From: a virus
Reading direction: 5' to 3' (one strand)
Length of the DNA stretch: 64,000 bases
IMG/VR virus record: IMGVR_UViG_3300021962_000061
Location: 25,598-89,597 of that record
Shown here in pieces: positions 1-64,000 of this stretch (its first letter is position 1; every line of letters starts with the position of its first letter). The translations under genes were made by a program, and so were the position numbers. The notes under the pieces were generated by a model. It was not told where the DNA came from, did no database searches, and saw only the letters and a program-made list of their open reading frames with translations.

Positions 1-150
1 TTCTAGATGCTTAACCTTTTCATCACTTTGCTGAAGCTTTTCAGTGAGTAATTCACATTGAGCCTTAACAATTAAAAGTTGGTTTATTGTTTCAATCCAC
101 GCTGTCCTGTAGGCAGAAAAAACTTTTGCCTCTAATTCATTATTATCCAT
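1..150 (-). CDS. Partial small coiled-coil protein, C-terminus outside the window
   Basis: The first 50 codons of a minus-strand gene start at ATG 150 and run off the left edge. The visible part is charged and Leu/Glu/Lys/Gln rich with heptad-like spacing (motifs LEAKVF, LTEKLQQSDEKVKHLE), suggesting an alpha-helical coiled coil. It lies 11 bp downstream of the fibre gene ending at 162 and is probably co-transcribed with the fibre block. No family is recognised. Confidence 0.6.
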   Translation of the reverse strand, partial: MDNNELEAKVFSAYRTAWIETINQLLIVKAQCELLTEKLQQSDEKVKHLE

Positions 151-161
151 TGTATTACCTC

Positions 162-1628
162 TTAGAATGTTCCTCCATCCAAATCAGCAAACACTGGGAA
201 TCCAGTAGAATTTGCCTGTAGTATTTGGCCATCTGTACCTGCTGCTGTTACTTGTAGAGCTGAAGTACCATTACCATAGATAACACCCTTGGACGTGAAT
301 GTGCCAGCGCCTGTACCGCCTGATGGAACACCTAGTGGTGATGATAATGTTATGCTTGTTGCCTCTAGAGCACCCACAACAAGCGCAGCAAGCGAACCAC
401 CTGTCAGATCAACAGTGGTACTTGGCTCATTCGATAGGCCAGTGTACAGTTTGTATTTACCTGAATCACTTTGGTCTCTGAAGAATGCAGTATAGCCAAC
501 AGTACCGTCATTATAAACACCATATAAACCAATATCTACAGAATCAGCTGAAACATTGCCGTTAGCTAACTTGATCAGCGGATCTTTTACTGTCATGTTA
601 ACTGTGTCGATAGTTGTTAATGTACCAGTAACTGTTAGGTTACCGGATACTGTCATATCAACAAACGAACCATTGCCAGCTGTAATTGTACCATCGATGT
701 CTAGCGATGAAGATGTTAGAACAGCATTGACAGTTGAGTTACCGATAAACAATGCTGATGTGTTTAATGATAGATTTGAACCAACTGTGATAGAACTACC
801 AACAGCTACAGCAGTTGAATTAACGGCTGTATTAACTGTTGAGTTGCCAATTGTTAGTGTTGTATCTATAGTTACATCTGGTGTTAGTGCAACAGTAATG
901 TTTTGAGATGAAAATACAACATTTGCCTGGCCAGAGTTACCACTGACGGTGTGGTTTTCCCACTGACCTGCATCGTTGTCGTAAACAAGAACATTATTGT
1001 TAGCAGCTGATGAAATTGTTACATCTGACAATCCATCCAGGTCTGTGACGGGAGCTGCCCAGTATACACCACCAGTTGAATTTGACGATAAAACTTGGCC
1101 ATCAGTACCCGTTGCACCATTAGCAGATACTATACCAGTGACTGTTAGATTGGTTGTTGTAACAACTGTTGAGTTGACTGAAACATTTACAGTTGAGTTG
1201 CCAACTGTAAGCACACCAGTTGCATTATCCCATGTGAATCTAGCGTTACTACCTAGGATACCACTATTATTAAATTGAATTTCAGTATTGGTGCCAGCAG
1301 CAGTTGCTGTTAGTGTTGTCCAATAGAGGCCACCACTAGAATTTGACGATAAAACTTGGCCATCTGTGCCAAATGTACCATTGGCTTGTAGTACTGTTGG
1401 AACCAAGTTGGCAACAATAAGTTTGTCAATCTCACTAGTTGCGTTAACAACAAGTGCCTGGTTAGCAGTCAGTACACCTGGTGTATGTTCACCACCAATT
1501 GGAATTACAGCTGAGCTGTTGCCAATAAACAGTTTACCTGATAAGTACGAGTATGCCAACTCACCTTCACTTAAGGATGTTGGTGTAGCTGTACTACTAC
1601 TTCTTTTAATTTTGATTACGTTTGCCAT
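162..1628 (-). CDS. Tail fibre / appendage protein with GNSTVN repeats
   Basis: A 488-residue secreted-structure-like protein very rich in Asn, Ser, Thr, Val and Gly. It opens with MANVIKIKRSSS, a start seen on many T4-like marine phage fibres. Short beta modules recur: GNSTVN and near variants appear several times, and a SNSSGG-YW/SNSTGG-YW module appears twice near residues 95 and 185. The C-terminus ends in LDGGTF, the same ending as the next gene upstream. The composition fits a trimeric beta-structured shaft. No receptor-binding or chaperone domain is visible. It starts at ATG 1628, two bases from the stop of the 87-residue gene. The fibre role is inferred from composition and position. 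Confidence 0.7.
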   Translation of the reverse strand: MANVIKIKRSSSTATPTSLSEGELAYSYLSGKLFIGNSSAVIPIGGEHTPGVLTANQALVVNATSEIDKLIVANLVPTVLQANGTFGTDGQVLSSNSSGGLYWTTLTATAAGTNTEIQFNNSGILGSNARFTWDNATGVLTVGNSTVNVSVNSTVVTTTNLTVTGIVSANGATGTDGQVLSSNSTGGVYWAAPVTDLDGLSDVTISSAANNNVLVYDNDAGQWENHTVSGNSGQANVVFSSQNITVALTPDVTIDTTLTIGNSTVNTAVNSTAVAVGSSITVGSNLSLNTSALFIGNSTVNAVLTSSSLDIDGTITAGNGSFVDMTVSGNLTVTGTLTTIDTVNMTVKDPLIKLANGNVSADSVDIGLYGVYNDGTVGYTAFFRDQSDSGKYKLYTGLSNEPSTTVDLTGGSLAALVVGALEATSITLSSPLGVPSGGTGAGTFTSKGVIYGNGTSALQVTAAGTDGQILQANSTGFPVFADLDGGTF

Positions 1629-1892
1629 TTAGAACGTCCCTCCGTCAAGCGATATTGACGTATTGCTTAAAGTTTTTACTTCGTACTTATCATTAGAAGC
1701 ATTATATATGACGACATCGCCATTGGCGGGTGTTCCTTCTGTCACATCAAGTAATTGATCAAATCTTACCGAAGTTGCACCTCCCACATTAACCAACGTG
1801 ACAGGATTAACCTTGCCAGTGGATTGAAGTGAACCGTTAACTGATTTAACAACAACGTTTGCTGTTATATTTGTAGTTGTTAAAAGCGCCAT
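1629..1892 (-). CDS. Small fibre-associated protein sharing the LDGGTF terminus
   Basis: An 87-residue beta-rich protein, not assigned to a family. The segment FDQLLDVTEGTPANGDVVIYN resembles short fibre-shaft modules (L-x-DV-x-x-x-x-P-x-x-GD-x-x-x-YN) found in phage fibres; the same theme (DLDGLSDVTISSAANNNVLVYD) occurs in the 488-residue neighbour. Its last residues, SLDGGTF, match the end of that neighbour (DLDGGTF). A TATAAATA late-type box lies 13-21 bp upstream, followed by GAGGAATAG as ribosome binding site. Confidence 0.6.
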   Translation of the reverse strand: MALLTTTNITANVVVKSVNGSLQSTGKVNPVTLVNVGGATSVRFDQLLDVTEGTPANGDVVIYNASNDKYEVKTLSNTSISLDGGTF

Positions 1893-1905
1893 CTATTCCT
1901 CAGAA

Positions 1906-1913
1906 TATTTATA
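1906..1913 (-). promoter_or_regulatory. T4-type late promoter box TATAAATA
   Basis: Minus strand reads TATAAATA, an exact match to the T4 late-promoter -10 element. It is followed by a GAGG ribosome binding site and the ATG at 1892. It sits in the 27-bp gap between two fibre genes. Confidence 0.65.
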
Positions 1914-1919
1914 AATTTA

Positions 1920-2246
1920 TTACTTTGTGACGTTAGGTGTAACTGTTACAATACCTTCTATTAATCTAGAAATAACGTTGCCACTATCAGTTACTTCTAA
2001 ATCATACACATAACGACCTGCAACTAGATTTGAAGTTTGATTGGCAGTTAATGCTAATGTAACAATACCAGTGTTTGTTAATGACACGGAAAAGCTAACT
2101 GAGTTGGAAGACGTATAATGCTTTCTTATTTGGGCCTCGCCCGAATAATTACTAAAATCAACTGGAGTGCCACTCTCACTATTGAAGGTGACTGAAGTTG
2201 AAAATGTTGTGCCTTGGTCGACGACCAAATTAACTTTTGTAGCCAT
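1920..2246 (-). CDS. Small beta-sandwich structural protein
   Basis: 108 residues with alternating hydrophobic strands (TKVNLVVDQGTTFSTSVTF, GIVTLALTANQTSNL, GRYVYDLEVTDSGNVISRLIEGIVTVTP). This pattern matches the small Ig-like/BppU-N-like proteins found beside fibre genes in many phages: Q-G-x-[TD]-F near the start, L-T-x-x-x-T near the middle, G-x-Y-x-Y-D-[LI]-x-V, then a final I-x-G-x-[VI]-x-V. It is 3 bp from the S74 fibre gene. A baseplate-to-fibre adaptor role is inferred. Confidence 0.55.
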   Translation of the reverse strand: MATKVNLVVDQGTTFSTSVTFNSESGTPVDFSNYSGEAQIRKHYTSSNSVSFSVSLTNTGIVTLALTANQTSNLVAGRYVYDLEVTDSGNVISRLIEGIVTVTPNVTK

Positions 2247-2249
2247 TTA

Positions 2250-3347
2250 TTATTTGTCTTTTAGTCCTAACTCTAGGGTTTGCACTTTATCATTAAGATG
2301 TTTGATCGCTTCAATAAGTAGTGGAACTAATTTACTGTAATCCACTGCTTTATAGCCATCTGATCTTAAGTAAACAGCTTGTGGTGCTACCTTTTCAACA
2401 TCTTGAGCAACCAAACCTATATCATTATCTGGTTTTGGGCCCACATTTGTTAAATCAGCAATTGCCTCTTTATCCCAGTCAAATTCAACGCCGTTTAATT
2501 TTAATATCTTTTCAAGACTATTATCAATTAACTTGATATTTTTCTTTAATCTTTCGTCAGATGTATAATAAGCGGTTACATCACCTGTCGCGTAAATTGC
2601 ACCATTCACGTGCAAAGGAGCTTCTGGGTTAGTCACACCACCAACACCAATTCTTGCTGCTGTGTTTGAAATAAACAATGATGCTGTTGTACCACCAAAA
2701 TTTACATTAGCATTGAATCTTACTTGACCGCTACTATTGGCGTTTACGGTGCCTAATGTTAGTGTATCAATTTGTTGTTCGGTTAGATGGGTTAATCGTG
2801 TTCTTACCCACTTATTTGATGATGTGTCATATACAATTGTATCATAAGCAGAATTTGTAGTGTTAGCATACCCAACATTTGAAGTCAAAAGAAACTCGGC
2901 CGGGTCAAGATCAGTACCCTTAACATTTAAATTTGCAAACGCCATATACCCAGTACTGTTTGCTTTTAGCCAACCAGTAGTGGATGAGTAAGTGGATGAT
3001 CTATCAGCAAATCTAAGTTTTGTTGTTGTATCAATTGTTACGTTACCAAGAGCGCTCAAATGACCAATGGTATACAAATTGTATGAACCATCAACAACAA
3101 CATTCGTACTAATTGTAGCATTAGCACCAGCTGGACCTGTTAATGTGTTATTAATAGTTATTGTATTTGCAATAAAAGTACCAAATAATCTAGCTGTGTA
3201 ACTGACTGTTGAGTTGCCAGTATTACTTCCTGTTGTATTAGCAGTAATAACAGCATTACTAATAGTCTGTGCTATTTGGTTGGTAATGGAAATCCAACCT
3301 GCAAATGTATCCGTATTTGCATTTATTTCGGAAATTACTACTGACAT
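2250..3347 (-). CDS. Tail fibre with C-terminal S74 intramolecular chaperone
   Basis: 365 residues. The N-terminal part is a Asn/Thr-rich beta shaft (ISNTAARIGVG and NANSSGQVRFN modules, typical of phage fibres). The last ~110 residues are a Peptidase_S74/endosialidase chaperone domain: YTSDERLKKNI near residue 260 carries the conserved Ser-Asp-x-x-Arg-Leu-Lys signature, followed by FDWD, GLVAQDVE and YSKLVPLLIEAIKHL. In this family the domain trimerises the fibre and then cuts itself off at the Ser of SDE. It overlaps the 71-residue coiled-coil gene by 10 bp. Confidence 0.88.
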   Translation of the reverse strand: MSVVISEINANTDTFAGWISITNQIAQTISNAVITANTTGSNTGNSTVSYTARLFGTFIANTITINNTLTGPAGANATISTNVVVDGSYNLYTIGHLSALGNVTIDTTTKLRFADRSSTYSSTTGWLKANSTGYMAFANLNVKGTDLDPAEFLLTSNVGYANTTNSAYDTIVYDTSSNKWVRTRLTHLTEQQIDTLTLGTVNANSSGQVRFNANVNFGGTTASLFISNTAARIGVGGVTNPEAPLHVNGAIYATGDVTAYYTSDERLKKNIKLIDNSLEKILKLNGVEFDWDKEAIADLTNVGPKPDNDIGLVAQDVEKVAPQAVYLRSDGYKAVDYSKLVPLLIEAIKHLNDKVQTLELGLKDK

Positions 3348-3553
3348 TTTTTATCCTCAAGTAACATTTGCACTAGCGTTTTTAGTTCTTGCACTTCTGC
3401 CTGTAGCATATTTATTTTGCTATTTTGCTGCTTCCTAAGTTTATATTCCTTCAACTTAGCAGTATTGGTATTTAAAATAGCCCCAGTGCTTTCGTCTTTA
3501 ATATAATCGGGATTTTCTTTAACCCTATAAACTATTGACTGTTCCATCGTCAT
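3338..3553 (-). CDS. Small coiled-coil protein
   Basis: 71 residues. The N-terminal half contains YRVKENPDYIKDESTGAILN; the C-terminal half is a Lys/Gln/Leu heptad helix (INMLQAEVQELKTLVQMLLED). It overlaps both neighbours (ATGA with the 567-residue gene, 10 bp with the S74 fibre), so translational coupling is likely. This gene type is common next to T4-like fibre and DUF4815 genes. Function is not known. Confidence 0.6.
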   Translation of the reverse strand: MTMEQSIVYRVKENPDYIKDESTGAILNTNTAKLKEYKLRKQQNSKINMLQAEVQELKTLVQMLLEDKKCQ

Positions 3554-5253
3554 ACCTGAACCGCAATAACTCTTAGATCGTTGATTTTTGGGTATAGATG
3601 TTCTTTGCCACTATCAGCAGTCATAACAATTTTCACTGCAAACTTTTTAATGACTCTATCATATCCATAACCACCATATGATGGACCACCTGTTGTTCCC
3701 CCTGTTGAATTTGCCGAGTAGTAGACTACAGGAACTGAATTGTTTGATTGATATGCAGCAAATGCATTGCCAGCTAATGCAGCTGTGTTGGCAAATGAAT
3801 ATGAATACTCTAGGTACTCATCTGGGGCATTTGTGTTTCTTGCTTTATTTGGATCTTCCAATGCCATCTTTGACCATACTTTATCATCAAACTTATCAGG
3901 GTCAGCGGCATTCCATATTTTTGTATAAACGTGAATTTCTGTATTTGCTGGCTTATTAACAGTGATGAAGATTTTTAGATCTTCAGCTTCCATCTCATCC
4001 TCAAGTGTTATAACCTTTGATATATACTTGGCATCAGCACTACCAGCGTTTGTGTGCTCGTTTGTTAAGTTATTATTAATTAAATTTCGAATAGCCACCA
4101 AACTATTTTTACCATTCAAGTTAATAACAGGCGAAATGAAATTACTATTAGTTGTTAGTGTTGCTTGAATTACAATAGATGAGTTAGATGATGGTGTGCC
4201 TGTTCTGAAGTCATTTCCTGCATTCTGTTCGTCGGTTTCTCCCAACAAATATCTAGGCTGATCTTTATATTCCAACTCAATATTGTTTTCTAGTGTAGCA
4301 CCAGTGTCTTGAACGTACTTAGTGCCATTATACACCGCACTCTTAACATTGAGCGAGATATTAGTTAGGGGTAGTTTCTTAATACCAAGTTTTGGAGCAA
4401 TTGCATGTATTGGGAACTTGTACAGGCCACTATTGGCAGTATTATGGACTCTTGCCAATCCTAAAATACCCGATCCATTAGCTGTTGGAGCTGACTCATC
4501 TGCTGTTCTCACAAATGCAATATCAGTATTTGCTTGGAAGTTTGCAGATGAATTCTTCAAATACAAAATTTTGTTAACAAGATCTAAGTTTTGTACAGTG
4601 GCTGAGATAGCTGTGTTTACAGCATTGTTTGACCAGCCATACACTTGATCCCCTGATCTGATATCATACTTACCTAACAACGATGAGAAATTATACAGCT
4701 TTAGGATTTCTGTATTTTTATTTCTTAGTGCTGCTGTTCCAGAGGTTGGTGTGAATTTAGCTCTATACAATCTAAATTTAATATCTTGGTTTACAAGATC
4801 AGCATATTTTTCTTCGTTGCCTGAGAAGTATGCTGTACCAACTAATGGATTTGAACCAATTGGTTTATCATCAGCTATATCACGCTTGCCTAGTTCCCCA
4901 ACCCAAATATTGTAATCTGGTGAATTACCAATTGGTCTAACGACAAATCCGTAGCTTTCTGCGGAATCAAGATATACTAACTGATTAAAGGTAAACAATG
5001 TTTCTGATGTACCATCAACAGAAGTTGTAATATTTTCAGGGTCAACAATAATAGTGGACCCAGCAATTGCCTTGCTAGGATCTGGAATACCATTTGTAAG
5101 TCTGACTAGGAAAAGTTCTACACCCAGTGAGTCTGACTTGTTTTTGAAAAACAAACCTAATTTTGAAACAAATACACCTGGAACACCATCTGGTGTTGAC
5201 ACTTTGAATGTTTGTGTTAAACTAGTGTATTTAATGTTTAATGAACTAGGCAT
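3550..5253 (-). CDS. Large virion/baseplate-periphery structural protein
   Basis: 567 residues, beta-rich, no signal peptide. The first third (VSTPDGVPGVFVSKLGLFFKNK, VDPENITTSV, ETLFTFNQLVYLDSAESYGFVV) has the pattern of a jelly-roll domain that recurs in virion proteins beside DUF4815 genes. The C-terminal part (GGPSYGGYGYDR, FAVKIVMTAD, YPKINDLRVIAV) is also typical of these proteins. It lies 24 bp downstream of the 1,940-residue DUF4815-like gene. I recognise the neighbourhood and type, but the exact role (peripheral baseplate or fibre attachment) is inferred. Confidence 0.65.
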   Translation of the reverse strand: MPSSLNIKYTSLTQTFKVSTPDGVPGVFVSKLGLFFKNKSDSLGVELFLVRLTNGIPDPSKAIAGSTIIVDPENITTSVDGTSETLFTFNQLVYLDSAESYGFVVRPIGNSPDYNIWVGELGKRDIADDKPIGSNPLVGTAYFSGNEEKYADLVNQDIKFRLYRAKFTPTSGTAALRNKNTEILKLYNFSSLLGKYDIRSGDQVYGWSNNAVNTAISATVQNLDLVNKILYLKNSSANFQANTDIAFVRTADESAPTANGSGILGLARVHNTANSGLYKFPIHAIAPKLGIKKLPLTNISLNVKSAVYNGTKYVQDTGATLENNIELEYKDQPRYLLGETDEQNAGNDFRTGTPSSNSSIVIQATLTTNSNFISPVINLNGKNSLVAIRNLINNNLTNEHTNAGSADAKYISKVITLEDEMEAEDLKIFITVNKPANTEIHVYTKIWNAADPDKFDDKVWSKMALEDPNKARNTNAPDEYLEYSYSFANTAALAGNAFAAYQSNNSVPVVYYSANSTGGTTGGPSYGGYGYDRVIKKFAVKIVMTADSGKEHLYPKINDLRVIAVQV

Positions 5254-5277
5254 CTAAATTAACCTCTAATTAATAAA

Positions 5278-8200
5278 TTATACATTTCTCAAATTTACTC
5301 TAAGATCGGAGTTCTTGGAATATGGCAATGACCCACTTCTATCACCACCACCAACTACAATAGTATTGTTAGTAGTAGTTGATGAGCTGGCAGTATTTGC
5401 ATTCTTAAGAGTAAACACCTGAGAAGTATTACCAATGGAATTTGCATAACCGTTTGACAAGTAGAAGTCAGCCTTAACCAAAACTTTTGTCTCTGCACCA
5501 AATGTATTGTTTGAATATAATGTCAATATATCATTTTCTACACGTGGTGACGAAGCAATTGAGTTTGACGTTAGACCAGTTATTACCAAGAATGAAGCTC
5601 CGGAACCAGCACTTGTATTTGATGTTGAGTTTGCCAGCACGCTGGAGTTTGAAACTCTAATACGAATCTGGTTAACTGGTTTAATTGTTGTACCAGGTAC
5701 AACATTGGTATATTCAACATATACAACATCACTTACTGCTGCATTAGCTGTGTTGGCTGTATCGCCATTATTAATCAACTTCAGTGTCGTGCCGCTATCA
5801 ACCCAATAATCTGTACCACCTATTTGCAGAACACCATTAATTGCAACTTGAATACTTGTGTTTGTTGAAGTTGTTGATAGAGTAAAGTCATTGTTTGAAG
5901 TACTATTTGCTACAAACGAATCTGGTGTAGTAATAGTACCGTCTGTGAAATTACCTCTGCCTGTAACTTTTACTAGTACAATGCCTCCAGTTGTATTAGT
6001 TTGGATTGAAGCGTATCCATCTACTTGACCATTAGAGAACTGAATTGTATCACTGTTGGAGTAGTTTGAACCACCTGCTGTTACGTATACCTGTGTGATA
6101 TTAGCATACGATATAGCTGGCAAAGGATCACCACTCTGAGTAGTTACTGTCCATACAACATTACCCTGGTAATCAATGGCTGGCTGAGCCAAAATCTTCA
6201 GTGTTGTGTTTGAACCAAGTGACAAGCCAGCATTATATGTTAGCATGTTATATGGTAGTGTATCTACTGCTAAACCAAGACCAATATCTGTTGTGTATTG
6301 AGACCAGTCGCCATATGCTTTTAGGTCAGAATAATCATCAAACAAACTTGGAATTAATCTTAGCAGCATTCCCTCTGGATTTGTTGGTGTACCAGGAGCT
6401 GCAATGCCACCAGTCTGCAATAGTTTTGTTAGTCTAATTTGTTTAGCAAATTCTCTTGTTGCACCAGCTGATGTTGTTATTGCCAACGACACAATCACAT
6501 CTTCAACCGAATTCAATGTATCGAAGGATATCGTATGGGGCCCAACACCTGTAGCGGTATTTGAAGAGCATGTAATCAAACCAGGAACAGCACCAAAGTT
6601 CCATGAGTAAGATGTAATTGTACCTTGGTTTGTATAGCTGTCATCAGTAAATGTTAGTACAAATGTACCATTAGCAGTTATGCCATTTGTAACAACTGAT
6701 GTTATAGTTGTATTACCTGTAAATGTATAATGAGCAAACAAGTTAGATGATGGTGTTGTGTTACCTGGTTGTGGATTGCCTGGATTTTTAGGTGGATCAT
6801 TGGCTGAAATGTCAATTGTAAAGAATGTCTGCGCAATGGATTCATCTGAACCAGCAGCTAGTGATTCGCGATTAACCAATGTTAATTTGTGAACACCAAC
6901 CTTAATTGTAGCAGCTGGAAGAATAAATTTACCAATAATTTCACCACGCGAATCACTAACTAATGGTGTACCCCATGGTGTAGTTCTTGTAACGAATGTT
7001 TCATCCTGAGCATTAGGTGTTGAACTTAGTTCACCCAATGCTGCTTGTGAGGTCAAATTGTATTGATTATCAATAAACAAATAGTGAGTTGTATTTGGCT
7101 TCAAGCCATAGGCCTTAAAGGCAAATACACTTTCTTTTGCTTGATACAATACACTTGGTGACATTGTAACATTATCATTGTCGCCAAGAACATCGTTCAA
7201 ATCAATCTGCTTAGATGTAGCAATAGGTGTAGATGTTTGATCTCTAATTTCATTAAATGCTTTACCACTTGTATCGCGATACTGGAACAAGTCACCTGCG
7301 CCGCCTATGTACATATAATCTGTTGGGTCAATATTTAAGCGCCAGAAGCCATACTGGGCTATACCCGGCACTATCGAGTTTTGACCTGAATTCATATTGT
7401 TGTATGCAAGTGAAGGTCCATTGGTACCAGTAACAGCTGCTGGAGGTGCTAGGTAGTCAACGCGAGTCGACTTCAATGGTCTTAGATCAATGGTACCCGC
7501 CCAAGACAAAGGAACACCCGATACGTTCAATGGTTCAGATGCGTTAGGCTGCTCTAAGAATACTTCTTCCGTATACGCAAGAGTAATCATACTACCTGTT
7601 GCTTGAACATTAGAGTATGAGTTTGTATTAGTATCAAATTCAACATCAACAATTTCTGGATGGAAAGGTGGTCTTAGTAAACCATTCTTTTCATCAATAG
7701 CTGCTCTATAGTCTGGATCTTCAGTTCTACCAAACACATGACTGTTGAATGGATCAACAAAGAAACCATTTTGGAATCTTTGATTACCTGAGCTATCGGC
7801 AATAGTTGTTTGTAATGCAACCTTTTCTAATAAGTTTAAAGTTGTATAATATTCTAGTCTCTCAATTCTCTGTTCAAGAATCGAAATGTCACGCATTGTG
7901 AAACGCTTATGTGTTAACAAATTTAGCTGAGTGATGTAGTGGAATTTAGGCTTATTGACGAATTGTTTTTCGGCATCTGTTAATGAAGGATATGGAGGAA
8001 TATCAACTTCAGCAATATTCAACACATCAGAGTTCATTGGAGATAGTCTTGGTGCTACATCCGGCAGCCCTTCTTCGACTTGGAACAACTTATCGCTTGT
8101 TAATACAAGTCTATCCTTTCTACCTAGGTAGTATGTAAAGTTAGATGATAGGACTGATGTTGGGAAAGGATTGTAATTTGTTGTATTGGAATTGAATGTG

Positions 8201-11100
8201 TTAGTAACAGGTGGGTTAACTGTAGCTGTTGTAAATTCAGCTGTTAGGTTAGCTGTATTTGATTTGTATGGTCGGAAGTCAATTACATCTCTTAGATCAT
8301 AGCTTGTATTTGCTGTAGAAGAGAAGTACTTTGGAATTTCCCATGTTCTGATATACAAACTTGCATTAGCATTTAATGTGTCGTTTGCTGGATAAGAATC
8401 AACAGAGAAGAAACCTTCACCAGTTGTAGCATTTACAACAAAGCAATCAAATTCAACCAACATATGGACGTTAGCTAAACTGCCAAGACCTGACAATGGG
8501 TTGATCGATAGGGTTGCATGGTCATAATGGGTATCATTTTGGCCATCATTTAGTGCAAACTTATTAACCTGGTTTTGTAAGATATTAAAGTTGGATGAAT
8601 TAGTGCCAAAATATACACCTGTTAGGTTGAATACATCCGGTATACCTAAATTCCACGGACCAGTTTCTCCACCAGCATTATTTGCTGTATTAATAATTAC
8701 AACTCTCTTTCTATTAACATCCTTCTTCAATTCGCTTGCTTCATTATTGTAGGCATAGAATCTTACAGCTACATTAGAAGTACCAACATATGTGGAGCCT
8801 AGATTAATTGTTGCTGTTTCTCTATTAACAGCTACTGACAATGATCTCTTTGAACCAGCTGAAGTGTTAAGAGCAATATGTGATCCTTCTACATGTATTC
8901 TTCTATATGTGTTTGCCACTGCTGTTACGGCAGAATCTACAGTCATTGTTGTTGCGTCTGTAATTGCAGTGATTCTTCTTGTTTGGCTTGCACCAATAAA
9001 TTCAATATATTCACCTACAACAAAGTCTTCATTAAATGTTGTTGTAGTACCTGTAATAATATTAGTTGCGGATGCTGCAACTGTGCCTGCTAAGTTGGCA
9101 GACGAAGCATTTGCATCTAACAAGACTACATCTGCTAGTAGTTTAGAAGAATCAGAACCGTCACTGAAGCCAACGATGCCCTTCAATGCGCCAATACCAA
9201 ATGTTATAGTGCCACCGGAAATTAACTGGGCAGTTGTATTTGCTGCTGTATAGAAATAATTAGTATCAAACACGTTGTTTGAATTTCTCAGATTTTTTAC
9301 AGCACGAGCATTCAGATTAAATAGCAGTTGTGGTACAGATGATTCCTTAACGACAGCTAGGCTGTTATCTAGAACAATGTCGGCAAATGCCTCTGTGTTA
9401 GTTGAGTTTGCGGTACCACTGTGGTAAACAATTGATCTAATGTCCTGTGGATTAGATCCATTATTCATTCTGATATTAAACAAATACAATCTATACTGGG
9501 AAGTTGGTTTGCCTTTTGTGCTATCAAATGTGTCGTTAAACTTAACAGCTCTCACATTAGCGTAGCCAATGATTGAACCTGTTGCAGCGGCACCAGGAGA
9601 TCTATTTCCTGACACAGCATCTTGAGCTGCTGAGTATAAGACCACCTCTGTTGATTGGTTGACAGGGAAATAACCCCTAACCTCATCCACAACATAATAA
9701 TTACCATACGATACAGTAATTAATGCTTCATTTACAGATAATGTATCTGTGCCTCTTCTACCAACAACATTAAGGTTGTCTAGCAATTCAATTCTCTTAC
9801 CCTTGACATAGGCAAGACCTTGTGTCACTTCATATACCATATTATTGGTGCTAGTGAAGTCTGGTTTTGTTGTTACACTAAATGGTTTGATTACATAATG
9901 GCCTGATTCTTCGTATGTTCTTTTAGCTAGTTCTTCACCCAGTGTGTTGAACTGAGTATCTGTTCTTTGGAACACAGGTCCATTATTTGAAAATTCTACA
10001 ATTGGGAATGCAATATCAGTGTTTGAAATTGTATTTGCGCCAGTCTTATTACGCGAAATCAACGTTGATGTTAGCTTTAGTCTATGAGCACCGGGTGCAT
10101 TGATATTTGGTGTACCAGAAGCATTGTCATATAAGGAGCTGTCTGTTGTTTCTTTTACAATTTCTTCACTAGTATTAAAATATAATACCTTACCAGCAGG
10201 ATCTCTTCCATTTTCATTGACGATAGTCAAATGTGACTCAACTTTAATAAAATGACCTTTGTGGAAAACAATACCAGGGCTAACAGCTACACCATAAGCA
10301 AACCCTTTTGAGTCATAAAGGGATGCGTTTGTAGCTAAGACTTGAACTGAGTCAATAAATGAGTTAGAGTATGGGATTAAATTAATACTGTCAATTGTTG
10401 CTGAAATATTTGTGTCTGTTGATACAACTACTGTTTCACCAGCTGCAAATTTCTTTCTTACATTTCTTAATTCAACAAAGGAGCCGGAACCATTAGCGTA
10501 TGCATTAACAATAAAACCACGTGCAAGTGATGTTTGGTTAATAATTCTTGCGCCAGTTGGAAAATTCAAGCTATTAGCTGTTGAAGCAGAAGTTATCTTC
10601 AAAACAGTCTTATCAATGTAGGTCTTGCCAGGTATGTAAATATTTAAATATTCACCTTCAGCAAATGTTCTTTCGTTGTTGCTACCTGGTTGCGTATACT
10701 TAACAAAAAATCTAGCAGGATTTGCTGTTGCTGAAAACCCCTCTCTTGCAGCAACAATTTGTGCTACAACACCAGTAGTATTACCAACAGCAATGGCATT
10801 AACAAACTGAGTGTTTGTGGATGATAGTGATGTATTTGTAACAAACTGATCAGCAATTGAAACAAAATCAATATCTGGAAGATAGGAAATACCACATCCT
10901 TTAATAATTGTGCCATCTTTAAAGATGTGCTGGCCAAATCTCTCAATTTGATTTTGTAGAATTGATTGAGCTTGGTTTAGTTCACGAGCTTGGACGGCAA
11001 CGGATGGTCGGAATAGAATTCTGTGGAAATTCTTATTCTCATTGTAATCATCAAAATACGGGGACGCATTTAATGTTGTATTTGCTATGTCAAGGGCCAT
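5278..11100 (-). CDS. Giant DUF4815-like virion protein with PKD-like insert
   Basis: 1,940 residues. The N-terminus (SPYFDDYNENKNFHRILFRP, ELNQAQSILQNQIERFG) is characteristic of DUF4815 proteins, large peripheral tail/baseplate proteins of T4-like marine phages. Around residues 1490-1560 a PKD/Ig-like module is visible (YSWNFGAVPG, then beta strands to KQIRL). Near residue 1750 there is an NGVLQ-GTDYWVD segment like phage fibre N-terminal domains. A GGSNYSNSDTI...TNTTGGIV module near 1680 is closely similar to one in the gene at 18282. It starts at ATG 11100 with GGAGTAAAGGA upstream. Confidence 0.75.
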   Translation of the reverse strand: MALDIANTTLNASPYFDDYNENKNFHRILFRPSVAVQARELNQAQSILQNQIERFGQHIFKDGTIIKGCGISYLPDIDFVSIADQFVTNTSLSSTNTQFVNAIAVGNTTGVVAQIVAAREGFSATANPARFFVKYTQPGSNNERTFAEGEYLNIYIPGKTYIDKTVLKITSASTANSLNFPTGARIINQTSLARGFIVNAYANGSGSFVELRNVRKKFAAGETVVVSTDTNISATIDSINLIPYSNSFIDSVQVLATNASLYDSKGFAYGVAVSPGIVFHKGHFIKVESHLTIVNENGRDPAGKVLYFNTSEEIVKETTDSSLYDNASGTPNINAPGAHRLKLTSTLISRNKTGANTISNTDIAFPIVEFSNNGPVFQRTDTQFNTLGEELAKRTYEESGHYVIKPFSVTTKPDFTSTNNMVYEVTQGLAYVKGKRIELLDNLNVVGRRGTDTLSVNEALITVSYGNYYVVDEVRGYFPVNQSTEVVLYSAAQDAVSGNRSPGAAATGSIIGYANVRAVKFNDTFDSTKGKPTSQYRLYLFNIRMNNGSNPQDIRSIVYHSGTANSTNTEAFADIVLDNSLAVVKESSVPQLLFNLNARAVKNLRNSNNVFDTNYFYTAANTTAQLISGGTITFGIGALKGIVGFSDGSDSSKLLADVVLLDANASSANLAGTVAASATNIITGTTTTFNEDFVVGEYIEFIGASQTRRITAITDATTMTVDSAVTAVANTYRRIHVEGSHIALNTSAGSKRSLSVAVNRETATINLGSTYVGTSNVAVRFYAYNNEASELKKDVNRKRVVIINTANNAGGETGPWNLGIPDVFNLTGVYFGTNSSNFNILQNQVNKFALNDGQNDTHYDHATLSINPLSGLGSLANVHMLVEFDCFVVNATTGEGFFSVDSYPANDTLNANASLYIRTWEIPKYFSSTANTSYDLRDVIDFRPYKSNTANLTAEFTTATVNPPVTNTFNSNTTNYNPFPTSVLSSNFTYYLGRKDRLVLTSDKLFQVEEGLPDVAPRLSPMNSDVLNIAEVDIPPYPSLTDAEKQFVNKPKFHYITQLNLLTHKRFTMRDISILEQRIERLEYYTTLNLLEKVALQTTIADSSGNQRFQNGFFVDPFNSHVFGRTEDPDYRAAIDEKNGLLRPPFHPEIVDVEFDTNTNSYSNVQATGSMITLAYTEEVFLEQPNASEPLNVSGVPLSWAGTIDLRPLKSTRVDYLAPPAAVTGTNGPSLAYNNMNSGQNSIVPGIAQYGFWRLNIDPTDYMYIGGAGDLFQYRDTSGKAFNEIRDQTSTPIATSKQIDLNDVLGDNDNVTMSPSVLYQAKESVFAFKAYGLKPNTTHYLFIDNQYNLTSQAALGELSSTPNAQDETFVTRTTPWGTPLVSDSRGEIIGKFILPAATIKVGVHKLTLVNRESLAAGSDESIAQTFFTIDISANDPPKNPGNPQPGNTTPSSNLFAHYTFTGNTTITSVVTNGITANGTFVLTFTDDSYTNQGTITSYSWNFGAVPGLITCSSNTATGVGPHTISFDTLNSVEDVIVSLAITTSAGATREFAKQIRLTKLLQTGGIAAPGTPTNPEGMLLRLIPSLFDDYSDLKAYGDWSQYTTDIGLGLAVDTLPYNMLTYNAGLSLGSNTTLKILAQPAIDYQGNVVWTVTTQSGDPLPAISYANITQVYVTAGGSNYSNSDTIQFSNGQVDGYASIQTNTTGGIVLVKVTGRGNFTDGTITTPDSFVANSTSNNDFTLSTTSTNTSIQVAINGVLQIGGTDYWVDSGTTLKLINNGDTANTANAAVSDVVYVEYTNVVPGTTIKPVNQIRIRVSNSSVLANSTSNTSAGSGASFLVITGLTSNSIASSPRVENDILTLYSNNTFGAETKVLVKADFYLSNGYANSIGNTSQVFTLKNANTASSSTTTNNTIVVGGGDRSGSLPYSKNSDLRVNLRNV

Positions 11101-11112
11101 TCCTTTACTCCA

Positions 11113-13164
11113 TTAGAACGTAATTACAAGTCTGACTTGTTCGTTTGTAGTATTTGATCTTTGAATTGGTAAAACATTTTGTATGTACAAAATTTCACCG
11201 GAATATAGTTTAGCATCAGGAATTGTTGTTATATAGGTATTACCAATCACCTTAGAGTATTTAGCTCCCGAAGCAGCAATGGTTGGTGTAGCTGCATCCC
11301 CTACAACATAGCCAACACCTGTTATTAATGTGTCGTTGACAAATGTATTAGCACTGCTTATACCACGAGTTTGATCCTTATCCAGTCCTGTTAATACAAT
11401 AGTTGAACTGTTGGAAAATGCTACTTTAGCCATTATCTGGGACCCGCCCCCAGAATTATTAGATCCAACCACATATTCACCTGGAATTAATGACTGAGTT
11501 GCGTCTTGCGTTGCTGTTACTGCTACTGTTTGGTTAAAGAATGATCCTGAAAATCTTGGTCTAATTGTTAAAGCTTCAGCTACAACAGTACGTGAGAACG
11601 GAGATTTAATCTTCAAACTTGTATCACTAACAACTTCAGTTACTTCTTTTTCTTCGTCCAAATAAACAATATAATCGCCAACGTTTACCTGGGCTGTAAA
11701 ATATGTTCCTGTTCCAGTAACAGATGTGCTATCAGCAACCAGATCCATTGTCCCTGTTCCTGTTATTGTGTTTGCAGCAAGAGGATTTTTAATGATACCT
11801 ACAGATCTAAACTCAACTTCTGATGAATGCGAAAATGTTGCTGAATTGGAGAACTGCATACCAATACCAATAGATTGGCAGTATAATTCATCCACTACAT
11901 TGAAGCCATGGCCACCAGGTGGTGATATTACTGCTCTTACTACTGCACCACTACCAAATCCTGTGGACGTCTGAATGTTTACATTAGCTTGCTTATAATT
12001 TTTGCCAGGATTTACAATCTCAATTTTTTGAATGCTACCAGTAAATGTAGTGTTTGAAACATTCTGCATTATAGCATAAGCAATACAATTTGATCCCGTT
12101 TTAGAATTAATCTTTACATACGGTGATATAATATATGGCTGATTATTAGCAACATCTCCTGTGTTAAATGGTGTTTTAACTATAGCAAAATTACCACTGC
12201 TGTTAGAAACATATTCACGAATTTCTTTAACGTATGTTTGATTTGTTGTGTCGTTAGTAATAATTAATGCACAGTTTGAAAAGAATCCATTTGTGGATGA
12301 AGAATCGCTGTCAATTCCAATAACAAAATTATTATTGTTTAATGTTGAAATGGTTCCACTATCAGCTGGATAACTTGAGCCATTTGCTTCAACTGCAAAG
12401 TAGAAAATGGATCCTTCAATTGCCGCATTTTTAACATTTGCATTTTGAAAAATGGGAATAAAGTTATCTGTTGCAAATGTTAGAAAATCACTGTTATTAA
12501 TTTCATACAAAAATAACCATCTATAACCATCCGACTCCTTAGGTGGATATCCCAGCTCAATATGTGTAGGTTCAATTGTTGACCTTCCATCATTGTTATT
12601 TTCAATACATTTGTAAACTTTATTTTCTGATGTTAATACGTAAAAGCTTTTTTCAATTAACTGTGTATCTTTATCGTCATATTTTGAATACAACGTGTTT
12701 GCTTGCCAGACAGTTTTTGAAGCCATTGGAATAACATTATTAGCAGTAATTTTTCTGCCAAACATCATTTCTTCATGCATGAATATGTTACTTTCATATT
12801 CATTATCAATTGTATTTGCAGCAGTTGCTTCATCATCTTCATAAGGGGACTGTCGAGCAGCAAACACATAATAATTGTTATTAACTAACTTACCTTTCTT
12901 ATATGTGTTTGCTGAATATACACTACTAAATGATGCTGCTGTGGATAGATGTGTTGCATTAGTAATGCTTATAATTTGACGGGATTCAGGACCAATAAAA
13001 ATACGGTCATTGACCGTAACCTCGTTAACAAAATTTGTACCAACCCCAACCACAGTTGTGGATGTGGTATTTACGGTAATTGTACCTGATAAGTTAGCAC
13101 TTAAAGTATTAGCAATAGAATCTATAAATGCGTCAACTATATTGGACTTGAATCTTGTTAACAT
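11113..13164 (-). CDS. gp8: Baseplate wedge protein, gp8-like
   Basis: 683 residues from ATG 13164 (an in-frame TTG 12 bp further up is the alternative start). The region around residues 150-240 has the T4 gp8 hallmarks: W-QANTLYSKYDD, FYVLTSENKVYKCIENN, TIEPTH and GYRWLFLYEIN. gp8 joins gp7, gp10, gp53, gp6 and gp25 in the wedge. The protein is about twice the length of T4 gp8 (334 residues); the extra C-terminal part carries beta modules (TGTGTYFTAQVNVGDYIVY) of the kind seen in the neighbouring 1,940-residue protein. A late box TATAAATA lies 27 bp upstream. Order gp8 downstream of gp6 is as in T4. Confidence 0.75.
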   Translation of the reverse strand: MLTRFKSNIVDAFIDSIANTLSANLSGTITVNTTSTTVVGVGTNFVNEVTVNDRIFIGPESRQIISITNATHLSTAASFSSVYSANTYKKGKLVNNNYYVFAARQSPYEDDEATAANTIDNEYESNIFMHEEMMFGRKITANNVIPMASKTVWQANTLYSKYDDKDTQLIEKSFYVLTSENKVYKCIENNNDGRSTIEPTHIELGYPPKESDGYRWLFLYEINNSDFLTFATDNFIPIFQNANVKNAAIEGSIFYFAVEANGSSYPADSGTISTLNNNNFVIGIDSDSSSTNGFFSNCALIITNDTTNQTYVKEIREYVSNSSGNFAIVKTPFNTGDVANNQPYIISPYVKINSKTGSNCIAYAIMQNVSNTTFTGSIQKIEIVNPGKNYKQANVNIQTSTGFGSGAVVRAVISPPGGHGFNVVDELYCQSIGIGMQFSNSATFSHSSEVEFRSVGIIKNPLAANTITGTGTMDLVADSTSVTGTGTYFTAQVNVGDYIVYLDEEKEVTEVVSDTSLKIKSPFSRTVVAEALTIRPRFSGSFFNQTVAVTATQDATQSLIPGEYVVGSNNSGGGSQIMAKVAFSNSSTIVLTGLDKDQTRGISSANTFVNDTLITGVGYVVGDAATPTIAASGAKYSKVIGNTYITTIPDAKLYSGEILYIQNVLPIQRSNTTNEQVRLVITF

Positions 13165-13185
13165 TCTATTTCCCAAACCTTACTT

Positions 13186-16100
13186 TTAATTATTTATATA
13201 AACGGTATCATAATTTGTTTGGATAGCCGTTTCATATGCAGTTGTAGTTGTTTTGTCAGTTACTATGCTTGTAGCTGTTGTAACAGTTGTATCAAGATCA
13301 GTATCTTTATATACTGTATCAAATGTAGTAATAACTTCTGTTGTTCTTGTGGTATCTCTTACGTATTCAAACGTCTGTGTATTAGTTAGAATATTTGTTG
13401 CTCGACTGGTTAATTTACTACCTGTTAAAAATACAGTTGTAAGTTCAACGTCTGTTAAAGTATCAAACTCGGTAATTCTATCCTTATAATCAATAACAGT
13501 AGTCGTAGATTTTGATGTTAACTGTTGTGTTTGGCCAGAAGCTGTATTATACGTTGTAGATGTTAAAAACGAGGTTGATGTCTGTGTCGATACAGCAGAA
13601 AGAGTGGATTTTGATGTAGCAGTTGACTTTGTAGTTAGCAAAGCGGAAACAGTAGTTGAAGATGTTTCAAATGCTGTTGATGTGATTGATGTAATTGTAC
13701 TTGTTGTCTTTGATGTAGCTGTTTGGAATTGTGTAATCAGTATAGAATCAGTCACTTTGGCTGTGTCAGTTAAAAATGCCGTTGTTGTAGTTGTTGAAGT
13801 ATATGTGTCTCTTGTGGTATTAAATGTTGTTGATCCAAAAGGCGTTGTTAAAAATACTGTATCATAATCTGTTGAAGTTGTCTTACCACCCTCATAGCGA
13901 GTGAATGCAGTAGTGGTTGATTTTGATGTGGATGTTGTTACATCTGTGTCAAGTGCTGTGTCTTTATAAACCGTATCAAATGTAGTTGTAGTAGCTGCAG
14001 AAGATTGGGTAATAGCAAACGTTGTATCAAATGTAGTGGACGTTGATAATGTTGTGTCATACCCAGTTGTTGTGTTGAATGTTGTTAATGTGTTTTTAAC
14101 AGTGGATGTGGTAACATCTGTATCCAGCGAAGTATCTTTATAGGTTGTTGAACCTGTGGTGCTTGTTAGCTTGGATGTTGCTGTACTCTTTGTTGTACCA
14201 AATGTAGTCAGTGTATTTCTAGAAGTGGACAATGTTGTATTTGTATATGTACTTCTTGCAGTTTCAAATGCAGTAGAATATGCTGAAAGATACTGAGTGG
14301 TTGTATTAAATGTAGTATCATAAACAGTATTGTATACTGTTAATGTTCCTACTGTGGTGGCTGTATCCTTTGATGTTTGGCCAGGGTTTGTATTAATAAC
14401 TGTATTGAATGATGTGGTTGTAGTACTAGATGTAAAGAACCCACTTGAAGTGACATAAGTTGTGTTTGTTGTCTTAGATGTACTAATTGTGGTATCAACA
14501 AATGTTCCAGCCCCAGAGTTTGTTTGATATGAAGTGTTATACGAAGTTGTTGTTCCAATTGTAGTTAAATACACTGTACCAATAACAGTCTCAAAAACTG
14601 TGGTTGTATCATAATCACCTGACATTGGATATAGTGTATCAGTTATAATGTCAGTAGATCTTGTTGTTGCCTTTGATGTTACGCTTGACGTTATTGTAAT
14701 TGTGCCCTTAGATGTAAGACCCAGGGATGTAGCAGTTGTTTTGGATGTAGAAGTTGTAACATCTGTTTCAAGAGCAGTATCTCTAAACAGTGTTAAGAAA
14801 GTTGTAGCTGTACTTGAGGTTGTTATATAAGATGTTGTTGTTTGATTGCCTGTATCATAACCAGTATCAAATGCAGTTGATGTATTTACAGATGTCGAAA
14901 ACACAGTATCAAATGTTGATGTAGTTGATTTGGTTGTTGCATAATTTGTAGCGTACGCAGTTGCAGTTGTCTTAGCTGTATCAATATTAGTATCGTAGGT
15001 TGTAGAAGATGTAATTACTGTACTTGATAATGTGTCAAATGCTGTTGTTGTATTTTTAGAGGTAATAACATCTGTTTCAATACTTGTTATATAATCAGTA
15101 TCATATACTGTAGATGTTGACTTAGATGTTATGGATGATGTTGAAGTATTACGGGCTGTATTGTATGCAGTTGCAAATTCTGTAGAAGAGTCATACACAG
15201 TTGTAATTTCTGTACCTCTTCTTGTATCGTATGTGGTATTAATAACTGTACTTGTTGAGTATTCAGTAACGCGAGACACCGTAGCAAAGTTACTTACAAA
15301 TACTGTAGATCTACTGGTTGTTGTTGGCTTGTCAGTTGCTTGTGAAGTATTGAAGTATGTTATCACCTCAGTACCCTTAGACAAAGCTGTTGCTCTAGAT
15401 GTTGATATGGACGTGTCAAATGTTGTTGATGTATCAAATTGTGACACATATCCAGTTGTAGTGCTCTTTGATGTACTGTACTGGGATGCATACTCAGTAT
15501 CTACTACTGTGTTGTAAAGACTTGAAGTCGTTCTGGCAGTGGCCTTCACAAGGTCTGTGTTGCGACTATCACTCAATGTTGTTTCATAAGAAGTTGCAAT
15601 TGATGTTGATGTGTCAATAGTTGTATCTGCAACACTGTCATATGCTGTAGTTGTTGATACGTTTGTTGATAAAGATGTGTTGAACGCAGATGCTGTAGTT
15701 TTTGAGGTAGCAACTAACGTATTATAAGTTTCGTATGTTGTTACAAAAACGCTACTGTAAACTGTGTCGTATACTGAAGTAGTTGCAATTAATGTTGGGT
15801 TTGTAGTAGCAACAACTGTGTCACGCAATGTGTTTCTGTTTTGGAACACAAACTCTGTGTCAGTAACTTTGGATGTTAAAACATTTGTATCTACAGAAGT
15901 TATAATACCAGCAACCGTTTCATATTGCGTTTGATACGTTGAACTGTAAACAGTTTGTGTAGCTAGGATAACATATGTTGTTGTAGTGTTAACATCTGTA
16001 TCCCGTGAGGTTGAGCGGTTTGTTGTACTAGCAAATGTAGTAGCCGTGTTTCTACTTTCATCCACACCGGTATCATAAGTTGTTGTAGTATCAAAAATTG

Positions 16101-18285
16101 ATGTTGTAGATTTACTTGTAGATTTAGTTGTTGCATAACCTGTGTCGTAGGTAGTGTTAAACACTGTTGCAGTAGAAACATTTGTTTGTCTAGTTGTAAA
16201 TCTACCTGTGTTTGTAATCTTTTGTGTGATAAATGTTGTGTCAATAGTTGTATCAAATACAGATGTTGTATTTTTAGATGTAGCAAAAATAGTATCAAAG
16301 ACTGTTGTAACAACACTAGATGTATCATATCCTGTTTGATAAGTTGTATCAAAGGAAGATGTGGTTGATTTGGAAGTTGTCTTAGTAGTGTTAATTGTTG
16401 TATCAGTTAGAATTGCTGTATCAAACGCACTTACAACAGTTGTGTCGGTGCTATACGCTGTATTAAATGTGCTTAAAATAGTTGTGTCAAATGTACTTAC
16501 AGTATCAAATGTGGTAGTTGTATCAAACGTGGATGTAGTATCATAAGCAGTTGTAGTTGCCACAATAGTAGATGTAGCTTTACTTGTAGCAACACTAGTT
16601 GTTTTGGATGTTGCAGTTGCTCTAGATGTTACAATTACCGTGTCATAAGTTGTATTGTAGGTTGTAGTTGTTGTGTACGTTGTGTTAAACAGTACTGTTG
16701 TCTGCGTTGATCTACCTGTTGCTACTGCTGTACTATAAGATGTTGTGTATGTAGTTGTTGTTGATACGGACGTAGCTCTGGATGTTGCAAAAGCAGTTGA
16801 AGTAGCTTTATTTGTAGCTTTTGAAGTTTCAAAAGTTGTTGTTCTTGCTGTATTAAAAAAGAACGATGTGTCTCTAATTGTATTGGGTACCACAGCTGTA
16901 GTACCAAATGTTGTGTTAAAAAAGAACGATGTATCTCTAACAGTGTTATTTAATACTGTTGTTTGTGTAGATTTTGATGTTGCTGTTTGTTTATTTGCTT
17001 CAAATACTGTTACGGTATATGTAATAAGCTCCTCTTGGAGTTCGGGGTCAAAATAAGATGATACGGTTTCTCTAGAAGTAATAAAGGCTGTAACCGTATT
17101 GAAGGTTGATGTTGTATTGAAGAAGAATGTTGTCTGGAATGTAGTTAATAAAGCTGTATTTGTTGCTTTAGATGTATTAAAAAAGAATGTTGTCTGGAAT
17201 GTAGTAAATAAAGCTGAGGTTGTTAAAAATGTAGTTGTTTTAGATGTATTATATACTGTATTAAACACCGTTGATGTTGATGAGGTTGTATCATATACAG
17301 TTGAATAGCTTGAAGTTGTAGCTTTAGAAGTAGCTGCACTGGTGTCAAATATGCTCAAGTATGATGTTGTTGTTGCCTTTAAACTGCTTGTTGCTTTGGT
17401 TGTATCAGTGGATTTAGATGTCGATTTACTAGTAGCAAAACTTGTGTCAAAAGATGTTGTGGTATTGAAAGTAGTTGTATACTCAGAATCATAAGACGTG
17501 GTTGTAGCTACAGCTGTATCTGTGGATTTAGATGTACTTGTAAGCTTAGATGTTTGTGTTGATTTTGAAGTGCTTGTAGATACAGTTGTGCTATAAGACG
17601 TTTCTCTTGATGTACTTTTTGTTGTATCCGTTGAATAAGATGTTTCTCTAGTTGTTTCATAGGCAGTAGTTGTTTGATATGATGTCTCGTAAGTTGTTGT
17701 ATAAGACGTTGTCGTAGCTTGATTTGTACCTAGAGTTGTTGTTACAAGTGTATTAAATGTAGTAGTTGTGTTCTTAGATGTGGACTGGGATGTATCAAGC
17801 GTAGTAGATGTTATCTTTGTTGTAATATAGGCTGTCGATCGTGATGTATTATAAGCTGTTACGGTATCAACAAGGGTTTCATATGCCGTAATGAATATGC
17901 TGGAAGTTGTCTTGGATGTACTCTTTGTCGTTAATACAAAAGTATCAAACGTCGTATTAAATACAGTTGTTGTTGACTTAGATGTAGAAGTAGCTTTGGA
18001 TGTGTCAATATTAGTTACATACGCTGTAGTCGTTGTGGATGATCTGTCTGTATTGTACAGCGTAATGTATGTTGTTTGAGTTATATAAGCTGTTGCAATT
18101 TCTGTTTGTCTTTGCTGTTGTATTTCAAAAGAAGTTTCAGTAGCAGTTCTCGGAATTGCTTTAGTAATTTCAATCTTGGCACCGGAAGCGGGAGCTGTAA
18201 CAAATACAACATTGTTACCAGTAATAGTATAATTAGTACCTAGTACTTGCGTTATGCCATTGACTTTAACAACTATGCTGCTCAT
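13186..18285 (-). CDS. Giant Thr/Ser repeat virion protein (xxxT / xxxxxT repeats)
   Basis: 1,699 residues. Residues 1-45 form a small beta domain (VVKVNGITQVLGTNYTITGN, VVFVTAPASGAKIEI) like phage T7-type fibre N-terminal modules. From about residue 65 to the end the protein is an almost unbroken repeat in which Thr closes units of four or six residues: e.g. TTTFNT-LVTT-TLGT-NQAT, TTSYTT-TYET-SYQT, SKST-SKST. Hexads tend to be T-S/T-x-F/Y-D/N-T; tetrads S/T-K/R/x-x-T. Thr plus Ser exceed half of the residues in stretches I counted. Even spacing puts the Thr on one face of a strand, suggesting a beta-solenoid or fibrous shaft. It lies between gp8 and the gp7-position gene, with an ATGA overlap to the latter. 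No enzymatic motif is visible. Function unknown; a long fibre or whisker is inferred. Confidence 0.75.
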   Translation of the reverse strand: MSSIVVKVNGITQVLGTNYTITGNNVVFVTAPASGAKIEITKAIPRTATETSFEIQQQRQTEIATAYITQTTYITLYNTDRSSTTTTAYVTNIDTSKATSTSKSTTTVFNTTFDTFVLTTKSTSKTTSSIFITAYETLVDTVTAYNTSRSTAYITTKITSTTLDTSQSTSKNTTTTFNTLVTTTLGTNQATTTSYTTTYETSYQTTTAYETTRETSYSTDTTKSTSRETSYSTTVSTSTSKSTQTSKLTSTSKSTDTAVATTTSYDSEYTTTFNTTTSFDTSFATSKSTSKSTDTTKATSSLKATTTSYLSIFDTSAATSKATTSSYSTVYDTTSSTSTVFNTVYNTSKTTTFLTTSALFTTFQTTFFFNTSKATNTALLTTFQTTFFFNTTSTFNTVTAFITSRETVSSYFDPELQEELITYTVTVFEANKQTATSKSTQTTVLNNTVRDTSFFFNTTFGTTAVVPNTIRDTSFFFNTARTTTFETSKATNKATSTAFATSRATSVSTTTTYTTSYSTAVATGRSTQTTVLFNTTYTTTTTYNTTYDTVIVTSRATATSKTTSVATSKATSTIVATTTAYDTTSTFDTTTTFDTVSTFDTTILSTFNTAYSTDTTVVSAFDTAILTDTTINTTKTTSKSTTSSFDTTYQTGYDTSSVVTTVFDTIFATSKNTTSVFDTTIDTTFITQKITNTGRFTTRQTNVSTATVFNTTYDTGYATTKSTSKSTTSIFDTTTTYDTGVDESRNTATTFASTTNRSTSRDTDVNTTTTYVILATQTVYSSTYQTQYETVAGIITSVDTNVLTSKVTDTEFVFQNRNTLRDTVVATTNPTLIATTSVYDTVYSSVFVTTYETYNTLVATSKTTASAFNTSLSTNVSTTTAYDSVADTTIDTSTSIATSYETTLSDSRNTDLVKATARTTSSLYNTVVDTEYASQYSTSKSTTTGYVSQFDTSTTFDTSISTSRATALSKGTEVITYFNTSQATDKPTTTSRSTVFVSNFATVSRVTEYSTSTVINTTYDTRRGTEITTVYDSSTEFATAYNTARNTSTSSITSKSTSTVYDTDYITSIETDVITSKNTTTAFDTLSSTVITSSTTYDTNIDTAKTTATAYATNYATTKSTTSTFDTVFSTSVNTSTAFDTGYDTGNQTTTSYITTSSTATTFLTLFRDTALETDVTTSTSKTTATSLGLTSKGTITITSSVTSKATTRSTDIITDTLYPMSGDYDTTTVFETVIGTVYLTTIGTTTSYNTSYQTNSGAGTFVDTTISTSKTTNTTYVTSSGFFTSSTTTTSFNTVINTNPGQTSKDTATTVGTLTVYNTVYDTTFNTTTQYLSAYSTAFETARSTYTNTTLSTSRNTLTTFGTTKSTATSKLTSTTGSTTYKDTSLDTDVTTSTVKNTLTTFNTTTGYDTTLSTSTTFDTTFAITQSSAATTTTFDTVYKDTALDTDVTTSTSKSTTTAFTRYEGGKTTSTDYDTVFLTTPFGSTTFNTTRDTYTSTTTTTAFLTDTAKVTDSILITQFQTATSKTTSTITSITSTAFETSSTTVSALLTTKSTATSKSTLSAVSTQTSTSFLTSTTYNTASGQTQQLTSKSTTTVIDYKDRITEFDTLTDVELTTVFLTGSKLTSRATNILTNTQTFEYVRDTTRTTEVITTFDTVYKDTDLDTTVTTATSIVTDKTTTTAYETAIQTNYDTVYINN
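13191..13198 (-). promoter_or_regulatory. T4-type late promoter box TATAAATA
   Basis: Minus strand TATAAATA, located inside the last codons of the 1,699-residue gene and upstream of the gp8-like gene (start 13164). AAGG and GGGA upstream of the start could serve as ribosome binding sites. Confidence 0.6.
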
Positions 18286-20243
18286 GCCCCACCAGGAATA
18301 GAGTATGCGTTTGTACTACCATCACCAACAAAACCCCTACCAGAATAGCCTGTTGTTGCTGATGTTACCTCACTAGAAATCAATACACGACCAAACTTTT
18401 CAACACCTGCAGGGTGCCACAACTTTCTTAGTAAGTCACTATACTTGTCAAATACAATAGAGGATCTTACTTCGTATGAAAAATCTTGGTAGTAAAAACT
18501 ATCGTGTATGTACTTATCTGAGTTTAAAAATCCTCTAGTGGATTTAAATCTACCTTCACCTTCACCTTGCTTGAGCACCTCAAGAGTACCTGTACCTTCT
18601 AGTTGGGTGTTTGCCAGTGACACAAGAGTAACAAATTCATTTGGCTCATATCCAAACCCCGAATCAGTAATTTTAACAGCACCAACAGCGTCTGTACCAA
18701 ATCCTGTTAATGCTGTAATTACAGCATTGTTGCCAAGATAACCATTACCACTTTCTCCTCTGCCAGCTTCGTGTTGAACATCAAGCAACTTCAAAGTTGA
18801 TATAATAGTATCTACTGCTTTCACTTGAAGATTAGTGGTATAGCCTGAGCCAGGGTTGACAGTTTTTAGACGTCCAATGGTGCCCACTAAATAGTTTTGA
18901 AATCCTAAAGCATCCTTCAGAAGTGTATCAAAACCAGCTTCAACATTGGATGATAATCCATATCCATTTGCTGTAGGATAAGACAATTGGCCAATTATCA
19001 TATTAGTGACATTGTTAGCTGTACCAATATAAGTTGTTGTTTGCCCGAGAGCTGAAATTTTTAGTGGAGATGTAAATAGGTTGTGCGTGTCTACTAATGT
19101 TTGGATCGCCAAGTTTGCTTCTTCCCCACCGCCGGCTATTTCAGCATCAAGTATAGCCGCCACACCAACACTTGGACTACTTGATGTATTAATAACACTG
19201 ATCACTACAGTGTTTGCGTTTAAGAAACCATTACCACCATTTGTTAGTGATATTGTTACAATACCACCCACAGTATTTGTACTGACGTTTGCTATTGCAT
19301 TAATAGAGCCGTTTGAAAGAATAACAATATCACTGTTGTCATAGCCAGAACCACCCGATGTTATGATTACATTTGTTACAGGACCTGTAATTTGAAATTC
19401 TGTGTTATCAATAGTATAGCCGCTACCACCATCAAGTAATCTAAAACTTACTGTGCCGTCTCTTTCTTCTAATTGTGTAACAACTGCTTTACACCCCTTG
19501 CCCTTACCTCTAACTTCTAGCTCATCTCCTAGATTAAAACCAAACCCTGTTTGGATTCCTGTTATTGATGTGGCTGAACCAATGATTTGAGGGGAGTTGA
19601 TAGCACTAACAGCGGGTTCCGTGCCTTCAGGTAAGCGGGCTTGGTCAATTAAAACGGTTTCATCGTTTCGGAAGTTTCCTTCAACATCTGTCAAATAAAA
19701 TATGTTAATGTTTTTATTATTAATATATTTTGTTTGAAATCTTTCTACATAAGCTCTTGCACCAGATACACGCCCAACAATAAACTCACCAACAAATAAT
19801 GAATTGAAAGGCTTATAGGATACTTCAAGGTAGATGTTCTGCCCCCATTCACCATCAGAAAGTCTGAAGACATCGTCACCTGGTTTGTATACACTTATAC
19901 TATCACCAAATAACAATTGAAATAATAGTTTTAAACCACGCTCGGTTCCCTTTGAACCATATACTTCTTTAATATGTTTCTGGAGTAGCTGCTTATCGCC
20001 TGAAATATCTTCAGGAATTGGAAACATGTATTTTTTCTTAAACTCATTAATAAAGACATCAATTGTTTTATCAATATCTCTATATTCCAACAATCTTCTT
20101 GAATCATAAAGAATTTGATCTTGAGATTCTAACCACTCGAAGTATGCTTTAACAAAAGCAATAAACAACGGACCTTCATCTCTGTAGATAGAAGGAAATT
20201 GATCGGCAATAAATGGAGAAATGAATCTTTCTATTTGCTTCAT
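18282..20243 (-). CDS. Baseplate wedge protein in gp7 position
   Basis: 653 residues. The first 130 residues (ADQFPSIYRDEGPLFIAFVKAYFEWLE, RDIDKTIDVFINEFKKKYM, HIKEVYGSKGTERGLKLLFQLLFGD, YKPGDD) define a family found next to gp6 in T4-like marine phages. The remainder is beta-rich with GSGY modules (TSGGSGYDNSDIV, DGGSGYTIDN, NPGSGYTTNL) and the C-terminus contains an aromatic helix region (SFYYQDFSYEVRSSIVFDKYSDLLRKLWHPAG). Position directly downstream of gp6 corresponds to T4 gp7, the wedge initiator. Sequence alone does not prove gp7 homology. It is coupled to gp6 by a TAATG overlap and to the repeat protein by ATGA. Confidence 0.65.
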   Translation of the reverse strand: MKQIERFISPFIADQFPSIYRDEGPLFIAFVKAYFEWLESQDQILYDSRRLLEYRDIDKTIDVFINEFKKKYMFPIPEDISGDKQLLQKHIKEVYGSKGTERGLKLLFQLLFGDSISVYKPGDDVFRLSDGEWGQNIYLEVSYKPFNSLFVGEFIVGRVSGARAYVERFQTKYINNKNINIFYLTDVEGNFRNDETVLIDQARLPEGTEPAVSAINSPQIIGSATSITGIQTGFGFNLGDELEVRGKGKGCKAVVTQLEERDGTVSFRLLDGGSGYTIDNTEFQITGPVTNVIITSGGSGYDNSDIVILSNGSINAIANVSTNTVGGIVTISLTNGGNGFLNANTVVISVINTSSSPSVGVAAILDAEIAGGGEEANLAIQTLVDTHNLFTSPLKISALGQTTTYIGTANNVTNMIIGQLSYPTANGYGLSSNVEAGFDTLLKDALGFQNYLVGTIGRLKTVNPGSGYTTNLQVKAVDTIISTLKLLDVQHEAGRGESGNGYLGNNAVITALTGFGTDAVGAVKITDSGFGYEPNEFVTLVSLANTQLEGTGTLEVLKQGEGEGRFKSTRGFLNSDKYIHDSFYYQDFSYEVRSSIVFDKYSDLLRKLWHPAGVEKFGRVLISSEVTSATTGYSGRGFVGDGSTNAYSIPGGA

Positions 20244-22039
20244 TATTCTCTGATACCATTTACGGTTACAGTAAGATATTCGTCACTGAGCTGTAATATT
20301 TTATTTGCTTTTGTTTCAATATCAAAATTTTGTGTCTTAGCATATATGCTAATGTATGACCCGTCAAAATCTTCGTATGTTATTTCACTGATAGTTAATA
20401 ATCCTGTTGCATAATCAATTGTACCCACTTTATCAGCTAGCAATACAATTTCATTATTAATTACCGCAACTACCATCAAGTTACCTTGACCATCATCCTT
20501 TATTCTTGCCTGATAATCTACATTGCCAATACTATACGTGAATACAGAAGTTTCAATTGAAGGTTGAGTAGTTTCATAAATTTTTCTTGTTGTTAGATTT
20601 TCAGTCTTGATTTGATTTTCAAACGAGAATGAAACTCTTGTTGCCACACCCTTCTCTATAATAACTTGTTTGACTAATCTTAATTGGGTATTATTGCTGA
20701 TGATAGCGTCTTCACTATCATCTATTGCTTTACATAGTTTGGAGAATCTTAAATCTGACCCAAACTTTTCAAGATTATCTGAACCCCAAGTTAGTATTGT
20801 TGACTCAACAAGCGACTGGATATCTCTTGCTGATCTACTTGTATTATTGATGTTGTAAAGAACATTGGTTACTACTTCTGCTAGAAAATAATCTGGATCT
20901 ACTACTACAGGATCAATTGATATCGATGTTCTTTCCTTCAAGAAATTATAAATTTGTGTTTTTAATGAAGCAGGTAACTTGGTTGTACCAATTGGTTTGG
21001 CTGCAACAATTACCTTACCATACTGCTTTGGTTCCGTCTCTTCACCACCATATGCTGTCACAACTTGGAGAGATGGGAATTCTTGTCTTGTTAAGATAAT
21101 AAAATCTTCTACAGTAACAGCCCTATTCTGAGTTGGGAAGTATCTTGGAGCATTAAATTTAATTTCATTATCTGTCTCGTGTTCTGCACCACCTTGAGCT
21201 GCCGTGACAGTTGTTACAGTAATACCAGTATATCCATCAATTGGTGTTGGTGCAGTGAATGTATTGACACCATTACCATCAATGCCATTGGTTTCTCTAT
21301 AGTTAACAGTGATAACATTGCCATCCACCAATTTTTTACCAATGCTACCATTACCAAACACAAGCTCAAACAAATGGTCTTCAGCACCTTGAACAAAGAA
21401 TATCTCAGCAGTGCTATCTAAGCCAAATAGGAATGTCTCTTTATTCCATGTTCGCTCAGTTGTTGAGCTCGTAGAATCTTTAACAGTTACGCTTATTGAT
21501 GAAGTATCAACATTAGCTGATTGTAGAAGATATCTTGCTGAGTTGTTAGCGATGAATATTTCTCTTACGATATTACCTTCATACACACCAACGTTGGCAG
21601 CTTTATAAACGCCGTTCTCTGGTCTAATAACTAAGGTTTCGTTTGTTGTAAAATAGTAGGTTGTACCATTTTCTGTCCTACCATTAATTTCATAATACTT
21701 TGGTATTGTGATAGAATCAGGGGAATCAGTGGGCACAACTGTAAAATTAACGTAGGCAACGGCTGATGTTCTTGATCTTGGGGTGTAATTTAACTCTTTA
21801 GAATGCGATACAATTGATTCCCTAAGTGTTGCTGTATCAAGAAACATTTCGCTGCCTACCATGTTGAGGTAGACGCCATTCATATATGTGTTATAAGCTA
21901 ACACATCTAATAATACAGAAAGATTGGACCCTTCAAAATCGTAGTCTTTAAAAACATCTTGTTGGGATAAAAATGTCTTTAGTCTAGATTTATAGTTTTG
22001 AAAATCTAACTCAGTAGTTGTTAAGAAACCATTAGCCAT
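20243..22039 (-). CDS. gp6: Baseplate wedge subunit gp6 (baseplate J-like)
   Basis: 598 residues, close to the usual length (T4 gp6, 660). The N-terminal region (LDFQNYKSRLKTFLSQQDVFKDYDFEGSN, LLDVLAYNTYMNGVYLNMVGSEMFLDTA, SIVSHSKELNYTPRSRTSA) is the gp6/baseplate-J hallmark. The central part (RAVTVEDFIILTRQEFPSLQVV) matches the J-like core. gp6 dimers form the inner ring linking wedges around the hub. gp25 lies 1 bp upstream, the usual gp25-gp6 arrangement. Confidence 0.92.
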   Translation of the reverse strand: MANGFLTTTELDFQNYKSRLKTFLSQQDVFKDYDFEGSNLSVLLDVLAYNTYMNGVYLNMVGSEMFLDTATLRESIVSHSKELNYTPRSRTSAVAYVNFTVVPTDSPDSITIPKYYEINGRTENGTTYYFTTNETLVIRPENGVYKAANVGVYEGNIVREIFIANNSARYLLQSANVDTSSISVTVKDSTSSTTERTWNKETFLFGLDSTAEIFFVQGAEDHLFELVFGNGSIGKKLVDGNVITVNYRETNGIDGNGVNTFTAPTPIDGYTGITVTTVTAAQGGAEHETDNEIKFNAPRYFPTQNRAVTVEDFIILTRQEFPSLQVVTAYGGEETEPKQYGKVIVAAKPIGTTKLPASLKTQIYNFLKERTSISIDPVVVDPDYFLAEVVTNVLYNINNTSRSARDIQSLVESTILTWGSDNLEKFGSDLRFSKLCKAIDDSEDAIISNNTQLRLVKQVIIEKGVATRVSFSFENQIKTENLTTRKIYETTQPSIETSVFTYSIGNVDYQARIKDDGQGNLMVVAVINNEIVLLADKVGTIDYATGLLTISEITYEDFDGSYISIYAKTQNFDIETKANKILQLSDEYLTVTVNGIRE

Positions 22040-22040
22040 G

Positions 22041-22463
22041 TTATCTTACCCTATCTAATAGAAAATCCAGAGTCTGGACATCTTCTGATGTGTCCATTCT
22101 GAATCGTATTGTAACATTATACGAGTTTGTGTCGTAGTTTGCCTGAACTACTACCTGTTCTAGAATAGCTCGAGGCTCATAGTTTTCAATCACTTCCGTA
22201 ATATAATCTTCAACAATCGATTCAGTTAGAGGTGTCGCCGGCGAAAATAGTAATGATCTTAGGTTGCCGCCAATCTCAGGATCAAGTAATCTTTCAAACT
22301 TATCAGTTAACACTAAGGATTTAACCGATCTTTTAACTGAGTCAACGTCTGTTAATCTATTAACATCTTTTGAAAAGGGATTATAACCAAATCCTATACT
22401 CACATCTGAGTACTTGGCATTAGTCTTTGCAAATGTAGATGTTGTTTTGATGTAATTAGACAT
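22041..22463 (-). CDS. gp25: Baseplate wedge subunit gp25
   Basis: 140 residues, matching T4 gp25 (132). The core KDVNRLTDVDSVKRSVKSLVLTDKFERLLDPEIGGNLRSLLFSP contains the E-x-x-x-x-P-x-x-G-x-x-x-x-x-x-L-F-x-P fold signature of the gp25/TssE lysozyme-like family, followed by a bending helix and the TIRFRMDTSEDVQTLDFLLDRVR end. It contacts the sheath start and gp6. A late promoter box lies 21 bp upstream. Confidence 0.93.
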   Translation of the reverse strand: MSNYIKTTSTFAKTNAKYSDVSIGFGYNPFSKDVNRLTDVDSVKRSVKSLVLTDKFERLLDPEIGGNLRSLLFSPATPLTESIVEDYITEVIENYEPRAILEQVVVQANYDTNSYNVTIRFRMDTSEDVQTLDFLLDRVR

Positions 22464-22483
22464 TTAAAGCCTCTTAATCTGAT

Positions 22484-22491
22484 TATTTATA
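22484..22491 (-). promoter_or_regulatory. T4-type late promoter box TATAAATA
   Basis: Minus strand TATAAATA in the 28-bp gap between the PAAR gene and gp25. AGAGG precedes the gp25 start at the expected distance. This would drive the wedge block gp25-gp6-gp7 position. Confidence 0.65.
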
Positions 22492-22818
22492 TTAACCATT
22501 TGCAAAGACATTATGTGAACCCTCAGCAATGACATTTTGTTCTGGAGTGCCAGTACCATAATGATCATCTTGTCTACCAATTTGCTTGTTGCCAATAAAG
22601 ACATTTGGAGAGTATTTGTCTAAAACAGATTGATCCACTTCACACCCCTTTCTTTTATGTTCTGCTATTTTATTGCCCTTGACGGGTATTAATTTAAAAT
22701 TAGCATATACATAACTGCTGTTAACCTCTCCAACTGCTGTGTTGACAGGGTTTCCACACTGATGGCCTTGACCAGTAGGTGATTGTACTCTATCTCCCTC
22801 TCTTGCTACAGCTGGCAT
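22492..22818 (-). CDS. gp5.4: PAAR-type spike tip protein (gp5.4-like)
   Basis: 108 residues. MPAVAREGDRVQSPTGQGH and the Cys/His/Gly-rich pattern H-x-C-x-x-P, GCEVDQSV and a final GSHNVFANG are characteristic of PAAR proteins, which cap the central spike with a metal-binding cone. It overlaps the gp5 stop by one base, as expected for a partner of the gp5 needle. In T4 the equivalent protein is gp5.4. Confidence 0.85.
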   Translation of the reverse strand: MPAVAREGDRVQSPTGQGHQCGNPVNTAVGEVNSSYVYANFKLIPVKGNKIAEHKRKGCEVDQSVLDKYSPNVFIGNKQIGRQDDHYGTGTPEQNVIAEGSHNVFANG

Positions 22819-24491
22819 TATGCTACCGCCGTTGGTTTGAGATCTACTAATTTATTCCGTGCATAGGTGCTGTGGTTATTGAATGTTGCAAGTGGTAATC
22901 CGCTCTTAGAAACGCCATCACCATACGCAATGTGAATCCACCCCGAACCCCCATTTGTTGTATATTCTAATAAAAATTGCTTTGCAATTTTACCAACAAG
23001 TGGGTATATTTTCTGAGCAGCTTGGTAATTTGACATACCATGTACCTTAATATCCACTGCTCTACCAATATCGTGGTCAGACACTTTACCACTTGCGGAA
23101 ACACCAGTTTTTCCTGATTCCCTAAATGCAGAAGTAATAGTGAATCTAAAACCAGCTGCCTTAATAGGTTCAAGAATATTTTCTGCTAGTTTGACCAGAT
23201 TGCAAAGTATATCAGACTCACTCTGTCCACCCTGAGCTCTCAGTTTTCTTGTTCCCCCTTGTGTCATATCAGCAAGCGTGAAGTTTTTTGAAATTTTTAC
23301 TTGTTTGTAATCATCCTTAAGTTGGATAGCACCACAAGAAACATCTTTCTTCTCACCACCAGCAGGAGGTGTTGATGATTCCCCTTCTGCTGGTGGTGTA
23401 GTATCAATAGGGGGAAACCCTGCCTCTACTCTTAATGCATTGATCTGTTCTGGTGTCTTTTCTACATCATCTTCTACAGCAAGTAGTTCAAATACAGTAG
23501 GCCCACCAGAGCTCTTAGTAATTGCTTCAGGTGGCTTGATGGTATCTAGTGGTTTGGCAGTTGGCTTATTAAAATGAACTTGACTACCTTGTAGTTCTAC
23601 ATTACCGCCAGAGTATATAATAGCGTTACCACCTGAATCAATATTTGTGGCACCACCAACAGCAACATCAAAATTGCCACCAATATCCATTCTTAAATTA
23701 CCACCAACTCTCCATGTAGCATCACCAGTTGTTGAGATATTTGTATTTGCACCAGCTAGAATGTTAACAGACCCAACAACAGACATATTCATGTTACCAC
23801 CAGTATATGTGTTTTCGTTATTGAACACAATCTGGTAACGACTATTAGCACATCTATATACTGTTGAGCCATCTGGATGGAATTCAATAAACGAACCCTT
23901 CCTATGGAAAATTTGAACTCTTTCAGACGTTGGTGTATCATCCAATTCAATTACATGGCCACTATTAGTTTCCATTACATGGTTGAATGGATACCTTGCA
24001 TCAAATTGGGAAATTGGTTCTGAAAATTTTGTACCATCAGCAGCTGGTACTGCAGCCGTGGCTGATGACTTACTATAGGCTACTGCATTTCTATCAGCAG
24101 TACCTTCCTCACCTCTAGCTAGTCTTGAATTTGTTCCTTCATTAATAAACCTTGGATATGTCCCAGATGGGTCGTAGAATCCTTCTGAGGTGACTGCTTG
24201 TGTTTCAGGTATACTAACAATTGAGCCAAGAACAATAGGTTGCTGCGCAAGTTCACCATCCACAAAAAAGCCAACAACCCAATCACCTTGGTTAACAAGT
24301 GGGGCTGACATAGCTGCTGTAGATGATACAAATGGTGCCCAAGGTAAGTCGCTTGTTGGCAATAATGCTTTATCTTTTGTGTGATAACCAATACATCTCA
24401 CTTTCACTCTGTTGATTAGTAAGGGATCGTTAACATCCTCAACTACACCCATAAACCATGTCATTGCTCTAAACTGTGCTTGCCCTTCCAT
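22818..24491 (-). CDS. gp5: gp5-like central spike with C-terminal M15 peptidase
   Basis: 557 residues in three parts. Residues 1-95 are the gp5/VgrG OB-fold (FRAMTWFMGVVEDVNDPLLINRVKVRCIGYH, LPWAPFVSSTA, GDWVVGFFVDGELAQQPIVLG). Residues ~170-320 are beta-helix repeats with GGN/GGA turns. The C-terminal ~170 residues form an M15-type D,D-peptidase: TSAFRES, then SDHDIGRAVD with the zinc-binding S-x-H-x-x-G-x-A-x-D motif, and WIHIAY with the last zinc His. T4 gp5 carries a muramidase between OB-fold and needle; here peptide-cleaving chemistry sits at the end instead. The gene lies between gp27-like hub and PAAR tip, matching spike assembly. Confidence 0.88.
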   Translation of the reverse strand: MEGQAQFRAMTWFMGVVEDVNDPLLINRVKVRCIGYHTKDKALLPTSDLPWAPFVSSTAAMSAPLVNQGDWVVGFFVDGELAQQPIVLGSIVSIPETQAVTSEGFYDPSGTYPRFINEGTNSRLARGEEGTADRNAVAYSKSSATAAVPAADGTKFSEPISQFDARYPFNHVMETNSGHVIELDDTPTSERVQIFHRKGSFIEFHPDGSTVYRCANSRYQIVFNNENTYTGGNMNMSVVGSVNILAGANTNISTTGDATWRVGGNLRMDIGGNFDVAVGGATNIDSGGNAIIYSGGNVELQGSQVHFNKPTAKPLDTIKPPEAITKSSGGPTVFELLAVEDDVEKTPEQINALRVEAGFPPIDTTPPAEGESSTPPAGGEKKDVSCGAIQLKDDYKQVKISKNFTLADMTQGGTRKLRAQGGQSESDILCNLVKLAENILEPIKAAGFRFTITSAFRESGKTGVSASGKVSDHDIGRAVDIKVHGMSNYQAAQKIYPLVGKIAKQFLLEYTTNGGSGWIHIAYGDGVSKSGLPLATFNNHSTYARNKLVDLKPTAVA

Positions 24492-24493
24492 AA

Positions 24494-25867
24494 TTATGAC
24501 GCTCTCTCTTTAATAAACTGAGAATTAATATCCTTTCTATAATCCTCAATACTTCTTTCATACCCATCTTTAAACAAATCACAAATTGTTACATACTTCT
24601 CAACATCAGTTATCGCATGTACACAGCTGCCGACTAAAAACTTACCACTTATAAAAAAGTCAGATTCTTCTCTTGGTTCACCAGCTGCCTGGTTAATTTT
24701 AATGTTGATAATGTCGCCAGGTTTCAATCTTGGGTTACCTAGCAGTACTACAGTCATTACTGTTTGGTTTAGTAGAGCTTTTTGTGCTATTGCTAAACTT
24801 GTAATTGAACCAATATATTCATTGGTATTATCGTAGGCAACACCACTACATCTAATAAACAAGCTTGGTTCTTCGTTTGTTTCTCTTTGGTCATTATTGA
24901 CATCGCCTACAAAATTTGTCATTTCTTCCTTGTCCATCAATAAGTTTTGACCAAGGAGTAAAACATTTTTAGTTTCGTTTCTTATATCAAACGTTGTTTC
25001 CTCAATTGTTCTTCTTACAAAGTCAAACACAACAGTTTTGTTTTTAAGAGAACCCATCATTATTTTTTTTCTTTGGTCAGTGGATTCGTGATGAACAAAT
25101 TCCTGAATTCTAAAATAGTCGTTTGATGCACTTGTTTGATTTCTGTTCTTTTCGGGTGAGAAGATATAATTAAATGAGTTACCACTAGCCACAATATCAG
25201 CTAGTGGCTTGAAGTATATTTTATCTCTTGTTTCATAAAAGAAATAATTGCCTTTCTTGTCATCATTTTCAGAAATACAATGCTTACTGATTTCTTCTAT
25301 CGCTGCAAACGGTGGCTTTGACGATATAGTATATGTTAAGGCTCCAAATGTGTTAGCAAAGTTTTCTGGTTGTATTTGATCTGGGGTCGGTGTCAAAAAT
25401 TCCTCACACATATTTTTGACAATATCGCTAGCTCTACCTCTATAAGATTTTTTAACAACATTTGTTAAGCTTTTAAATCCAATTTTAGAAACAGCTCTAA
25501 AAGTATATTTTGAACTTTTCTGACCCTCGTTGCGGATCTGACCACCAATTTGTTCAACAACAAATTCTTTAGAAATCTTATCATCAATTGTATCGCTCGG
25601 GTCCTTAAAGATATCAAATCTCAGTATGTCTCCGGGCTGAATACCCAACCGCTGAATAATGTTACCACCGTCCACAAATAATCCCTCAACATACATGAAT
25701 TTAGAAAATAATGATTCGTATATTCTAAAGGTTCTTGCATATGTTGTTAATCCAGTTTCTGTATCTGAATTATTTGTTCTCTTTATGAGGGTTATCTTAT
25801 AACCAAATTGTTCAATCTGTCCCTTTTTGACAACAAATGATTGAACTAGCGATTGTGTTTGGGACAT
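24494..25867 (-). CDS. gp27: Baseplate hub protein, gp27-like
   Basis: 457 residues. Beta-rich N-terminal domain (GYKITLIKRTNN, FRIYESLFSKFMYVEGLFVDGGNI) and GIQPGDILRFDI, ISKEFVVEQIGGQ, SKYTFRAVSKIGF. A helical segment follows (ASDIVKNMCEEFL) and an AIEEISKHCISENDDKKGNYFFYETRDKIYFKPL region typical of gp27/VgrG-type hub proteins. The C-terminal half (PRLKPGDIINIKINQ, FFISGKFLVGSCVHAIT) matches the tube-like domain. It is directly upstream of gp5 (2 bp gap), its partner in the spike complex. Assigned by pattern and context. Confidence 0.8.
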   Translation of the reverse strand: MSQTQSLVQSFVVKKGQIEQFGYKITLIKRTNNSDTETGLTTYARTFRIYESLFSKFMYVEGLFVDGGNIIQRLGIQPGDILRFDIFKDPSDTIDDKISKEFVVEQIGGQIRNEGQKSSKYTFRAVSKIGFKSLTNVVKKSYRGRASDIVKNMCEEFLTPTPDQIQPENFANTFGALTYTISSKPPFAAIEEISKHCISENDDKKGNYFFYETRDKIYFKPLADIVASGNSFNYIFSPEKNRNQTSASNDYFRIQEFVHHESTDQRKKIMMGSLKNKTVVFDFVRRTIEETTFDIRNETKNVLLLGQNLLMDKEEMTNFVGDVNNDQRETNEEPSLFIRCSGVAYDNTNEYIGSITSLAIAQKALLNQTVMTVVLLGNPRLKPGDIINIKINQAAGEPREESDFFISGKFLVGSCVHAITDVEKYVTICDLFKDGYERSIEDYRKDINSQFIKERAS

Positions 25868-26403
25868 TACAAATTAACCTTTTTGAATAGTAGCTCTAAT
25901 TCATTAGTAATATCAAGAGAAAGGGATCTATCTATCAGTCTAATTTTTCTTTTTTCTTCGTTAATAATTAATTCGTATGTGTAATTATCAACAGCACTCC
26001 ACCCACTTCTTAAAACATTAGTTGTATTTTGGTAAGTTGTTTTTGTCATCCAGTAAGAATGATTGTCGCTTCTATAATATAAAGCGTTGTTAATATTGGT
26101 GGCTTGTTCAATACTACCATATTTTTTAGTAATGTACTTGTCGAATTGATTTGAATCAAGAGGCCAATCATAATATGGATCAATCATATCATTAGCAGCC
26201 ATAATTAACCAAACAAAGTTAATTGAACCATAATAGTTGTATGATAATGTTGTTATCTTTTCGTCGTCTCTAATTGTATACGGGTAAAAATTATCAAAGT
26301 TATTAAGAAGGTTTTTTGCCAACTTAGCTTTGAGAATAATATTTCTTACGGAGTGTTCACCGTACTGTACAATTGGAAAATTTTTAAAATATTTCTCAGA
26401 CAT
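25867..26403 (-). CDS. gp53: Baseplate wedge subunit gp53
   Basis: 178 residues, near the T4 gp53 length (196). The pattern YFKNFPIVQYGEHSVRNIILKAKL, YPYTIRDDEKITTLSYNYYGSINFVWLIMAANDMIDPYYDWPL is the gp53 family hallmark; the middle part is LysM-like. gp53 closes the wedge between gp6 arms and hub. It overlaps gp48 by one base (stop/start) and the gp27-like gene likewise. Confidence 0.9.
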   Translation of the reverse strand: MSEKYFKNFPIVQYGEHSVRNIILKAKLAKNLLNNFDNFYPYTIRDDEKITTLSYNYYGSINFVWLIMAANDMIDPYYDWPLDSNQFDKYITKKYGSIEQATNINNALYYRSDNHSYWMTKTTYQNTTNVLRSGWSAVDNYTYELIINEEKRKIRLIDRSLSLDITNELELLFKKVNL

Positions 26404-27368
26404 TAAGTACCTCTGAATCTACTGACTCTATCTCTTACGTTGTCACGTAATCCATTACCTTCTCTCTCACCTCGTGGGAGGGATTCAACAGCCTGGTTAG
26501 GCAATATTGTTACATCACCACCATATGTAACATCAAACACATCACCTCTTAGCTGTTCAATTTCTGACAGCTGTAACTGTAGCTCCACAGCTTGGGGAGC
26601 CCCAATCAGACTTGTGCCTGTGTTTTTAAAGAATGCAGGTTGATTGCTTGGATTGTAATTAACTGTGATACCTTGAATTACACATCTAGCAAAGCCAAAC
26701 AAAGCATTTGTTCCAAAGAATGTGATTTCCACTTCGCTTGGCATTGACAGGAATAATCCCTGACCAACGGGAAGGGATTCTTTTTTGAATCTCGTAATAA
26801 TTTTTTGAATTGCTTCAGAGTCTTCTGGTGTTTCTGGCGTTAGTCTAAAATTTAAATTATGTCTTCTTAATTCAACGTTTTTAAATACAGCTGTTGTGAA
26901 TGGATTAGGAACATTACCTGCTGCAAGGTTTAACGCACCAGCAACAGAGCCTGAAACCTGAGCCAATGTTCTGGCCAAAAACTCAGCATCACCACCAACT
27001 CTACCAGCAAATGTCTTAACTGCCTCGCTAGCGCCAGATTTAGAAAATGCATCACTCACAGCTTCACCACTTTGAATACCAGCAGCTACTGCACCAAGAT
27101 CAACAGTATCATACGCTAAGCTTAGTGTATCAGTGATGTTTTCTGGTAATGGCAGTGCTATATGAGCTTGCGTTAAGTTACGTGAAACGACTTGCTTTTT
27201 AGTATCCGTTGTGCCCCCAAACGATGTTTCAAACTTAACAAATTTGAACAACGTGCCCATGTTCAATTTACTATCAGCAGCTGGGAAAACTGTTTCAGCA
27301 ATGTCATTGACTCTTCTTGCTCTGTTCAATACTGCTGATGGATGATTTCTACTTCCAGGTCCGGCCAT
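26403..27368 (-). CDS. gp48: Tail tube cap / baseplate tube protein gp48
   Basis: 321 residues from ATG 27368 (MAGPGSRNH); a longer in-frame reading from 27419 would overlap the divergent gp4 gene and adds an unrelated hydrophobic stretch, so it is rejected. The C-terminal half is gp48/gp19-like: LNFRLTPETPEDSEAIQKIITRFKKESLP, FGFARCVIQGITVNYNP and APQAVELQLQLSEIEQLRG. gp48 polymerises on the hub and starts the tail tube with gp54. The middle Ala/Gly-rich segment (residues 90-160) is longer than in the T4 protein. Confidence 0.82.
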   Translation of the reverse strand: MAGPGSRNHPSAVLNRARRVNDIAETVFPAADSKLNMGTLFKFVKFETSFGGTTDTKKQVVSRNLTQAHIALPLPENITDTLSLAYDTVDLGAVAAGIQSGEAVSDAFSKSGASEAVKTFAGRVGGDAEFLARTLAQVSGSVAGALNLAAGNVPNPFTTAVFKNVELRRHNLNFRLTPETPEDSEAIQKIITRFKKESLPVGQGLFLSMPSEVEITFFGTNALFGFARCVIQGITVNYNPSNQPAFFKNTGTSLIGAPQAVELQLQLSEIEQLRGDVFDVTYGGDVTILPNQAVESLPRGEREGNGLRDNVRDRVSRFRGT

Positions 27369-27375
27369 ATAAATA
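27368..27375 (+). promoter_or_regulatory. Late promoter box TATAAATA in a 12-bp divergent gap
   Basis: Plus-strand TATAAATA begins on the last base of the gp48 start codon (minus) and ends five bases before the gp4 ATG. By T4 late-promoter geometry transcription would begin at or next to the A of the gp4 ATG, predicting a leaderless message. No Shine-Dalgarno sequence precedes gp4. Confidence 0.5.
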
Positions 27376-27380
27376 CCTAT

Positions 27381-27824
27381 ATGAGTTATAAGGGGCGTTA
27401 CAAAGTTAAAAATCCACAAAAATACAAAGGTGACCCCACCAATGTTATTTATCGTTCATCTTTAGAGCTTAAATTGATGAACTATCTTGATATGCATCCT
27501 GATGTTCTTGAATGGTCAAGTGAAGAGTTTTTCATTCCTTATATTTCACCAATTGATGGCAGATTCCATAGGTACTTTCCGGATTTCAGTGTGAAGAGAC
27601 GTGATAAGAATGGTAACGTTGATAAAATTGTAATTGAGATTAAACCGTCAACACAAACACGACCACCAGAAAAGAAAAGTAAAGTCACTAGAAGATATAT
27701 TACAGATGTTAAAAATTGGGGTGTAAATAATGCCAAGTGGAAGGCATGCCAAGAGTTCTGCGATGAGAAAAATTGGAAATTTCAAATATTGACAGAACGA
27801 GAAATTAATGGCTACAACTACTAA
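27381..27824 (+). CDS. gp4: Head completion protein gp4
   Basis: 147 residues, T4 gp4-like length (150). MSYKGRYKVKNPQKYKGD, NVIYRSSLELKLMNYLD, EWSSEEFFIPYISPIDGRFHRYFPDF, IEIKPSTQTRPP and WKACQEFCDEKNWKFQILTE all follow the gp4 family. The E-x-x-F...YFPDF...IEIKP layout is that of a PD-(D/E)XK nuclease fold. gp4 acts in head completion after packaging. It begins the only plus-strand block in the window; start chosen at MSYKG because that is the family start. Confidence 0.93.
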   Translation: MSYKGRYKVKNPQKYKGDPTNVIYRSSLELKLMNYLDMHPDVLEWSSEEFFIPYISPIDGRFHRYFPDFSVKRRDKNGNVDKIVIEIKPSTQTRPPEKKSKVTRRYITDVKNWGVNNAKWKACQEFCDEKNWKFQILTEREINGYNY

Positions 27825-28422
27825 TAGCAATATTACAGGATTTCAAAAGCTGCTGCAGCAAGCTGCTGATGAGGGTGTTTTATTAGATAACTCTAAAGAG
27901 TCGTTAGAGTGGCTAAGGAAGAAGTACGTAACGATCAAACCATCCGACGTCATAGAAAAGAAGTTTTTATCTGAAACAGATAGAAGGCGAAAAACACCAC
28001 TGCTTGGTAGAATGTACATGTTTTTGTACATGCCAAAATACAGAAATGAATTACCTTACTACGATAGGTTTCCATTAGTATTTCCATTTAGAAGGGTGGC
28101 TGGCGGATTTTACGGATTAAATTTACATTACCTATCACCTAAGTATAGGGCACTGCTAATGGATCCGCTATACAATCTACTTAATAATATGAAGTTTGAT
28201 GAGTCAACTCGGCTGAGAATGACATATGACCTACTTGATAGTTCATCTAAATATAGATGGTTCAAGCCTTGTGTAAAGCATTATCTAACAGAATATATGC
28301 GCTCAACCTTAGTTTATATTGAACCTACAGAGTGGAACCTTGCTTTGTTTGTTCCTTCTGAGCAGTTTAGAAAAGAAAACAAGAGAAATGTTTGGCAAGA
28401 TTCATACAGGTCAATAAACTAA
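27808..28422 (+). CDS. Conserved T4-like virion protein (PYYDRFPLV family)
   Basis: 204 residues. The central motif LPYYDRFPLVFPFRRVAGGFYGLNLHYLSPKYRALLMDPL is strongly conserved in T4-like phages in this position (next to gp4 and gp53). The C-terminus (IEPTEWNLALFVPSEQFRK) is also typical. I recognise the family, which is annotated variously as a structural or DNA-end-associated protein, but I cannot name a T4 gene with certainty. It overlaps gp4 by 17 bp and gp54 by TAATG. Confidence 0.65.
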   Translation: MATTTNSNITGFQKLLQQAADEGVLLDNSKESLEWLRKKYVTIKPSDVIEKKFLSETDRRRKTPLLGRMYMFLYMPKYRNELPYYDRFPLVFPFRRVAGGFYGLNLHYLSPKYRALLMDPLYNLLNNMKFDESTRLRMTYDLLDSSSKYRWFKPCVKHYLTEYMRSTLVYIEPTEWNLALFVPSEQFRKENKRNVWQDSYRSIN

Positions 28423-29486
28423 TGGCATTTGATATAGACAAATGGAAGTCAGTTCACACTGCTGGATTTTTAAGATCTTCCAACTACATTGCTTTAATAT
28501 ATCCTCCACAATGGGCCTATGCAGAGTCTGAGAAGTGGTGGGGTCCTGATTTGGCTTATCTTATTTCTGCTACATCTCTACCAGGCGTACAGATAGCCAC
28601 TACAGAAAGCAGATTATATGGTCAAGGCCCATTAGTCAAAATGCCATATGATATCTTAATTACAGATATTCAAATGAAGCTGTATGTTGATGCTACAGGA
28701 AGATCAATTCCCTTTTTCCACGATTGGGTAAGGAATATTGTTAACCTTAGCCACGTACAAAATGAACCTAGATTTGGTGCATTTAGTAATCAAATATCAT
28801 ATAGAAGTGAGTATGCTACAAGAATTGACATACTTGTTTATGGTGATAAGCCTAGAGTAAGTAGTGGCGAATTAGCTGATGGGGCTTTAATGATTTACAG
28901 CCTCTATGACGCATTTCCTGTGTCAGTATCAGAGGCATCATTGGATTGGCAAGCTGGTGGTGAAATAATGACGTTCAATGTTTCGTGGGCGTACAGATCA
29001 TTTGAGTATAAACTGCTTGAAGACGTTGCCCCTACTATTAAGAGCACTGCAGTGAGAATACAGCAACCAAAGAGTACTTCAGCATCAGATGCTGGCACTG
29101 CTCCAACAAGAGTTCCTTTGAATGTGTCAAATCCTACAGTACCTACAGCAGTACCCGTAGATCTTTCTAATGGACCACCACAGGTAAACACAACAGCAAA
29201 GAGACCAGAAAGTGGATTGGCAAGAATTAATAAAACAGCTAGCAACATCAGAGAGAGTTCTCAGAAAGTTAGAACTCAATCCGTATCCTTAATCAAAAAT
29301 GTTGAGAGTGTAATTTATAACAACGAATACATAAAGGCCGCAGAAAACATTGTTGGTACAATCAATGATGTTAGAAAGACAGTTGGCGTTCTAGCAAAAC
29401 TCAATAATACATTGAAGAGTGACCTAAAACAACAACTCACTACAGCTACCGGCGGTAAGAGTTTGAAGAATATTATTAAATTTTAA
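28422..29486 (+). CDS. gp54: Baseplate tail-tube initiator gp54-like
   Basis: 354 residues from ATG 28422 (TAATG overlap with the gene before). The tube-like domain covers residues 10-220: LISATSLPGVQI, MPYDILITDIQMKLYVDATGRSIPFFHDWVRNIVNL, YRSEYATRIDILVYGD, YDAFPVSVSEASLDWQAGGEIMTFNVSWAYRSFEY. This matches gp19/gp54 strand order and the typical V-x-x-x-Y-R end. The C-terminal ~130 residues are Pro/Thr/Ala-rich, then helical. gp54 with gp48 nucleates tube and sheath. The exact gp54 versus gp48 label rests on similarity of the tube domain plus the gp48-like gene at 26403. Confidence 0.75.
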   Translation: MAFDIDKWKSVHTAGFLRSSNYIALIYPPQWAYAESEKWWGPDLAYLISATSLPGVQIATTESRLYGQGPLVKMPYDILITDIQMKLYVDATGRSIPFFHDWVRNIVNLSHVQNEPRFGAFSNQISYRSEYATRIDILVYGDKPRVSSGELADGALMIYSLYDAFPVSVSEASLDWQAGGEIMTFNVSWAYRSFEYKLLEDVAPTIKSTAVRIQQPKSTSASDAGTAPTRVPLNVSNPTVPTAVPVDLSNGPPQVNTTAKRPESGLARINKTASNIRESSQKVRTQSVSLIKNVESVIYNNEYIKAAENIVGTINDVRKTVGVLAKLNNTLKSDLKQQLTTATGGKSLKNIIKF

Positions 29487-29501
29487 CTATTGAGGTGAAG
29501 T

Positions 29502-30191
29502 ATGCCACTACCAAAAATTAACCAACCAATTTTTTCATTAACACTACCATCTACAGGTAAAGCAATTAGATTTAGACCCTTTACTGTTAGAGAAGAGAAG
29601 TTATTGTTGATTGCTCAGGAATCCGGTGAACGTAAAGACATTATCAATGCATATAAGCAACTAATTAATAATTGCTGTATTGATCCAGTGGATGTTGACA
29701 AGTTAGCATCATTTGATATTGAGTACTTCTTTATCAATCTTAGATCTAAGTCTGTTTCAAATATTGCTAAAGTTATGATTACAGATCAAGACGATGGTAA
29801 GCAATACGAAGTAGAATTCAATCTTGATAAAGCTGAAATTGTGAAGAAGAACGATATATCAAACAACATTAAGTTAACTGATAGCATTGGTGTTTTCCTC
29901 AAATATCCAACATTTGAAATGTTATTGAGCCTTGATCTAGAAAAATTAGATACCATTGGTATTCTTCGAAGTTGTATTGATCAAATTTATGAAGGTGATC
30001 AAGTATTTGACACATCAAACTACACTACTAGTGAGATGGATGAATTTATTATGTCACTCAATAAACACCAGATGGAAAAAATTCAAGAATTCTTTGAGTC
30101 ATTACCAAAAATTGTTGCGCGTAGTAAATATGTAACTGCTGAAGGTAATGTCAAAGATATTGTGATTGAGGGCCTCGATAATTTTTTCTAG
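29502..30191 (+). CDS. gp26: Baseplate hub / tail-assembly chaperone gp26
   Basis: 229 residues. The start MPLPKINQPIFSLTLPSTGKAIRFRPFTVREEKLLL and FDIEYFFINLRSKSVSN are hallmarks of the T4_baseplate (gp26) family. A good GAGG ribosome binding site is present. The end of the gene is TTTTTTC-TAG with a stem-loop six bases further on, so a fraction of ribosomes may shift -1 and continue into gp51. Position immediately before the tape measure is that of the tail-assembly chaperones of other long-tailed phages, which also use a frameshift. Confidence 0.9.
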   Translation: MPLPKINQPIFSLTLPSTGKAIRFRPFTVREEKLLLIAQESGERKDIINAYKQLINNCCIDPVDVDKLASFDIEYFFINLRSKSVSNIAKVMITDQDDGKQYEVEFNLDKAEIVKKNDISNNIKLTDSIGVFLKYPTFEMLLSLDLEKLDTIGILRSCIDQIYEGDQVFDTSNYTTSEMDEFIMSLNKHQMEKIQEFFESLPKIVARSKYVTAEGNVKDIVIEGLDNFF

Positions 30192-30218
30192 TCCTGGCTG
30201 GGTATAACAACCTAGCCA
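30182..30218 (+). promoter_or_regulatory. Candidate -1 ribosomal frameshift signal
   Basis: Slippery heptamer T TTT TTC (30182-30188) in the gp26 frame, followed directly by the gp26 TAG. After a six-base spacer comes a stem-loop: TGGCTGGG (30195-30202) pairs with CCTAGCCA (30211-30218), eight pairs including one G-U, loop TATAACAA. Slippery site, spacer and stem match the known layout of programmed -1 signals. Confidence 0.72.
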
Positions 30219-30382
30219 ATTATTACCAGACTGTATTTGCATTATGTCAGCATCATAAATATTCAATTAGAGATATTGAAGATTTGATGCCTTATGAAAG
30301 AGACATATACTTAACATTATTAATAGATTTTCTTGAAAAAGAAAAGGAAAACTTAAGAAAGCAAGGAATTAGGGACGTATAG
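30188..30382 (+). CDS. gp51: gp51-like region, expressed as gp26-gp51 frameshift extension
   Basis: 64 codons in the -1 frame relative to gp26, from the slippery site to TAG 30380-30382. The translated segment has YNNLANYYQTVFALCQHH, KYSIRDIEDLMPYERDIY and IDFLEKEKENLRKQ, the pattern of gp51 (baseplate hub assembly catalyst) in T4-like marine phages. There is no ATG, GTG or TTG at its beginning and no ribosome binding site; the only ATG is internal, in the middle of the conserved part. A -1 shift in gp26 would give a 293-residue fusion ending with this domain. A CTG start is the less likely alternative. Confidence 0.72.
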   Translation, partial: LVLAGYNNLANYYQTVFALCQHHKYSIRDIEDLMPYERDIYLTLLIDFLEKEKENLRKQGIRDV

Positions 30383-30385
30383 TTA

Positions 30386-32437
30386 ATGGCTGATAAACCA
30401 CTACCAAATGTAAACCAACAAGATCCAGCCCGAGCTGTTATTCAGGTTAAGCTGGACAGTGGCCAGTTTAAAGTTCTGGATAGAATGGTTTTGTTGTTAA
30501 CTAATGTGTCCGACAACCTCTACAACTTAACAGGGTTTATGGGCGCCCAGCTCACTTCTCTTAAGGAAACGGAAGCTGCACTAAAGGAAATGGCAGCTGT
30601 TGATGAAGGAAAGGAAAGGGAAAAGGCTCTTGAGAAAGAACGAAAGCAGGTACCACAGCAAGAAAAAAAGAACCCATTCCAAAAAATTATAGATTTCTTT
30701 GATAACATTATTAATGTTCTTCTGCCCTTCATTATTGGCTTTTTTATTGGACTGAAGAAAGAAATAGGGCTGATAGCAGCTCTTGCGTTAGTCTTTAGAA
30801 AACAAATATTTTCAATATTTAAACTTGTTTTTGATCAAATAAAGAAAGTAGTCCTTGCTCGGAGTGGGACAGCTGCTACAGATAAAGCGGCAGGAGCAGC
30901 CGGAGCGGCTGGCCAGCAGGTGCCAGAATCACCTGAAGGTAAGGGAGCTAAGGGTGCAAAGAAAGGACCTTCTGGATTAGACAAGTTCCTGGAAGGGGCT
31001 AGAAAGACTGGCAAGGCTATAAAGGACTTGTTCGTAGGTATTGCTGATACTATTGCCAAGGTTCTTGGTAAGCTAGCTGGTGGTATCAAAGATTTTATAT
31101 CAAAAGTTTCACAAGGTATCAAGACGCTTTTACAAAACATCGCCAAAGGTATTGAAAGCTTTGGTAAGGGCAATGTATTAAAGGGTGCAGCTGCTCTATT
31201 GGTTGTATCTGGTGCTCTGTTCGTTGCTGCCAAGGCATTCAAAGAATTTGCAGATGTCAAGTGGGAATCTGTTGCCAAGGGCTTAGTGGGCATTACTGGA
31301 CTTGTTGTCGTAATGAAACTACTAGAGAAAGTAACAGGTAGTATTATTAAGGGTGCTGCAGCTCTTGCAATTATGTCAGGCGCATTATTTATTGCTGGCA
31401 AAGCATTCCAACAATTTGCTGATGTCAATTGGGAAACATTGGCCATCGCTGCAGTTGGTATTGGTGGTCTGGCAGCTGCAATGATGCTGCTTGGTCCAGC
31501 AATTGTTCCTATTACTTTGGGTGCTGCTGCTCTTGGTGTTATGAGCTTGGCGCTAGCTGGGTTTGGAGCAGCTGTACAAGTACTAGCAGCTGGCTTACCT
31601 ACAATTAGTGAATTTATTAAAACTTTGGCTACTATTGATGGTGGAGCACTGCTGCTTGCTGCCTCGGGCATAACGGCTATTGGTGTAGCGTTAGCAGCAT
31701 TAGGTGCTGGCCAGGTTATACAAGCATTGGGTAACTTTGTTTCTGGAATCTTGAGTTTTGGTGAAGAAGACATCTTTACCAAACTAACGAACCTTGGTAA
31801 AGTTGCTGGTGATTTAAATCAATTACCAGCTACACTAGAAGCTCTTGGTGGATTGTCAAACTTCAAAGTCTCAAGTGACTTTATGAAGAATGTTGATATA
31901 CTATCAGGTGGCCTAAAGAAAATAGCTGATGCTGCTAAAGGATTTGAAAACACAGACGATTCTCTAACTGCTTTAGCTAAGATTGCTGGGGCAATGGGTA
32001 AACCTGCTGGTGGCGCCGCTGGCAAACCTGCTGCTACTGGCGGACCAATGTACAGTGAAAAGGATCTTGCTGATCAGAAGAAGCGTTTAGAGATAGCTGA
32101 GAAGGCTGGCGGAAAGGCTGCTATTAGTGTAGAACGTAGTCGACTCCAAAACATGGAGTCCCGAAATAGATTGGCAGCAGCTGAAGGTCCTAATGTTAAG
32201 CCTGTACCAACAGGCGTACCGGGTCAAACATTAAATGCTGAGTCTCAGGCTATTAATAACCGTGCCACTGCTGGCCAGGGGGCAGGCGTTTCACAAAACG
32301 TTGTTGCACCAACTACAACTGTTAACCAAAGTAGCAGTCAAAACTTAAGCACATACCCATCTGCAACACCTGCATTTGGTTCATGGCAAAGCCAATTCTA
32401 CAATCTTGGCTTGTCTGGCCGGCGTCCAGAATTTTAA
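30386..32437 (+). CDS. gp29: Tail tape measure / hub protein, gp29-like
   Basis: 683 residues. A charged coiled-coil segment (residues 60-100, KEREKALEKERKQ) is followed by a hydrophobic pair of helices (IINVLLPFIIGFFIGL, EIGLIAALALVF), then an Ala/Gly-rich region with two near-identical repeats (KGAAALLVVSGALFVAAKAFKEFADVKWE and KGAAALAIMSGALFIAGKAFQQFADVNWE). This is typical of tape-measure proteins that set tail length and cross the host membrane. It follows gp26/gp51 as in other tail operons. T4 gp29 is 590 residues. The last four bases overlap the end of the convergent lipoprotein gene. Confidence 0.82.
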   Translation: MADKPLPNVNQQDPARAVIQVKLDSGQFKVLDRMVLLLTNVSDNLYNLTGFMGAQLTSLKETEAALKEMAAVDEGKEREKALEKERKQVPQQEKKNPFQKIIDFFDNIINVLLPFIIGFFIGLKKEIGLIAALALVFRKQIFSIFKLVFDQIKKVVLARSGTAATDKAAGAAGAAGQQVPESPEGKGAKGAKKGPSGLDKFLEGARKTGKAIKDLFVGIADTIAKVLGKLAGGIKDFISKVSQGIKTLLQNIAKGIESFGKGNVLKGAAALLVVSGALFVAAKAFKEFADVKWESVAKGLVGITGLVVVMKLLEKVTGSIIKGAAALAIMSGALFIAGKAFQQFADVNWETLAIAAVGIGGLAAAMMLLGPAIVPITLGAAALGVMSLALAGFGAAVQVLAAGLPTISEFIKTLATIDGGALLLAASGITAIGVALAALGAGQVIQALGNFVSGILSFGEEDIFTKLTNLGKVAGDLNQLPATLEALGGLSNFKVSSDFMKNVDILSGGLKKIADAAKGFENTDDSLTALAKIAGAMGKPAGGAAGKPAATGGPMYSEKDLADQKKRLEIAEKAGGKAAISVERSRLQNMESRNRLAAAEGPNVKPVPTGVPGQTLNAESQAINNRATAGQGAGVSQNVVAPTTTVNQSSSQNLSTYPSATPAFGSWQSQFYNLGLSGRRPEF

Positions 32438-33996
32438 TTATATACACTTAAGTCTGGGTAGCACATAGCCAAAGCATCTTGCTTGGTACCAATTGTTTCC
32501 CTTAGCTTGTTGTTTGTGTTTTTAGTGAACACAGTACACATAAACAGTTGGGCAACACCATCATATCTAAAAACAGCATCCTCTGTATTAGAACCCGTTT
32601 GCAATATCCAGGATGATCCATACGTAGCCACAATTGTATCAATTTGGTTTGGGCTATATGGAAGCTGCTGTAGTTCTGATAGAGCTTGAGCGGAATCAAA
32701 CTGAGTTGTGATCGGATCAGTACTTATATAGCTACTCAAGTACTGCAATGTTGGTACAGTAGTTCCATAATATCTAAACAAGCTGTATGTGTAGCCATTG
32801 CTAGTGGGCTGGTGGCTAACCTGTCTTGAAAATTGTACACCCTGATCCACTTTATTACATCCATATGTTTGAGTTGCATCAACAATTGGCGATCTATAGT
32901 TAAACTCAACAGTTGGTGTGCTAAACGATAACATATTACTACACGTATTGTTCTTTTTAGTAAACACTACACTTCTGTTAGTAAATTTAATAACTCTTCT
33001 GCTATATGAGGATGCTTTGATTAGATTCGTATCAGTTTCAACATTAACTACTTGACATCCATAGATGTTGTCTTCACCGCAAAGCGAATCCACCACTAAT
33101 CCATCATTGCGCAATCTTGTGCCTCTACTAACAAGAAAAACATTACCCGATTCATTCGTAGGCATAGTTAACTGATTACTATACACAGAAAGATCAAATG
33201 ATACAGATTGAGGATTTGTATCAATTATTTGTTTGATGACATCAAAATTAATATTATAGAAGCTCCTTACTTGACCGGTGGCTCCTAAATTCGTTTGTAT
33301 TGATTGAGTAACTCTCTTACTAATCTGCTGATAGGCTGCAAGATAGTCAACTATAAGCTCACCTTTTTGTTGAGCTGCAGTATCATTTGAAAGAATGTAG
33401 TCATTGTAAAATGTCGATATGTCTACGCCTATATCTTTCATTTTTACGGCGAATGATTCCACTTCCTTTTTAGCCAAAGTAGCAACGTTGTTTGACTGAC
33501 TACTGCATCCATCACCAACACTAATGCTTGTGGATGAAACAATATCAGAGATAGCTACTGCAAATAAAGTAGTGAAGGGTGTTAAATTGACATTTGTTTG
33601 ATTTGATCCAACCCAAGACCCAGGTAGGTGAAGCATAGTGTATGGTACACTAACCACTCCTCGATCACTGTCTACAGCTCCTGCGGGAACATTAACAACT
33701 ATTGGTCTGTCTTGCCAGCACTGGAAATTGCTTACCTGTTCTTGTGTAAATTGCCAGCTTCCATCAGATCCGGATACTGTTATTGGTTCACCGGTCTCGT
33801 GACTCATGCTCCAGTTTACATCAATATAGATACTAGCTCCAGAAACATATCCGTCAATAACTTTACCAGCTATTACGGATGGTATTGTCTGTACAGTAGC
33901 TGCTTTAGATAAAGTGGGGGTGGAAGAATTTTCTTCTCCACCCCCACACGATGCTACAACTAGGCACACTAGTATGCCTACTGTTGCTCTGTTCAT
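32434..33996 (-). CDS. Putative exported lipoprotein
   Basis: 520 residues. MNRATVGILVCLVVASC is a short lipoprotein signal peptide: positive start, hydrophobic core, lipobox V-A-S-C with Cys17, then GGGEENSS. After it comes a bacterial-type beta domain (GKVIDGYVSGASIYIDVNWSMSHETGEPITV, SDGSWQFTQEQV) resembling carboxypeptidase-regulatory-like domains of large secreted proteins, then a long uncharacterised region with four or more Cys. Phage virion genes around it have no signal peptides. It lies between the tape measure and gp32, facing the tape measure tail to tail. A role in changing the host surface (superinfection exclusion, masking) is inferred only. Confidence 0.7.
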   Translation of the reverse strand: MNRATVGILVCLVVASCGGGEENSSTPTLSKAATVQTIPSVIAGKVIDGYVSGASIYIDVNWSMSHETGEPITVSGSDGSWQFTQEQVSNFQCWQDRPIVVNVPAGAVDSDRGVVSVPYTMLHLPGSWVGSNQTNVNLTPFTTLFAVAISDIVSSTSISVGDGCSSQSNNVATLAKKEVESFAVKMKDIGVDISTFYNDYILSNDTAAQQKGELIVDYLAAYQQISKRVTQSIQTNLGATGQVRSFYNINFDVIKQIIDTNPQSVSFDLSVYSNQLTMPTNESGNVFLVSRGTRLRNDGLVVDSLCGEDNIYGCQVVNVETDTNLIKASSYSRRVIKFTNRSVVFTKKNNTCSNMLSFSTPTVEFNYRSPIVDATQTYGCNKVDQGVQFSRQVSHQPTSNGYTYSLFRYYGTTVPTLQYLSSYISTDPITTQFDSAQALSELQQLPYSPNQIDTIVATYGSSWILQTGSNTEDAVFRYDGVAQLFMCTVFTKNTNNKLRETIGTKQDALAMCYPDLSVYN

Positions 33997-34001
33997 TTTT
34001 T

Positions 34002-34925
34002 TTATTCTTCAGCTAACTTCTTGAAGAAATCAGGAAGGTTATCTTCTGAATCCGAAGGCGTGAATACATCATCGCTCTCGTTCCAGCTCTCCTTCTGAGC
34101 CTTAGGTGCAGCTGCCTTAGGACGATATGCAGGTGCTGCAACCTCATCCTCTTCTTCTTCAATAGCACGAGTCATTGGAGCACTCTGGCCAAGAGACTTA
34201 GCCAGGCGAGCCTTGAGATCATCATAGCTCTTGAATTCCTTCTTGTCAGTGAACTGAGCAAGAGAGTGTTCTGATTGCCATACCTTCTCTAACTTAGCAT
34301 CATCGTCAAGCAATGCAGCTGGTGCATCGAACTCAGACTTATCGTAGTTACGATAGCCTTCAACCTTACGAATCTTCAACTTGAAGTCAGCACCTTCCCA
34401 CATATCAAAAGGATTGACTGCTTCCTCATCTTCAAACTCAGGATACATGGCATTGTTGATCTTATCATAGATCTTCTTACCATACTTGAACAAGAACACC
34501 TTACCTTCATTGGAAGGGTTAGCAGGGTCACGAACCACATAGATGTTTGAGATGAAGTTTAGCTTACGCTTACGGGCTGAAACAATCTTCTTGTTTGCAT
34601 CCACTCCACTATTCCAAAGAACAGTGTTCTCTTCACATGCGGGGCACTTATCGCCAAGAGTCGTAGGACAGTTCTCAATGAACCAACCACCAGGACCTTG
34701 GAAGCCATGAGAGAATATGCGAACGAAAGGATTGTCTTCACCAGAAGGAGCAGGAAGAAATCGAATGACGGCAAAGCCGTTACCTGCTTGGTCAACGCCA
34801 GGTTGCCAGAAACGATTATCGTCGTTACTACCACCTTGTCTGTCGTTGATCTTCTTTACTGTATCTGCCAACTTATCAAAGTCGGACTTACGATTGCGCT
34901 TTAATTGATCAAATGCATTTGCCAT
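34002..34925 (-). CDS. gp32: Single-stranded DNA-binding protein gp32
   Basis: 307 residues from ATG 34925 (MANAFDQLKRNRKSD), with CGGAG upstream; a longer reading from 34970 adds an unrelated leader. The OB core begins GNGFAVIRFLPAPS, and zinc ligands are visible in CPTTLGDKCPACEEN near residue 80-95. KRKLNFISNIYVV, KVFLFKYGKKIYDKI and GADFKLKIRKVEGYRNYDKSEF are all gp32 hallmarks. The C-terminus is acidic (EEEEDE, DDVFTPSDSEDNLPDF), the usual partner-binding tail. It coats single-stranded DNA during replication; gp59 is its upstream neighbour. Confidence 0.93.
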   Translation of the reverse strand: MANAFDQLKRNRKSDFDKLADTVKKINDRQGGSNDDNRFWQPGVDQAGNGFAVIRFLPAPSGEDNPFVRIFSHGFQGPGGWFIENCPTTLGDKCPACEENTVLWNSGVDANKKIVSARKRKLNFISNIYVVRDPANPSNEGKVFLFKYGKKIYDKINNAMYPEFEDEEAVNPFDMWEGADFKLKIRKVEGYRNYDKSEFDAPAALLDDDAKLEKVWQSEHSLAQFTDKKEFKSYDDLKARLAKSLGQSAPMTRAIEEEEDEVAAPAYRPKAAAPKAQKESWNESDDVFTPSDSEDNLPDFFKKLAEE

Positions 34926-34949
34926 ATAATTGTATCTCCGTATAGATGT

Positions 34950-34992
34950 ATAGTGTATTAGTTTGTTCACAATTAAACATAATATACACTAT
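34950..34992. repeat. Perfect 9-bp inverted repeat upstream of gp32
   Basis: ATAGTGTAT (34950-34958) and ATACACTAT (34984-34992) are perfect complements separated by 25 bp. One arm overlaps the TATAAATA box. T4 gp32 represses its own translation through a structured leader, so this could be an operator or leader structure; that link is inference. Confidence 0.45.
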
Positions 34993-34997
34993 TTATA
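34990..34997 (-). promoter_or_regulatory. TATAAATA late-type box upstream of gp32
   Basis: Minus strand TATAAATA 65-72 bp upstream of the gp32 ATG, in the gap between gp59 and gp32. It lies in a non-coding stretch of 78 bp. Confidence 0.5.
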
Positions 34998-35003
34998 ATA
35001 CCA

Positions 35004-35588
35004 TTAAAGATCGAAATAGTCAACAGTTAACTTCTTAATTTTTACTTTATCATACTTAACAAATGGTTTGTACTTCTGTAATTTGTTTAACTGTACTGGC
35101 CAAATTGCCGGATCCATAATTTCATTTTCCCAATAAGGGAAGAAGTTCAATTGGGAATTCAGCAAAATCATGGTTTCTGGATAAATAGTAGTTCCAATCA
35201 ACATTTTTAGCAGCTTAGGGTGTTGACCATTAACTACTCTCAATGATTGGTCAATATCGTGGGGCAGCTTCTTTATGTCTTCTTGGTAGGTGTAAGATAT
35301 AGCATCTTGTCTCTTCTTCCAACGAAGATACACATCCTCGCTCATTTCGGCGTTTACAATATCTCCAATCCAAGCATTTGGATCATCAACAAAGTTAGAT
35401 ACAAGAAGACCAATAGGGTCAGAATGCTTCTGAAGCTTCGAAAAGAAATACTTGTCCTTGCGAACTTCAAAAGCAGTGAGCTGAACTTTAACTTTGCCGT
35501 TGTACTTGAAGAAATCATAGCTAGTATGAAAGTGATTCTTGATTGCTACGTAAAGTTGATACGCTTCGTACGGACTTTGTAGTTGCAT
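35004..35588 (-). CDS. gp59: Helicase loader gp59
   Basis: 194 residues from ATG 35588 (MQLQSPYEAYQLYVAIKNHF); a TTG 42 bp further up is less likely. T4 gp59 features are visible: Y-x-L-Y-x-x-I-K-x-H near the start, YDFFKYNGKVKV, KRKDKYFF-type segment VRKDKYFFSKLQKH, LLVSNFVDDPNAWIGDI, and FEEDI-like YTYQEDIKKL. gp59 loads the gp41 helicase onto gp32-covered forks; pairing with gp32 next door fits. It overlaps the 212-residue gene upstream by 68 bp, unusually long for this genome. Confidence 0.9.
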   Translation of the reverse strand: MQLQSPYEAYQLYVAIKNHFHTSYDFFKYNGKVKVQLTAFEVRKDKYFFSKLQKHSDPIGLLVSNFVDDPNAWIGDIVNAEMSEDVYLRWKKRQDAISYTYQEDIKKLPHDIDQSLRVVNGQHPKLLKMLIGTTIYPETMILLNSQLNFFPYWENEIMDPAIWPVQLNKLQKYKPFVKYDKVKIKKLTVDYFDL

Positions 35589-36159
35589 CTGTATACCACT
35601 TAGGAGGGGTTGTATATCGCCAGCGAGCAAACTTAGACTTGCTACCGATGTAAAAATTTCTATAAGCCTTTACAGGATCTTCGTCTTTATACTCATCTGG
35701 CATCGCCTGAACAAATGACTTCAACTTATAAACTTTATCTGTTGTACCATAGGTCCAATCATAGTTAGGCATATTTTGAGGTGGCCCTCTATCTGCTATA
35801 CATCTAAGGATAGGACTACAAGCATGGCTTTTACGAAACCGCTTTTGATATTCCGACTCTAATGCAACAGTATGTAAAAATAGCCATTCGTAATGGACAG
35901 CATCTTCTCTAATCCAAATGTTGCATGGATGTTTAAAGTGAACAGCATGGTAAAGAACTTTATCTCTACGATCAGCCAAACGATAGCGAGGGACATTACG
36001 CTTTCCAGAATTAGATGGAGCAATTTCCATTTTACCATCTAGCACTCTATGGCAAGTTGACAGCATCTGGATGCTCTCGGTGAACATCTTGACAACATGC
36101 TGGTCACAAAGCATTTGTGCAGCTATGAATGGGTTACGATCTACAATAAAAATATTCAT
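35521..36159 (-). CDS. Conserved phage protein (MNIFIVDRNPFIAAQ family)
   Basis: 212 residues. The start MNIFIVDRNPFIAAQMLCDQHVVKMFTESIQMLSTCHR and HPCNIWIREDAVHYEWLFLHTVALESEYQKRF belong to a conserved family found across T4-like and other large phages and usually left without a function. Conserved Cys-Asp-x-His, several His and Trp residues, and the C-terminal motif PVKAYRNFYIGSKSKFARW suggest an enzyme or DNA-binding protein. The final ~25 residues overlap gp59 and look less conserved. Confidence 0.7.
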   Translation of the reverse strand: MNIFIVDRNPFIAAQMLCDQHVVKMFTESIQMLSTCHRVLDGKMEIAPSNSGKRNVPRYRLADRRDKVLYHAVHFKHPCNIWIREDAVHYEWLFLHTVALESEYQKRFRKSHACSPILRCIADRGPPQNMPNYDWTYGTTDKVYKLKSFVQAMPDEYKDEDPVKAYRNFYIGSKSKFARWRYTTPPKWYTDATTKSVRSVSTLRSNQESLSY

Positions 36160-36161
36160 AA

Positions 36162-36749
36162 CTAACTGATGTGTTCTAGTAGTTTGTCTATATTACTACA
36201 TTTCTCTAGGAACGTCAAGTCTGGCTCCCACATTGTTAGGATTCTTTGCTTCTGTGTTTCGGTAAGTTCAACGTCAACGTTTGTTTGGTTTAACTTCTGA
36301 GGAAGGTCAAGGTCGGTGATGTTGAACATATCACCACTAAATGATTTGAGGAAGTACGTCTGCGATCTCAAATGAATGTTCAAATCCCCTTCATTATCAA
36401 CTTTACTAATATATGTAATTAGTTCGTCAATTGACATTCCTCGAATTTCTGGAATAGCATCTTTCCTTACGTACCTAAAGTCACTATATAATGACTTGAA
36501 CCTTTCAACAGGATCCCTAACAACTGTAAAGTTATAAAGGCCATTTGTATTAGCATCTAGTGGTGTTATATAGTCAGCAAGATCCTCGTGGTGGATCCAT
36601 TGATTGGATTGATTGTCTAAAGATTTCAACCACCTTGGTTGATACTTCTTCATTAATAAGTACTTGACTGTAGTATTGCCGCACTTAGGAATTGCCCAAA
36701 AGTTGCAGGGACCAATACTGGCAATACTATACGTAAGTTTGACGCTCAT
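36162..36749 (-). CDS. Sulfotransferase (Sulfotransfer_2-like)
   Basis: 195 residues. The PAPS-binding motifs are clear: AIPKCGNTTVKYLL (residues 19-32, 5'-phosphosulfate loop) and VVRDPVERFKSLYSD (76-90, 3'-phosphate motif R-D-P-x-x-R-x-x-S-x-Y). The C-terminal region contains LTETQKQRILTMWEPDLTFLEK, typical of Sulfotransfer_2. It would move sulfate from PAPS to a hydroxyl or amine; the acceptor is unknown. It overlaps the next gene upstream by 23 bp, so the two are probably coupled. Confidence 0.82.
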   Translation of the reverse strand: MSVKLTYSIASIGPCNFWAIPKCGNTTVKYLLMKKYQPRWLKSLDNQSNQWIHHEDLADYITPLDANTNGLYNFTVVRDPVERFKSLYSDFRYVRKDAIPEIRGMSIDELITYISKVDNEGDLNIHLRSQTYFLKSFSGDMFNITDLDLPQKLNQTNVDVELTETQKQRILTMWEPDLTFLEKCSNIDKLLEHIS

Positions 36750-37386
36750 AAGGTAACAAAGATTGTTGTATTGTGGAGTAGTTAACTAAACCAACATTGT
36801 ATGTTTCCCTAGCATACACAGCTAGTCTATTATAAAAGAATTGAATTATTTCTTCGTCTGTTAGATCGCACCATGGCTTATTATAATATGCGTTGAGTGT
36901 TGAGCGGTTATACTCTCTTTGAAACTTGGCCATCAATGAGGGATCTGAATAACCCTTAAGTTCAATGTCTATTCCCCTACCATAGTAAGCAGTTGATTGG
37001 TTTGGGCCATTATAGACCATATCAGCTCCAATAAAGCCAATTTGGTTGATTGCTTTTCCAAAATAAACAAGAGAGCAATATGCTGTAGCCAATACAGTAC
37101 TACGTCCACATATATCCCAGCCACCACACTGCTCAACAGCATACATTGCACTAGCTTGATTGAAAAAATTGCCCTCAGGCTGACTGGATGATAGATCTAT
37201 AGGAGTTAAATTTTGAGGGAACCCAATAGACTCAACATACTCTTTTTCATAATCTTCTGAACAACAAAAGTAGTTCCACTTTACTCTACCATGAGCATTG
37301 TTGACGGCGATAACTGTATGTGTAGATAAGTCCCAGTTATCCGTCTGCTCAATTGAAAACCCACTACCACAAATTAGTACGTTCAT
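36727..37386 (-). CDS. Putative Rossmann-like transferase (DUF115/sialyltransferase-like)
   Basis: 219 residues from ATG 37386; the first in-frame Met reading at 37428 would add a hydrophobic, non-family stretch. MNVLICGSGFSIEQTDNWDLSTHTVIAVNNAH matches the G-x-G-x-S-x-x-x-x-D-x-x-x-x-x-x-x-V-x-x-V-N start of DUF115 and family-42 sialyltransferase-like proteins. INQIGFIGADMVYNG adds an I-x-x-x-G-x-D element. A glycosyl or nucleotide-sugar transferase is likely but not proven. It sits between a sulfotransferase and an oxygenase, consistent with a decoration pathway. Confidence 0.5.
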   Translation of the reverse strand: MNVLICGSGFSIEQTDNWDLSTHTVIAVNNAHGRVKWNYFCCSEDYEKEYVESIGFPQNLTPIDLSSSQPEGNFFNQASAMYAVEQCGGWDICGRSTVLATAYCSLVYFGKAINQIGFIGADMVYNGPNQSTAYYGRGIDIELKGYSDPSLMAKFQREYNRSTLNAYYNKPWCDLTDEEIIQFFYNRLAVYARETYNVGLVNYSTIQQSLLPYERQTYV

Positions 37387-38003
37387 TGCTTTATATCTGA
37401 AGTATTGATAGCAAAACCAAACTGGCACACCACTCTAGGTAACGTGCCTTGCAAAAAAGGCATATAGTGTAACATTCTATCAGCAGGAAAACACCATGCA
37501 TCACACATATCTATTTGTATGTTTTTATTGTTTATATGCGGGTCGTACGATTCATGGTTGTCTCTGTTTACCATCACATTAAACCTAATGTGCCTCCAAC
37601 CTTTTATTCGCTGAGGTAGTTGAGCATATTCTCTGTCATAAGCATCAGTATGCTTTTGTATAAACCCACCTGGTTGTATATAGGTCATCAACCAACCAAG
37701 TCTAGGATCTATAGCATAATCATTGAACCTATCCAGCTCCATTACCTTTGTTATTCTTTCGTACAAAGTTTTAAACAATGGCATGCTGTCAAATATATCC
37801 ACACTACTAAATTTCAGTGAGTGTCTTAGATGTTTGGATACTGCTACTTGATATTGCTCGGATTGGTTATATGAAAATCTATCACAATTAAAATAACCAT
37901 TCGTCCATTTGTCAACAGCAAATTGATATAGTAAATTTCTTTCTTCCTGAGAAATGAACTTTCTGTGTACTACTATATTACTGAGAAAATTGATTTGCTG
38001 CAA
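37383..38003 (-). CDS. 2OG-Fe(II) oxygenase (hydroxylase)
   Basis: 206 residues. A double-stranded beta-helix oxygenase: LMTYIQPGGFIQKHTDAYD gives the H118-x-D120 iron ligands, and MLHYMPFLQGTLPRVVCQFGF gives the distal His179 and the 2OG-binding Arg190. Such genes are common in T4-like marine phages. Substrate unknown. It overlaps both neighbours by a few bases (ATGA with 36727 gene). Confidence 0.82.
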   Translation of the reverse strand: MQQINFLSNIVVHRKFISQEERNLLYQFAVDKWTNGYFNCDRFSYNQSEQYQVAVSKHLRHSLKFSSVDIFDSMPLFKTLYERITKVMELDRFNDYAIDPRLGWLMTYIQPGGFIQKHTDAYDREYAQLPQRIKGWRHIRFNVMVNRDNHESYDPHINNKNIQIDMCDAWCFPADRMLHYMPFLQGTLPRVVCQFGFAINTSDIKQ

Positions 38004-38253
38004 TTAAGTAGTTGCTCCCACTAGTTGAATCTATAGTTCTATCTATCTCACCCCAGTACTCTTCAATTGCTCTTTTAGCAAATTCCATTTCAACATACTG
38101 ACCAAGAATTTTTTCTTCTGTAGCATTGATAGGAATCTTAGCGCCCCAGATAATAGTATGAGCATAATTATAAGCTTGGCCAACTACTAAACCATCTTCT
38201 ACCTGGAAGTAGTAGTGGTTATTTTTATCAACACAGCGCCAGTTGCGTTTCAT
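37978..38253 (-). CDS. Small conserved protein
   Basis: 91 residues from ATG 38253 (MKRNWRCVDKNNHYYFQVEDG). Contains YAHTIIWGAKIPINATEEKILGQYVEMEFAKRAIEEYW. No family recognised. The end overlaps the oxygenase start by 26 bp. Confidence 0.5.
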   Translation of the reverse strand: MKRNWRCVDKNNHYYFQVEDGLVVGQAYNYAHTIIWGAKIPINATEEKILGQYVEMEFAKRAIEEYWGEIDRTIDSTSGSNYLIAANQFSQ

Positions 38254-38254
38254 A

Positions 38255-38806
38255 TTAGTCCCACAATCCGTTGTAGTACTTACCAAACAGCCTAAAGCCA
38301 TTCTTCATACGTTCGTCATGAGCTCTCATACCTTCAAGGTCCATCTTGAAAGTATGGTTAGGTCCATGAACAAGCTGCGAGTACTTATAACCTTTAGGAC
38401 CTTTTGCTGGCCACTTGAATGGATCACCAATCTTCTGATCATTCTCATCATAGGCTTGATGGTAGTAATCAGCTTCACCACTATAGTATTGGTCTTCCCA
38501 TTTTGTAAGCTTCTGACCAAATGCCCAGATCATTTCATCAAGAACATAGTCCCAACGATCGAAATAAAATTCGTCTGTATCGTAATCATTCTCTTTAGGA
38601 GCAGCAGATGTTGATCGGATGTTTTCTGGAACATCACAGTCATCAACATTAGGAGCACCATGCTTTGTATCCTTCAATTGGATAAGCATAGGGTGGATGA
38701 TATGGGCCAACGTACAGTCCATATTCCAAGTATCCCATTTGTCGATTTGAACTTTGACTTTTTGGTCATTGCCATTCTTTGGATAACGGCCAATCGATAC
38801 TTTCAT
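38255..38806 (-). CDS. Conserved T4-like phage protein of unknown function
   Basis: 183 residues. The pattern KVKVQIDKWDTWNMDCTLAHIIHPMLIQLKDTKHGAP, then DTDEFYFDRWDYVLDEMIWAFGQKL and a C-terminal R-x-x-x-G-x-R-L-F-G-K-Y-Y-x-x-L-W, recurs in many T4-like phages and cyanophages, but no activity is known to me. The W-D-T-W, D-E-M and W-A-F positions are conserved. It overlaps the membrane protein gene by ATGA. Confidence 0.8.
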   Translation of the reverse strand: MKVSIGRYPKNGNDQKVKVQIDKWDTWNMDCTLAHIIHPMLIQLKDTKHGAPNVDDCDVPENIRSTSAAPKENDYDTDEFYFDRWDYVLDEMIWAFGQKLTKWEDQYYSGEADYYHQAYDENDQKIGDPFKWPAKGPKGYKYSQLVHGPNHTFKMDLEGMRAHDERMKNGFRLFGKYYNGLWD

Positions 38807-39066
38807 GTGAAGTACATCCTCAACAATCCTGCAAATAGTATAACACCGATTACACCATTAAGAACAATAAGGGCTCTGTCGTTCCATCTGAATCCCACAT
38901 AGAACCAACCAACAGCACCAAGCCAGCTGCAAAGGACATCGAGCCAATGAAGCTCCATTACTCCACTGGCTCTGATTGTAATTGCTACTAGCGTAATGAT
39001 ACTAGCAGTCCATTTCACATACCAAGTAATATCATACTTGGGTGTAACTGAATTTACTTTTGTCAC
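38803..39066 (-). CDS. Small three-helix membrane protein
   Basis: 87 residues with three predicted membrane segments: WYVKWTASIITLVAITIRA, LDVLCSWLGAVGWFYVGF and ALIVLNGVIGVILFAGLL. No catalytic motif. Possibly acts on the host membrane during infection; that is inference. Confidence 0.6.
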   Translation of the reverse strand: MTKVNSVTPKYDITWYVKWTASIITLVAITIRASGVMELHWLDVLCSWLGAVGWFYVGFRWNDRALIVLNGVIGVILFAGLLRMYFT

Positions 39067-39152
39067 GACTTCTTACGTCGTGCCTTTCGCTTTTTAGAGC
39101 CTAGCTTAGCTCTACCTTTACCGAAACCTTTTGTACCTGTTTTTGCTGGCAT
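39063..39152 (-). CDS. Very small, strongly basic 29-residue protein
   Basis: MPAKTGTKGFGKGRAKLGSK followed by KRKARRKKS. More than a third of residues are Lys or Arg. AAAGGATTACTAAC upstream gives a good ribosome binding site (AGGA, 7-8 bp before ATG 39152). The stop overlaps the membrane protein start by 4 bp, arguing that it is a real gene. Composition resembles tails of histone-like or ribosomal proteins, so nucleic-acid binding is possible. Confidence 0.6.
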   Translation of the reverse strand: MPAKTGTKGFGKGRAKLGSKKRKARRKKS

Positions 39153-39153
39153 G

Positions 39154-39504
39154 TTAGTAATCCTTTGGATTGTAAGATGTGTACTCTTTTGCGACACCGT
39201 TTGCGTCATACTCGACCCAACTATTTGTCTGCCACTCAGTGGCAGCTGGTGTGTCAAACCCATCGAATGGGTTCAGCTCATCAATATACTCTTCACTATT
39301 CAAAGTAGGGTGTTTAAAGTCATTGACAACATCAAGACGATCGTCAATATGAAAGCAATACCCACATGCCTTCATAAAGTTCATGAACTCATTAAGAAGA
39401 TCAGTAACAGTTGCATCCTGCTTATCGAAATTGATCGTAACATCTTTACCATTACGACGGTTGGTAAAGGTGAAGGTCGAATAATCATTGTCAAATAATT
39501 TCAT
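39154..39504 (-). CDS. Small conserved phage protein
   Basis: 116 residues. STFTFTNRRNGKDVTINFDKQDATVTDLLNEFMNFMKACGYCFHIDDRLDVV is a pattern seen in small proteins of T4-like marine phages; the C-terminal part is acidic and Tyr-rich. No known function. It overlaps the next gene by ATGA. Confidence 0.6.
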   Translation of the reverse strand: MKLFDNDYSTFTFTNRRNGKDVTINFDKQDATVTDLLNEFMNFMKACGYCFHIDDRLDVVNDFKHPTLNSEEYIDELNPFDGFDTPAATEWQTNSWVEYDANGVAKEYTSYNPKDY

Positions 39505-39737
39505 AATTCCTTCTCCCGTCTAATTTGTTCTTTCTCAATAGCAGCCATGATTCGGTTCTCATCGAACTTTAGCTGCTCTGTTGTTTCTTTGATTGCATTT
39601 AGAAGGCATGCTACTTGAATCTCAACTTTAGCATCTGCCTTACCTTTATGTACTGCCATTAAGCTCTCAGCACAAACTTTAGATAGTTCACTTGCCTCGA
39701 GCATCAGGTATTGTAGTGTTTGTTGTCTTGAATCCAT
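39501..39737 (-). CDS. Small helical protein
   Basis: 78 residues, predicted all-helical (LQYLMLEASELSKVCAESLMAVHKG..., IQVACLLNAIKETTEQL). L-x-x-E-A-S-E-L-x-K recalls MazG-type helices but the metal-binding E-E-x-x-D motif is not present, so no enzyme is called. It is next to a tRNA gene on the same strand. Confidence 0.5.
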   Translation of the reverse strand: MDSRQQTLQYLMLEASELSKVCAESLMAVHKGKADAKVEIQVACLLNAIKETTEQLKFDENRIMAAIEKEQIRREKEL

Positions 39738-39747
39738 AATATTATAT

Positions 39748-39823
39748 TGGTGGGCCCAGTAGGATTCGAACCTACAGTCAAAGGATTATGAGTCCTCTGC
39801 ATTAACCGTTATGCTATAGGCCC
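39748..39823 (-). tRNA. tRNA with CAU anticodon, probably tRNA-Ile2
   Basis: 76 nt with genome-encoded CCA. Acceptor GGGCCTA pairs with TGGGCCC; anticodon loop CTCATAA; T-loop TTCGAAT. The arm AGGACTCATAATCCT is close to that of tRNA-Ile(CAU), where lysidine modification gives AUA decoding; T4 encodes a tRNA of this kind. Elongator Met cannot be excluded. It stands alone, about 10.6 kb from the other tRNA genes. Confidence 0.88.
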
Positions 39824-39829
39824 TTTTGT

Positions 39830-40168
39830 TTAGGACCTTTTGAATATTCGAGCAAGCAAACTTTTCTTTGGCTGCTCTACTACTTGGGTTGTAGGGTCTT
39901 CTGTTACAGGGTCTTCTACAACATCTGTGTCAACATCCATCTCAATAGTCATATCTTGAAGGACGAAGAATCCACCCTGTGCTTTAAGTGTATCTGCTCT
40001 ATTCTTAGCATCCATAAATTCGCGATACTGGCCTTCCACATTCCATACACTAAATAACAACTTCTTAGAGCGACACTCAACATGCCAACTTCCATCCCGG
40101 AAGCGGACACGAACCTTATTGATAGGTTTAAGTACTAACTCTTTACCGAAGTAGTCGATCGTGTTCAT
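39830..40168 (-). CDS. Small protein of unknown function
   Basis: 112 residues. N-terminal half has beta-rich NKVRVRFRDGSWHVECRSKKLLFSVWNVEGQYREFMDA; the middle is acidic with DVDTDVVEDPVTEDP and the end is basic (KKSLLARIFKRS). No family recognised. ATGA overlap with the gene upstream. Confidence 0.5.
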   Translation of the reverse strand: MNTIDYFGKELVLKPINKVRVRFRDGSWHVECRSKKLLFSVWNVEGQYREFMDAKNRADTLKAQGGFFVLQDMTIEMDVDTDVVEDPVTEDPTTQVVEQPKKSLLARIFKRS

Positions 40169-40380
40169 TCACTACCTTCATCTAGTGAGATGTTTTGGCC
40201 AACAGCCATAGAGCCTCGCTTATTGATGTAATCGCGGTGATGTTTATGTGCATCAAGCCACAATTGTTTCAAAGAGCCGCGTTCGTGGCTATCCTTAATC
40301 CACCCATACGCACCTTCCATAGCAAGCATACGCTTGAGCTGACGCGGAAAGTTTGATTGAAAATCACTTCTGTTAGCCAT
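40165..40380 (-). CDS. Small protein of unknown function
   Basis: 71 residues: a basic, Arg/His-rich helix (DFQSNFPRQLKRMLAMEGAYGWIKDSHERGSLKQLWLDAHKHHRDY) and an acidic end. AGAGG lies 8 bp upstream of the ATG, and a sigma70-type promoter with TATAGT is 29 bp upstream. No family recognised. Confidence 0.5.
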   Translation of the reverse strand: MANRSDFQSNFPRQLKRMLAMEGAYGWIKDSHERGSLKQLWLDAHKHHRDYINKRGSMAVGQNISLDEGSE

Positions 40381-40408
40381 TATGTTCCTCTAATTTCAAA
40401 TATTTATC

Positions 40409-40437
40409 ACTATACTATATAGTAATCCAAAAAGCAA
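40409..40437 (-). promoter_or_regulatory. Sigma70-type early promoter
   Basis: Minus strand TTGCTT (40432-40437), 17-bp spacer, TATAGT (40409-40414). Followed by GATAAATA, then AGAGG and the ATG at 40380. Same -35/-10 pattern as the three repeat-associated promoters, but no 14-bp repeat cluster lies beside it. Confidence 0.55.
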
Positions 40438-40440
40438 CAT

Positions 40441-41760
40441 CTATTTAATGTTCTTGGAATGGTCTGCCTCGTCCTTATCATCTCTTACTTCAATGAAGAC
40501 GGGAAGAAAGAGACTCGATACACCAGTTCGTTGGTCAACAATCCTGCCATTATACTTGATGGCAATGATGCTACCAATAACATCCCTACCGATTCTATCT
40601 CGGTCATGGTCTGTAAATCCAGTGCCAACATTTACCTTAACCGTACCATCAGCTGATTCGAGAACCAGGGCACCTAAGCGACCGGCATTCTTACCGGTAC
40701 CCTCGACCCAGTCGACGCAAACCAAGTCGCATTCAAGTTCTCCCTTGAACTTAATCTGGTGCTTCGCTCTCTTATCTTCCCATCTTGCATTCAAATCTTT
40801 TAAAATAATGCCTTCTTGGCCTTCTGTTAACATCTCTTCAAACACCTCCTGTGCTTGTTCGATATCTGTAACATCCTTGTTCCAGACCTTATGAACCTTA
40901 CCGACTCTAAGCTCTGTTTTCTCGTGGACAGCATTGTTCATAGAAGCGAACAGTGAGTTCAAACGAATACGATATGGCATGTCGCAAACACCAGTCAAGA
41001 AGTCGGTGTATGGAATCCAATCCCAAACAGTAGCATGGATCAGAGCAGCATCACCAAGTGTCAATGTGCCCTTCTGAGCCTTTGATAAGACACCATTACC
41101 GATCTGTCTTGCCAAGAACTGCATCGAGTCGGTATCCATAACATTAAGTTCGCCATCAAAGACGACCTCATCGTCACCAGCAATAGCCAAGAACTCTTGT
41201 TCAAGCTGACCAAGAAGGTTCAACAATTTGCCGTTACGTGAACGGAATTCAACAGTACCGTTCTTAACGATAGCATTGAACCTCATACCATCCAACTTTA
41301 ACTGTACATTGGCTGGCCATGTGATCTTATTGATAAGACGGTCTTCGTATCCAGATGCAAGCATACATGGATATGTTGGAACAAGGTTAGGCCAAATCTT
41401 ATTGACTGTAGCCTCTGATACGCCACAACGAAGATCCTTCTCGATCACACGCTCTAGTACCTTTGCGTCCTCAGCACTTAGTGCTTCAAGGTTAGATTTC
41501 AAATGAGTAATAGCAGCGTTGCCAGTGACTATACGCTTGGATAAGTCACCAATTGAATCAAGAGCAAACTTCAATGAGATTCCTTCACTATTGTTTGGAA
41601 TATAGTTTGGAATCTTCCGAACATAGAAGTTGGTGAATGGATCTAATGCCAAGAAACATACACGCTTTAGTAAAGCATTGTCAATGTTATTACGTAAGAT
41701 GGCCTCCTTCTCAAGACGAGAAGATGTAGCAGCCAACTCATTCAGAATTTTATCAATCAT
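40441..41760 (-). CDS. gp30: ATP-dependent DNA ligase, gp30-like
   Basis: 439 residues from ATG 41760 (TAATG with the protease gene); T4 gp30 is 487. The active-site motif is KLDGMR (Lys155 is adenylated), with FDGELNVM, EGQEGIILKDLNARWEDKR and HQIKFKGELECDLVCVDW giving motifs III-V. The helical N-terminal domain (residues 1-140) is of the gp30 type (LSKRIVTGNAAI, EDAKVLERVIEKDLRCGV). Seals nicks in lagging-strand replication and repair. Confidence 0.93.
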   Translation of the reverse strand: MIDKILNELAATSSRLEKEAILRNNIDNALLKRVCFLALDPFTNFYVRKIPNYIPNNSEGISLKFALDSIGDLSKRIVTGNAAITHLKSNLEALSAEDAKVLERVIEKDLRCGVSEATVNKIWPNLVPTYPCMLASGYEDRLINKITWPANVQLKLDGMRFNAIVKNGTVEFRSRNGKLLNLLGQLEQEFLAIAGDDEVVFDGELNVMDTDSMQFLARQIGNGVLSKAQKGTLTLGDAALIHATVWDWIPYTDFLTGVCDMPYRIRLNSLFASMNNAVHEKTELRVGKVHKVWNKDVTDIEQAQEVFEEMLTEGQEGIILKDLNARWEDKRAKHQIKFKGELECDLVCVDWVEGTGKNAGRLGALVLESADGTVKVNVGTGFTDHDRDRIGRDVIGSIIAIKYNGRIVDQRTGVSSLFLPVFIEVRDDKDEADHSKNIK

Positions 41761-42215
41761 TACCAAATGTCCGCATCAGGTTCTTCACGAAGACCATATT
41801 CAACTCCTATTTGGAGAAGTGTACGGCGGTCACATACCTTATAATAATCCAACAATTCGAAGTATTTGTCAACAAAATCTTCGTCATGGTCATCATAGCC
41901 AAGTGCATGGACCATCTCGTGGATCAGTACAAACTTCTTACGCTCAGACCGAGCAAGCTCTACTCGCCGACCATCGCAATAAGAATAATACCGACCACTA
42001 TACTTAGTTCCTTTGCCGGCCACAACAGCAGGCATTCGCTTAACTTTGTCACCATAGTAGTGACCAGCATATCCAGCTTCCTTCCAAATGTCACGAGCAA
42101 GCTCCTGTAGTACCTTCATTGGGAGGTTTGGTTCACCACGGAACCATTCCTTCTCGAACTTGTACAGACGACGAGTGTCGAGTGTACGCTTTAGACGACT
42201 CTTAGTAATGTTCAT
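41760..42215 (-). CDS. Putative zinc metallopeptidase
   Basis: 151 residues with HEMVHALGYDDHDEDF: H99-E-x-x-H103 plus Gly106 and a third likely ligand at His110, a minimal zincin. The upstream part (KVLQELARDIWKEAGY, VELARSERKKFVLIHE) fits the SprT-like or related fold. The target could be host or phage proteins; no pro-domain or signal peptide is present, so it works in the cytoplasm. It lies upstream of the ligase. Confidence 0.65.
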   Translation of the reverse strand: MNITKSRLKRTLDTRRLYKFEKEWFRGEPNLPMKVLQELARDIWKEAGYAGHYYGDKVKRMPAVVAGKGTKYSGRYYSYCDGRRVELARSERKKFVLIHEMVHALGYDDHDEDFVDKYFELLDYYKVCDRRTLLQIGVEYGLREEPDADIW

Positions 42216-42423
42216 CTCCTAACCAAACCTCAGGTTCGTGTGAAAGGTCATCATAGCTGACAACATCACCATCAGCAGTAACATCCCAATCGTACTCGCG
42301 ATTGAAGTATGCCTCAAGTTCACGTTCACTCAAGAACGGATACTTAACAAGCACCTCATCTCGAGTTGCACCCTGTGCAATCATGTCGTTAATTTCAATA
42401 TCAAGTTCGCTAAAAAAGCCCAT
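42202..42423 (-). CDS. Small acidic protein
   Basis: 73 residues, acidic (calculated by eye from many D/E), with a helical first half (SELDIEINDMIAQGATRDEVLVKYPFLSERELEAYF), resembling short adaptor proteins in T4-like early regions. No family assigned. It overlaps both neighbours. Confidence 0.5.
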   Translation of the reverse strand: MGFFSELDIEINDMIAQGATRDEVLVKYPFLSERELEAYFNREYDWDVTADGDVVSYDDLSHEPEVWLGDEHY

Positions 42424-42614
42424 TATGCAGCCCTCTGTTTGTTAAAAGTAATTCGTTGAAGTATACGGTCGCGGAATTTTGGACTTCGGTCCATCTCCGT
42501 AGCAATCATGCTCTCAAGATAGCCGACAGCATACATCGGTCCGCCCTTCTCGACAAGAAGGTCAGTAAACATCTTAGCAAGATTGGAATTCAATTCGGTT
42601 TGTTTCAATGACAT
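42423..42614 (-). CDS. Small helical protein
   Basis: 63 residues: LKQTELNSNLAKMFTDLLVEKGGPMYAVGYLESMIATEMDR. Conserved-looking pattern in phage early genes (G-x-x-Y-A-x-G-Y-L-E). No function known. It overlaps neighbours by one base on each side. Confidence 0.5.
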   Translation of the reverse strand: MSLKQTELNSNLAKMFTDLLVEKGGPMYAVGYLESMIATEMDRSPKFRDRILQRITFNKQRAA

Positions 42615-42823
42615 TAGTAGTAATCCTTAAAGTTGTAGTCAGCTTCGTTATCATCAAAGCCCTTGTTGTAGGCAGCAATCTCATCTACTGTCATATTCTT
42701 CTCCAAGATCTCTTCGCTCATGTAAGAGCCACCCTTGAAGTAGTGAGGACGACGTTCACGACGATAGTAGCTGTCAGCTGAACCTCGGTCGTATGGACCA
42801 CCATGGCGACGATTATTAGACAT
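42614..42823 (-). CDS. Small Arg/Tyr-rich protein
   Basis: 69 residues from ATG 42823. N-terminal third is Arg/Gly/Tyr-rich (NNRRHGGPYDRGSADSYYRRERRPHYFKGG), the second half is acidic (AYNKGFDDNEADYNFKDYY). The first part suggests RNA or DNA binding, or membership of a low-complexity phage protein group. No family recognised. Confidence 0.5.
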   Translation of the reverse strand: MSNNRRHGGPYDRGSADSYYRRERRPHYFKGGSYMSEEILEKNMTVDEIAAYNKGFDDNEADYNFKDYY

Positions 42824-43028
42824 TGCCCAACCTCTCATAAAGAGCAAACGAAACTTCTTCGCGAACTGCAGTATCAGCTGCTTCCTCGAAGCCTTTGACC
42901 TTGCTGAGTTTTTCCAACATCTGCATCACTACCATCCAAGAGATGTCGATGCGATACGCGACAGCAACAATTTCGTGAACTGCAGCATTACCTTCGTCTG
43001 TAAACATTCCGTAGTAAGGAGTCTTCAT
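42816..43028 (-). CDS. Small protein of unknown function
   Basis: 70 residues from ATG 43028 (MKTPYYGMFTDEGNAAVHEIV). A longer reading exists but the next gene's stop is 2 bp upstream of this ATG. Helical, with ISWMVVMQMLEKLSKVKGFEEAADTAVREEV. No family recognised. Confidence 0.5.
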   Translation of the reverse strand: MKTPYYGMFTDEGNAAVHEIVAVAYRIDISWMVVMQMLEKLSKVKGFEEAADTAVREEVSFALYERLGNV

Positions 43029-43029
43029 G

Positions 43030-43197
43030 TTACTTCCACTCCCGCGGATCGATGCCATCACAAGGATCATCATAGCCACCGTAGCGACTCTCGATCCAAG
43101 CGAGCAGCTCTTGCTCCTCACGCTCAGCGTCCAAAACACCCTGAACGAGTTCGTACTCGGTCCAGGCCTCTTGTTTAATTGCAGTTATTGTTTCCAT
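43030..43197 (-). CDS. Small early protein, possibly leaderless
   Basis: 55 residues from ATG 43197 (METITAIKQEAWTEYELVQGVLDAEREEQELLAWIES). Helical and acidic. The ATG is 7 bp downstream of the TATAGT of promoter A, so the transcript would begin at or beside the start codon; no ribosome binding site is visible. First gene of the run that continues down to 42202 and perhaps further. No family recognised. Confidence 0.5.
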   Translation of the reverse strand: METITAIKQEAWTEYELVQGVLDAEREEQELLAWIESRYGGYDDPCDGIDPREWK

Positions 43198-43204
43198 GTC
43201 GCCC

Positions 43205-43232
43205 ACTATACGCGAATGGTCAATTAAGGCAA
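43205..43232 (-). promoter_or_regulatory. Repeat-associated early promoter A
   Basis: Minus strand TTGCCT (43227-43232), 16-bp spacer, TATAGT (43205-43210). The region from here to the upstream motif (CAACACGTAAAATCAAGG on the plus strand) is conserved with promoters B and C. Confidence 0.65.
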
Positions 43233-43239
43233 CACGTAA

Positions 43240-43291
43240 AATCAAGGAGTTAGTAACTGCTTGATTGTAAAGGGATTGTAACTTATTGATT
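43240..43291. repeat. 14-bp repeat cluster A (3 copies)
   Basis: Copies of AATCAANNRGTTAC: AATCAAGGAGTTAG on plus (43240-43253), and on minus at 43253-43266 (plus reads GTAACTGCTTGATT) and 43278-43291 (plus reads GTAACTTATTGATT). The promoter-proximal copy is inverted relative to the other two, as in clusters B and C. Confidence 0.75.
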
Positions 43292-43302
43292 CTAAAGGAC
43301 TT

Positions 43303-43884
43303 TTAAGAATCGCGTGGTTTTGCGAGCAAACACTGGGTGGCTTGGGCGCGGTTTGAGATGAAATGGTCAAGAACCTGGAACCTGGAATCGATATACCGTC
43401 CAAACTCTTCTAATGTCCATTCTCTTACATGACAGATGTTATCAGGTGGACCATCATGCCCTCTTTGAAATAACATTCGCTCAGGAGTAGAGAAGACAAT
43501 CAGCTTTGGCTTAGCAGCCTCGATTGTATCTAAGAGAGGGTCTGGATCAGGAATGTGTTCAATGACATCAGAGCAAATAATCATATCGTAGTTTGGGAAG
43601 ACTTCAAAACTATCAGACCATTGATGATTAGGATATGTCTTCTTTAACCAATCGACTGTTGGTTTAAGATCAGTACCAAGAGTATCAACATCACCAAAGT
43701 TCTTTAGGAGCTTATAGCCAGACCCAGTTCCAATATCCCAGACACTCTTTAGACTGTAGAGGTCAAATTTCTGACGAGCATACTCATAAACCTCTTTCTG
43801 CCACTCGTCTTTCATATTGGTGTCGTTATAAAACATATTGTCTAAACGAACCTTATAGCCTTCTTTTATAAAATAGTTTTTCAT
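43303..43884 (-). CDS. SAM-dependent methyltransferase
   Basis: 193 residues. Class I methyltransferase: motif I VWDIGTGSGYKLL (residues ~48-60), LGTDLKP as the acidic strand-2 position, then YDMIICSDVIEHIPDPDPLLDTI (motif IV and helix), and LIVFSTPERMLF. Typical of small-molecule or sugar methyltransferases. It overlaps the TylF-like gene by ATGA. Substrate unknown. Confidence 0.78.
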   Translation of the reverse strand: MKNYFIKEGYKVRLDNMFYNDTNMKDEWQKEVYEYARQKFDLYSLKSVWDIGTGSGYKLLKNFGDVDTLGTDLKPTVDWLKKTYPNHQWSDSFEVFPNYDMIICSDVIEHIPDPDPLLDTIEAAKPKLIVFSTPERMLFQRGHDGPPDNICHVREWTLEEFGRYIDSRFQVLDHFISNRAQATQCLLAKPRDS

Positions 43885-44519
43885 TGTTTATGTATTACCA
43901 TTGATCCATCTTCAATTGATAAGTTATAATCACCATCAATGTTAGCTAAGTATTCATCAACAGCCAACTTGCAACCAGGCCAGTCTGAGTAATCATCGAC
44001 AATGATATAGCCACCTTTAACAACTTTAGGGTAGAGAACTTCCAGTTCCTTCTTAGTAGAAGAGTACCAATCAGTATCTAACCTACATAGGGCAATTGCA
44101 TCAGGCCCAAATTCTTCTAGCGTATATTCAACCTTTCCGGGAACTAGATAGCAATGATCGCTATATGTTTCCGAAACCTGCCTAAGAGTGCTTCTTACCT
44201 CTTCCAGTCCAGCTCTACACCAATCAGAGTACTCACCATCTTTCTTTTCGTTATATCTTCTTAGAGCCTCTGGATGGTCTTTGTCACCAGGCTCTGGCAT
44301 ACCTTCAAAAGTATCGTAAATGAAGATCAATTTGTTAAGTTTGTAGTCTAAGACATATTGGAGCATTAGGGCGGCAAGGCCACCTTTCCACGTACCACAC
44401 TCTACAATATGTCCTAGAATATTACTTTCAATAACCCGCTTCAAACAACTATCCAATGATTGGATTCTCTTCTCACTGCACATTGTATTTTTGGTCACTA
44501 TCTCATTCAAATTAAACAT
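43881..44519 (-). CDS. TylF/MycF-like O-methyltransferase
   Basis: 212 residues from ATG 44519 (MFNLNEIVTKNTMCSEKR); a longer reading upstream would overlap the neighbour heavily. HIVECGTWKGGLAALML, YDTFEGMPEPG, LCRLDTDWYSSTKKELEVLYPKVVKGGYIIVDDYSDWPGCKLAVDEYL are the TylF hallmarks, including the D-x-D metal site (RLDTD) and the DDY loop. These enzymes methylate sugar hydroxyls. Next to another methyltransferase and a DUF6065-like gene, consistent with glycan modification. Confidence 0.82.
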   Translation of the reverse strand: MFNLNEIVTKNTMCSEKRIQSLDSCLKRVIESNILGHIVECGTWKGGLAALMLQYVLDYKLNKLIFIYDTFEGMPEPGDKDHPEALRRYNEKKDGEYSDWCRAGLEEVRSTLRQVSETYSDHCYLVPGKVEYTLEEFGPDAIALCRLDTDWYSSTKKELEVLYPKVVKGGYIIVDDYSDWPGCKLAVDEYLANIDGDYNLSIEDGSMVIHKQ

Positions 44520-45276
44520 CCTCTTTACATCCTTTAAGACTTTTCTGGTGGGTATATAAGAATTTATTTCCACTGGCATCTTCGCCTCTATGGTACCTCC
44601 TTCCTACACCGTGAGGTTTAGATACATCTACAGTAGATCTTTCAGTACCAAGCGCAGCTGCAGCTTTCCTTTCACCATCAACATCTTCACTTGAGAGCAC
44701 CTCATCACCTTCCACAATCTTGTAATTGTCTATAAACAATCTTGGATAAGGAAGAACAGCTGACAAAACATCACCTTTCTTAATTTCAATTGGATGGTTT
44801 GGGCGAGTGATTCTTAAGTTAAATGTAAAGTCTCTTCTAAGATTGTCTGTCTCAATAACACCCATCATATTCTGAATACCATCAATACACATATTTGGAG
44901 GCTGTATTGTTATTAAGCTGACATTTGGAGGAGTGCGAAGGGAAAATACTGTTTGGATAGTAACTGTTGCCATTCCAAAATGTGATTTTACTGTTTGTAA
45001 ATTTAACGGATTGTTGTAGGCATCCATATCGTGGATTGTTACAGTAACATCATCTCGGGTTTTACCCCCGTTCCAAATTACTGAGAAATCATGTACTGAC
45101 TTTAACCCAAACCCATGCTGATTACCCATAACAAGTGGAAGACATCTATATGCATGAGTATTGAACCAATCACGTTTGACCATTCCATTAAAATTAAAGA
45201 ATACATCACCAACACGATTGGCAAATCTTGAATCGTACGGTATAGCAACTATTGTACTTTCAGGGACTACTATCAT
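44512..45276 (-). CDS. DUF6065-like protein
   Basis: 254 residues from ATG 45276 (MIVVPESTIVAIPYDSRF); a TTG at 45312 is the alternative. Contains PLVMGNQHGFGL, SVIWNGGKTRDDVTVTIHD, HFGMATVTIQTVFSLRTPPN and RPNHPIEIKKGDVLSAVLPYPR: G-N-Q-x-G followed by W-x-G-G and F-G-x-x-x-x-T are characteristic of the DUF6065 group as I recall it. No function known. It overlaps the methyltransferase by 8 bp. Confidence 0.55.
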   Translation of the reverse strand: MIVVPESTIVAIPYDSRFANRVGDVFFNFNGMVKRDWFNTHAYRCLPLVMGNQHGFGLKSVHDFSVIWNGGKTRDDVTVTIHDMDAYNNPLNLQTVKSHFGMATVTIQTVFSLRTPPNVSLITIQPPNMCIDGIQNMMGVIETDNLRRDFTFNLRITRPNHPIEIKKGDVLSAVLPYPRLFIDNYKIVEGDEVLSSEDVDGERKAAAALGTERSTVDVSKPHGVGRRYHRGEDASGNKFLYTHQKSLKGCKEDV

Positions 45277-45280
45277 GGTG

Positions 45281-45898
45281 TCAAAAAATTCTATATTCTT
45301 TCGTTTGATCAAAAGTTATGAATGTGGCTATTGTATGTCTAGTGCCACTTGTTACTGGACGAATACCATGTAGGTATTGTAGTGTACCAGGGAATACCAT
45401 AAATGTACCTGGTACAGGTTTTAGTGTAATATCTTGGTTGGGAAAAAATATTTCTCCCCCACCATAATCATTATTTAGATATATTACGGAACCAAAATCA
45501 CGATACGTAAATCTATGGGGGCTGCCATCAGGATTTTCATTATCAGCATGGGGCCTAAGCTCATATCCAACTGGCCATCTGGCGAAATTAATTAAATCTA
45601 CATACAGTGGAGGCTGAGGACCAAGGTGGATGTCTAGTAATTGTTGAATCGTAGTGGTTATCTTGAATCTAATTTCTCTAAACATGTCACGGATATCAGT
45701 ATTGACAATTCTTTTAGCATCTAATGTGCGACCTTGCCAGTACTCTTTTATATCTAGATTTCCAAATCCAGAATTTGCTTCTTCAGTGTTGAGGTAGAGT
45801 AGCAGCTGTTGTGTCTGCTCTTGCGAGATAAAATTTGTTACGCTGTAGGGGAAAACAGGTAATGCATCAATTTGTGATCGAGTCGCTTTGTATTCCAT
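45281..45898 (-). CDS. 2OG-Fe(II) oxygenase (prolyl-4-hydroxylase-like)
   Basis: 205 residues. LRPHADNENPDG gives H117-x-D119, then FTYRDFGSVIYLNNDYGGGEIFFP (the P4H-type Y-L-N-x-x-Y-x-G-G-E-x-x-F), PGTFMVFPGTLQYLHGIRPVTSGTRHTIATFITFD with distal His177 and Arg187. P4H-like enzymes hydroxylate proline or other residues. The late box TATAAATA is 7 bp upstream of the ATG. Confidence 0.88.
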   Translation of the reverse strand: MEYKATRSQIDALPVFPYSVTNFISQEQTQQLLLYLNTEEANSGFGNLDIKEYWQGRTLDAKRIVNTDIRDMFREIRFKITTTIQQLLDIHLGPQPPLYVDLINFARWPVGYELRPHADNENPDGSPHRFTYRDFGSVIYLNNDYGGGEIFFPNQDITLKPVPGTFMVFPGTLQYLHGIRPVTSGTRHTIATFITFDQTKEYRIF

Positions 45899-45905
45899 AA
45901 GCCAA

Positions 45906-45913
45906 TATTTATA
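45906..45913 (-). promoter_or_regulatory. T4-type late promoter box TATAAATA
   Basis: Minus strand TATAAATA seven bases before the ATG at 45898, in the 18-bp gap. T4 geometry predicts a message with almost no leader, like gp4 at 27381. Confidence 0.5.
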
Positions 45914-45916
45914 TCA

Positions 45917-46144
45917 TTAAATGTTATGCTCCTTAACAAACTGCTCAAACTGCTGAAACAATTTATCGAACTTGGCTTCATATAGAGACTCAATACCCAT
46001 CAGCATGTTCGCAATTTTATCTTCGCGATCTGCCTCAAGAGGAGCATCAAGAAGATACTCAGTGACAGTCTTAATGTCACTAGTAACATTCCAGCATGAC
46101 ATGATCTGTTGTTCAAAATCAAAGCGATTAAACCTGCTCATCAT
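45917..46144 (-). CDS. Conserved small T4-like protein
   Basis: 75 residues. MSRFNRFDFEQQIMSCWNVTSDIKTVTEYLL and IANMLMGIESLYEAKFDKLFQQFEQFV form a pattern widely conserved in T4-like marine phages; function unknown. ATGA overlap with the upstream gene. Confidence 0.7.
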   Translation of the reverse strand: MMSRFNRFDFEQQIMSCWNVTSDIKTVTEYLLDAPLEADREDKIANMLMGIESLYEAKFDKLFQQFEQFVKEHNI

Positions 46145-46389
46145 TGCACCTCAAAGAAAATGCCATCCTCTTTACTCATGATGCGAGAGACTGGTCGACC
46201 TTCAATCATGTAACCATGATCAATAAAAGGACCACCACTCGGATCAACAAAGCCAAGATTGTTCATGTCAATACCATCTTGACCTTCAATACCACCCATG
46301 CGCCAATAACTCAACTCACCAACAATCTTGTAGGTGTTGTCATTGATCTTTTCGAAATTGTATTCATTGCCGTAGCGATTTTTCATCAT
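46141..46389 (-). CDS. Conserved small phage protein
   Basis: 82 residues. YNFEKINDNTYKIVGELSYWRMGGIEGQDGIDMNNLGFVDPSGGPFIDHGYMI: the D-P-S-G-G-P-F-I segment is a conserved phage motif. No known function. It overlaps both neighbours (ATGA pattern). Confidence 0.65.
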   Translation of the reverse strand: MMKNRYGNEYNFEKINDNTYKIVGELSYWRMGGIEGQDGIDMNNLGFVDPSGGPFIDHGYMIEGRPVSRIMSKEDGIFFEVQ

Positions 46390-46751
46390 TGCACACTCCG
46401 ATAAGTCTGTTCGGTCTCACGAACCCAGAACGCAGCATCTTCGGATTCTGAATCCCAATCTGAGTCAGCATCATACTGAGCAAGGACTTGTTGTGTCGTC
46501 AGAAGATCATCCAAGTACGAGCGACCAAATTGAGCAAGACGCTCTTGAACGTCCTCACATGCAAAGTCTGAATCCCAATCAAACTCGGCTTGGAACGAAT
46601 CACAGTGATCGCAAGAGCCAAACGCACCCTGCGTCCAGCCACGCTCACCTTGATACTCAACTAGCGCGACCCATGAACCTTGCCAGTCACCAAACTCCTG
46701 GAACGCGATTACTCGCGCACCAGCAGCTTGTAACGCTTGTTGATACGACAT
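46386..46751 (-). CDS. Small acidic protein
   Basis: 121 residues, acidic and Trp/Asp/Ser-rich (DWQGSWVALVEYQGERGWTQGAFGSCDHCDSFQAEFDWDSDFACEDV, DADSDWDSESEDAAFWVRE). The CDHCD pair of cysteines could bind a metal. DNA-mimic-like charge is notable but no family is recognised. Confidence 0.5.
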   Translation of the reverse strand: MSYQQALQAAGARVIAFQEFGDWQGSWVALVEYQGERGWTQGAFGSCDHCDSFQAEFDWDSDFACEDVQERLAQFGRSYLDDLLTTQQVLAQYDADSDWDSESEDAAFWVRETEQTYRSVQ

Positions 46752-46769
46752 ATAATGTACCTCACATAG

Positions 46770-47012
46770 TTAAGACTTAACAGCTACGACTCGAACGTAG
46801 CAATTGCCAGTCGTGTAAACTTGATTGCTGAAACCTGACTCTTGAAACTTACTCTTAACAATGTCCAAAGCAGCATCAACGTTAGTTGGAAAAAAGAAGC
46901 CAAGAGTCCGCATATCAGGATCAGCCACTGTGTTTGTAAAAAGAGGACTGACCGAAAACGTCTGCTTGAAAAGCTTCCGAATCTGTTTCGTGTTAGCGAT
47001 TGTTGTATTCAT
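46770..47012 (-). CDS. Small protein of unknown function
   Basis: 80 residues from ATG 47012 (TAATG overlap with the upstream gene). MRTLGFFFPTNVDAALDIVKSKFQESGFSNQVYTTGNCYVRVVAVKS has alternating strand-helix-strand pattern. No family recognised. Confidence 0.5.
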   Translation of the reverse strand: MNTTIANTKQIRKLFKQTFSVSPLFTNTVADPDMRTLGFFFPTNVDAALDIVKSKFQESGFSNQVYTTGNCYVRVVAVKS

Positions 47013-47326
47013 TAGAGACCCACCCATCGATGATTGATATATGAACTAGTATCCAGCACATTGCCACGAGCAAAGTTCTTCGCAGGTTGTGCCCACGTAG
47101 CAGCCTTCAGAATGTCGCCATACTTCCAACTATCGTGCTCCTTGATGCATATAAAACTATGCACCGACTTCGAGCCCCATGACGTGCTAACGACTTTCAG
47201 AAACTTGCGACCCTTGTCGAAAGAAACTTGATACTGACCATCTGAGCCCGTCTTGTTATATGTTGCAACAAGATGGTCAGCATACTTGTAAAGAGCCATG
47301 TCAAAATCATAATTTTCAAACAACAT
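47012..47326 (-). CDS. Conserved small phage protein
   Basis: 104 residues. YQVSFDKGRKFLKVVSTSWGSKSVHSFICIKEHDSWKYGDILKAATWAQPAKNFARGNVLD is a pattern (S-V-H-S-F-I, G-D-I-L-K-A-A-x-W-x-x-P-A-K-N-x-A-R-G-N) that recurs in T4-like and other large phages and may be single-domain nucleic-acid-related. Function unknown. Confidence 0.65.
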   Translation of the reverse strand: MLFENYDFDMALYKYADHLVATYNKTGSDGQYQVSFDKGRKFLKVVSTSWGSKSVHSFICIKEHDSWKYGDILKAATWAQPAKNFARGNVLDTSSYINHRWVGL

Positions 47327-47338
47327 TGTATAATCCTC

Positions 47339-47722
47339 TTAGGCAACCATATCGCCAATGTTACGACCACTCAGGTAACCAAACGGTACGCCAAGATGAA
47401 ACTCGAGATACTCAACATCGCCGTTCGTATTGTAGACGTCGTGCAAGTATCGAATTGCATCATCTCGAGTGCAACCAATGATCGTCGACTGCATGAACTT
47501 GATTCGGTCCTCAAGATCATGGATAGCCTCGATCTGATACTCGCGCTCGTTCTCGACAGCACGCTCAGCATCATCAAGTAGAGCATCCCACATGCGCTGC
47601 TTACCGTCGTTGTCAGTTAGACTCCACTCAGCCCAGAAGCGCTCACCAGGACGGAAGCCGTAAGCATCCTTGTGGAGGTCGGAAACGATGTTCTCGTCAA
47701 ATGTGTATTCGCGTTTGTTCAT
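47339..47722 (-). CDS. Small early protein, possibly leaderless
   Basis: 127 residues from ATG 47722 (MNKREYTFDENIVSDLHKDAYGFRPGERFWAEW), which is 7 bp below the TATAGT of promoter B. The pattern RPGERFWAEWSLTDNDGKQRMWDALL is conserved-looking (helicase-loader/antirepressor families have similar segments, but none is convincing). Long acidic helices follow, ending FLQSTIIG/GVPFGYLSGRNIGDMVA. First gene of the run 47722 to 45917. Confidence 0.55.
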   Translation of the reverse strand: MNKREYTFDENIVSDLHKDAYGFRPGERFWAEWSLTDNDGKQRMWDALLDDAERAVENEREYQIEAIHDLEDRIKFMQSTIIGCTRDDAIRYLHDVYNTNGDVEYLEFHLGVPFGYLSGRNIGDMVA

Positions 47723-47729
47723 GTCGCCC

Positions 47730-47757
47730 ACTATACGCGGTTGGTCAATTAAGACAA
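47730..47757 (-). promoter_or_regulatory. Repeat-associated early promoter B
   Basis: Minus strand TTGTCT (47752-47757), 16-bp spacer, TATAGT (47730-47735), followed by GGGCGAC and the ATG at 47722. Near-identical in sequence to promoter A. Confidence 0.65.
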
Positions 47758-47764
47758 CACGTAG

Positions 47765-47827
47765 AATCAAGGAGTTACAAGAACTACGCTAACTCGTTGA
47801 TTTTTAAGGATTCGTAACCTATTGATT
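47765..47827. repeat. 14-bp repeat cluster B (3 copies)
   Basis: AATCAAGGAGTTAC on plus (47765-47778), then minus-strand copies at 47789-47802 (plus reads CTAACTCGTTGATT) and 47814-47827 (plus reads GTAACCTATTGATT). The last two lie inside the end of the hydroxylase gene 47784..48380 and encode part of its C-terminal peptide. Confidence 0.75.
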
Positions 47828-48380
47828 CTAAAGGACTTTTTAAAACTACGGAATTTAGGACCTGGTTTGGTAGGATATCGACCATCAAATGCACCCTACC
47901 GATATCTGTAGGGTTCTGAACGCCATGCTCAACTAGGTTGTTAAGTTCATATATCCACCCTCTTTTCAAATGCACTTTCTTATTTGTAAGAGTGAATAAG
48001 ATGTCTGGATGTGTAATGATTGGAATATGGAGTCTATGGGTGTTGTTGAACCAGCCACCATCTGTATGTGGTAAGATGTTTGTTCTTGGTTTTAGCTTAA
48101 CAAGGACAATTGCACCAGCCTTTCTATTATAGAACATCTCTAGCTTATCTATAAGAGGCTTAACTACTTTCCACATTTCTGTATCTTGATTATAGGTCTT
48201 TGGCTCTTCACCATACTCAGAGAACATAAATGGGTAAGACTCTGTGGCAGAATGAACTTTGTATCTATTCTGCCTCAGGTCCCACTCAACCCATTGTTCT
48301 TGAGTTAGATTGTTTATATGCTGCTCAATCTTAGAAGTGTCTACCTCTCCTACTTTGTAAAGCAAGCCTGGTAATTTCAT
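47784..48380 (-). CDS. Aspartyl/asparaginyl beta-hydroxylase-like oxygenase
   Basis: 198 residues. AspH-type fold: NILPHTDGGWFNNTHRLHIPIIT gives H105-x-D107 and the R-L-H strand; IYELNNLVEHGVQNPTDIGRVHLMVDIL gives distal His152 and Arg162 (E-H-x-V-x-N signature). Hydroxylates Asp/Asn or related residues in known relatives; here the target is unknown. The last 14 codons coincide with two copies of the 14-bp repeat of cluster B. Confidence 0.8.
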   Translation of the reverse strand: MKLPGLLYKVGEVDTSKIEQHINNLTQEQWVEWDLRQNRYKVHSATESYPFMFSEYGEEPKTYNQDTEMWKVVKPLIDKLEMFYNRKAGAIVLVKLKPRTNILPHTDGGWFNNTHRLHIPIITHPDILFTLTNKKVHLKRGWIYELNNLVEHGVQNPTDIGRVHLMVDILPNQVLNSVVLKSPLESIGYESLKINELA

Positions 48381-48946
48381 TAGATTGGAAAGATTCTACT
48401 ATGCTTTGGAATCCTACTAATTAGGAATTCCATCTGATCAGCTAAGATCTTCTTGTTCCGCAAAATCATCTTTTCAAAGATGTTTGGAACGTATGGAACA
48501 TATAAAAGATGCATCTTTGCTTCTTCAGGAGTCTTGTTGCCCTTCCTGTGATTGCATGGCTTACATGCGGCCACGACGTTAGTCCATAGGTTCTTACCAC
48601 CTCTAGAGCGAGGATGGACATGATCGATTGTTAGCTCCTTAGGAGCAAACTGATCACCACAGTAAGCGCAAAGGTGCCGGTCGCGTGAATATAGAACATA
48701 GCGATCAGCATAGATTGATTCCTTATCGTAAAAAGCTGATCCAAGGATTGGACCAGAAACACCCAGAATCGAAGAAATAGTAACCTTAGATTGTTCTCCT
48801 AGGTTGTTGATGCCGCCGTAGAATTCCTTTATCTGGGAACCAATTTCCCAGAGAACTTTGTTCTTGGCATAGTAACAAACAGCTGTTTCAAAGTTAACCC
48901 AATCTTTTGGGGTACCGGCACTATCGGCAATCAACACAAGGGACAC
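48380..48946 (-). CDS. HNH endonuclease
   Basis: 188 residues from GTG 48946 with AGGAG upstream. HNH domain at residues 85-140: CAYCG (93/96), LTIDHVHPRSRGGKNLWTNVVAACKPCNHRKGNKTP, with D-H, H, N and the second C-x-x-C plus H. The N-terminal 80 residues are helical. Could be a homing endonuclease or a phage nuclease with its own role. It overlaps the hydroxylase stop by one base. Confidence 0.88.
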   Translation of the reverse strand: MSLVLIADSAGTPKDWVNFETAVCYYAKNKVLWEIGSQIKEFYGGINNLGEQSKVTISSILGVSGPILGSAFYDKESIYADRYVLYSRDRHLCAYCGDQFAPKELTIDHVHPRSRGGKNLWTNVVAACKPCNHRKGNKTPEEAKMHLLYVPYVPNIFEKMILRNKKILADQMEFLISRIPKHSRIFPI

Positions 48947-48984
48947 AATAAACTCCTAATGGTCAACTAATAATATTTATTATA

Positions 48985-49152
48985 CTAGCCCTTGGTATTG
49001 GAATCAACAGATAACTTTTCTAGTTGTTCTTTCCAATTAATCAGCGTAACGTAGTATTGAAATCTTCTAGGTTCAGTTGTCGGATCAGGCAATTGGTCAC
49101 CGTATTGCTCAACGAGCCTTTCGTACTTTTCTTTCACTTGCTCGTTGTCCAT
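48985..49152 (-). CDS. Small protein (55 residues)
   Basis: MDNEQVKEKYERLVEQYGDQ then PRRFQYYVTLINWKEQLEKL: acidic helix, an Arg-rich centre, and a helical end. This looks like a truncated or stand-alone helical protein of the kind found with small phage genes. Start at ATG 49152, stop at 48985. It overlaps the 51-residue gene by 44 bp. Confidence 0.5.
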   Translation of the reverse strand: MDNEQVKEKYERLVEQYGDQLPDPTTEPRRFQYYVTLINWKEQLEKLSVDSNTKG

Positions 49153-49264
49153 CTTTCTTTTTATTATCCTTCTTACCGAAGATCTTTTCCCAGTTTTGTC
49201 TATAAGCGTCAGATGCTAATTTGGTCTGGATCGTGTCACCGGTTACATCATTCTTTGTCGCCAT
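49109..49264 (-). CDS. Small basic protein (51 residues)
   Basis: From ATG 49264: MATKNDVTGDTIQTKLASDAYRQNWEKIFGKK followed by a Lys/Arg-rich end (KKDGQRASERKVRKAR). The A-x-R-x-N-W-[DE]-x-I-F-G-K-K core is a pattern I associate with small proteins of T4-like marine phages. Function not known. It overlaps the P-loop gene by 17 bp. Confidence 0.55.
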   Translation of the reverse strand: MATKNDVTGDTIQTKLASDAYRQNWEKIFGKKDNKKKDGQRASERKVRKAR

Positions 49265-49775
49265 GTTTGACGTACTCCACAATTTCATATTTCGTTGTTC
49301 TGTCAACGTACACACTAATGTACTTGTCCTTGTTGCCTTCCAAAAGAGAGACCATCATTCTGTCTTTAATCAGAGCTTCATCGTATTTCTGGTTTCTTCC
49401 AGTCTCGATGTACTTCTTGGACTCCCTTTGGAGAACGATATTTATGTTGTCGTACGAATTCCAAACCTCATGAATAAACTTGTTAAAGTATTGAGGATAA
49501 TAATCTGGTGGCACATAAGCCAATCCTAAAAGAATTGGCGAGTCTGTAATAACATATTCCACTTTGCCTTTCAATCTAACAAGGCGTCTATTTTGGTGGG
49601 CCAGGACATAAAACTCATCATCTAAATAACTAAGATGACCCTCCCAGGTTATTTCCTTAGCATATTCATTCACTAGCTCTACGCTTGCCCCCTCGCGCTT
49701 CATCAAGGCGAATAGGTCGGCAGCAACAGTAGACTTACCAACGCCTGGCCCACCAAACAGATTAATTACTTTCAT
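49248..49775 (-). CDS. P-loop ATPase/kinase-like protein
   Basis: 175 residues. Walker A GGPGVGKST (8-16), then AADLFALMKREG, YVITDSPILLGLAYVPPDYYPQYFNKFIHEVWNSYDNINIVLQRE (strand with D-S-P, the AAA_28/NadR-like pattern). An ATP-dependent nucleotide or NAD-pathway role is possible for the family; here unknown. In T4-like marine phages this gene usually sits among small early genes, as it does here. Confidence 0.78.
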   Translation of the reverse strand: MKVINLFGGPGVGKSTVAADLFALMKREGASVELVNEYAKEITWEGHLSYLDDEFYVLAHQNRRLVRLKGKVEYVITDSPILLGLAYVPPDYYPQYFNKFIHEVWNSYDNINIVLQRESKKYIETGRNQKYDEALIKDRMMVSLLEGNKDKYISVYVDRTTKYEIVEYVKHGDKE

Positions 49776-49999
49776 TCTATGATTTCTACTTCACTTTCTG
49801 TTACAACAGCAACTCTCGCACCACATGGAAGCAGTGGCTTGTCGTTACCGGAATATATTACTTCACTTGGTCCTAGTATCTTTACTTTCTTACAATATGT
49901 GTTCTTGCTACCACGCTTTACAGTAATAACGGCTTCTGATTTGTTGTTCTTTTTATTAGAACGGATCACATGCTGATTAACGTGAATGTATGTTTTCAT
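49772..49999 (-). CDS. Conserved small phage protein
   Basis: 75 residues from ATG 49999 (MKTYIHVNQHVIRSNKKNN). The pattern KTYIHVNQHVIRSN...VITVKRGSKNTYCKKVKILGPSEVIYSG...PLLPCGARV is strongly conserved in T4-like marine phages. Beta-rich; function unknown. It overlaps the next gene by 23 bp. Confidence 0.75.
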   Translation of the reverse strand: MKTYIHVNQHVIRSNKKNNKSEAVITVKRGSKNTYCKKVKILGPSEVIYSGNDKPLLPCGARVAVVTESEVEIIE

Positions 50000-50375
50000 A
50001 TAACTCAACTGCAACTTCACCCATAAAGTATTTGGCCGACTCATCATCAGACCATCCAGCTTCCATTAATTCTTCAAAACCTTCATAAAAAAGATTTTCA
50101 AACTCTTCGCGTTCATCTTCTGTAACTGACTCTGAATATTCAAACCATGTACCAACACCATCATCTGATTGTTGATCATAGACATCATAATCATATACAT
50201 CAAAACCATCTTCATTAGAACCAAATACTGGTGGTTCGTCTGATTCAACTATAACATAACCCCAGCGCCATATCTCTTCCACCTTAACCCACTTGTCGCT
50301 GTCACCATCTTTAGTGAACAACCATTGGTCAACAACTGATTTTTTATTTAGAGTTGATATTTTCCACAATGCCAT
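49977..50375 (-). CDS. Small acidic protein
   Basis: 132 residues. Beta N-terminus (MALWKISTLNKKSVVDQWLF, KVEEIWRWGYVIVESDEPPV), then a very acidic region (NEDGFDVYDYDVYDQQSDDGVGTWFEYSESVTEDEREEFENLFYEGFEELMEAGWSDDES). Such acidic proteins are typical of phage early regions, some mimicking DNA. Family not recognised with certainty. Confidence 0.55.
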   Translation of the reverse strand: MALWKISTLNKKSVVDQWLFTKDGDSDKWVKVEEIWRWGYVIVESDEPPVFGSNEDGFDVYDYDVYDQQSDDGVGTWFEYSESVTEDEREEFENLFYEGFEELMEAGWSDDESAKYFMGEVAVELYENIHSR

Positions 50376-50394
50376 ATGTCACCTATATTTGAGT

Positions 50395-50478
50395 TGGTGC
50401 GAGAGAAGAGATTCGAACTCTTAAACCTTTCGGTACTAGTTCCTAAGACTAGCGCGTATACCGTTCCGCCACTCTCGC
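50395..50478 (-). tRNA. tRNA-Leu(UAG)
   Basis: 84 nt including encoded CCA. Acceptor GCGAGAG with CTCTCGC, discriminator A, anticodon loop CTTAGGA, T-loop TTCGAAT, long variable arm as expected for Leu. Reads CUA and wobble partners. Confidence 0.93.
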
Positions 50479-50521
50479 AGTATTGGGCATTATATGTTAA
50501 TTTGTCTTACTAGTCAACAGA

Positions 50522-50611
50522 TGGCGGAAGCGGAAGGATTCGAACCTTCGAGTCCCGTAAAGGACTTCTAGTTTTCAAGACTAGCGTATTCAACCGCTCT
50601 ACCACACTTCC
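50522..50611 (-). tRNA. tRNA-Ser(UGA)
   Basis: 90 nt with encoded CCA. Acceptor GGAAGTG with CGCTTCC, discriminator G, anticodon loop CTTGAAA, long variable arm (GTCCTTTACGGGAC), T-loop TTCGAAT. Reads UCA. Confidence 0.93.
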
Positions 50612-50662
50612 GTCTGTTTAGTTGTACATTATATATGTTTTTAAGTATAACGTCAACACATA

Positions 50663-51307
50663 TTAGTCATTTGAATATTTCATTTTAGATCTAGGAGCAA
50701 AGATCATATTAATCACAACTCTTGTTTCATGATTGATAGGTGTAGACCCTGCATGTACAGTACATGATGGATAGATAATACCAGTTCCCTTTACGGGTGA
50801 CGCCTTTGCAATGCAATGGTCATTATCATTAAAGAACAAGGTATCTCCATCACTATCATTAACATAATACAAACAGGTTAAAAATGATGGGTCTCTGTTA
50901 TCTGGATGCGGTGCATTAAGACACCAGTGTGGTCTGATTGTTTGCATATTTGCCATTGCTCTAAACACCACATAATCAGAAGGTATCATCTTTTCATGCA
51001 CAAATTTAATTAAGTGAATTGATGCTGGAAATAAACTATTGAGTGGATTTGTGTTTGCGCTGAATTCTCTTTCAAATGTTGTTGTATGGTACTGAGGTTT
51101 ATCAAAATTGTAAAACTCTTGCGTAAACTTCTGAGTATCGTTTACATGGTACTCACCTATCTTATTTGCTTCGCCACCAACGCGCTCCCAATGCTTATAC
51201 TTTGTTGTTATTTTACAATACTGCCAATTTACTTTTACACTATGCAGTTCTTTATTAATTGGATCTGCTAGAGAGTTTGGTATTACAAATTTTGAAAATG
51301 AAGCCAT
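50663..51307 (-). CDS. 2OG-Fe(II) oxygenase, tandem paralogue 1
   Basis: 214 residues. LNAPHPDNRDP gives H134-x-D136, then LTCLYYVNDSDGDTLFFND (Y-Y-V-N-x-S-D-G-x-T-x-F) and YPSCTVHAGSTPINHETRVVINMIF with His185 and Arg196. The same layout occurs in the next gene, so this is a tandem duplication. Substrate unknown. Confidence 0.87.
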   Translation of the reverse strand: MASFSKFVIPNSLADPINKELHSVKVNWQYCKITTKYKHWERVGGEANKIGEYHVNDTQKFTQEFYNFDKPQYHTTTFEREFSANTNPLNSLFPASIHLIKFVHEKMIPSDYVVFRAMANMQTIRPHWCLNAPHPDNRDPSFLTCLYYVNDSDGDTLFFNDNDHCIAKASPVKGTGIIYPSCTVHAGSTPINHETRVVINMIFAPRSKMKYSND

Positions 51308-51309
51308 AA

Positions 51310-51864
51310 TTATTTTGATCCAAAAATCATATTAATGACATACCTATTATTGTTAGTAACAGGCAGCTGTCCTGCATGAACAGTGTTTGAAGAAAACATT
51401 ACACCAGTACCTTTGATTGGTTGCGTTCTTAATACTTCTACTCCCTTGTCATAAAACAACGTACACCCATCACTATTGTTTACATAATACAAAAATGATA
51501 TTTTATCATCATCGTACGAATCAACATGGGGTAGATTTATCAGATAATTTTTTGTTTGTGTAGTTAGATTAGCCATTACGCGTAACGGTTTGTAGTTGGG
51601 TGGCATTACATTATTTTTCACCCAACCAATTAGAGGATAAACAAACTTGATATCCTCTTCATGACTTTTTGTTTTTGGATAGAAGTAGTGTGTTAATCTA
51701 GGGCTATCAAGAATTGGAAACTCTTGGGGTAAGATTTCTTCGTGACCTTTCTCTTCGCGTGTTAAAGTAGTACCAAAATAAAACCAGGGTATTTTTGTTC
51801 CTGTAACCCATTGTTCTACTTTATCGGCAATTTGATTTGGTATATTATCAATAACTTTTAGCAT
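51310..51864 (-). CDS. 2OG-Fe(II) oxygenase, tandem paralogue 2
   Basis: 184 residues. LPHVDSYD gives H113-x-D115; FLYYVNNSDGCTLFYD and FSSNTVHAGQLPVTNNNRYVINMIFGSK give His163 and Arg174. Its core aligns with the gene at 50663 (Y-Y-V-N-x-S-D-G-x-T-L-F, S-x-T-V-H-A-G-x-x-P). It ends 2 bp after that gene begins, so the pair is one unit. Confidence 0.87.
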   Translation of the reverse strand: MLKVIDNIPNQIADKVEQWVTGTKIPWFYFGTTLTREEKGHEEILPQEFPILDSPRLTHYFYPKTKSHEEDIKFVYPLIGWVKNNVMPPNYKPLRVMANLTTQTKNYLINLPHVDSYDDDKISFLYYVNNSDGCTLFYDKGVEVLRTQPIKGTGVMFSSNTVHAGQLPVTNNNRYVINMIFGSK

Positions 51865-51874
51865 ACACTATAAA

Positions 51875-51950
<76 letters not shown>

Positions 51951-51955
51951 ATATT

Positions 51956-54292
51956 TTATGAATCAGTATAGTAAACAATACTTAAGTTTAAGTAACCAGC
52001 TTGCCATCCACCTGAGTCGTTAGTTGAAGATTGTGTTCCGCTTCTGAAATATATAGAAGTGCTATCGATCCATGTACTATAGACAGCATTTACAAAAGCA
52101 TCGTTGTACCCAATAGTCCCATTACCACCATACTGTGGATCGTCACAAGCAAAAGGCAACCCTGTAATTTGTGTTGAACCAGACCCAGCAGATGATACGC
52201 TTGATATATGTGCTTTAATTGTAACGAACACCAGATGTCCAATTTTAACATATTTACCAGTTGGGCTGACAGTAAACGACAAAGTGGGGCTTGATGATGC
52301 ACGTGTTAGTGTTGGTGTGAATGTTCCTGCTTCATAATCCCCAAGTAGTTCAGACGTCATCCCGGAATTGTTTGAGCTTGGTGAGAAATCAACACCATAT
52401 CCACTATCAAATCTAATACTCGATCTCTTAACTTCTATAATGTTATTTGAAACATTTGGTACCACTAAAGACTGATTATCATTAACAACACTTGTCAGGT
52501 GACCAACCTCAATTGGCCAATCCTTACACAGATTGTTGTCAATCCAATACTTAGTGGTGATTGTATTACTGCTTACACCACTTAATAACTCAACAAAATA
52601 TTTTCCAGTCCCAGCATTCACGGATGTGCCAATATTATTCCGAACAAAGATATAATCTAGTGAGGCTGAGTTACACACACCATTCTTACCTATTGTAACA
52701 AGTGGTGGCATATATGATGATACGGTTCCTTTAAAGTGAACCTTGTTATTTTCGATTACAATCTGTTTACCATTCTGAATATAGATGCAAGGATTACTAG
52801 AACCAAAAGTCGTTGGCGTACCCTCAAAGTTATTATTGGTGATATAAACTTTTTCTGTGAAGTAACTTGTAGGAGTTTGTTCTTCACCAATTATAATATC
52901 TGATGCTGCATTTTGTCTATTAGTAATATAGTTACCAGATATCATAACTGAACTACAATTCAGCGAATCAGATGTTACTGTATCTACTGCAATGGCTGTA
53001 TCCCAAAATGTATCAATCTTGTTGTTGATAAACATCACATCTGATGATCTTGAGAGGCTTACAGCAGCTCTAATTGCACCAGTGTTTCCAACAAAGTCAC
53101 CAATTGGTTTCCTGTGGTTGGTAACAATATTATTTTCCCAAATATTATTTGTATTAATACCGCTGGCCTGGTAAATAGAGTGTCGGCAAGCATTATCAAT
53201 ATTGTTGCCATAGATGTGACAGTTTGTAGCTGCTGTCAAATTGATACCATAACCAGAGCCAGTAGCGGCACCGAGAATATTGTATAAGTTGTTGTTATAT
53301 ACTTGACAACTATCTATTGTGTCTCCGCTGCGAGCGTACAAAGCAATACCAACATTGATATTTTTAATCGTTAGGTTATGTAATCTTATATTTGTAGCAT
53401 TCAGTGAAGGTACTGTAAATCCTATCACAGCGATGGCATTTTGACCCCACCACTCATAAACAACACCATTACCTGTAACAGATGAGCCATCATAGATAAA
53501 TTTTTGATCTTCCCCATTACTAGGAGCACCTAGTGTAGTGAAATCTGTTGTTCCAGCTGATTTAATTGAGTAGGTTTTACCTGATACCATTGATGTTGCA
53601 TTAAGGGATGTTACACCTTTATTTGATCCCTCTAGCGTCAAACCATCAATCTCAACACTATCACAAGTACCATCAATATCAATGATTGTACTTTCTCTCA
53701 TGTAGGTGTAGTTTGCAGACGTGCTGAAAAATATCCTACCTTTACCAGTCAGTCTAATTCTGTTCTTGTTATATACTAATAGAGCAGGAGACGTACCAGT
53801 CCCGCTACCAACAGATACAAGATAATTTTTTGTGAATAGTAATGTTTCGCCATCTGTTAGACTATCGATAGCAGCTTGAATTGCTGCTGTATCATCTGTA
53901 GTTCCATCACCAACAGCTCCATAACTTTCAGGTGTTTTTACTCTACCAACAAAGGAAACACTACCTGTCACGGTTAAATTTCCTGTGGTAGTAGTATTAA
54001 CACCAATAGAACTTACGTTGATTGTTGTTGAATTTGCGGTCCAGTATACAGTTGAGTTTCCAACATGTAAGTTACCAGATACGTTTGCATATCCTGATAT
54101 TTGAATACTCTCAAATTCTGTTACAGAAGAAGGTGGCGACGATGTGTTAGCAACAAGAAATATGTGACCATTTGATGTACTGCCAACATCAGTGGGGTCG
54201 ATAGTAGCTACAGTTATAGAATTTGAGGTGTAAACGCCATTATTACTAATACCAGCTTCTACTAGATTTGAAGGTCTTATTCGTGTTGTCAT
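51956..54292 (-). CDS. Tail spike with pectate-lyase-like beta-helix
   Basis: 778 residues from ATG 54292 (MTTRIRPSNLVEAG). Residues 1-120 share fibre modules with the genes at 162 and 2250 (GNSTVYWTANSTTINVSS, NLTVTGS). PESYGAVGDGTTDDTAAIQAAIDS near 130-150 is the classical entry to a Pectate_lyase_3-type right-handed beta-helix; repeated N-x-I/V-x-x-N strands follow to about residue 600. The C-terminal domain (YEAGTFTPTLTRAS, GKYVKIGHLVFVTIK, GYLNLSIVYY) is a common phage fibre knob. Such spikes often cleave surface polysaccharide; catalytic residues cannot be named here. It lies within the tRNA array, far from the other tail genes. Confidence 0.82.
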   Translation of the reverse strand: MTTRIRPSNLVEAGISNNGVYTSNSITVATIDPTDVGSTSNGHIFLVANTSSPPSSVTEFESIQISGYANVSGNLHVGNSTVYWTANSTTINVSSIGVNTTTTGNLTVTGSVSFVGRVKTPESYGAVGDGTTDDTAAIQAAIDSLTDGETLLFTKNYLVSVGSGTGTSPALLVYNKNRIRLTGKGRIFFSTSANYTYMRESTIIDIDGTCDSVEIDGLTLEGSNKGVTSLNATSMVSGKTYSIKSAGTTDFTTLGAPSNGEDQKFIYDGSSVTGNGVVYEWWGQNAIAVIGFTVPSLNATNIRLHNLTIKNINVGIALYARSGDTIDSCQVYNNNLYNILGAATGSGYGINLTAATNCHIYGNNIDNACRHSIYQASGINTNNIWENNIVTNHRKPIGDFVGNTGAIRAAVSLSRSSDVMFINNKIDTFWDTAIAVDTVTSDSLNCSSVMISGNYITNRQNAASDIIIGEEQTPTSYFTEKVYITNNNFEGTPTTFGSSNPCIYIQNGKQIVIENNKVHFKGTVSSYMPPLVTIGKNGVCNSASLDYIFVRNNIGTSVNAGTGKYFVELLSGVSSNTITTKYWIDNNLCKDWPIEVGHLTSVVNDNQSLVVPNVSNNIIEVKRSSIRFDSGYGVDFSPSSNNSGMTSELLGDYEAGTFTPTLTRASSSPTLSFTVSPTGKYVKIGHLVFVTIKAHISSVSSAGSGSTQITGLPFACDDPQYGGNGTIGYNDAFVNAVYSTWIDSTSIYFRSGTQSSTNDSGGWQAGYLNLSIVYYTDS

Positions 54293-54339
54293 TTGTTTTA
54301 AATACCTGCAAAAGTTAAACATTGAAGACCGCCCAGGAA

Positions 54340-55140
54340 CTAGCTAAAGTTGGTTAGGTAGCTCACCTTCTGTAAAATATTTATATATGTTTCCCAATTA
54401 CCTTCCCTTAAATTAGTAGTATTGAATGGTGTTGGTATTAAGCTATCGGAACTCTCTTTATATTGTTGAACCACATCTTTAGTTATTCCTAGACACTGTA
54501 AATTCAACGGCTTTATATGGTCTTCGTATGATAAAAGCATACCCTTACTGCCATATAATTGATAGAGGAGTTTGAATATCTCAAGTCTTTGAATGCTGGC
54601 TGTTGCTGCTCTTTTCATTTCAGCATCTGTGTAACCAAGTGTATCATACTTAATGATTTCACTACTAGCTGTAAAATTATTTTGTGGCTTCTTTCTTAAG
54701 ACGTTTCTATAGGCGTTGTTGATTTCTGATTTAAATTGTTCGGCAATATCCTTTCGGTATAAAAATATTACTTGTGTCTCAGGATCATTACAGCAGTATT
54801 CAATAAACTGTTTGTTGTAAAGTATCTGTATAATTGGATTCTTAATAATCCAGTTACTTTGCTGCTTAACAATTTGAATTCTTCTTTCTTGCTCCTCGGC
54901 CATTCTAATTAAGTCTGTTGAAAGATTGGAGCCAGCATACCTTATTAGGTTATCTCTAAAGTCATAAACCAAACGGTTATTTGTTTGTATTAGATTTGGT
55001 CTACCAGAAAGCGAAGATGTAATCAAACACTCACCTAAATTTTGATATCCAGTTGCCTGCTCTAGCAAATCTGCTAGTACAGTACTACCTGTTCTGAATG
55101 TACAGACAATTAGATATCGCTTGGGTGTTGTTTTGGCCAT
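54340..55140 (-). CDS. Sulfotransferase (Stf0-like)
   Basis: 266 residues. YLIVCTFRTGSTVLADLL (residues 9-26) is the PAPS 5'-phosphosulfate loop with R-T-G-S; FLYRKDIAEQFKSEINN near 126 matches the 3'-phosphate motif; a conserved L-S-Y-E-D follows. The family includes Stf0 (trehalose sulfotransferase). The acceptor here is unknown. Second sulfotransferase of the window, sharing no strong similarity with the one at 36162 outside the motifs. Confidence 0.8.
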   Translation of the reverse strand: MAKTTPKRYLIVCTFRTGSTVLADLLEQATGYQNLGECLITSSLSGRPNLIQTNNRLVYDFRDNLIRYAGSNLSTDLIRMAEEQERRIQIVKQQSNWIIKNPIIQILYNKQFIEYCCNDPETQVIFLYRKDIAEQFKSEINNAYRNVLRKKPQNNFTASSEIIKYDTLGYTDAEMKRAATASIQRLEIFKLLYQLYGSKGMLLSYEDHIKPLNLQCLGITKDVVQQYKESSDSLIPTPFNTTNLREGNWETYINILQKVSYLTNFS

Positions 55141-55159
55141 TGATGCAGGACCTCAAATT

Positions 55160-55234
55160 TGGTGAACCCAAGGGAATTCGAATCCCTATTCCAGCCGTGA
55201 AAGGGCTGTGTCCTAACCGTTAGACGATGGGTCC
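55160..55234 (-). tRNA. tRNA-Glu(UUC)
   Basis: 75 nt with encoded CCA. Acceptor GGACCCA, anticodon loop CTTTCAC, T-loop TTCGAAT. Its 5' part contains the stop and last six codons of the gene at 55213. Confidence 0.93.
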
Positions 55235-55494
55235 TTCTTAATAAAGTTGTAGTAGATCATCATACTATACCACGTGACGGAAAGACAAGTGTACCATATA
55301 CCTGCCATTGCTGAGTAGTATTGACCTAGTGAAAATAAAAGATATGTTCCTGATATCTGACCAGTATAGTTGATAAGTGGTGCCGCCCAATGGACGCCTT
55401 TAACAACTTTATCCCTATAGACTTTATAGATGTTCAGCATCACAGCTGTACTTGCTATAATTGGGAACATGCTATTGAATTGGTCTAGTGTCAT
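55213..55494 (-). CDS. Small three-helix membrane protein
   Basis: 93 residues. Three hydrophobic segments: FNSMFPIIASTAVMLNIYKVY, AAPLINYTGQISGTYLLFSLG and YYSAMAGIWYTCLSVTWYSMMIYY. Resembles the small PQ-loop-like membrane proteins of cyanophages, but that is weak. The last residues (DPSSNG) and stop lie within the tRNA-Glu gene, an overlap of 22 bp. Confidence 0.6.
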   Translation of the reverse strand: MTLDQFNSMFPIIASTAVMLNIYKVYRDKVVKGVHWAAPLINYTGQISGTYLLFSLGQYYSAMAGIWYTCLSVTWYSMMIYYNFIKKDPSSNG

Positions 55495-55504
55495 AATTTA
55501 AAAT

Positions 55505-55579
55505 TGGTAGCGGGGGATGGATTTGCACCACCGGTCTTCAGCTTATGAGGCTGACGAGTTGCTACTTCTCTACCCCGCA
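55505..55579 (-). tRNA. Initiator-like tRNA-Met(CAU)
   Basis: 75 nt with encoded CCA. Layout and anticodon loop CTCATAA follow the bacterial initiator tRNA; positions 1 and 72 are U and U, unpaired as in initiators. The anticodon stem TCAGC/GCTGA lacks the three G-C pairs typical of initiators. The D-loop has no GG, and the T-loop reads TGCAAAT instead of TTCAAAT. May be specialised or decaying. Confidence 0.75.
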
Positions 55580-55639
55580 ATAGTAAGGTCTCGGTTTATC
55601 TATCGCCACGCAGTGCGCACTACGTCCTAGATTCCTCAT

Positions 55640-55710
55640 TTACAAAAAACAGCCATCGCTGTGCGACAAACCTTACACCGAAAGGTAGGGCGGCTGGCTG
55701 CTTATTTATA
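55640..55710 (-). ncRNA. Candidate small RNA with late promoter and terminator
   Basis: Minus strand: TATAAATA at 55703-55710, then ~55 nt with a CCTT/AAGG hairpin, ending in ACAGC-GATG-GCTGT followed by TTTTT (about 55646-55663), a compact intrinsic terminator. The 55580-55721 gap has no coding potential. A second palindrome AGTGCGCACT lies just beyond, near 55613. A short transcript from box to terminator is inferred. Confidence 0.45.
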
Positions 55711-55721
55711 TAAATTTGAAA

Positions 55722-55797
55722 TGGTGCCCACTGTCTGACTCGAACAGACCACCTGCTGATTACAAATCAGCTGCTCTACCGGATGAGCTAAGTGGGC
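55722..55797 (-). tRNA. tRNA-Thr(UGU)
   Basis: 76 nt with encoded CCA. Acceptor GCCCACT, D-arm AGCTCATCCGGTAGAGC, anticodon loop TTTGTAA, T-loop TTCGAGT. Reads ACA. Confidence 0.94.
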
Positions 55798-55825
55798 GAT
55801 TAATTAGTATTATAGTATATATGGG

Positions 55826-56122
55826 TTAATGAGTCAACATTTTTATTAACCCTGCAAAATCAATTAGTGTCAACAAAAGATAGTTGGCTAGCATTCCAAA
55901 CGAACCTCTCGTCCATGAGGACCAGGCATACATTGAGCAGCCAATAATCCACGCAGCGTAGAGAGGAATGAGAGGAGGATTGGGGACAGTTATTGCCATG
56001 GTTAATGTACAACCAATCGATATTGCCCAAGCCAATACTTCTATACAAAATCTAAAAGGGTAAGAATGATAATCCTCTTTAGCCCAGTTATACGTATCAT
56101 TTACTGCTTGTTTAATTAACAT
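55826..56122 (-). CDS. Small membrane protein
   Basis: 98 residues with three hydrophobic segments: FCIEVLAWAISIGCTLTMAITV, IPLYAAWIIGCSMYAWSSW and FGMLANYLLLTLIDFAGLI. The start KQAVNDTYNWAKEDYHSYPFRF is a pattern also found in cyanophage small membrane proteins. Function unknown. Confidence 0.6.
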   Translation of the reverse strand: MLIKQAVNDTYNWAKEDYHSYPFRFCIEVLAWAISIGCTLTMAITVPNPPLIPLYAAWIIGCSMYAWSSWTRGSFGMLANYLLLTLIDFAGLIKMLTH

Positions 56123-56137
56123 TCTTACACCCTAAAT

Positions 56138-56214
56138 TGGCGACCCCGGCAGGACTCGAACCTGCGACCCACAGCTTAGAAGGCTGTTGCTCTAATCCAC
56201 TGAGCTACGAGGCC
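56138..56214 (-). tRNA. tRNA-Arg(UCU)
   Basis: 77 nt with encoded CCA. Acceptor GGCCTCG, anticodon loop CTTCTAA, T-loop TTCGAGT. Reads AGA and AGG. Confidence 0.93.
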
Positions 56215-56220
56215 ATAAAC

Positions 56221-56305
56221 TGGTGCGACTGGTCGGACTTGAACCGACATGGCTAACGCCGACAGATTTTAAGTCTGTTGTGTATACCGATTCCACCACA
56301 GTCGC
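56221..56305 (-). tRNA. tRNA-Leu(UAA)
   Basis: 85 nt with encoded CCA. Acceptor GCGACTG, anticodon loop CTTAAAA, long variable arm, T-loop TTCAAGT. Reads UUA and UUG. Second Leu tRNA of the array. Confidence 0.93.
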
Positions 56306-56308
56306 AAA

Positions 56309-56845
56309 CTAATTGTATTTGTTACCAAAAGATATTGTTGCTCTTGGTCCTAATGGTTTAGCATGGTGGTGTGTGCCACGTGGTATATAAATTAAATCCC
56401 CTGGACGCATCTCAGTTTGAAAGTAGCTATCTTCTTCGTCGATAGTAAACACTGATTTACCAACTGCCTGCCAGCACCACACATCCATCTTATCTTTATG
56501 TCTAGTATAACTTTGGGACATTGAGCTAAAACTTATGAATGCATAAGCAGAGCACCACTGAACACTACTATTACTACTCTGAGCAAGTTTAGTTGCAAAC
56601 TCTCGTACGTGTGGTAGATCAATAACAGACCCATGAATTATAAAGCCATAGTTATCCATTTGAACAAACGGTTTGATTCTTTTTCTTTCTTCGCCACTAA
56701 CATGCTTATGTTGTATTTCTTTATCAAATGCATGAAGTATTCCATTCCAGCCCGGCGTAGGAATACCAACGTTGCCAAAAAAATGAAAGCGCTTTTCAAC
56801 TATTGCAAGTTGATAATGTTTGTCGTAAAGAAAGTCGTATGTCAT
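56309..56845 (-). CDS. Cupin/JmjC-like Fe(II) oxygenase
   Basis: 178 residues from ATG 56845 (an in-frame TTG 24 bp up is the alternative). YTRHKDKMDVWCWQAVGKSVFTI gives H116-x-D118, and GDLIYIPRGTHHHAKPLGPRATISFG gives the distal His (159-161) and Arg168: a JmjC/Cupin_8-like double-stranded beta-helix. PRG-x-x-H-x-A-x-P is typical for protein hydroxylases of that class. Target unknown. It follows two tRNA genes. Confidence 0.7.
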   Translation of the reverse strand: MTYDFLYDKHYQLAIVEKRFHFFGNVGIPTPGWNGILHAFDKEIQHKHVSGEERKRIKPFVQMDNYGFIIHGSVIDLPHVREFATKLAQSSNSSVQWCSAYAFISFSSMSQSYTRHKDKMDVWCWQAVGKSVFTIDEEDSYFQTEMRPGDLIYIPRGTHHHAKPLGPRATISFGNKYN

Positions 56846-56854
56846 ACAATTTAG

Positions 56855-56931
56855 TGGTCGGATATGCAAGATTCGAACTTGCGACCCCCTGCTCCCAAAG
56901 CAGGTGCACTACCAGACTGTGCTAATATCCG
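56855..56931 (-). tRNA. tRNA-Pro(UGG)
   Basis: 77 nt with encoded CCA. Acceptor CGGATAT, anticodon loop TTTGGGA, T-loop TTCGAAT. The first 10 bases of the tRNA contain the end and stop codon of the gene at 56922. Confidence 0.93.
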
Positions 56932-57173
56932 ATTCTTAGATTAGTAATATACCTTAAATTCTTTTCCGCGTCAACTTTATTCTTATATCCTTCGCAAGAA
57001 GCACCAATTATATTTCCATTTGATGCAGTGATTCTCCAACGCCATTCGTTAGCTTTGTCTTTGTAAATCTCGTGCTTTGGTTTGGAAATTTTTGGTGGGT
57101 CTTCGCGCAGGCGATCATTGCTTGTATCGCGTACGACTTTTGGATTCAAAAATTCAAGCAATTGATGTAACAT
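56922..57173 (-). CDS. DUF1508 (YegP-like) small protein
   Basis: 83 residues. FEIYKD-type repeat: HEIYKDKANEWRWRITASNGNIIGASCEGYKNKVDAEKNLRYI is the DUF1508/YegP pattern (Y-K-D-x-x-x-x-W-R-W-R-I-x-A-x-N-G-x-I-I-G-x-S-x-E-G-Y). The first 30 residues are charged. Function unknown. It overlaps tRNA-Pro by 10 bp at its 3' end. Confidence 0.75.
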   Translation of the reverse strand: MLHQLLEFLNPKVVRDTSNDRLREDPPKISKPKHEIYKDKANEWRWRITASNGNIIGASCEGYKNKVDAEKNLRYITNLRIGY

Positions 57174-57190
57174 TTTATACTCTTACGTAG

Positions 57191-57265
57191 TGGTGGGACC
57201 ACAGGGGCTCGAACCCTGAACTTACTGGTTAAAAGCCAGTTACTCTACCATTGAGTTATAGTCCC
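57191..57265 (-). tRNA. tRNA-Lys(UUU)
   Basis: 75 nt with encoded CCA. Acceptor GGGACTA, anticodon loop CTTTTAA, T-loop TTCGAGC. Reads AAA and AAG. Confidence 0.93.
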
Positions 57266-57318
57266 GGTAATTAATTCTAGAATAATTATAGACTATTTTA
57301 GATTGAATGGCAACTGGT

Positions 57319-57957
57319 TTATGGTCGTCTATCGAAGTAGTATTCTGAATACTTTCCTCTACTCTTAACGTAATGGAAATAAACCTGTAGTGTCTCTTCA
57401 CCCTGGAAGAACTCTCTGTGTTTGTATAGGTTGTGACCATAATATAATAGAGCGTCACCTACACCGATACAAACATCTTCAATTGTACCATCTGGCTTTT
57501 CAATAACAATTGGCCAATTGGCACCACCTTTGCCACTAGGGCCAAAATTAGCTAGTAAGGAAATTTCACAAGGCTCTCTTTCGCTATGTTTTGAAACTGT
57601 TGAACCTGCTTTATATAATTTTGCATATGTGTATGTTGGTAGAACAGGTTCTCCAAATATCTTACCAACAGCTGCTGTTCTTTCTACTAAAATTTGTAAA
57701 CAAGCAGTTTCATTTGCACTGCCTAAGTTACCAGACTTATCTGTTGCTACACTACCTTTATTGCAGGACTCTATAAATTTATCTGCAACATCAGTTAGAA
57801 CTTCTGAGCTGATGTAATTTTTAATAACCACAAAGCCCTTTTGTTGTAGCGATTGGTTTAGATTATTAGCATCATTATCATCTGGAAACCAGCCAGCATT
57901 AACACCAGCAAACAACTGTGTGCCACCAACTACTACTTTTGATACTGATAGACCCAT
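57319..57957 (-). CDS. 2OG-Fe(II) oxygenase (phytanoyl-CoA-dioxygenase-like)
   Basis: 212 residues. LQQKGFVVIKNYISSEVLTDVADKFIE is the usual start of PhyH-type oxygenases. The iron site appears to be H124-S-E126 (VSKHSEREPCEISLLANFG), an H-x-E variant of H-x-D, with distal His180 in GDALLYYGHNLYKHRE followed by GEETLQVYFHYV. A late box TATAAATA lies 36-43 bp upstream. Substrate unknown. Confidence 0.75.
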   Translation of the reverse strand: MGLSVSKVVVGGTQLFAGVNAGWFPDDNDANNLNQSLQQKGFVVIKNYISSEVLTDVADKFIESCNKGSVATDKSGNLGSANETACLQILVERTAAVGKIFGEPVLPTYTYAKLYKAGSTVSKHSEREPCEISLLANFGPSGKGGANWPIVIEKPDGTIEDVCIGVGDALLYYGHNLYKHREFFQGEETLQVYFHYVKSRGKYSEYYFDRRP

Positions 57958-57992
57958 TTGATTGCCTACTTAATTTGTTACCTGGCTAGGGT

Positions 57993-58000
57993 TATTTATA
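57993..58000 (-). promoter_or_regulatory. T4-type late promoter box TATAAATA
   Basis: Minus strand TATAAATA in the 60-bp gap upstream of the oxygenase at 57319..57957. Confidence 0.6.
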
Positions 58001-58017
58001 TATCACATTTATCCAAA

Positions 58018-58599
58018 TTAACGAAACTGAATCAAATTAAACGCATCTCTACTAGCAGTGAATGCTCTAGCAGTTTCCTTTCTGTATACTACAGCATTCA
58101 GGCCTAACAATCTTTTGTTTTCTAGGATGGTGTAATTACAGTGCTCGGCAAGTGTCAAGAAAAACTCATCTGTATAGTATATTCTACAATGATTGTTCCA
58201 AGCACCACTAACCTCAAGTTCTCTTGCATTAGGAACAAGATGAATCATAATGCCACCTGGTTTAACAACATCATGCAGTATTGAAAAGCATTGATATTGT
58301 TTATCAATTGGTTCAACGTGTTCTGTTGTTCCTAAGTTAGTTAGGATATCAAATGAACTACGGAATTGGTAGAACAGTTCTGGCTTAGTTAAGTCAAGAG
58401 GTAATGCACCATCTTGCCCATTGATATCAACGGATGTGTGTAACATTCCGAGATCTTCAAAATGTTGCTTGCCTGTTGTAAACAGGCCACCAATAAATCT
58501 CTGATTGCCAAGTTCAAACATCGAAAGGCCGTTAGAGTTGTAGTATTCAAGGTTTATTGAATCCATAACAAAATCTAAGTATTCGGGTGTGTAAGCCAT
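58018..58599 (-). CDS. SAM-methyltransferase-like protein
   Basis: 193 residues from ATG 58599 (MAYTPEYLDFVMDSINLEYY). FELGNQRFIGG replaces the usual glycine loop, followed by SVDINGQDGALPLDLTK (acidic strand), FDILTNLGTTEHV (motif IV) and HDVVKPGGIMIHLVPNA (post-I strand). This layout is that of class I methyltransferases. Third methyltransferase of the window. It lies upstream of no other CDS and beside tRNA-Ile. Confidence 0.65.
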   Translation of the reverse strand: MAYTPEYLDFVMDSINLEYYNSNGLSMFELGNQRFIGGLFTTGKQHFEDLGMLHTSVDINGQDGALPLDLTKPELFYQFRSSFDILTNLGTTEHVEPIDKQYQCFSILHDVVKPGGIMIHLVPNARELEVSGAWNNHCRIYYTDEFFLTLAEHCNYTILENKRLLGLNAVVYRKETARAFTASRDAFNLIQFR

Positions 58600-58614
58600 A
58601 TGAATTCTCTTGAG

Positions 58615-58690
58615 TGGTGGGACAACATGGGTTCGAACCATGGACCTAAGCGTTATCAACACTTTGCTCTACCGACTGAGCTATTGTCCC
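58615..58690 (-). tRNA. tRNA-Ile(GAU)
   Basis: 76 nt with encoded CCA. Acceptor GGGACAA, anticodon loop TTGATAA, T-loop TTCGAAC. Reads AUC and AUU. Confidence 0.92.
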
Positions 58691-58701
58691 TTATATGTAT
58701 A

Positions 58702-58775
58702 TGGAGCAGTGTAGGAGAATCGAACTCCTTTGACGAGCTTGGAAGGCTCGGACACAACCAATATGCCAACACTGC
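58702..58775 (-). tRNA. tRNA-Gly(UCC)
   Basis: 74 nt with encoded CCA. Acceptor GCAGTGT, anticodon loop CTTCCAA, T-loop TTCGATT. Reads GGA. Second Gly tRNA. Confidence 0.92.
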
Positions 58776-58779
58776 AATA

Positions 58780-58856
58780 TGGGGTGACCGGTTGGATTCG
58801 AACCAACGAATACCGGGATCACAACCCGGGGTCTTAGGCCACTTGACAACGGTCAC
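58780..58856 (-). tRNA. tRNA-His(GUG)
   Basis: 77 nt with encoded CCA, discriminator C as usual for His. Acceptor GTGACCG, anticodon loop TTGTGAT, T-loop TTCGAAT. Reads CAC and CAU. Confidence 0.92.
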
Positions 58857-58862
58857 GTAAAA

Positions 58863-58937
58863 TGGAGTTGCGGACTGGACTCGCACCAGCATAAAAGAGT
58901 TTTGCAGACTCTTGCCTAACTTTTCGGCCACCGCAAC
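58863..58937 (-). tRNA. tRNA-Cys(GCA), altered elbow
   Basis: 75 nt with encoded CCA. Acceptor GTTGCGG, anticodon loop CTGCAAA. The T-loop is TGCGAGT (position 55 G, not T) and the D-loop GAAAAGTTA lacks the GG pair, like the initiator-like tRNA at 55505. Confidence 0.85.
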
Positions 58938-58938
58938 A

Positions 58939-59014
58939 TGGTAGCAACGGTCAGACTCGAACTGACGATAAACTCCGTATGAAGGAGGTGCATTGGCCAC
59001 TATGCTACGTTGCT
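58939..59014 (-). tRNA. tRNA-Met(CAU), elongator type
   Basis: 76 nt with encoded CCA. Acceptor AGCAACG/CGTTGCT, anticodon loop TTCATAC, T-loop TTCGAGT. Taken as elongator Met because a separate initiator-like and an Ile2-like CAU tRNA exist; the three roles are inferred. Confidence 0.8.
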
Positions 59015-59015
59015 A

Positions 59016-59576
59016 TTAAATAACTGGTATCAGCGACATCGAGTCGCTTGGTCCAAATGCTGTATTTGTAACATCAAACCCTATTGTAATTCTATGACCA
59101 TCATATGGTTCAACAACTTGAACTTTATGTCGTCTGTTACCAGGACCAATGTATATGTTGCCTATATCGTTTTCAATTTCGTAATTATCGAAAACTGTTT
59201 TGGTTCTTTTTGGATCTACTGAGATGTATCCATGAATGTACCAACTATGGTTGTGCCATTTGAGAACCTGATCTTGTCTATGGACATTTAACCACGACTG
59301 AAACCAAAGGTACTCGTCTGTAGGAGCAGTAATTTTAATCGCATCCAATAAGTCTTTATATAAATCAGTGAAGTATGAGCGTGGACCAACCAAGGAAAAT
59401 ATGTTGTATGTTTTGTATAGCCACGTACTATCTTTACTCACACTACCATACGTCTTAATTAAGAGCTTGTGTGCCGCACTAAGATCACGCAGCATCTCTT
59501 GCTGATGTTTTAAAATAACATCAGATCTGTAGATCCTATATCCACATTCGGTGTTATCTTCAATGAGTGAAAGCAT
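59016..59576 (-). CDS. 2OG-Fe(II) oxygenase (2OG-FeII_Oxy_5-like)
   Basis: 186 residues from ATG 59576 with AGGAG five bases upstream. WHNHSWYIHGYISVDP supplies H108 and H110 in the W-H-x-H-x-x-x-x-x-G-Y motif of the 2OG-FeII_Oxy_5 group, and NIYIGPGNRRHKVQVVEPYDGHRITIGFDV gives distal His150 and Arg162. The iron site is thus H-x-H instead of H-x-D. Substrate unknown; the gene ends 1 bp after a tRNA. Confidence 0.75.
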   Translation of the reverse strand: MLSLIEDNTECGYRIYRSDVILKHQQEMLRDLSAAHKLLIKTYGSVSKDSTWLYKTYNIFSLVGPRSYFTDLYKDLLDAIKITAPTDEYLWFQSWLNVHRQDQVLKWHNHSWYIHGYISVDPKRTKTVFDNYEIENDIGNIYIGPGNRRHKVQVVEPYDGHRITIGFDVTNTAFGPSDSMSLIPVI

Positions 59577-59626
59577 ATCTTCTCCTAATGGTGGAAGGTG
59601 TAAGGCAACACTTTCCAATGAAAGGA

Positions 59627-59709
59627 GGACTCATGTTGGCCAAGGCCTTTTTCGTGCTTGGCGCCGCGAGTCCACCGGCCTTTGCCCCACTTGCCCACCT
59701 CCATGGAGG
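59627..59709 (-). ncRNA. Structured spacer in tRNA array
   Basis: No ORF of note between 59577 and 59724. Nested stems: GGACTC (59627-59632) with GAGTCC (59668-59673), and inside it GCCAAG (59639-59644) with CTTGGC (59657-59662); further on the palindrome CCTCCATGGAGG (59698-59709). Could be a processed spacer or small RNA. Confidence 0.4.
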
Positions 59710-59724
59710 CAGTACGAGGCTATA

Positions 59725-59800
59725 TGGTACCCGGTGACGGGATCGAACCGCCGACAGTCGCCGTGTAAAGGCGGCGCTCTACCAGCTGAGCTAACCGGGC
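59725..59800 (-). tRNA. tRNA-Val(UAC)
   Basis: 76 nt with encoded CCA. Acceptor GCCCGGT with ACCGGGT (G-U at 1-72), anticodon loop TTTACAC/CTTTACA, T-loop TTCGATC. Reads GUA and GUG. Confidence 0.92.
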
Positions 59801-59808
59801 ATTCAAAA

Positions 59809-59894
59809 TGGTGGGAAAGGAAGGATTCGAACCTACTCAGCCTAAGGCGACAGATTTACAGTCTGTTGTGACTCTCCAACTTCACCGCTTGCCC
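59809..59894 (-). tRNA. tRNA-Tyr(GUA)
   Basis: 86 nt with encoded CCA and long variable arm. Acceptor GGGCAAG has a mismatch at the fourth pair; anticodon loop CTGTAAA, T-loop TTCGAAT. Reads UAC and UAU. Confidence 0.9.
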
Positions 59895-59907
59895 ACATAA
59901 ACTTTAA

Positions 59908-59981
59908 TGGCTGAGGAGCATGGATTCGAACCACGATAAGCAGGATCAAAACCTGCTGTCCTGCCGTTAGACGACTCCTCA
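59908..59981 (-). tRNA. tRNA-Gln(UUG)
   Basis: 74 nt with encoded CCA. Acceptor TGAGGAG with CTCCTCA, discriminator G, anticodon loop TTTTGAT, T-loop TTCGAAT. Reads CAA and CAG. Confidence 0.92.
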
Positions 59982-59990
59982 AAATAAGAT

Positions 59991-60097
59991 GCTCATGTAT
60001 CTCTCACACTTCCACACATCTCTGATTTTTCAATCATGATAGACTCGGGTGATTTTCAGATTTTGTATCGCGAGTACAAAACCAGCGATACATGAGC
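59991..60097 (-). ncRNA. Structured RNA candidate closed by an 11-bp stem
   Basis: GCTCATGTATC (59991-60001) pairs perfectly with GATACATGAGC (60087-60097). Inside are TTTTGTA/TACAAAA (60061-60067 with 60075-60081, 7-nt loop) and TGATT/AATCA with a GAAA loop on the minus strand (60023-60036). Three stems in 107 nt argue for a folded RNA. An overlapping 62-codon ORF (60030..60218 minus) is the competing reading. Confidence 0.5.
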
Positions 60098-60184
60098 AAC
60101 AGAGAAGGATGGGATAGTTGGGTTTGCTCACTCCAGGCATCCGGTGGAGGCTATACATTACTGCTAGCCACATCCTAAAGACAG

Positions 60185-60214
60185 CCGACACGTACATTGC
60201 TGCAGAGGTGTCGG
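60185..60214 (-). other. Hairpin in spacer
   Basis: CCGACAC (60185-60191) pairs with GTGTCGG (60208-60214). It lies in the 60098-60222 spacer next to tRNA-Ala. No other feature is visible in that spacer. Confidence 0.35.
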
Positions 60215-60222
60215 GCATATTT

Positions 60223-60298
60223 TGGTGGAGATGGACGGGATCGAACCGACGACATCCAGCTTGCAAAGCTGGCGCTCTCCCAACTGAGCTACATCCCC
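60223..60298 (-). tRNA. tRNA-Ala(UGC)
   Basis: 76 nt with encoded CCA. Acceptor GGGGATG, anticodon loop TTTGCAA, T-loop TTCGATC. Reads GCA and partners. Confidence 0.94.
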
Positions 60299-60305
60299 AA
60301 ATAAG

Positions 60306-60422
60306 GCGTGGGCTACCATTCAAGGTTCGTTCTTAGACCTTACCCCCACGCAATAAGGCTGCATTCCGTTAGCTCTCATAATTCATATAGTGCTACCCAT
60401 ACGGACAAACTCTCACACTATA
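60306..60422 (-). ncRNA. Structured spacer with two hairpins
   Basis: The 60299-60460 spacer has GCGTGGG/CCCACGC (60306-60312 with 60345-60351) enclosing AAGGT/ACCTT, and TATAGTG/CACTATA (60386-60392 with 60416-60422). No tRNA-like T-loop is found. Confidence 0.4.
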
Positions 60423-60460
60423 GGGGTGTACCCGTCAGACATGCCTGCAGGTCACCAAGA

Positions 60461-60535
60461 TGGCTGGCGAGGTAGGGATCGAACCTACGACAGAGTGATT
60501 AACAGTCACTTGATCTACCACTGATCTACTCGCCA
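60461..60535 (-). tRNA. tRNA-Asn(GUU)
   Basis: 75 nt with encoded CCA. Acceptor TGGCGAG, anticodon loop CTGTTAA, T-loop TTCGATC. Reads AAC and AAU. Confidence 0.93.
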
Positions 60536-60548
60536 ATAAAATATGATA

Positions 60549-60625
60549 TGGCGACTCGGATGGGGCTCGAACCCACGACCTCATGCGTGACAGGCATGTG
60601 AACTAACCAACTGTTCTACCGAGCC
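60549..60625 (-). tRNA. tRNA-Asp(GUC)
   Basis: 77 nt with encoded CCA. Acceptor GGCTCGG, anticodon loop CTGTCAC, T-loop TTCGAGC. Reads GAC and GAU. Confidence 0.93.
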
Positions 60626-60630
60626 AGAAA

Positions 60631-60706
60631 TGGTGGACCGTGTAGGGATCGAACCTACGACCTGTTGATTAAGAGTCAAATGCTCTACCAGCTGAGCTAA
60701 CGATCC
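60631..60706 (-). tRNA. tRNA-Lys(CUU)
   Basis: 76 nt with encoded CCA. Acceptor GGATCGT with ACGGTCC, anticodon loop CTCTTAA, T-loop TTCGATC. Reads AAG. Second Lys tRNA and the first tRNA after the leader promoter. Confidence 0.9.
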
Positions 60707-61041
60707 ATAATAAATGCCGGTTACTAATCCGGCGTCACACTATGCTCCGTGGTGACAGTCGACGCTGCTATGATAACAGATAGCAGTCTGTTATAGGTCC
60801 ACGCTTTTCACTGCTACAACAACAAACAGTTCGGGCCGGTACAATATGGCCTACCTACAACGAGGAGGTGGTGGGACACCCAGTTAATAAGGTCGCTGTT
60901 AAGCCGTCCTGAACGGAAGCCGAGCATGACACTCCAGTCGGTCTAGAAAGATGTTTAGACTAAATGCCGACAGGTCGCGAAGCACCTAATTGGAATTCGT
61001 GTTTTTAAAGAGCTGAACAAGAGCACAATGTCTTATCCAGG
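60707..61041 (-). ncRNA. Long structured leader of the tRNA operon
   Basis: 335-nt non-coding stretch between the promoter and the first tRNA. Visible stems include GCCGG/CCGGC near 60717-60734, CTGCTAT/ATAGCAG and the overlapping ATAACAGA/TCTGTTAT near 60766-60796, and GTCTA/TAGAC near 60943-60962 inside a TCGG/CCGA pair. Alternative pairings around 60766-60796 could switch. No ORF or tRNA-like loop is visible. Confidence 0.5.
61002..61014 (-). promoter_or_regulatory. boxA-like antitermination element
   Basis: Minus strand reads AGCTCTTTAAAAA, matching the bacterial rRNA boxA core (TGCTCTTTAACA) at GCTCTTTAA. It lies about 27-39 nt downstream of the predicted start site, the region where host rrn operons carry boxA. 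Confidence 0.5.
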
Positions 61042-61047
61042 GCTAGC

Positions 61048-61076
61048 ATTATCTGCTAGTTTAATATGTATGTCAA
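61048..61076 (-). promoter_or_regulatory. Near-consensus sigma70 promoter of the tRNA operon
   Basis: Minus strand TTGACA (61071-61076), 17-bp spacer (61054-61070), GATAAT (61048-61053): exact -35 and five of six -10 bases. The stop codon TGA of the AAA gene lies within the -35. Predicted start near 61041. Confidence 0.75.
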
Positions 61077-61942
61077 CAGCCTCGAAAACAAGTTTGCTTA
61101 GCTAACTTTTGCCAATTGGCATAATCCATCTTCATCAACGTGGCCAACTTAATGACCATTCGAAGAGAGAGTTCACGGAGATTATCCATGTTCTTCTCTA
61201 CGAAGTCCACGATCGTAGACTCGTCGACCAATGTCAAACCCTTATCACGGAGCATCCCTAACGCAACGACTTGCTTGATACGAACGACGTAGTCCATCTT
61301 CGTCTTCATAGCCAAGTCGAGGTAATGAGACCTCGAGACAAGCGCCTCAAAGTGAGGAGCAAGTCTTGAACCACGAGCAATGAGATCATCAAAGTCGTAG
61401 TTCGTGATAAAGATCACCGAACCTTCGAACTCGAAACTGTTAGGAATCGGTTCGCCATCTTCATCTTCGATCTTATCAATAGATCGTGACAACCAATGAA
61501 GTTTGCGAGTGTCAGTAGAGTCACACGCGCTCTTCAACAAGTTCATTGACACGTCATCTGCGAAGATCGAATCCGAATCGTCGAATACAAGCACGCTGTG
61601 AGCGAAACGAGCTTCATATAACAATCGGTAGAGCGAGAGAGGACGAACATAACCCTTGATGTAGGTCACATGGTGACCCTGATCTTCGAGTTCCTTCATC
61701 TTCTGCTCAACCGTATACGACTTACCAAGACCAGCAGGTCCAGATACAATCAGAGCACGGTTGATGCCCTTACCTGTTGCCTCAGTGAGAACCTCAAGAG
61801 CGTTGAAACGATCCTTGAGCTTCTCCTCGATCTGCTCTACTGACTCTATACTCTTAGTAAGTGTAAGAGTCGGCATCACAGTACCTTGCTTCCGACGATT
61901 CTTAGTCATTCGGAAACCCTTCTTTGGAACGCCTCTAGGCAT
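61073..61942 (-). CDS. AAA ATPase
   Basis: 289 residues from ATG 61942 with TGAGG six bases upstream; a longer in-frame reading starts at 61954. Walker A GPAGLGKS (68-75), Walker B SVLVFDDSDS (116-125), then VIFITNYDFDDLIARGSRLAPHFEALVSRSHYLDL with sensor-1 Asn and a likely arginine finger. This is a small AAA protein of the kind found in T4-like marine phages, possibly clamp-loader- or RarA-like; exact role unknown. The N-terminal 25 residues are Lys/Arg-rich. Promoter C and repeat cluster C lie directly upstream. Confidence 0.82.
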   Translation of the reverse strand: MPRGVPKKGFRMTKNRRKQGTVMPTLTLTKSIESVEQIEEKLKDRFNALEVLTEATGKGINRALIVSGPAGLGKSYTVEQKMKELEDQGHHVTYIKGYVRPLSLYRLLYEARFAHSVLVFDDSDSIFADDVSMNLLKSACDSTDTRKLHWLSRSIDKIEDEDGEPIPNSFEFEGSVIFITNYDFDDLIARGSRLAPHFEALVSRSHYLDLAMKTKMDYVVRIKQVVALGMLRDKGLTLVDESTIVDFVEKNMDNLRELSLRMVIKLATLMKMDYANWQKLAKQTCFRGC

Positions 61943-61974
61943 TCGATACCTCATTCATCTCAAACATGACGCGC

Positions 61975-62003
61975 ACTATACGCACATTGGCCAGACATAG
62001 CAA
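61975..62003 (-). promoter_or_regulatory. Repeat-associated early promoter C
   Basis: Minus strand TTGCTA (61998-62003), 17-bp spacer, TATAGT (61975-61980). The AAA gene start is at 61942, so here a 25-nt leader with TGAGG is available, unlike A and B. Confidence 0.65.
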
Positions 62004-62010
62004 CACGTAG

Positions 62011-62245
62011 AATCAAGGGGTTACAAAATTGACCATAACCTCTTGATTTTCAACGAGTTATAACTTGTTGATTTTACTGGGGAATTTGAGAGCACATTTT
62101 GACGTGTATATACGAAAATTGAGCTAGTAGTACGCCAATGATACACAACTACACCTTCTAGACGACCTCGAAACGTGTAACCCATTGATTCTGAAGGAAA
62201 ACGTGTTTTCTTCATCCAAAAACACGGCGTTGTAACTTATTGATT
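62011..62245. repeat. 14-bp repeat cluster C (5 copies)
   Basis: AATCAAGGGGTTAC on plus (62011-62024); minus-strand copies at 62035-62048, 62060-62073, 62177-62190 and 62232-62245 (plus reads ATAACCTCTTGATT, ATAACTTGTTGATT, GTAACCCATTGATT, GTAACTTATTGATT). The stretch 62074-62176 between them holds no gene and no other feature I can support. The last copy covers the stop of the gene at 62237. Confidence 0.75.
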
Positions 62246-62434
62246 ATAGTAAGGATTTTCAGTGCGTAGGAATTGCTCGACCAATCGCTCAGCATATCGG
62301 ATGTCGCAACACCGTATTCTGTCTTCAGTTCTAAGAGTCTTATCCGTAAGAACACAAATGATGTTCTCAGGACCGTCAACAACCAGTTCAGCAACTTTAT
62401 TGTTAAATGCTATTGATCGGTAAACTAGACTCAT
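62237..62434 (-). CDS. Small protein of unknown function
   Basis: 65 residues (MSLVYRSIAFNNKVAELVVDGPENIICVLTDKTLRTEDRIRCCDIRYAERLVEQFL). Alternating strand-helix pattern. It overlaps the carbamoyltransferase gene by 32 bp and its stop lies in a repeat of cluster C. Reality is plausible from length and composition but not proven. Confidence 0.45.
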   Translation of the reverse strand: MSLVYRSIAFNNKVAELVVDGPENIICVLTDKTLRTEDRIRCCDIRYAERLVEQFLRTENPYYNQ

Positions 62435-63623
62435 TGTTGTACTGCTCCACTAACTTATAAAGTTTGTCCTTGGTCTCTACTATACTATATTCAGGACCAA
62501 GATACAAGGTGTCAATATTTTTAAATTTAGTATTTGGAAATTTATGTTTGTAGTGATATAGAGCAGCACCTAGTGCTTGGGATGCATCACACGCGATTGG
62601 TTCAATGAACACATTGAGATGTGGAAATGTCTTCTTGATTATTGAGTTTCCGAGAATGTTTAATGCACACCCACCACCTAACACCAGGTTGTTAGATGGA
62701 TTCAAATCTAGAGCCTGCTGTACTCTCTTTATAAAAATATCTTCCAAAGCTCTTTGAATATTATAGGCTAAATCTTTTTTAATCTCATCAGACGGATCAA
62801 TAAGAACAGGATTAGTTATTGTATCCACTTGACTATCATTTCTAAAGAAATTAGCATCCGAATGAGTTGTGCCTGGTATCAGCATAGGAGGAAGATTGTT
62901 AGGTTTACCGTAAGCTGAGAGGCCCATTGTTTTGCCAGCTTCATTAGAAGAAGGAAACCCTATATGTCTTGTTATTGTTCCATACATCTTGCCAATATCT
63001 ACATGCGATGATATTTGTACTGGATATTTAAAGAATTGTTTAGCATTTTGTGTTTTCGTATATGACCATCCAGTTAGTCCAAGGCCATGCTGCATATAAA
63101 ACAAATGTTTAAACAATGTTCTGAGATTTTGGTCAGCTTTGAAAATTGTTGTCGTTTCAGATAGATTGCAATCTGCCCAAACCCAGCCTGTTCCTACACC
63201 ATCAATTATGATGCAGTTTGCTTCTTCGAATCCTGATTGATAAAAGCCAGCAGCAGCATGGTATAAGTGGTGGTTGCTATTGTCGACAACAATTTGGCCA
63301 GTTTGTATTTTGGCCTTTTGCAGCATTTTTGTTAGTAGCATAACGTGAGTCGATACAGCAAACCCATTAACATTAGGCTCATGTTTTACATAAGCTGGAG
63401 AGTTTGGATTATTATTGTTATCTCTTACGTTGACTAGAACAACTAAATTAACTTTGTTTGTATATTTCTTAATGTGTTCTATATCATGTTGTTGTATTTT
63501 ACATGTGTGCTTTTGTCTAGTTGTTCTCTCACATGGATAGGCAAATAACACTTTACTATCTTCAAGTAGACAGATGCATGAATCGTGACTAGAAGATGAA
63601 AGTGCTAATGTGTAAAAACTCAT
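62403..63623 (-). CDS. Carbamoyltransferase, N-terminal domain (NodU/CmcH family)
   Basis: 406 residues. The fold starts at LALSSSSHDSCICLLEDSKVLFAYPCERTTRQKH; SNHHLYHAAAGFYQSGF carries the metal-binding His pair, CIIIDGVGTGWVW the acidic strand, EAGKTMGLSAYGKP the nucleotide loop, and LVLGGGCALN and CDASQALGAALYH the end of the ASKHA-like core. It stops before the YrdC-like C-terminal domain (G-R-M-E-x-G-P-R-A-L-G) that full-length NodU/CmcH enzymes (about 550-600 residues) carry. The missing domain is in the gene upstream (ATGA overlap). Reaction: carbamoyl transfer from carbamoyl phosphate to a hydroxyl or amine. Confidence 0.82.
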   Translation of the reverse strand: MSFYTLALSSSSHDSCICLLEDSKVLFAYPCERTTRQKHTCKIQQHDIEHIKKYTNKVNLVVLVNVRDNNNNPNSPAYVKHEPNVNGFAVSTHVMLLTKMLQKAKIQTGQIVVDNSNHHLYHAAAGFYQSGFEEANCIIIDGVGTGWVWADCNLSETTTIFKADQNLRTLFKHLFYMQHGLGLTGWSYTKTQNAKQFFKYPVQISSHVDIGKMYGTITRHIGFPSSNEAGKTMGLSAYGKPNNLPPMLIPGTTHSDANFFRNDSQVDTITNPVLIDPSDEIKKDLAYNIQRALEDIFIKRVQQALDLNPSNNLVLGGGCALNILGNSIIKKTFPHLNVFIEPIACDASQALGAALYHYKHKFPNTKFKNIDTLYLGPEYSIVETKDKLYKLVEQYNNESSLPINSI

Positions 63624-64000
63624 TTACTAACAACAACCTGCAACTCAGGGAGGTATAGGTAATCAATTCTAGACTTTGCAAATGTTTTGAATGTATCTTC
63701 TATAGTTTCCACCAACGGTTCACCAGCAAGATTCAATGATGTATTCAATACCATTGGTACCCCTGTCAAGTTGTAAAATGCTTTAATTAGGTTGTAGTAG
63801 TGATAATTTTGCTGTTCTGTTACCGTTTGTATTCTACACGACCCATCGACATGAATAACACAAGGTATAATATGCTTCTTGTCTTCTTTGCACGTAAATG
63901 AAAATGTCATGTATGGTGATTCTGGCAATCCAAGCATATCGAACCACTGATTAGCATACTCTAGCATCATTGATGCAGCTAGAGGTCTAAAGTATTCTCT
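63620..64000 (-). CDS. Carbamoyltransferase C-terminal domain, continues past window
   Basis: At least 127 residues; the reading frame stays open to the right edge (REYFRPLAASMMLEYANQWF). IPCVIHVDGSCRIQTVT, FYNLTGVPMVLNTSLNLAGEPLVET and SRIDYLYL are the end of the Carbamoyltrans_C domain. The domain is therefore encoded upstream of its N-terminal partner, the reverse of the usual order. Whether the part beyond the window is only this domain or a full second enzyme cannot be seen. Confidence 0.75.
   Translation of the reverse strand, partial: REYFRPLAASMMLEYANQWFDMLGLPESPYMTFSFTCKEDKKHIIPCVIHVDGSCRIQTVTEQQNYHYYNLIKAFYNLTGVPMVLNTSLNLAGEPLVETIEDTFKTFAKSRIDYLYLPELQVVVSK

Follow-up and report, generated by a model that had tools for sequence, protein, structure and literature searches.

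The window, the whole 64,000-nucleotide stretch of viral DNA analysed here, covers record positions 25598-89597 of an 89,597-base (89.6-kb) virus contig from a T4-like, water-borne phage, and on its right side it runs up to where the contig stops. At this end, two carbamoyltransferase genes and two neighbouring reading frames are encoded on the minus strand:

63620..64000, minus strand: C, a stand-alone YrdC-like (Carbam_trans_C) activating subunit (PF16861, E 1.2e-39), its 5' end cut by the contig end
63620..63623, minus strand: ATGA stop-start overlap between C and N2, read from the sequence
62403..63623, minus strand: N2, a 406-aa stand-alone Kae1-like (Carbam_trans_N) transferase subunit (PF02543, E 1.5e-31) with no C domain
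62237..62434, minus strand: small 65-aa open reading frame (ORF) that overlaps N2 at its end, kept after N2 in relatives (61-62 aa ORFs, L006-L014)
61073..61954, minus strand: AAA-type ATPase, corresponding to phrog_1250 in the relative L010, where it likewise lies downstream of the cassette

The N2 ORF matches Carbam_trans_N alone (profile positions 7-346 of 346), and the C ORF, which is open at its 5' end and shows 126 of about 185 amino acids, matches Carbam_trans_C alone (profile positions 49-166 of 170). The ORFs and their PF16861 and PF02543 matches bear out the sequence-only reading of a two-gene split, with the gene for the C-terminal domain placed upstream of the gene for the N-terminal domain and joined to it by ATGA. 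The minus strand reads ...AGT AAA TGA, such that the C stop codon TGA (63620-63622) overlaps the N2 start codon ATG (63621-63623), and this overlap may couple the translation of the two genes. Among split cassettes, C and N genes most often meet in a -4 overlap (26 cases), followed by -1 and -13 with 12 cases each.

In PHROGs both window proteins are named Nol-like carbamoyltransferase, and the collection contains a separate C-only family, phrog_20469, of 181 positions. No further match to the N or the C domain occurs elsewhere in the 89,597-base contig, and no contig that overlaps the cut end of C turned up when one was sought. Just downstream of the cassette, 22 of the 23 tRNA genes of the window lie on the minus strand within about 10 kb (50395-60706), with small protein genes between them.

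Close relatives encode N1, C and N2 in a row

In nine virus contigs, the encoded C protein shares 83-90% identity with the visible part of the window C, and all nine carry three genes in a row, N1, C and N2. A scan of viral contigs with the single N2 protein gave no match, whereas an alignment scan did. N1 measures 329-375 aa by ORF and ends short of the C domain. An ORF of its own, 185 aa at full length and in a frame differing from that of N1, encodes C; its ATG is kept in 9/9 contigs and precedes the last base of the N1 stop codon by 28 bases (a 29-base overlap). Relative contigs of 63, 68 and 188 kb each contain precisely two N genes and a single C gene. Where the contigs extend far enough, they share with the window the small ORF and the AAA ATPase after N2; since the ATPase follows the cassette as in L010, synteny exists between the window and the N1/C/N2 relatives. 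It is very probable, judging from these contigs, that the window phage also encodes N1 just upstream of C, past the contig end.

N1 and N2 share 36-41% identity, and N1 is without about 40 residues that N2 carries after the GKTMGLSAYG motif, a difference that suggests a different acceptor pocket. Where dS is finite, dN/dS amounts to about 0.06-0.26 for N1, 0.06-0.19 for N2 and 0.02-0.07 for C, and by this estimate all three genes are under purifying selection. The extra conservation of C over N in N/C/N cassettes, tested as a sign of C serving two partners, is slight and a weak trend.

In the freshwater relatives a tryptophan-halogenase gene is found near the cassette (L011:10150-11349, PF04820; L010:11646-12377, by similarity of its start). 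Upstream of N1, two phrog_10499 proteins of no assigned function (L011:2628-3122 and 4264-4815) flank the genes for dCMP deaminase and a late-transcription coactivator.

Split cassettes in phages and bacteria

Split cassettes occur in many aquatic phages, and several of these have more N than C genes. The viral loci comprise about 93 fused NC genes, about 39 C/N, 13 C/N/C/N and about 10 complete or near-complete N/C/N cassettes, counted among fetched loci with our own profiles after removal of identical cassettes; as the sample was drawn by queries with the split family, the counts do not reflect natural frequencies. Further viral layouts are C/N/C/N/N, C/N/N/C/N/N, NC/NC and NC/N, the last consisting of a 530-aa NC followed by a 283-aa N in L040-L044 and a few others, which do not belong to the clade of the window. 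Repeated expansion of N is seen in L234 and L235, where phage C/N/N/C/N and C/N/N/C/N/N cassettes lie beside the end of a thymidylate synthase gene.

Among cultured cyanophages, S-RIM44 and Sf-FP1 carry thymidylate synthase/C/N and S-SCSM1 carries C/N/C/N, and N1/C/N2 is absent from the cultured isolates examined. In cellular genomes 75 of 80 cassettes are a single fused NC. The cultured bacterium Paenibacillus pinihumi harbours N/C/N; its N proteins, two in number, form a sister pair (support 1.0) outside the phage clade, and on this tree the bacterial arrangement arose independently. The Paenibacillus set (L263:1375-8519) lies in an apparent biosynthetic cluster with adenylation-like, aminotransferase-like and radical-SAM-like neighbours, as judged by eye.

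Origin of the three-gene cassette

In the tree of N proteins, the window N2 groups with the N2 of a relative (0.992), and all N2 proteins fall together (1.0). N1 is sister to N2 with moderate support (0.674), and the clade that contains both (0.995) is made up of split N proteins, their cassettes being C/N and C/N/C/N. Among the C proteins, the window C joins those of other N/C/N cassettes (0.995) and next those of C/N cassettes (0.916). The simplest history compatible with these trees would be a duplication of N in a C/N pair, which thereby acquired its second N. A broken fused gene, expected at first as the source of N1 and C, is ruled out by the tree.

A different layout, a full enzyme followed by a truncated copy, had been offered by the sequence-only reading as an alternative. 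It would place a complete fused N-C enzyme upstream, and the 406-aa gene would be a shortened duplicate without a catalytic role. Such NC/N loci are real, as in L040-L044, yet the window C does not group with them, and N2 retains every iron ligand (see below) along with its signature of purifying selection. Where that reading had looked for a complete carbamoyltransferase upstream, all nine close relatives instead have a separate N1 that stops short of the C domain. As the gene before C in these relatives is thus N-only and moreover a member of the split-N clade, the truncated copy is unsupported, and we consider it very unlikely. The G-R-M-E region, which had been noted as missing, is also accounted for: the QGRSESGPRALGNRS of the relatives sits in the C gene, past the contig end in the window, and not in the N gene. 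Of the proposed “permuted split enzyme”, the order C then N2 stands and is widespread in phages, but a simple two-gene split does not, since the nine relatives have N1/C/N2. On the evidence of its relatives, the locus differs both from a full enzyme with a truncated copy and from a plain division into two genes.

The gene junction also invites the idea that a +1 ribosomal frameshift in the 29-base overlap joins N1 and C, which would yield an N1-C fusion plus N2. C indeed lies in the +1 frame of N1, the overlap is conserved, and the N1/C junction falls at the interdomain linker of the fused enzymes. Yet the ATG of C is invariably retained, whereas the point to which its frame stays open upstream differs between contigs (31 to 91 bases), C starts by itself in C/N phages, N1 descends from split N proteins, and no obvious slippery sequence was seen. 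Such a frameshift therefore appears most improbable, and we treat N1, C and N2 as separate proteins.

Catalytic residues and predicted structures

The residues H118, H119, H122, D141 and D346 (window N2 numbering) are invariant in 43 N proteins, including N1. The iron ligands of GdmN are H133, H137, D156 and D333 (PMC9633730), and the invariant His and Asp positions of N2 and N1 match them, in line with the two-His two-Asp set of class III O-carbamoyltransferases. In 38 C proteins, K58, R60, S147 and N149 (numbering of the 185-aa C) are invariant, and the C subunits thus carry the KxR...SxN motif of a TobZ-type YrdC-like domain, which is also the motif of TsaC (PMC9654439). The window C shows R60 and S-x-N, and the position of K58 lies past the contig end. 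By alignment, K58 and S147 of C equal K443 and S530 of TobZ (residue numbers counted from the alignment, with an offset of 6 fixed by H14), the positions for which mutant structures (K443A and S530A) have been deposited.

The AlphaFold2 model of N2 (pLDDT 89.3) finds its best fold match in the PDB with TobZ, followed by Kae1/TsaD. The model of C, built for the L011 protein (pLDDT 94.2), matches TobZ with a TM score of 0.91, followed by Sua5/TsaC and E. coli YrdC.

Comparison with known carbamoyltransferases

TobZ, GdmN, VtdB and NovN contain the same two catalytic domains as the phage subunits, with the iron ligands HHxxH...D...D and the KxR...SxN motif. These enzymes are one chain, N then C, whereas the phage domains are separate ORFs and form two chains, C then N, or N1-C-N2 in the relatives; the one-chain layout of the class is therefore not found here.

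In the t6A machinery, the activator TsaC/Sua5 (YrdC) and the transferase TsaD/Kae1 are separate as well (PMC9654439), and both phage subunits match these folds. By Pfam, however, the phage proteins are Carbam_trans_C and Carbam_trans_N and far closer to TobZ than members of the TsaC/TsaD families, and the likeness in fold does not imply threonylcarbamoyl chemistry. HypF has its YrdC domain before the Kae1 domain, the same order as the phage genes (PMC9654439), but it is one chain with additional acylphosphatase and zinc-finger domains.

A phage 5-hydroxymethylcytosine carbamoyltransferase identified by MetaGPA (PMC8670742) combines both Pfam domains, with genes for thymidylate synthase and dCMP deaminase close by. 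The enzyme tested in that work is one ORF (63 kDa), and its contig also encodes a PF00303 thymidylate synthase homologue, whereas the 16 contigs searched here have no PF00303 match. The cyanophage “Nol-like carbamoyltransferase” genes (phrog_1601, phrog_20469) encode the same proteins as the window, and S-RIM44, Sf-FP1 and S-SCSM1 carry them as C then N; in their annotation they figure as two or four carbamoyltransferases in their own right, and the split is described in no paper found. In a survey of T4-like cyanophages from 2010, all carbamoyltransferase genes listed measure 1524-1803 bp, a size expected of the fused form (PMC3037559). No earlier description of a split phage carbamoyltransferase was found in the open-licence literature, and one may exist elsewhere; the two-protein form of O-carbamoyltransferases apparently has not been described before.

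Neighbouring genes and the acceptor

ThyX is encoded on the same locus, mostly directly before the cassette, in 40 of 64 distinct split cases versus 2 of 101 fused ones, and PhoH, an exonuclease and a gp33-like coactivator follow the same pattern, all in comparisons that ignore shared descent and uneven sampling. The neighbouring ThyX proteins keep the usual RHRSxxxQxFS motif and give no hint of altered chemistry. Window-type cassettes have dCMP deaminase and a gp33-like gene upstream; ThyX is present in some of these contigs, not beside the cassette. A search for a linked dCMP hydroxymethylase (PF00303) gave no match in 16 possibly incomplete contigs, among them those of 188 kb and 126 kb, and this mark of a 5-hydroxymethylcytosine carbamoyltransferase was not seen in them. 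A Tet_JBP search found no match in the contigs, nor did its control.

The gene setting calls to mind the phage 5-hydroxymethylcytosine carbamoyltransferase (PMC8670742). DNA or nucleotide modification is our leading guess for the acceptor, held tentatively and at slightly less than even confidence. A glycan is ranked next as a guess, because some split cassettes, e.g., L200, appear by eye among sugar-related genes. The site of the cassette may also be a simple cargo spot in T4-like phages.

A proposed heteromeric carbamoyltransferase with a shared activating subunit

In the fused relatives, carbamoyl-AMP is the product of the YrdC-like domain, transfer of the carbamoyl group falls to the Kae1-like domain, and a channel runs between the domains (PMC9654439, PMC9633730). 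We consider it likely that the phage cassette specifies a heteromeric class III O-carbamoyltransferase, with the two catalytic domains as separate proteins, in which one C would serve N1 and N2. By analogy, the YrdC-like C would join carbamoyl phosphate and ATP to form carbamoyl-AMP, and the Kae1-like, putatively iron-binding N2, and also N1, would move the carbamoyl group onto an acceptor hydroxyl. C and N2, produced from overlapping and putatively coupled genes, probably form a complex resembling the two domains of TobZ, and the overlap of C and N genes fits a complex made in balanced amounts. The single C would be common to the N1 and N2 transferases.

A narrower form of this explanation, with which it overlaps in confidence, holds the partners fixed: C would work with N2 only (or N1 only), and the other N would be C-independent or regulatory. 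The C/N/C/N cassettes, with one C per N, agree with such pairing, as does the gap in N1 after GKTMGLSAYG. Against it, the 188-kb relative has a single C for two intact N genes, all catalytic residues are present in both N types, and N/C/N evolved independently in Paenibacillus; we regard fixed partners as rather unlikely. A further reading is a modular system, where one subunit making carbamoyl-AMP supplies two (elsewhere more) transferases with different acceptors and new carbamoylations arise by duplication of N alone. This broader proposal is possible, and we put it forward with some reserve.

For annotation, phage genes recorded as two to four carbamoyltransferases are corrected to subunits. 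The two-protein form links class III carbamoyltransferases to the separate TsaC and TsaD of tRNA modification and offers interchangeable parts ready-made. Known class III carbamoyltransferases have a channel between the two domains of one chain, through which an unstable intermediate passes; if the proposal is true, two distinct proteins can build such a channel together, and it can be turned to further acceptors.
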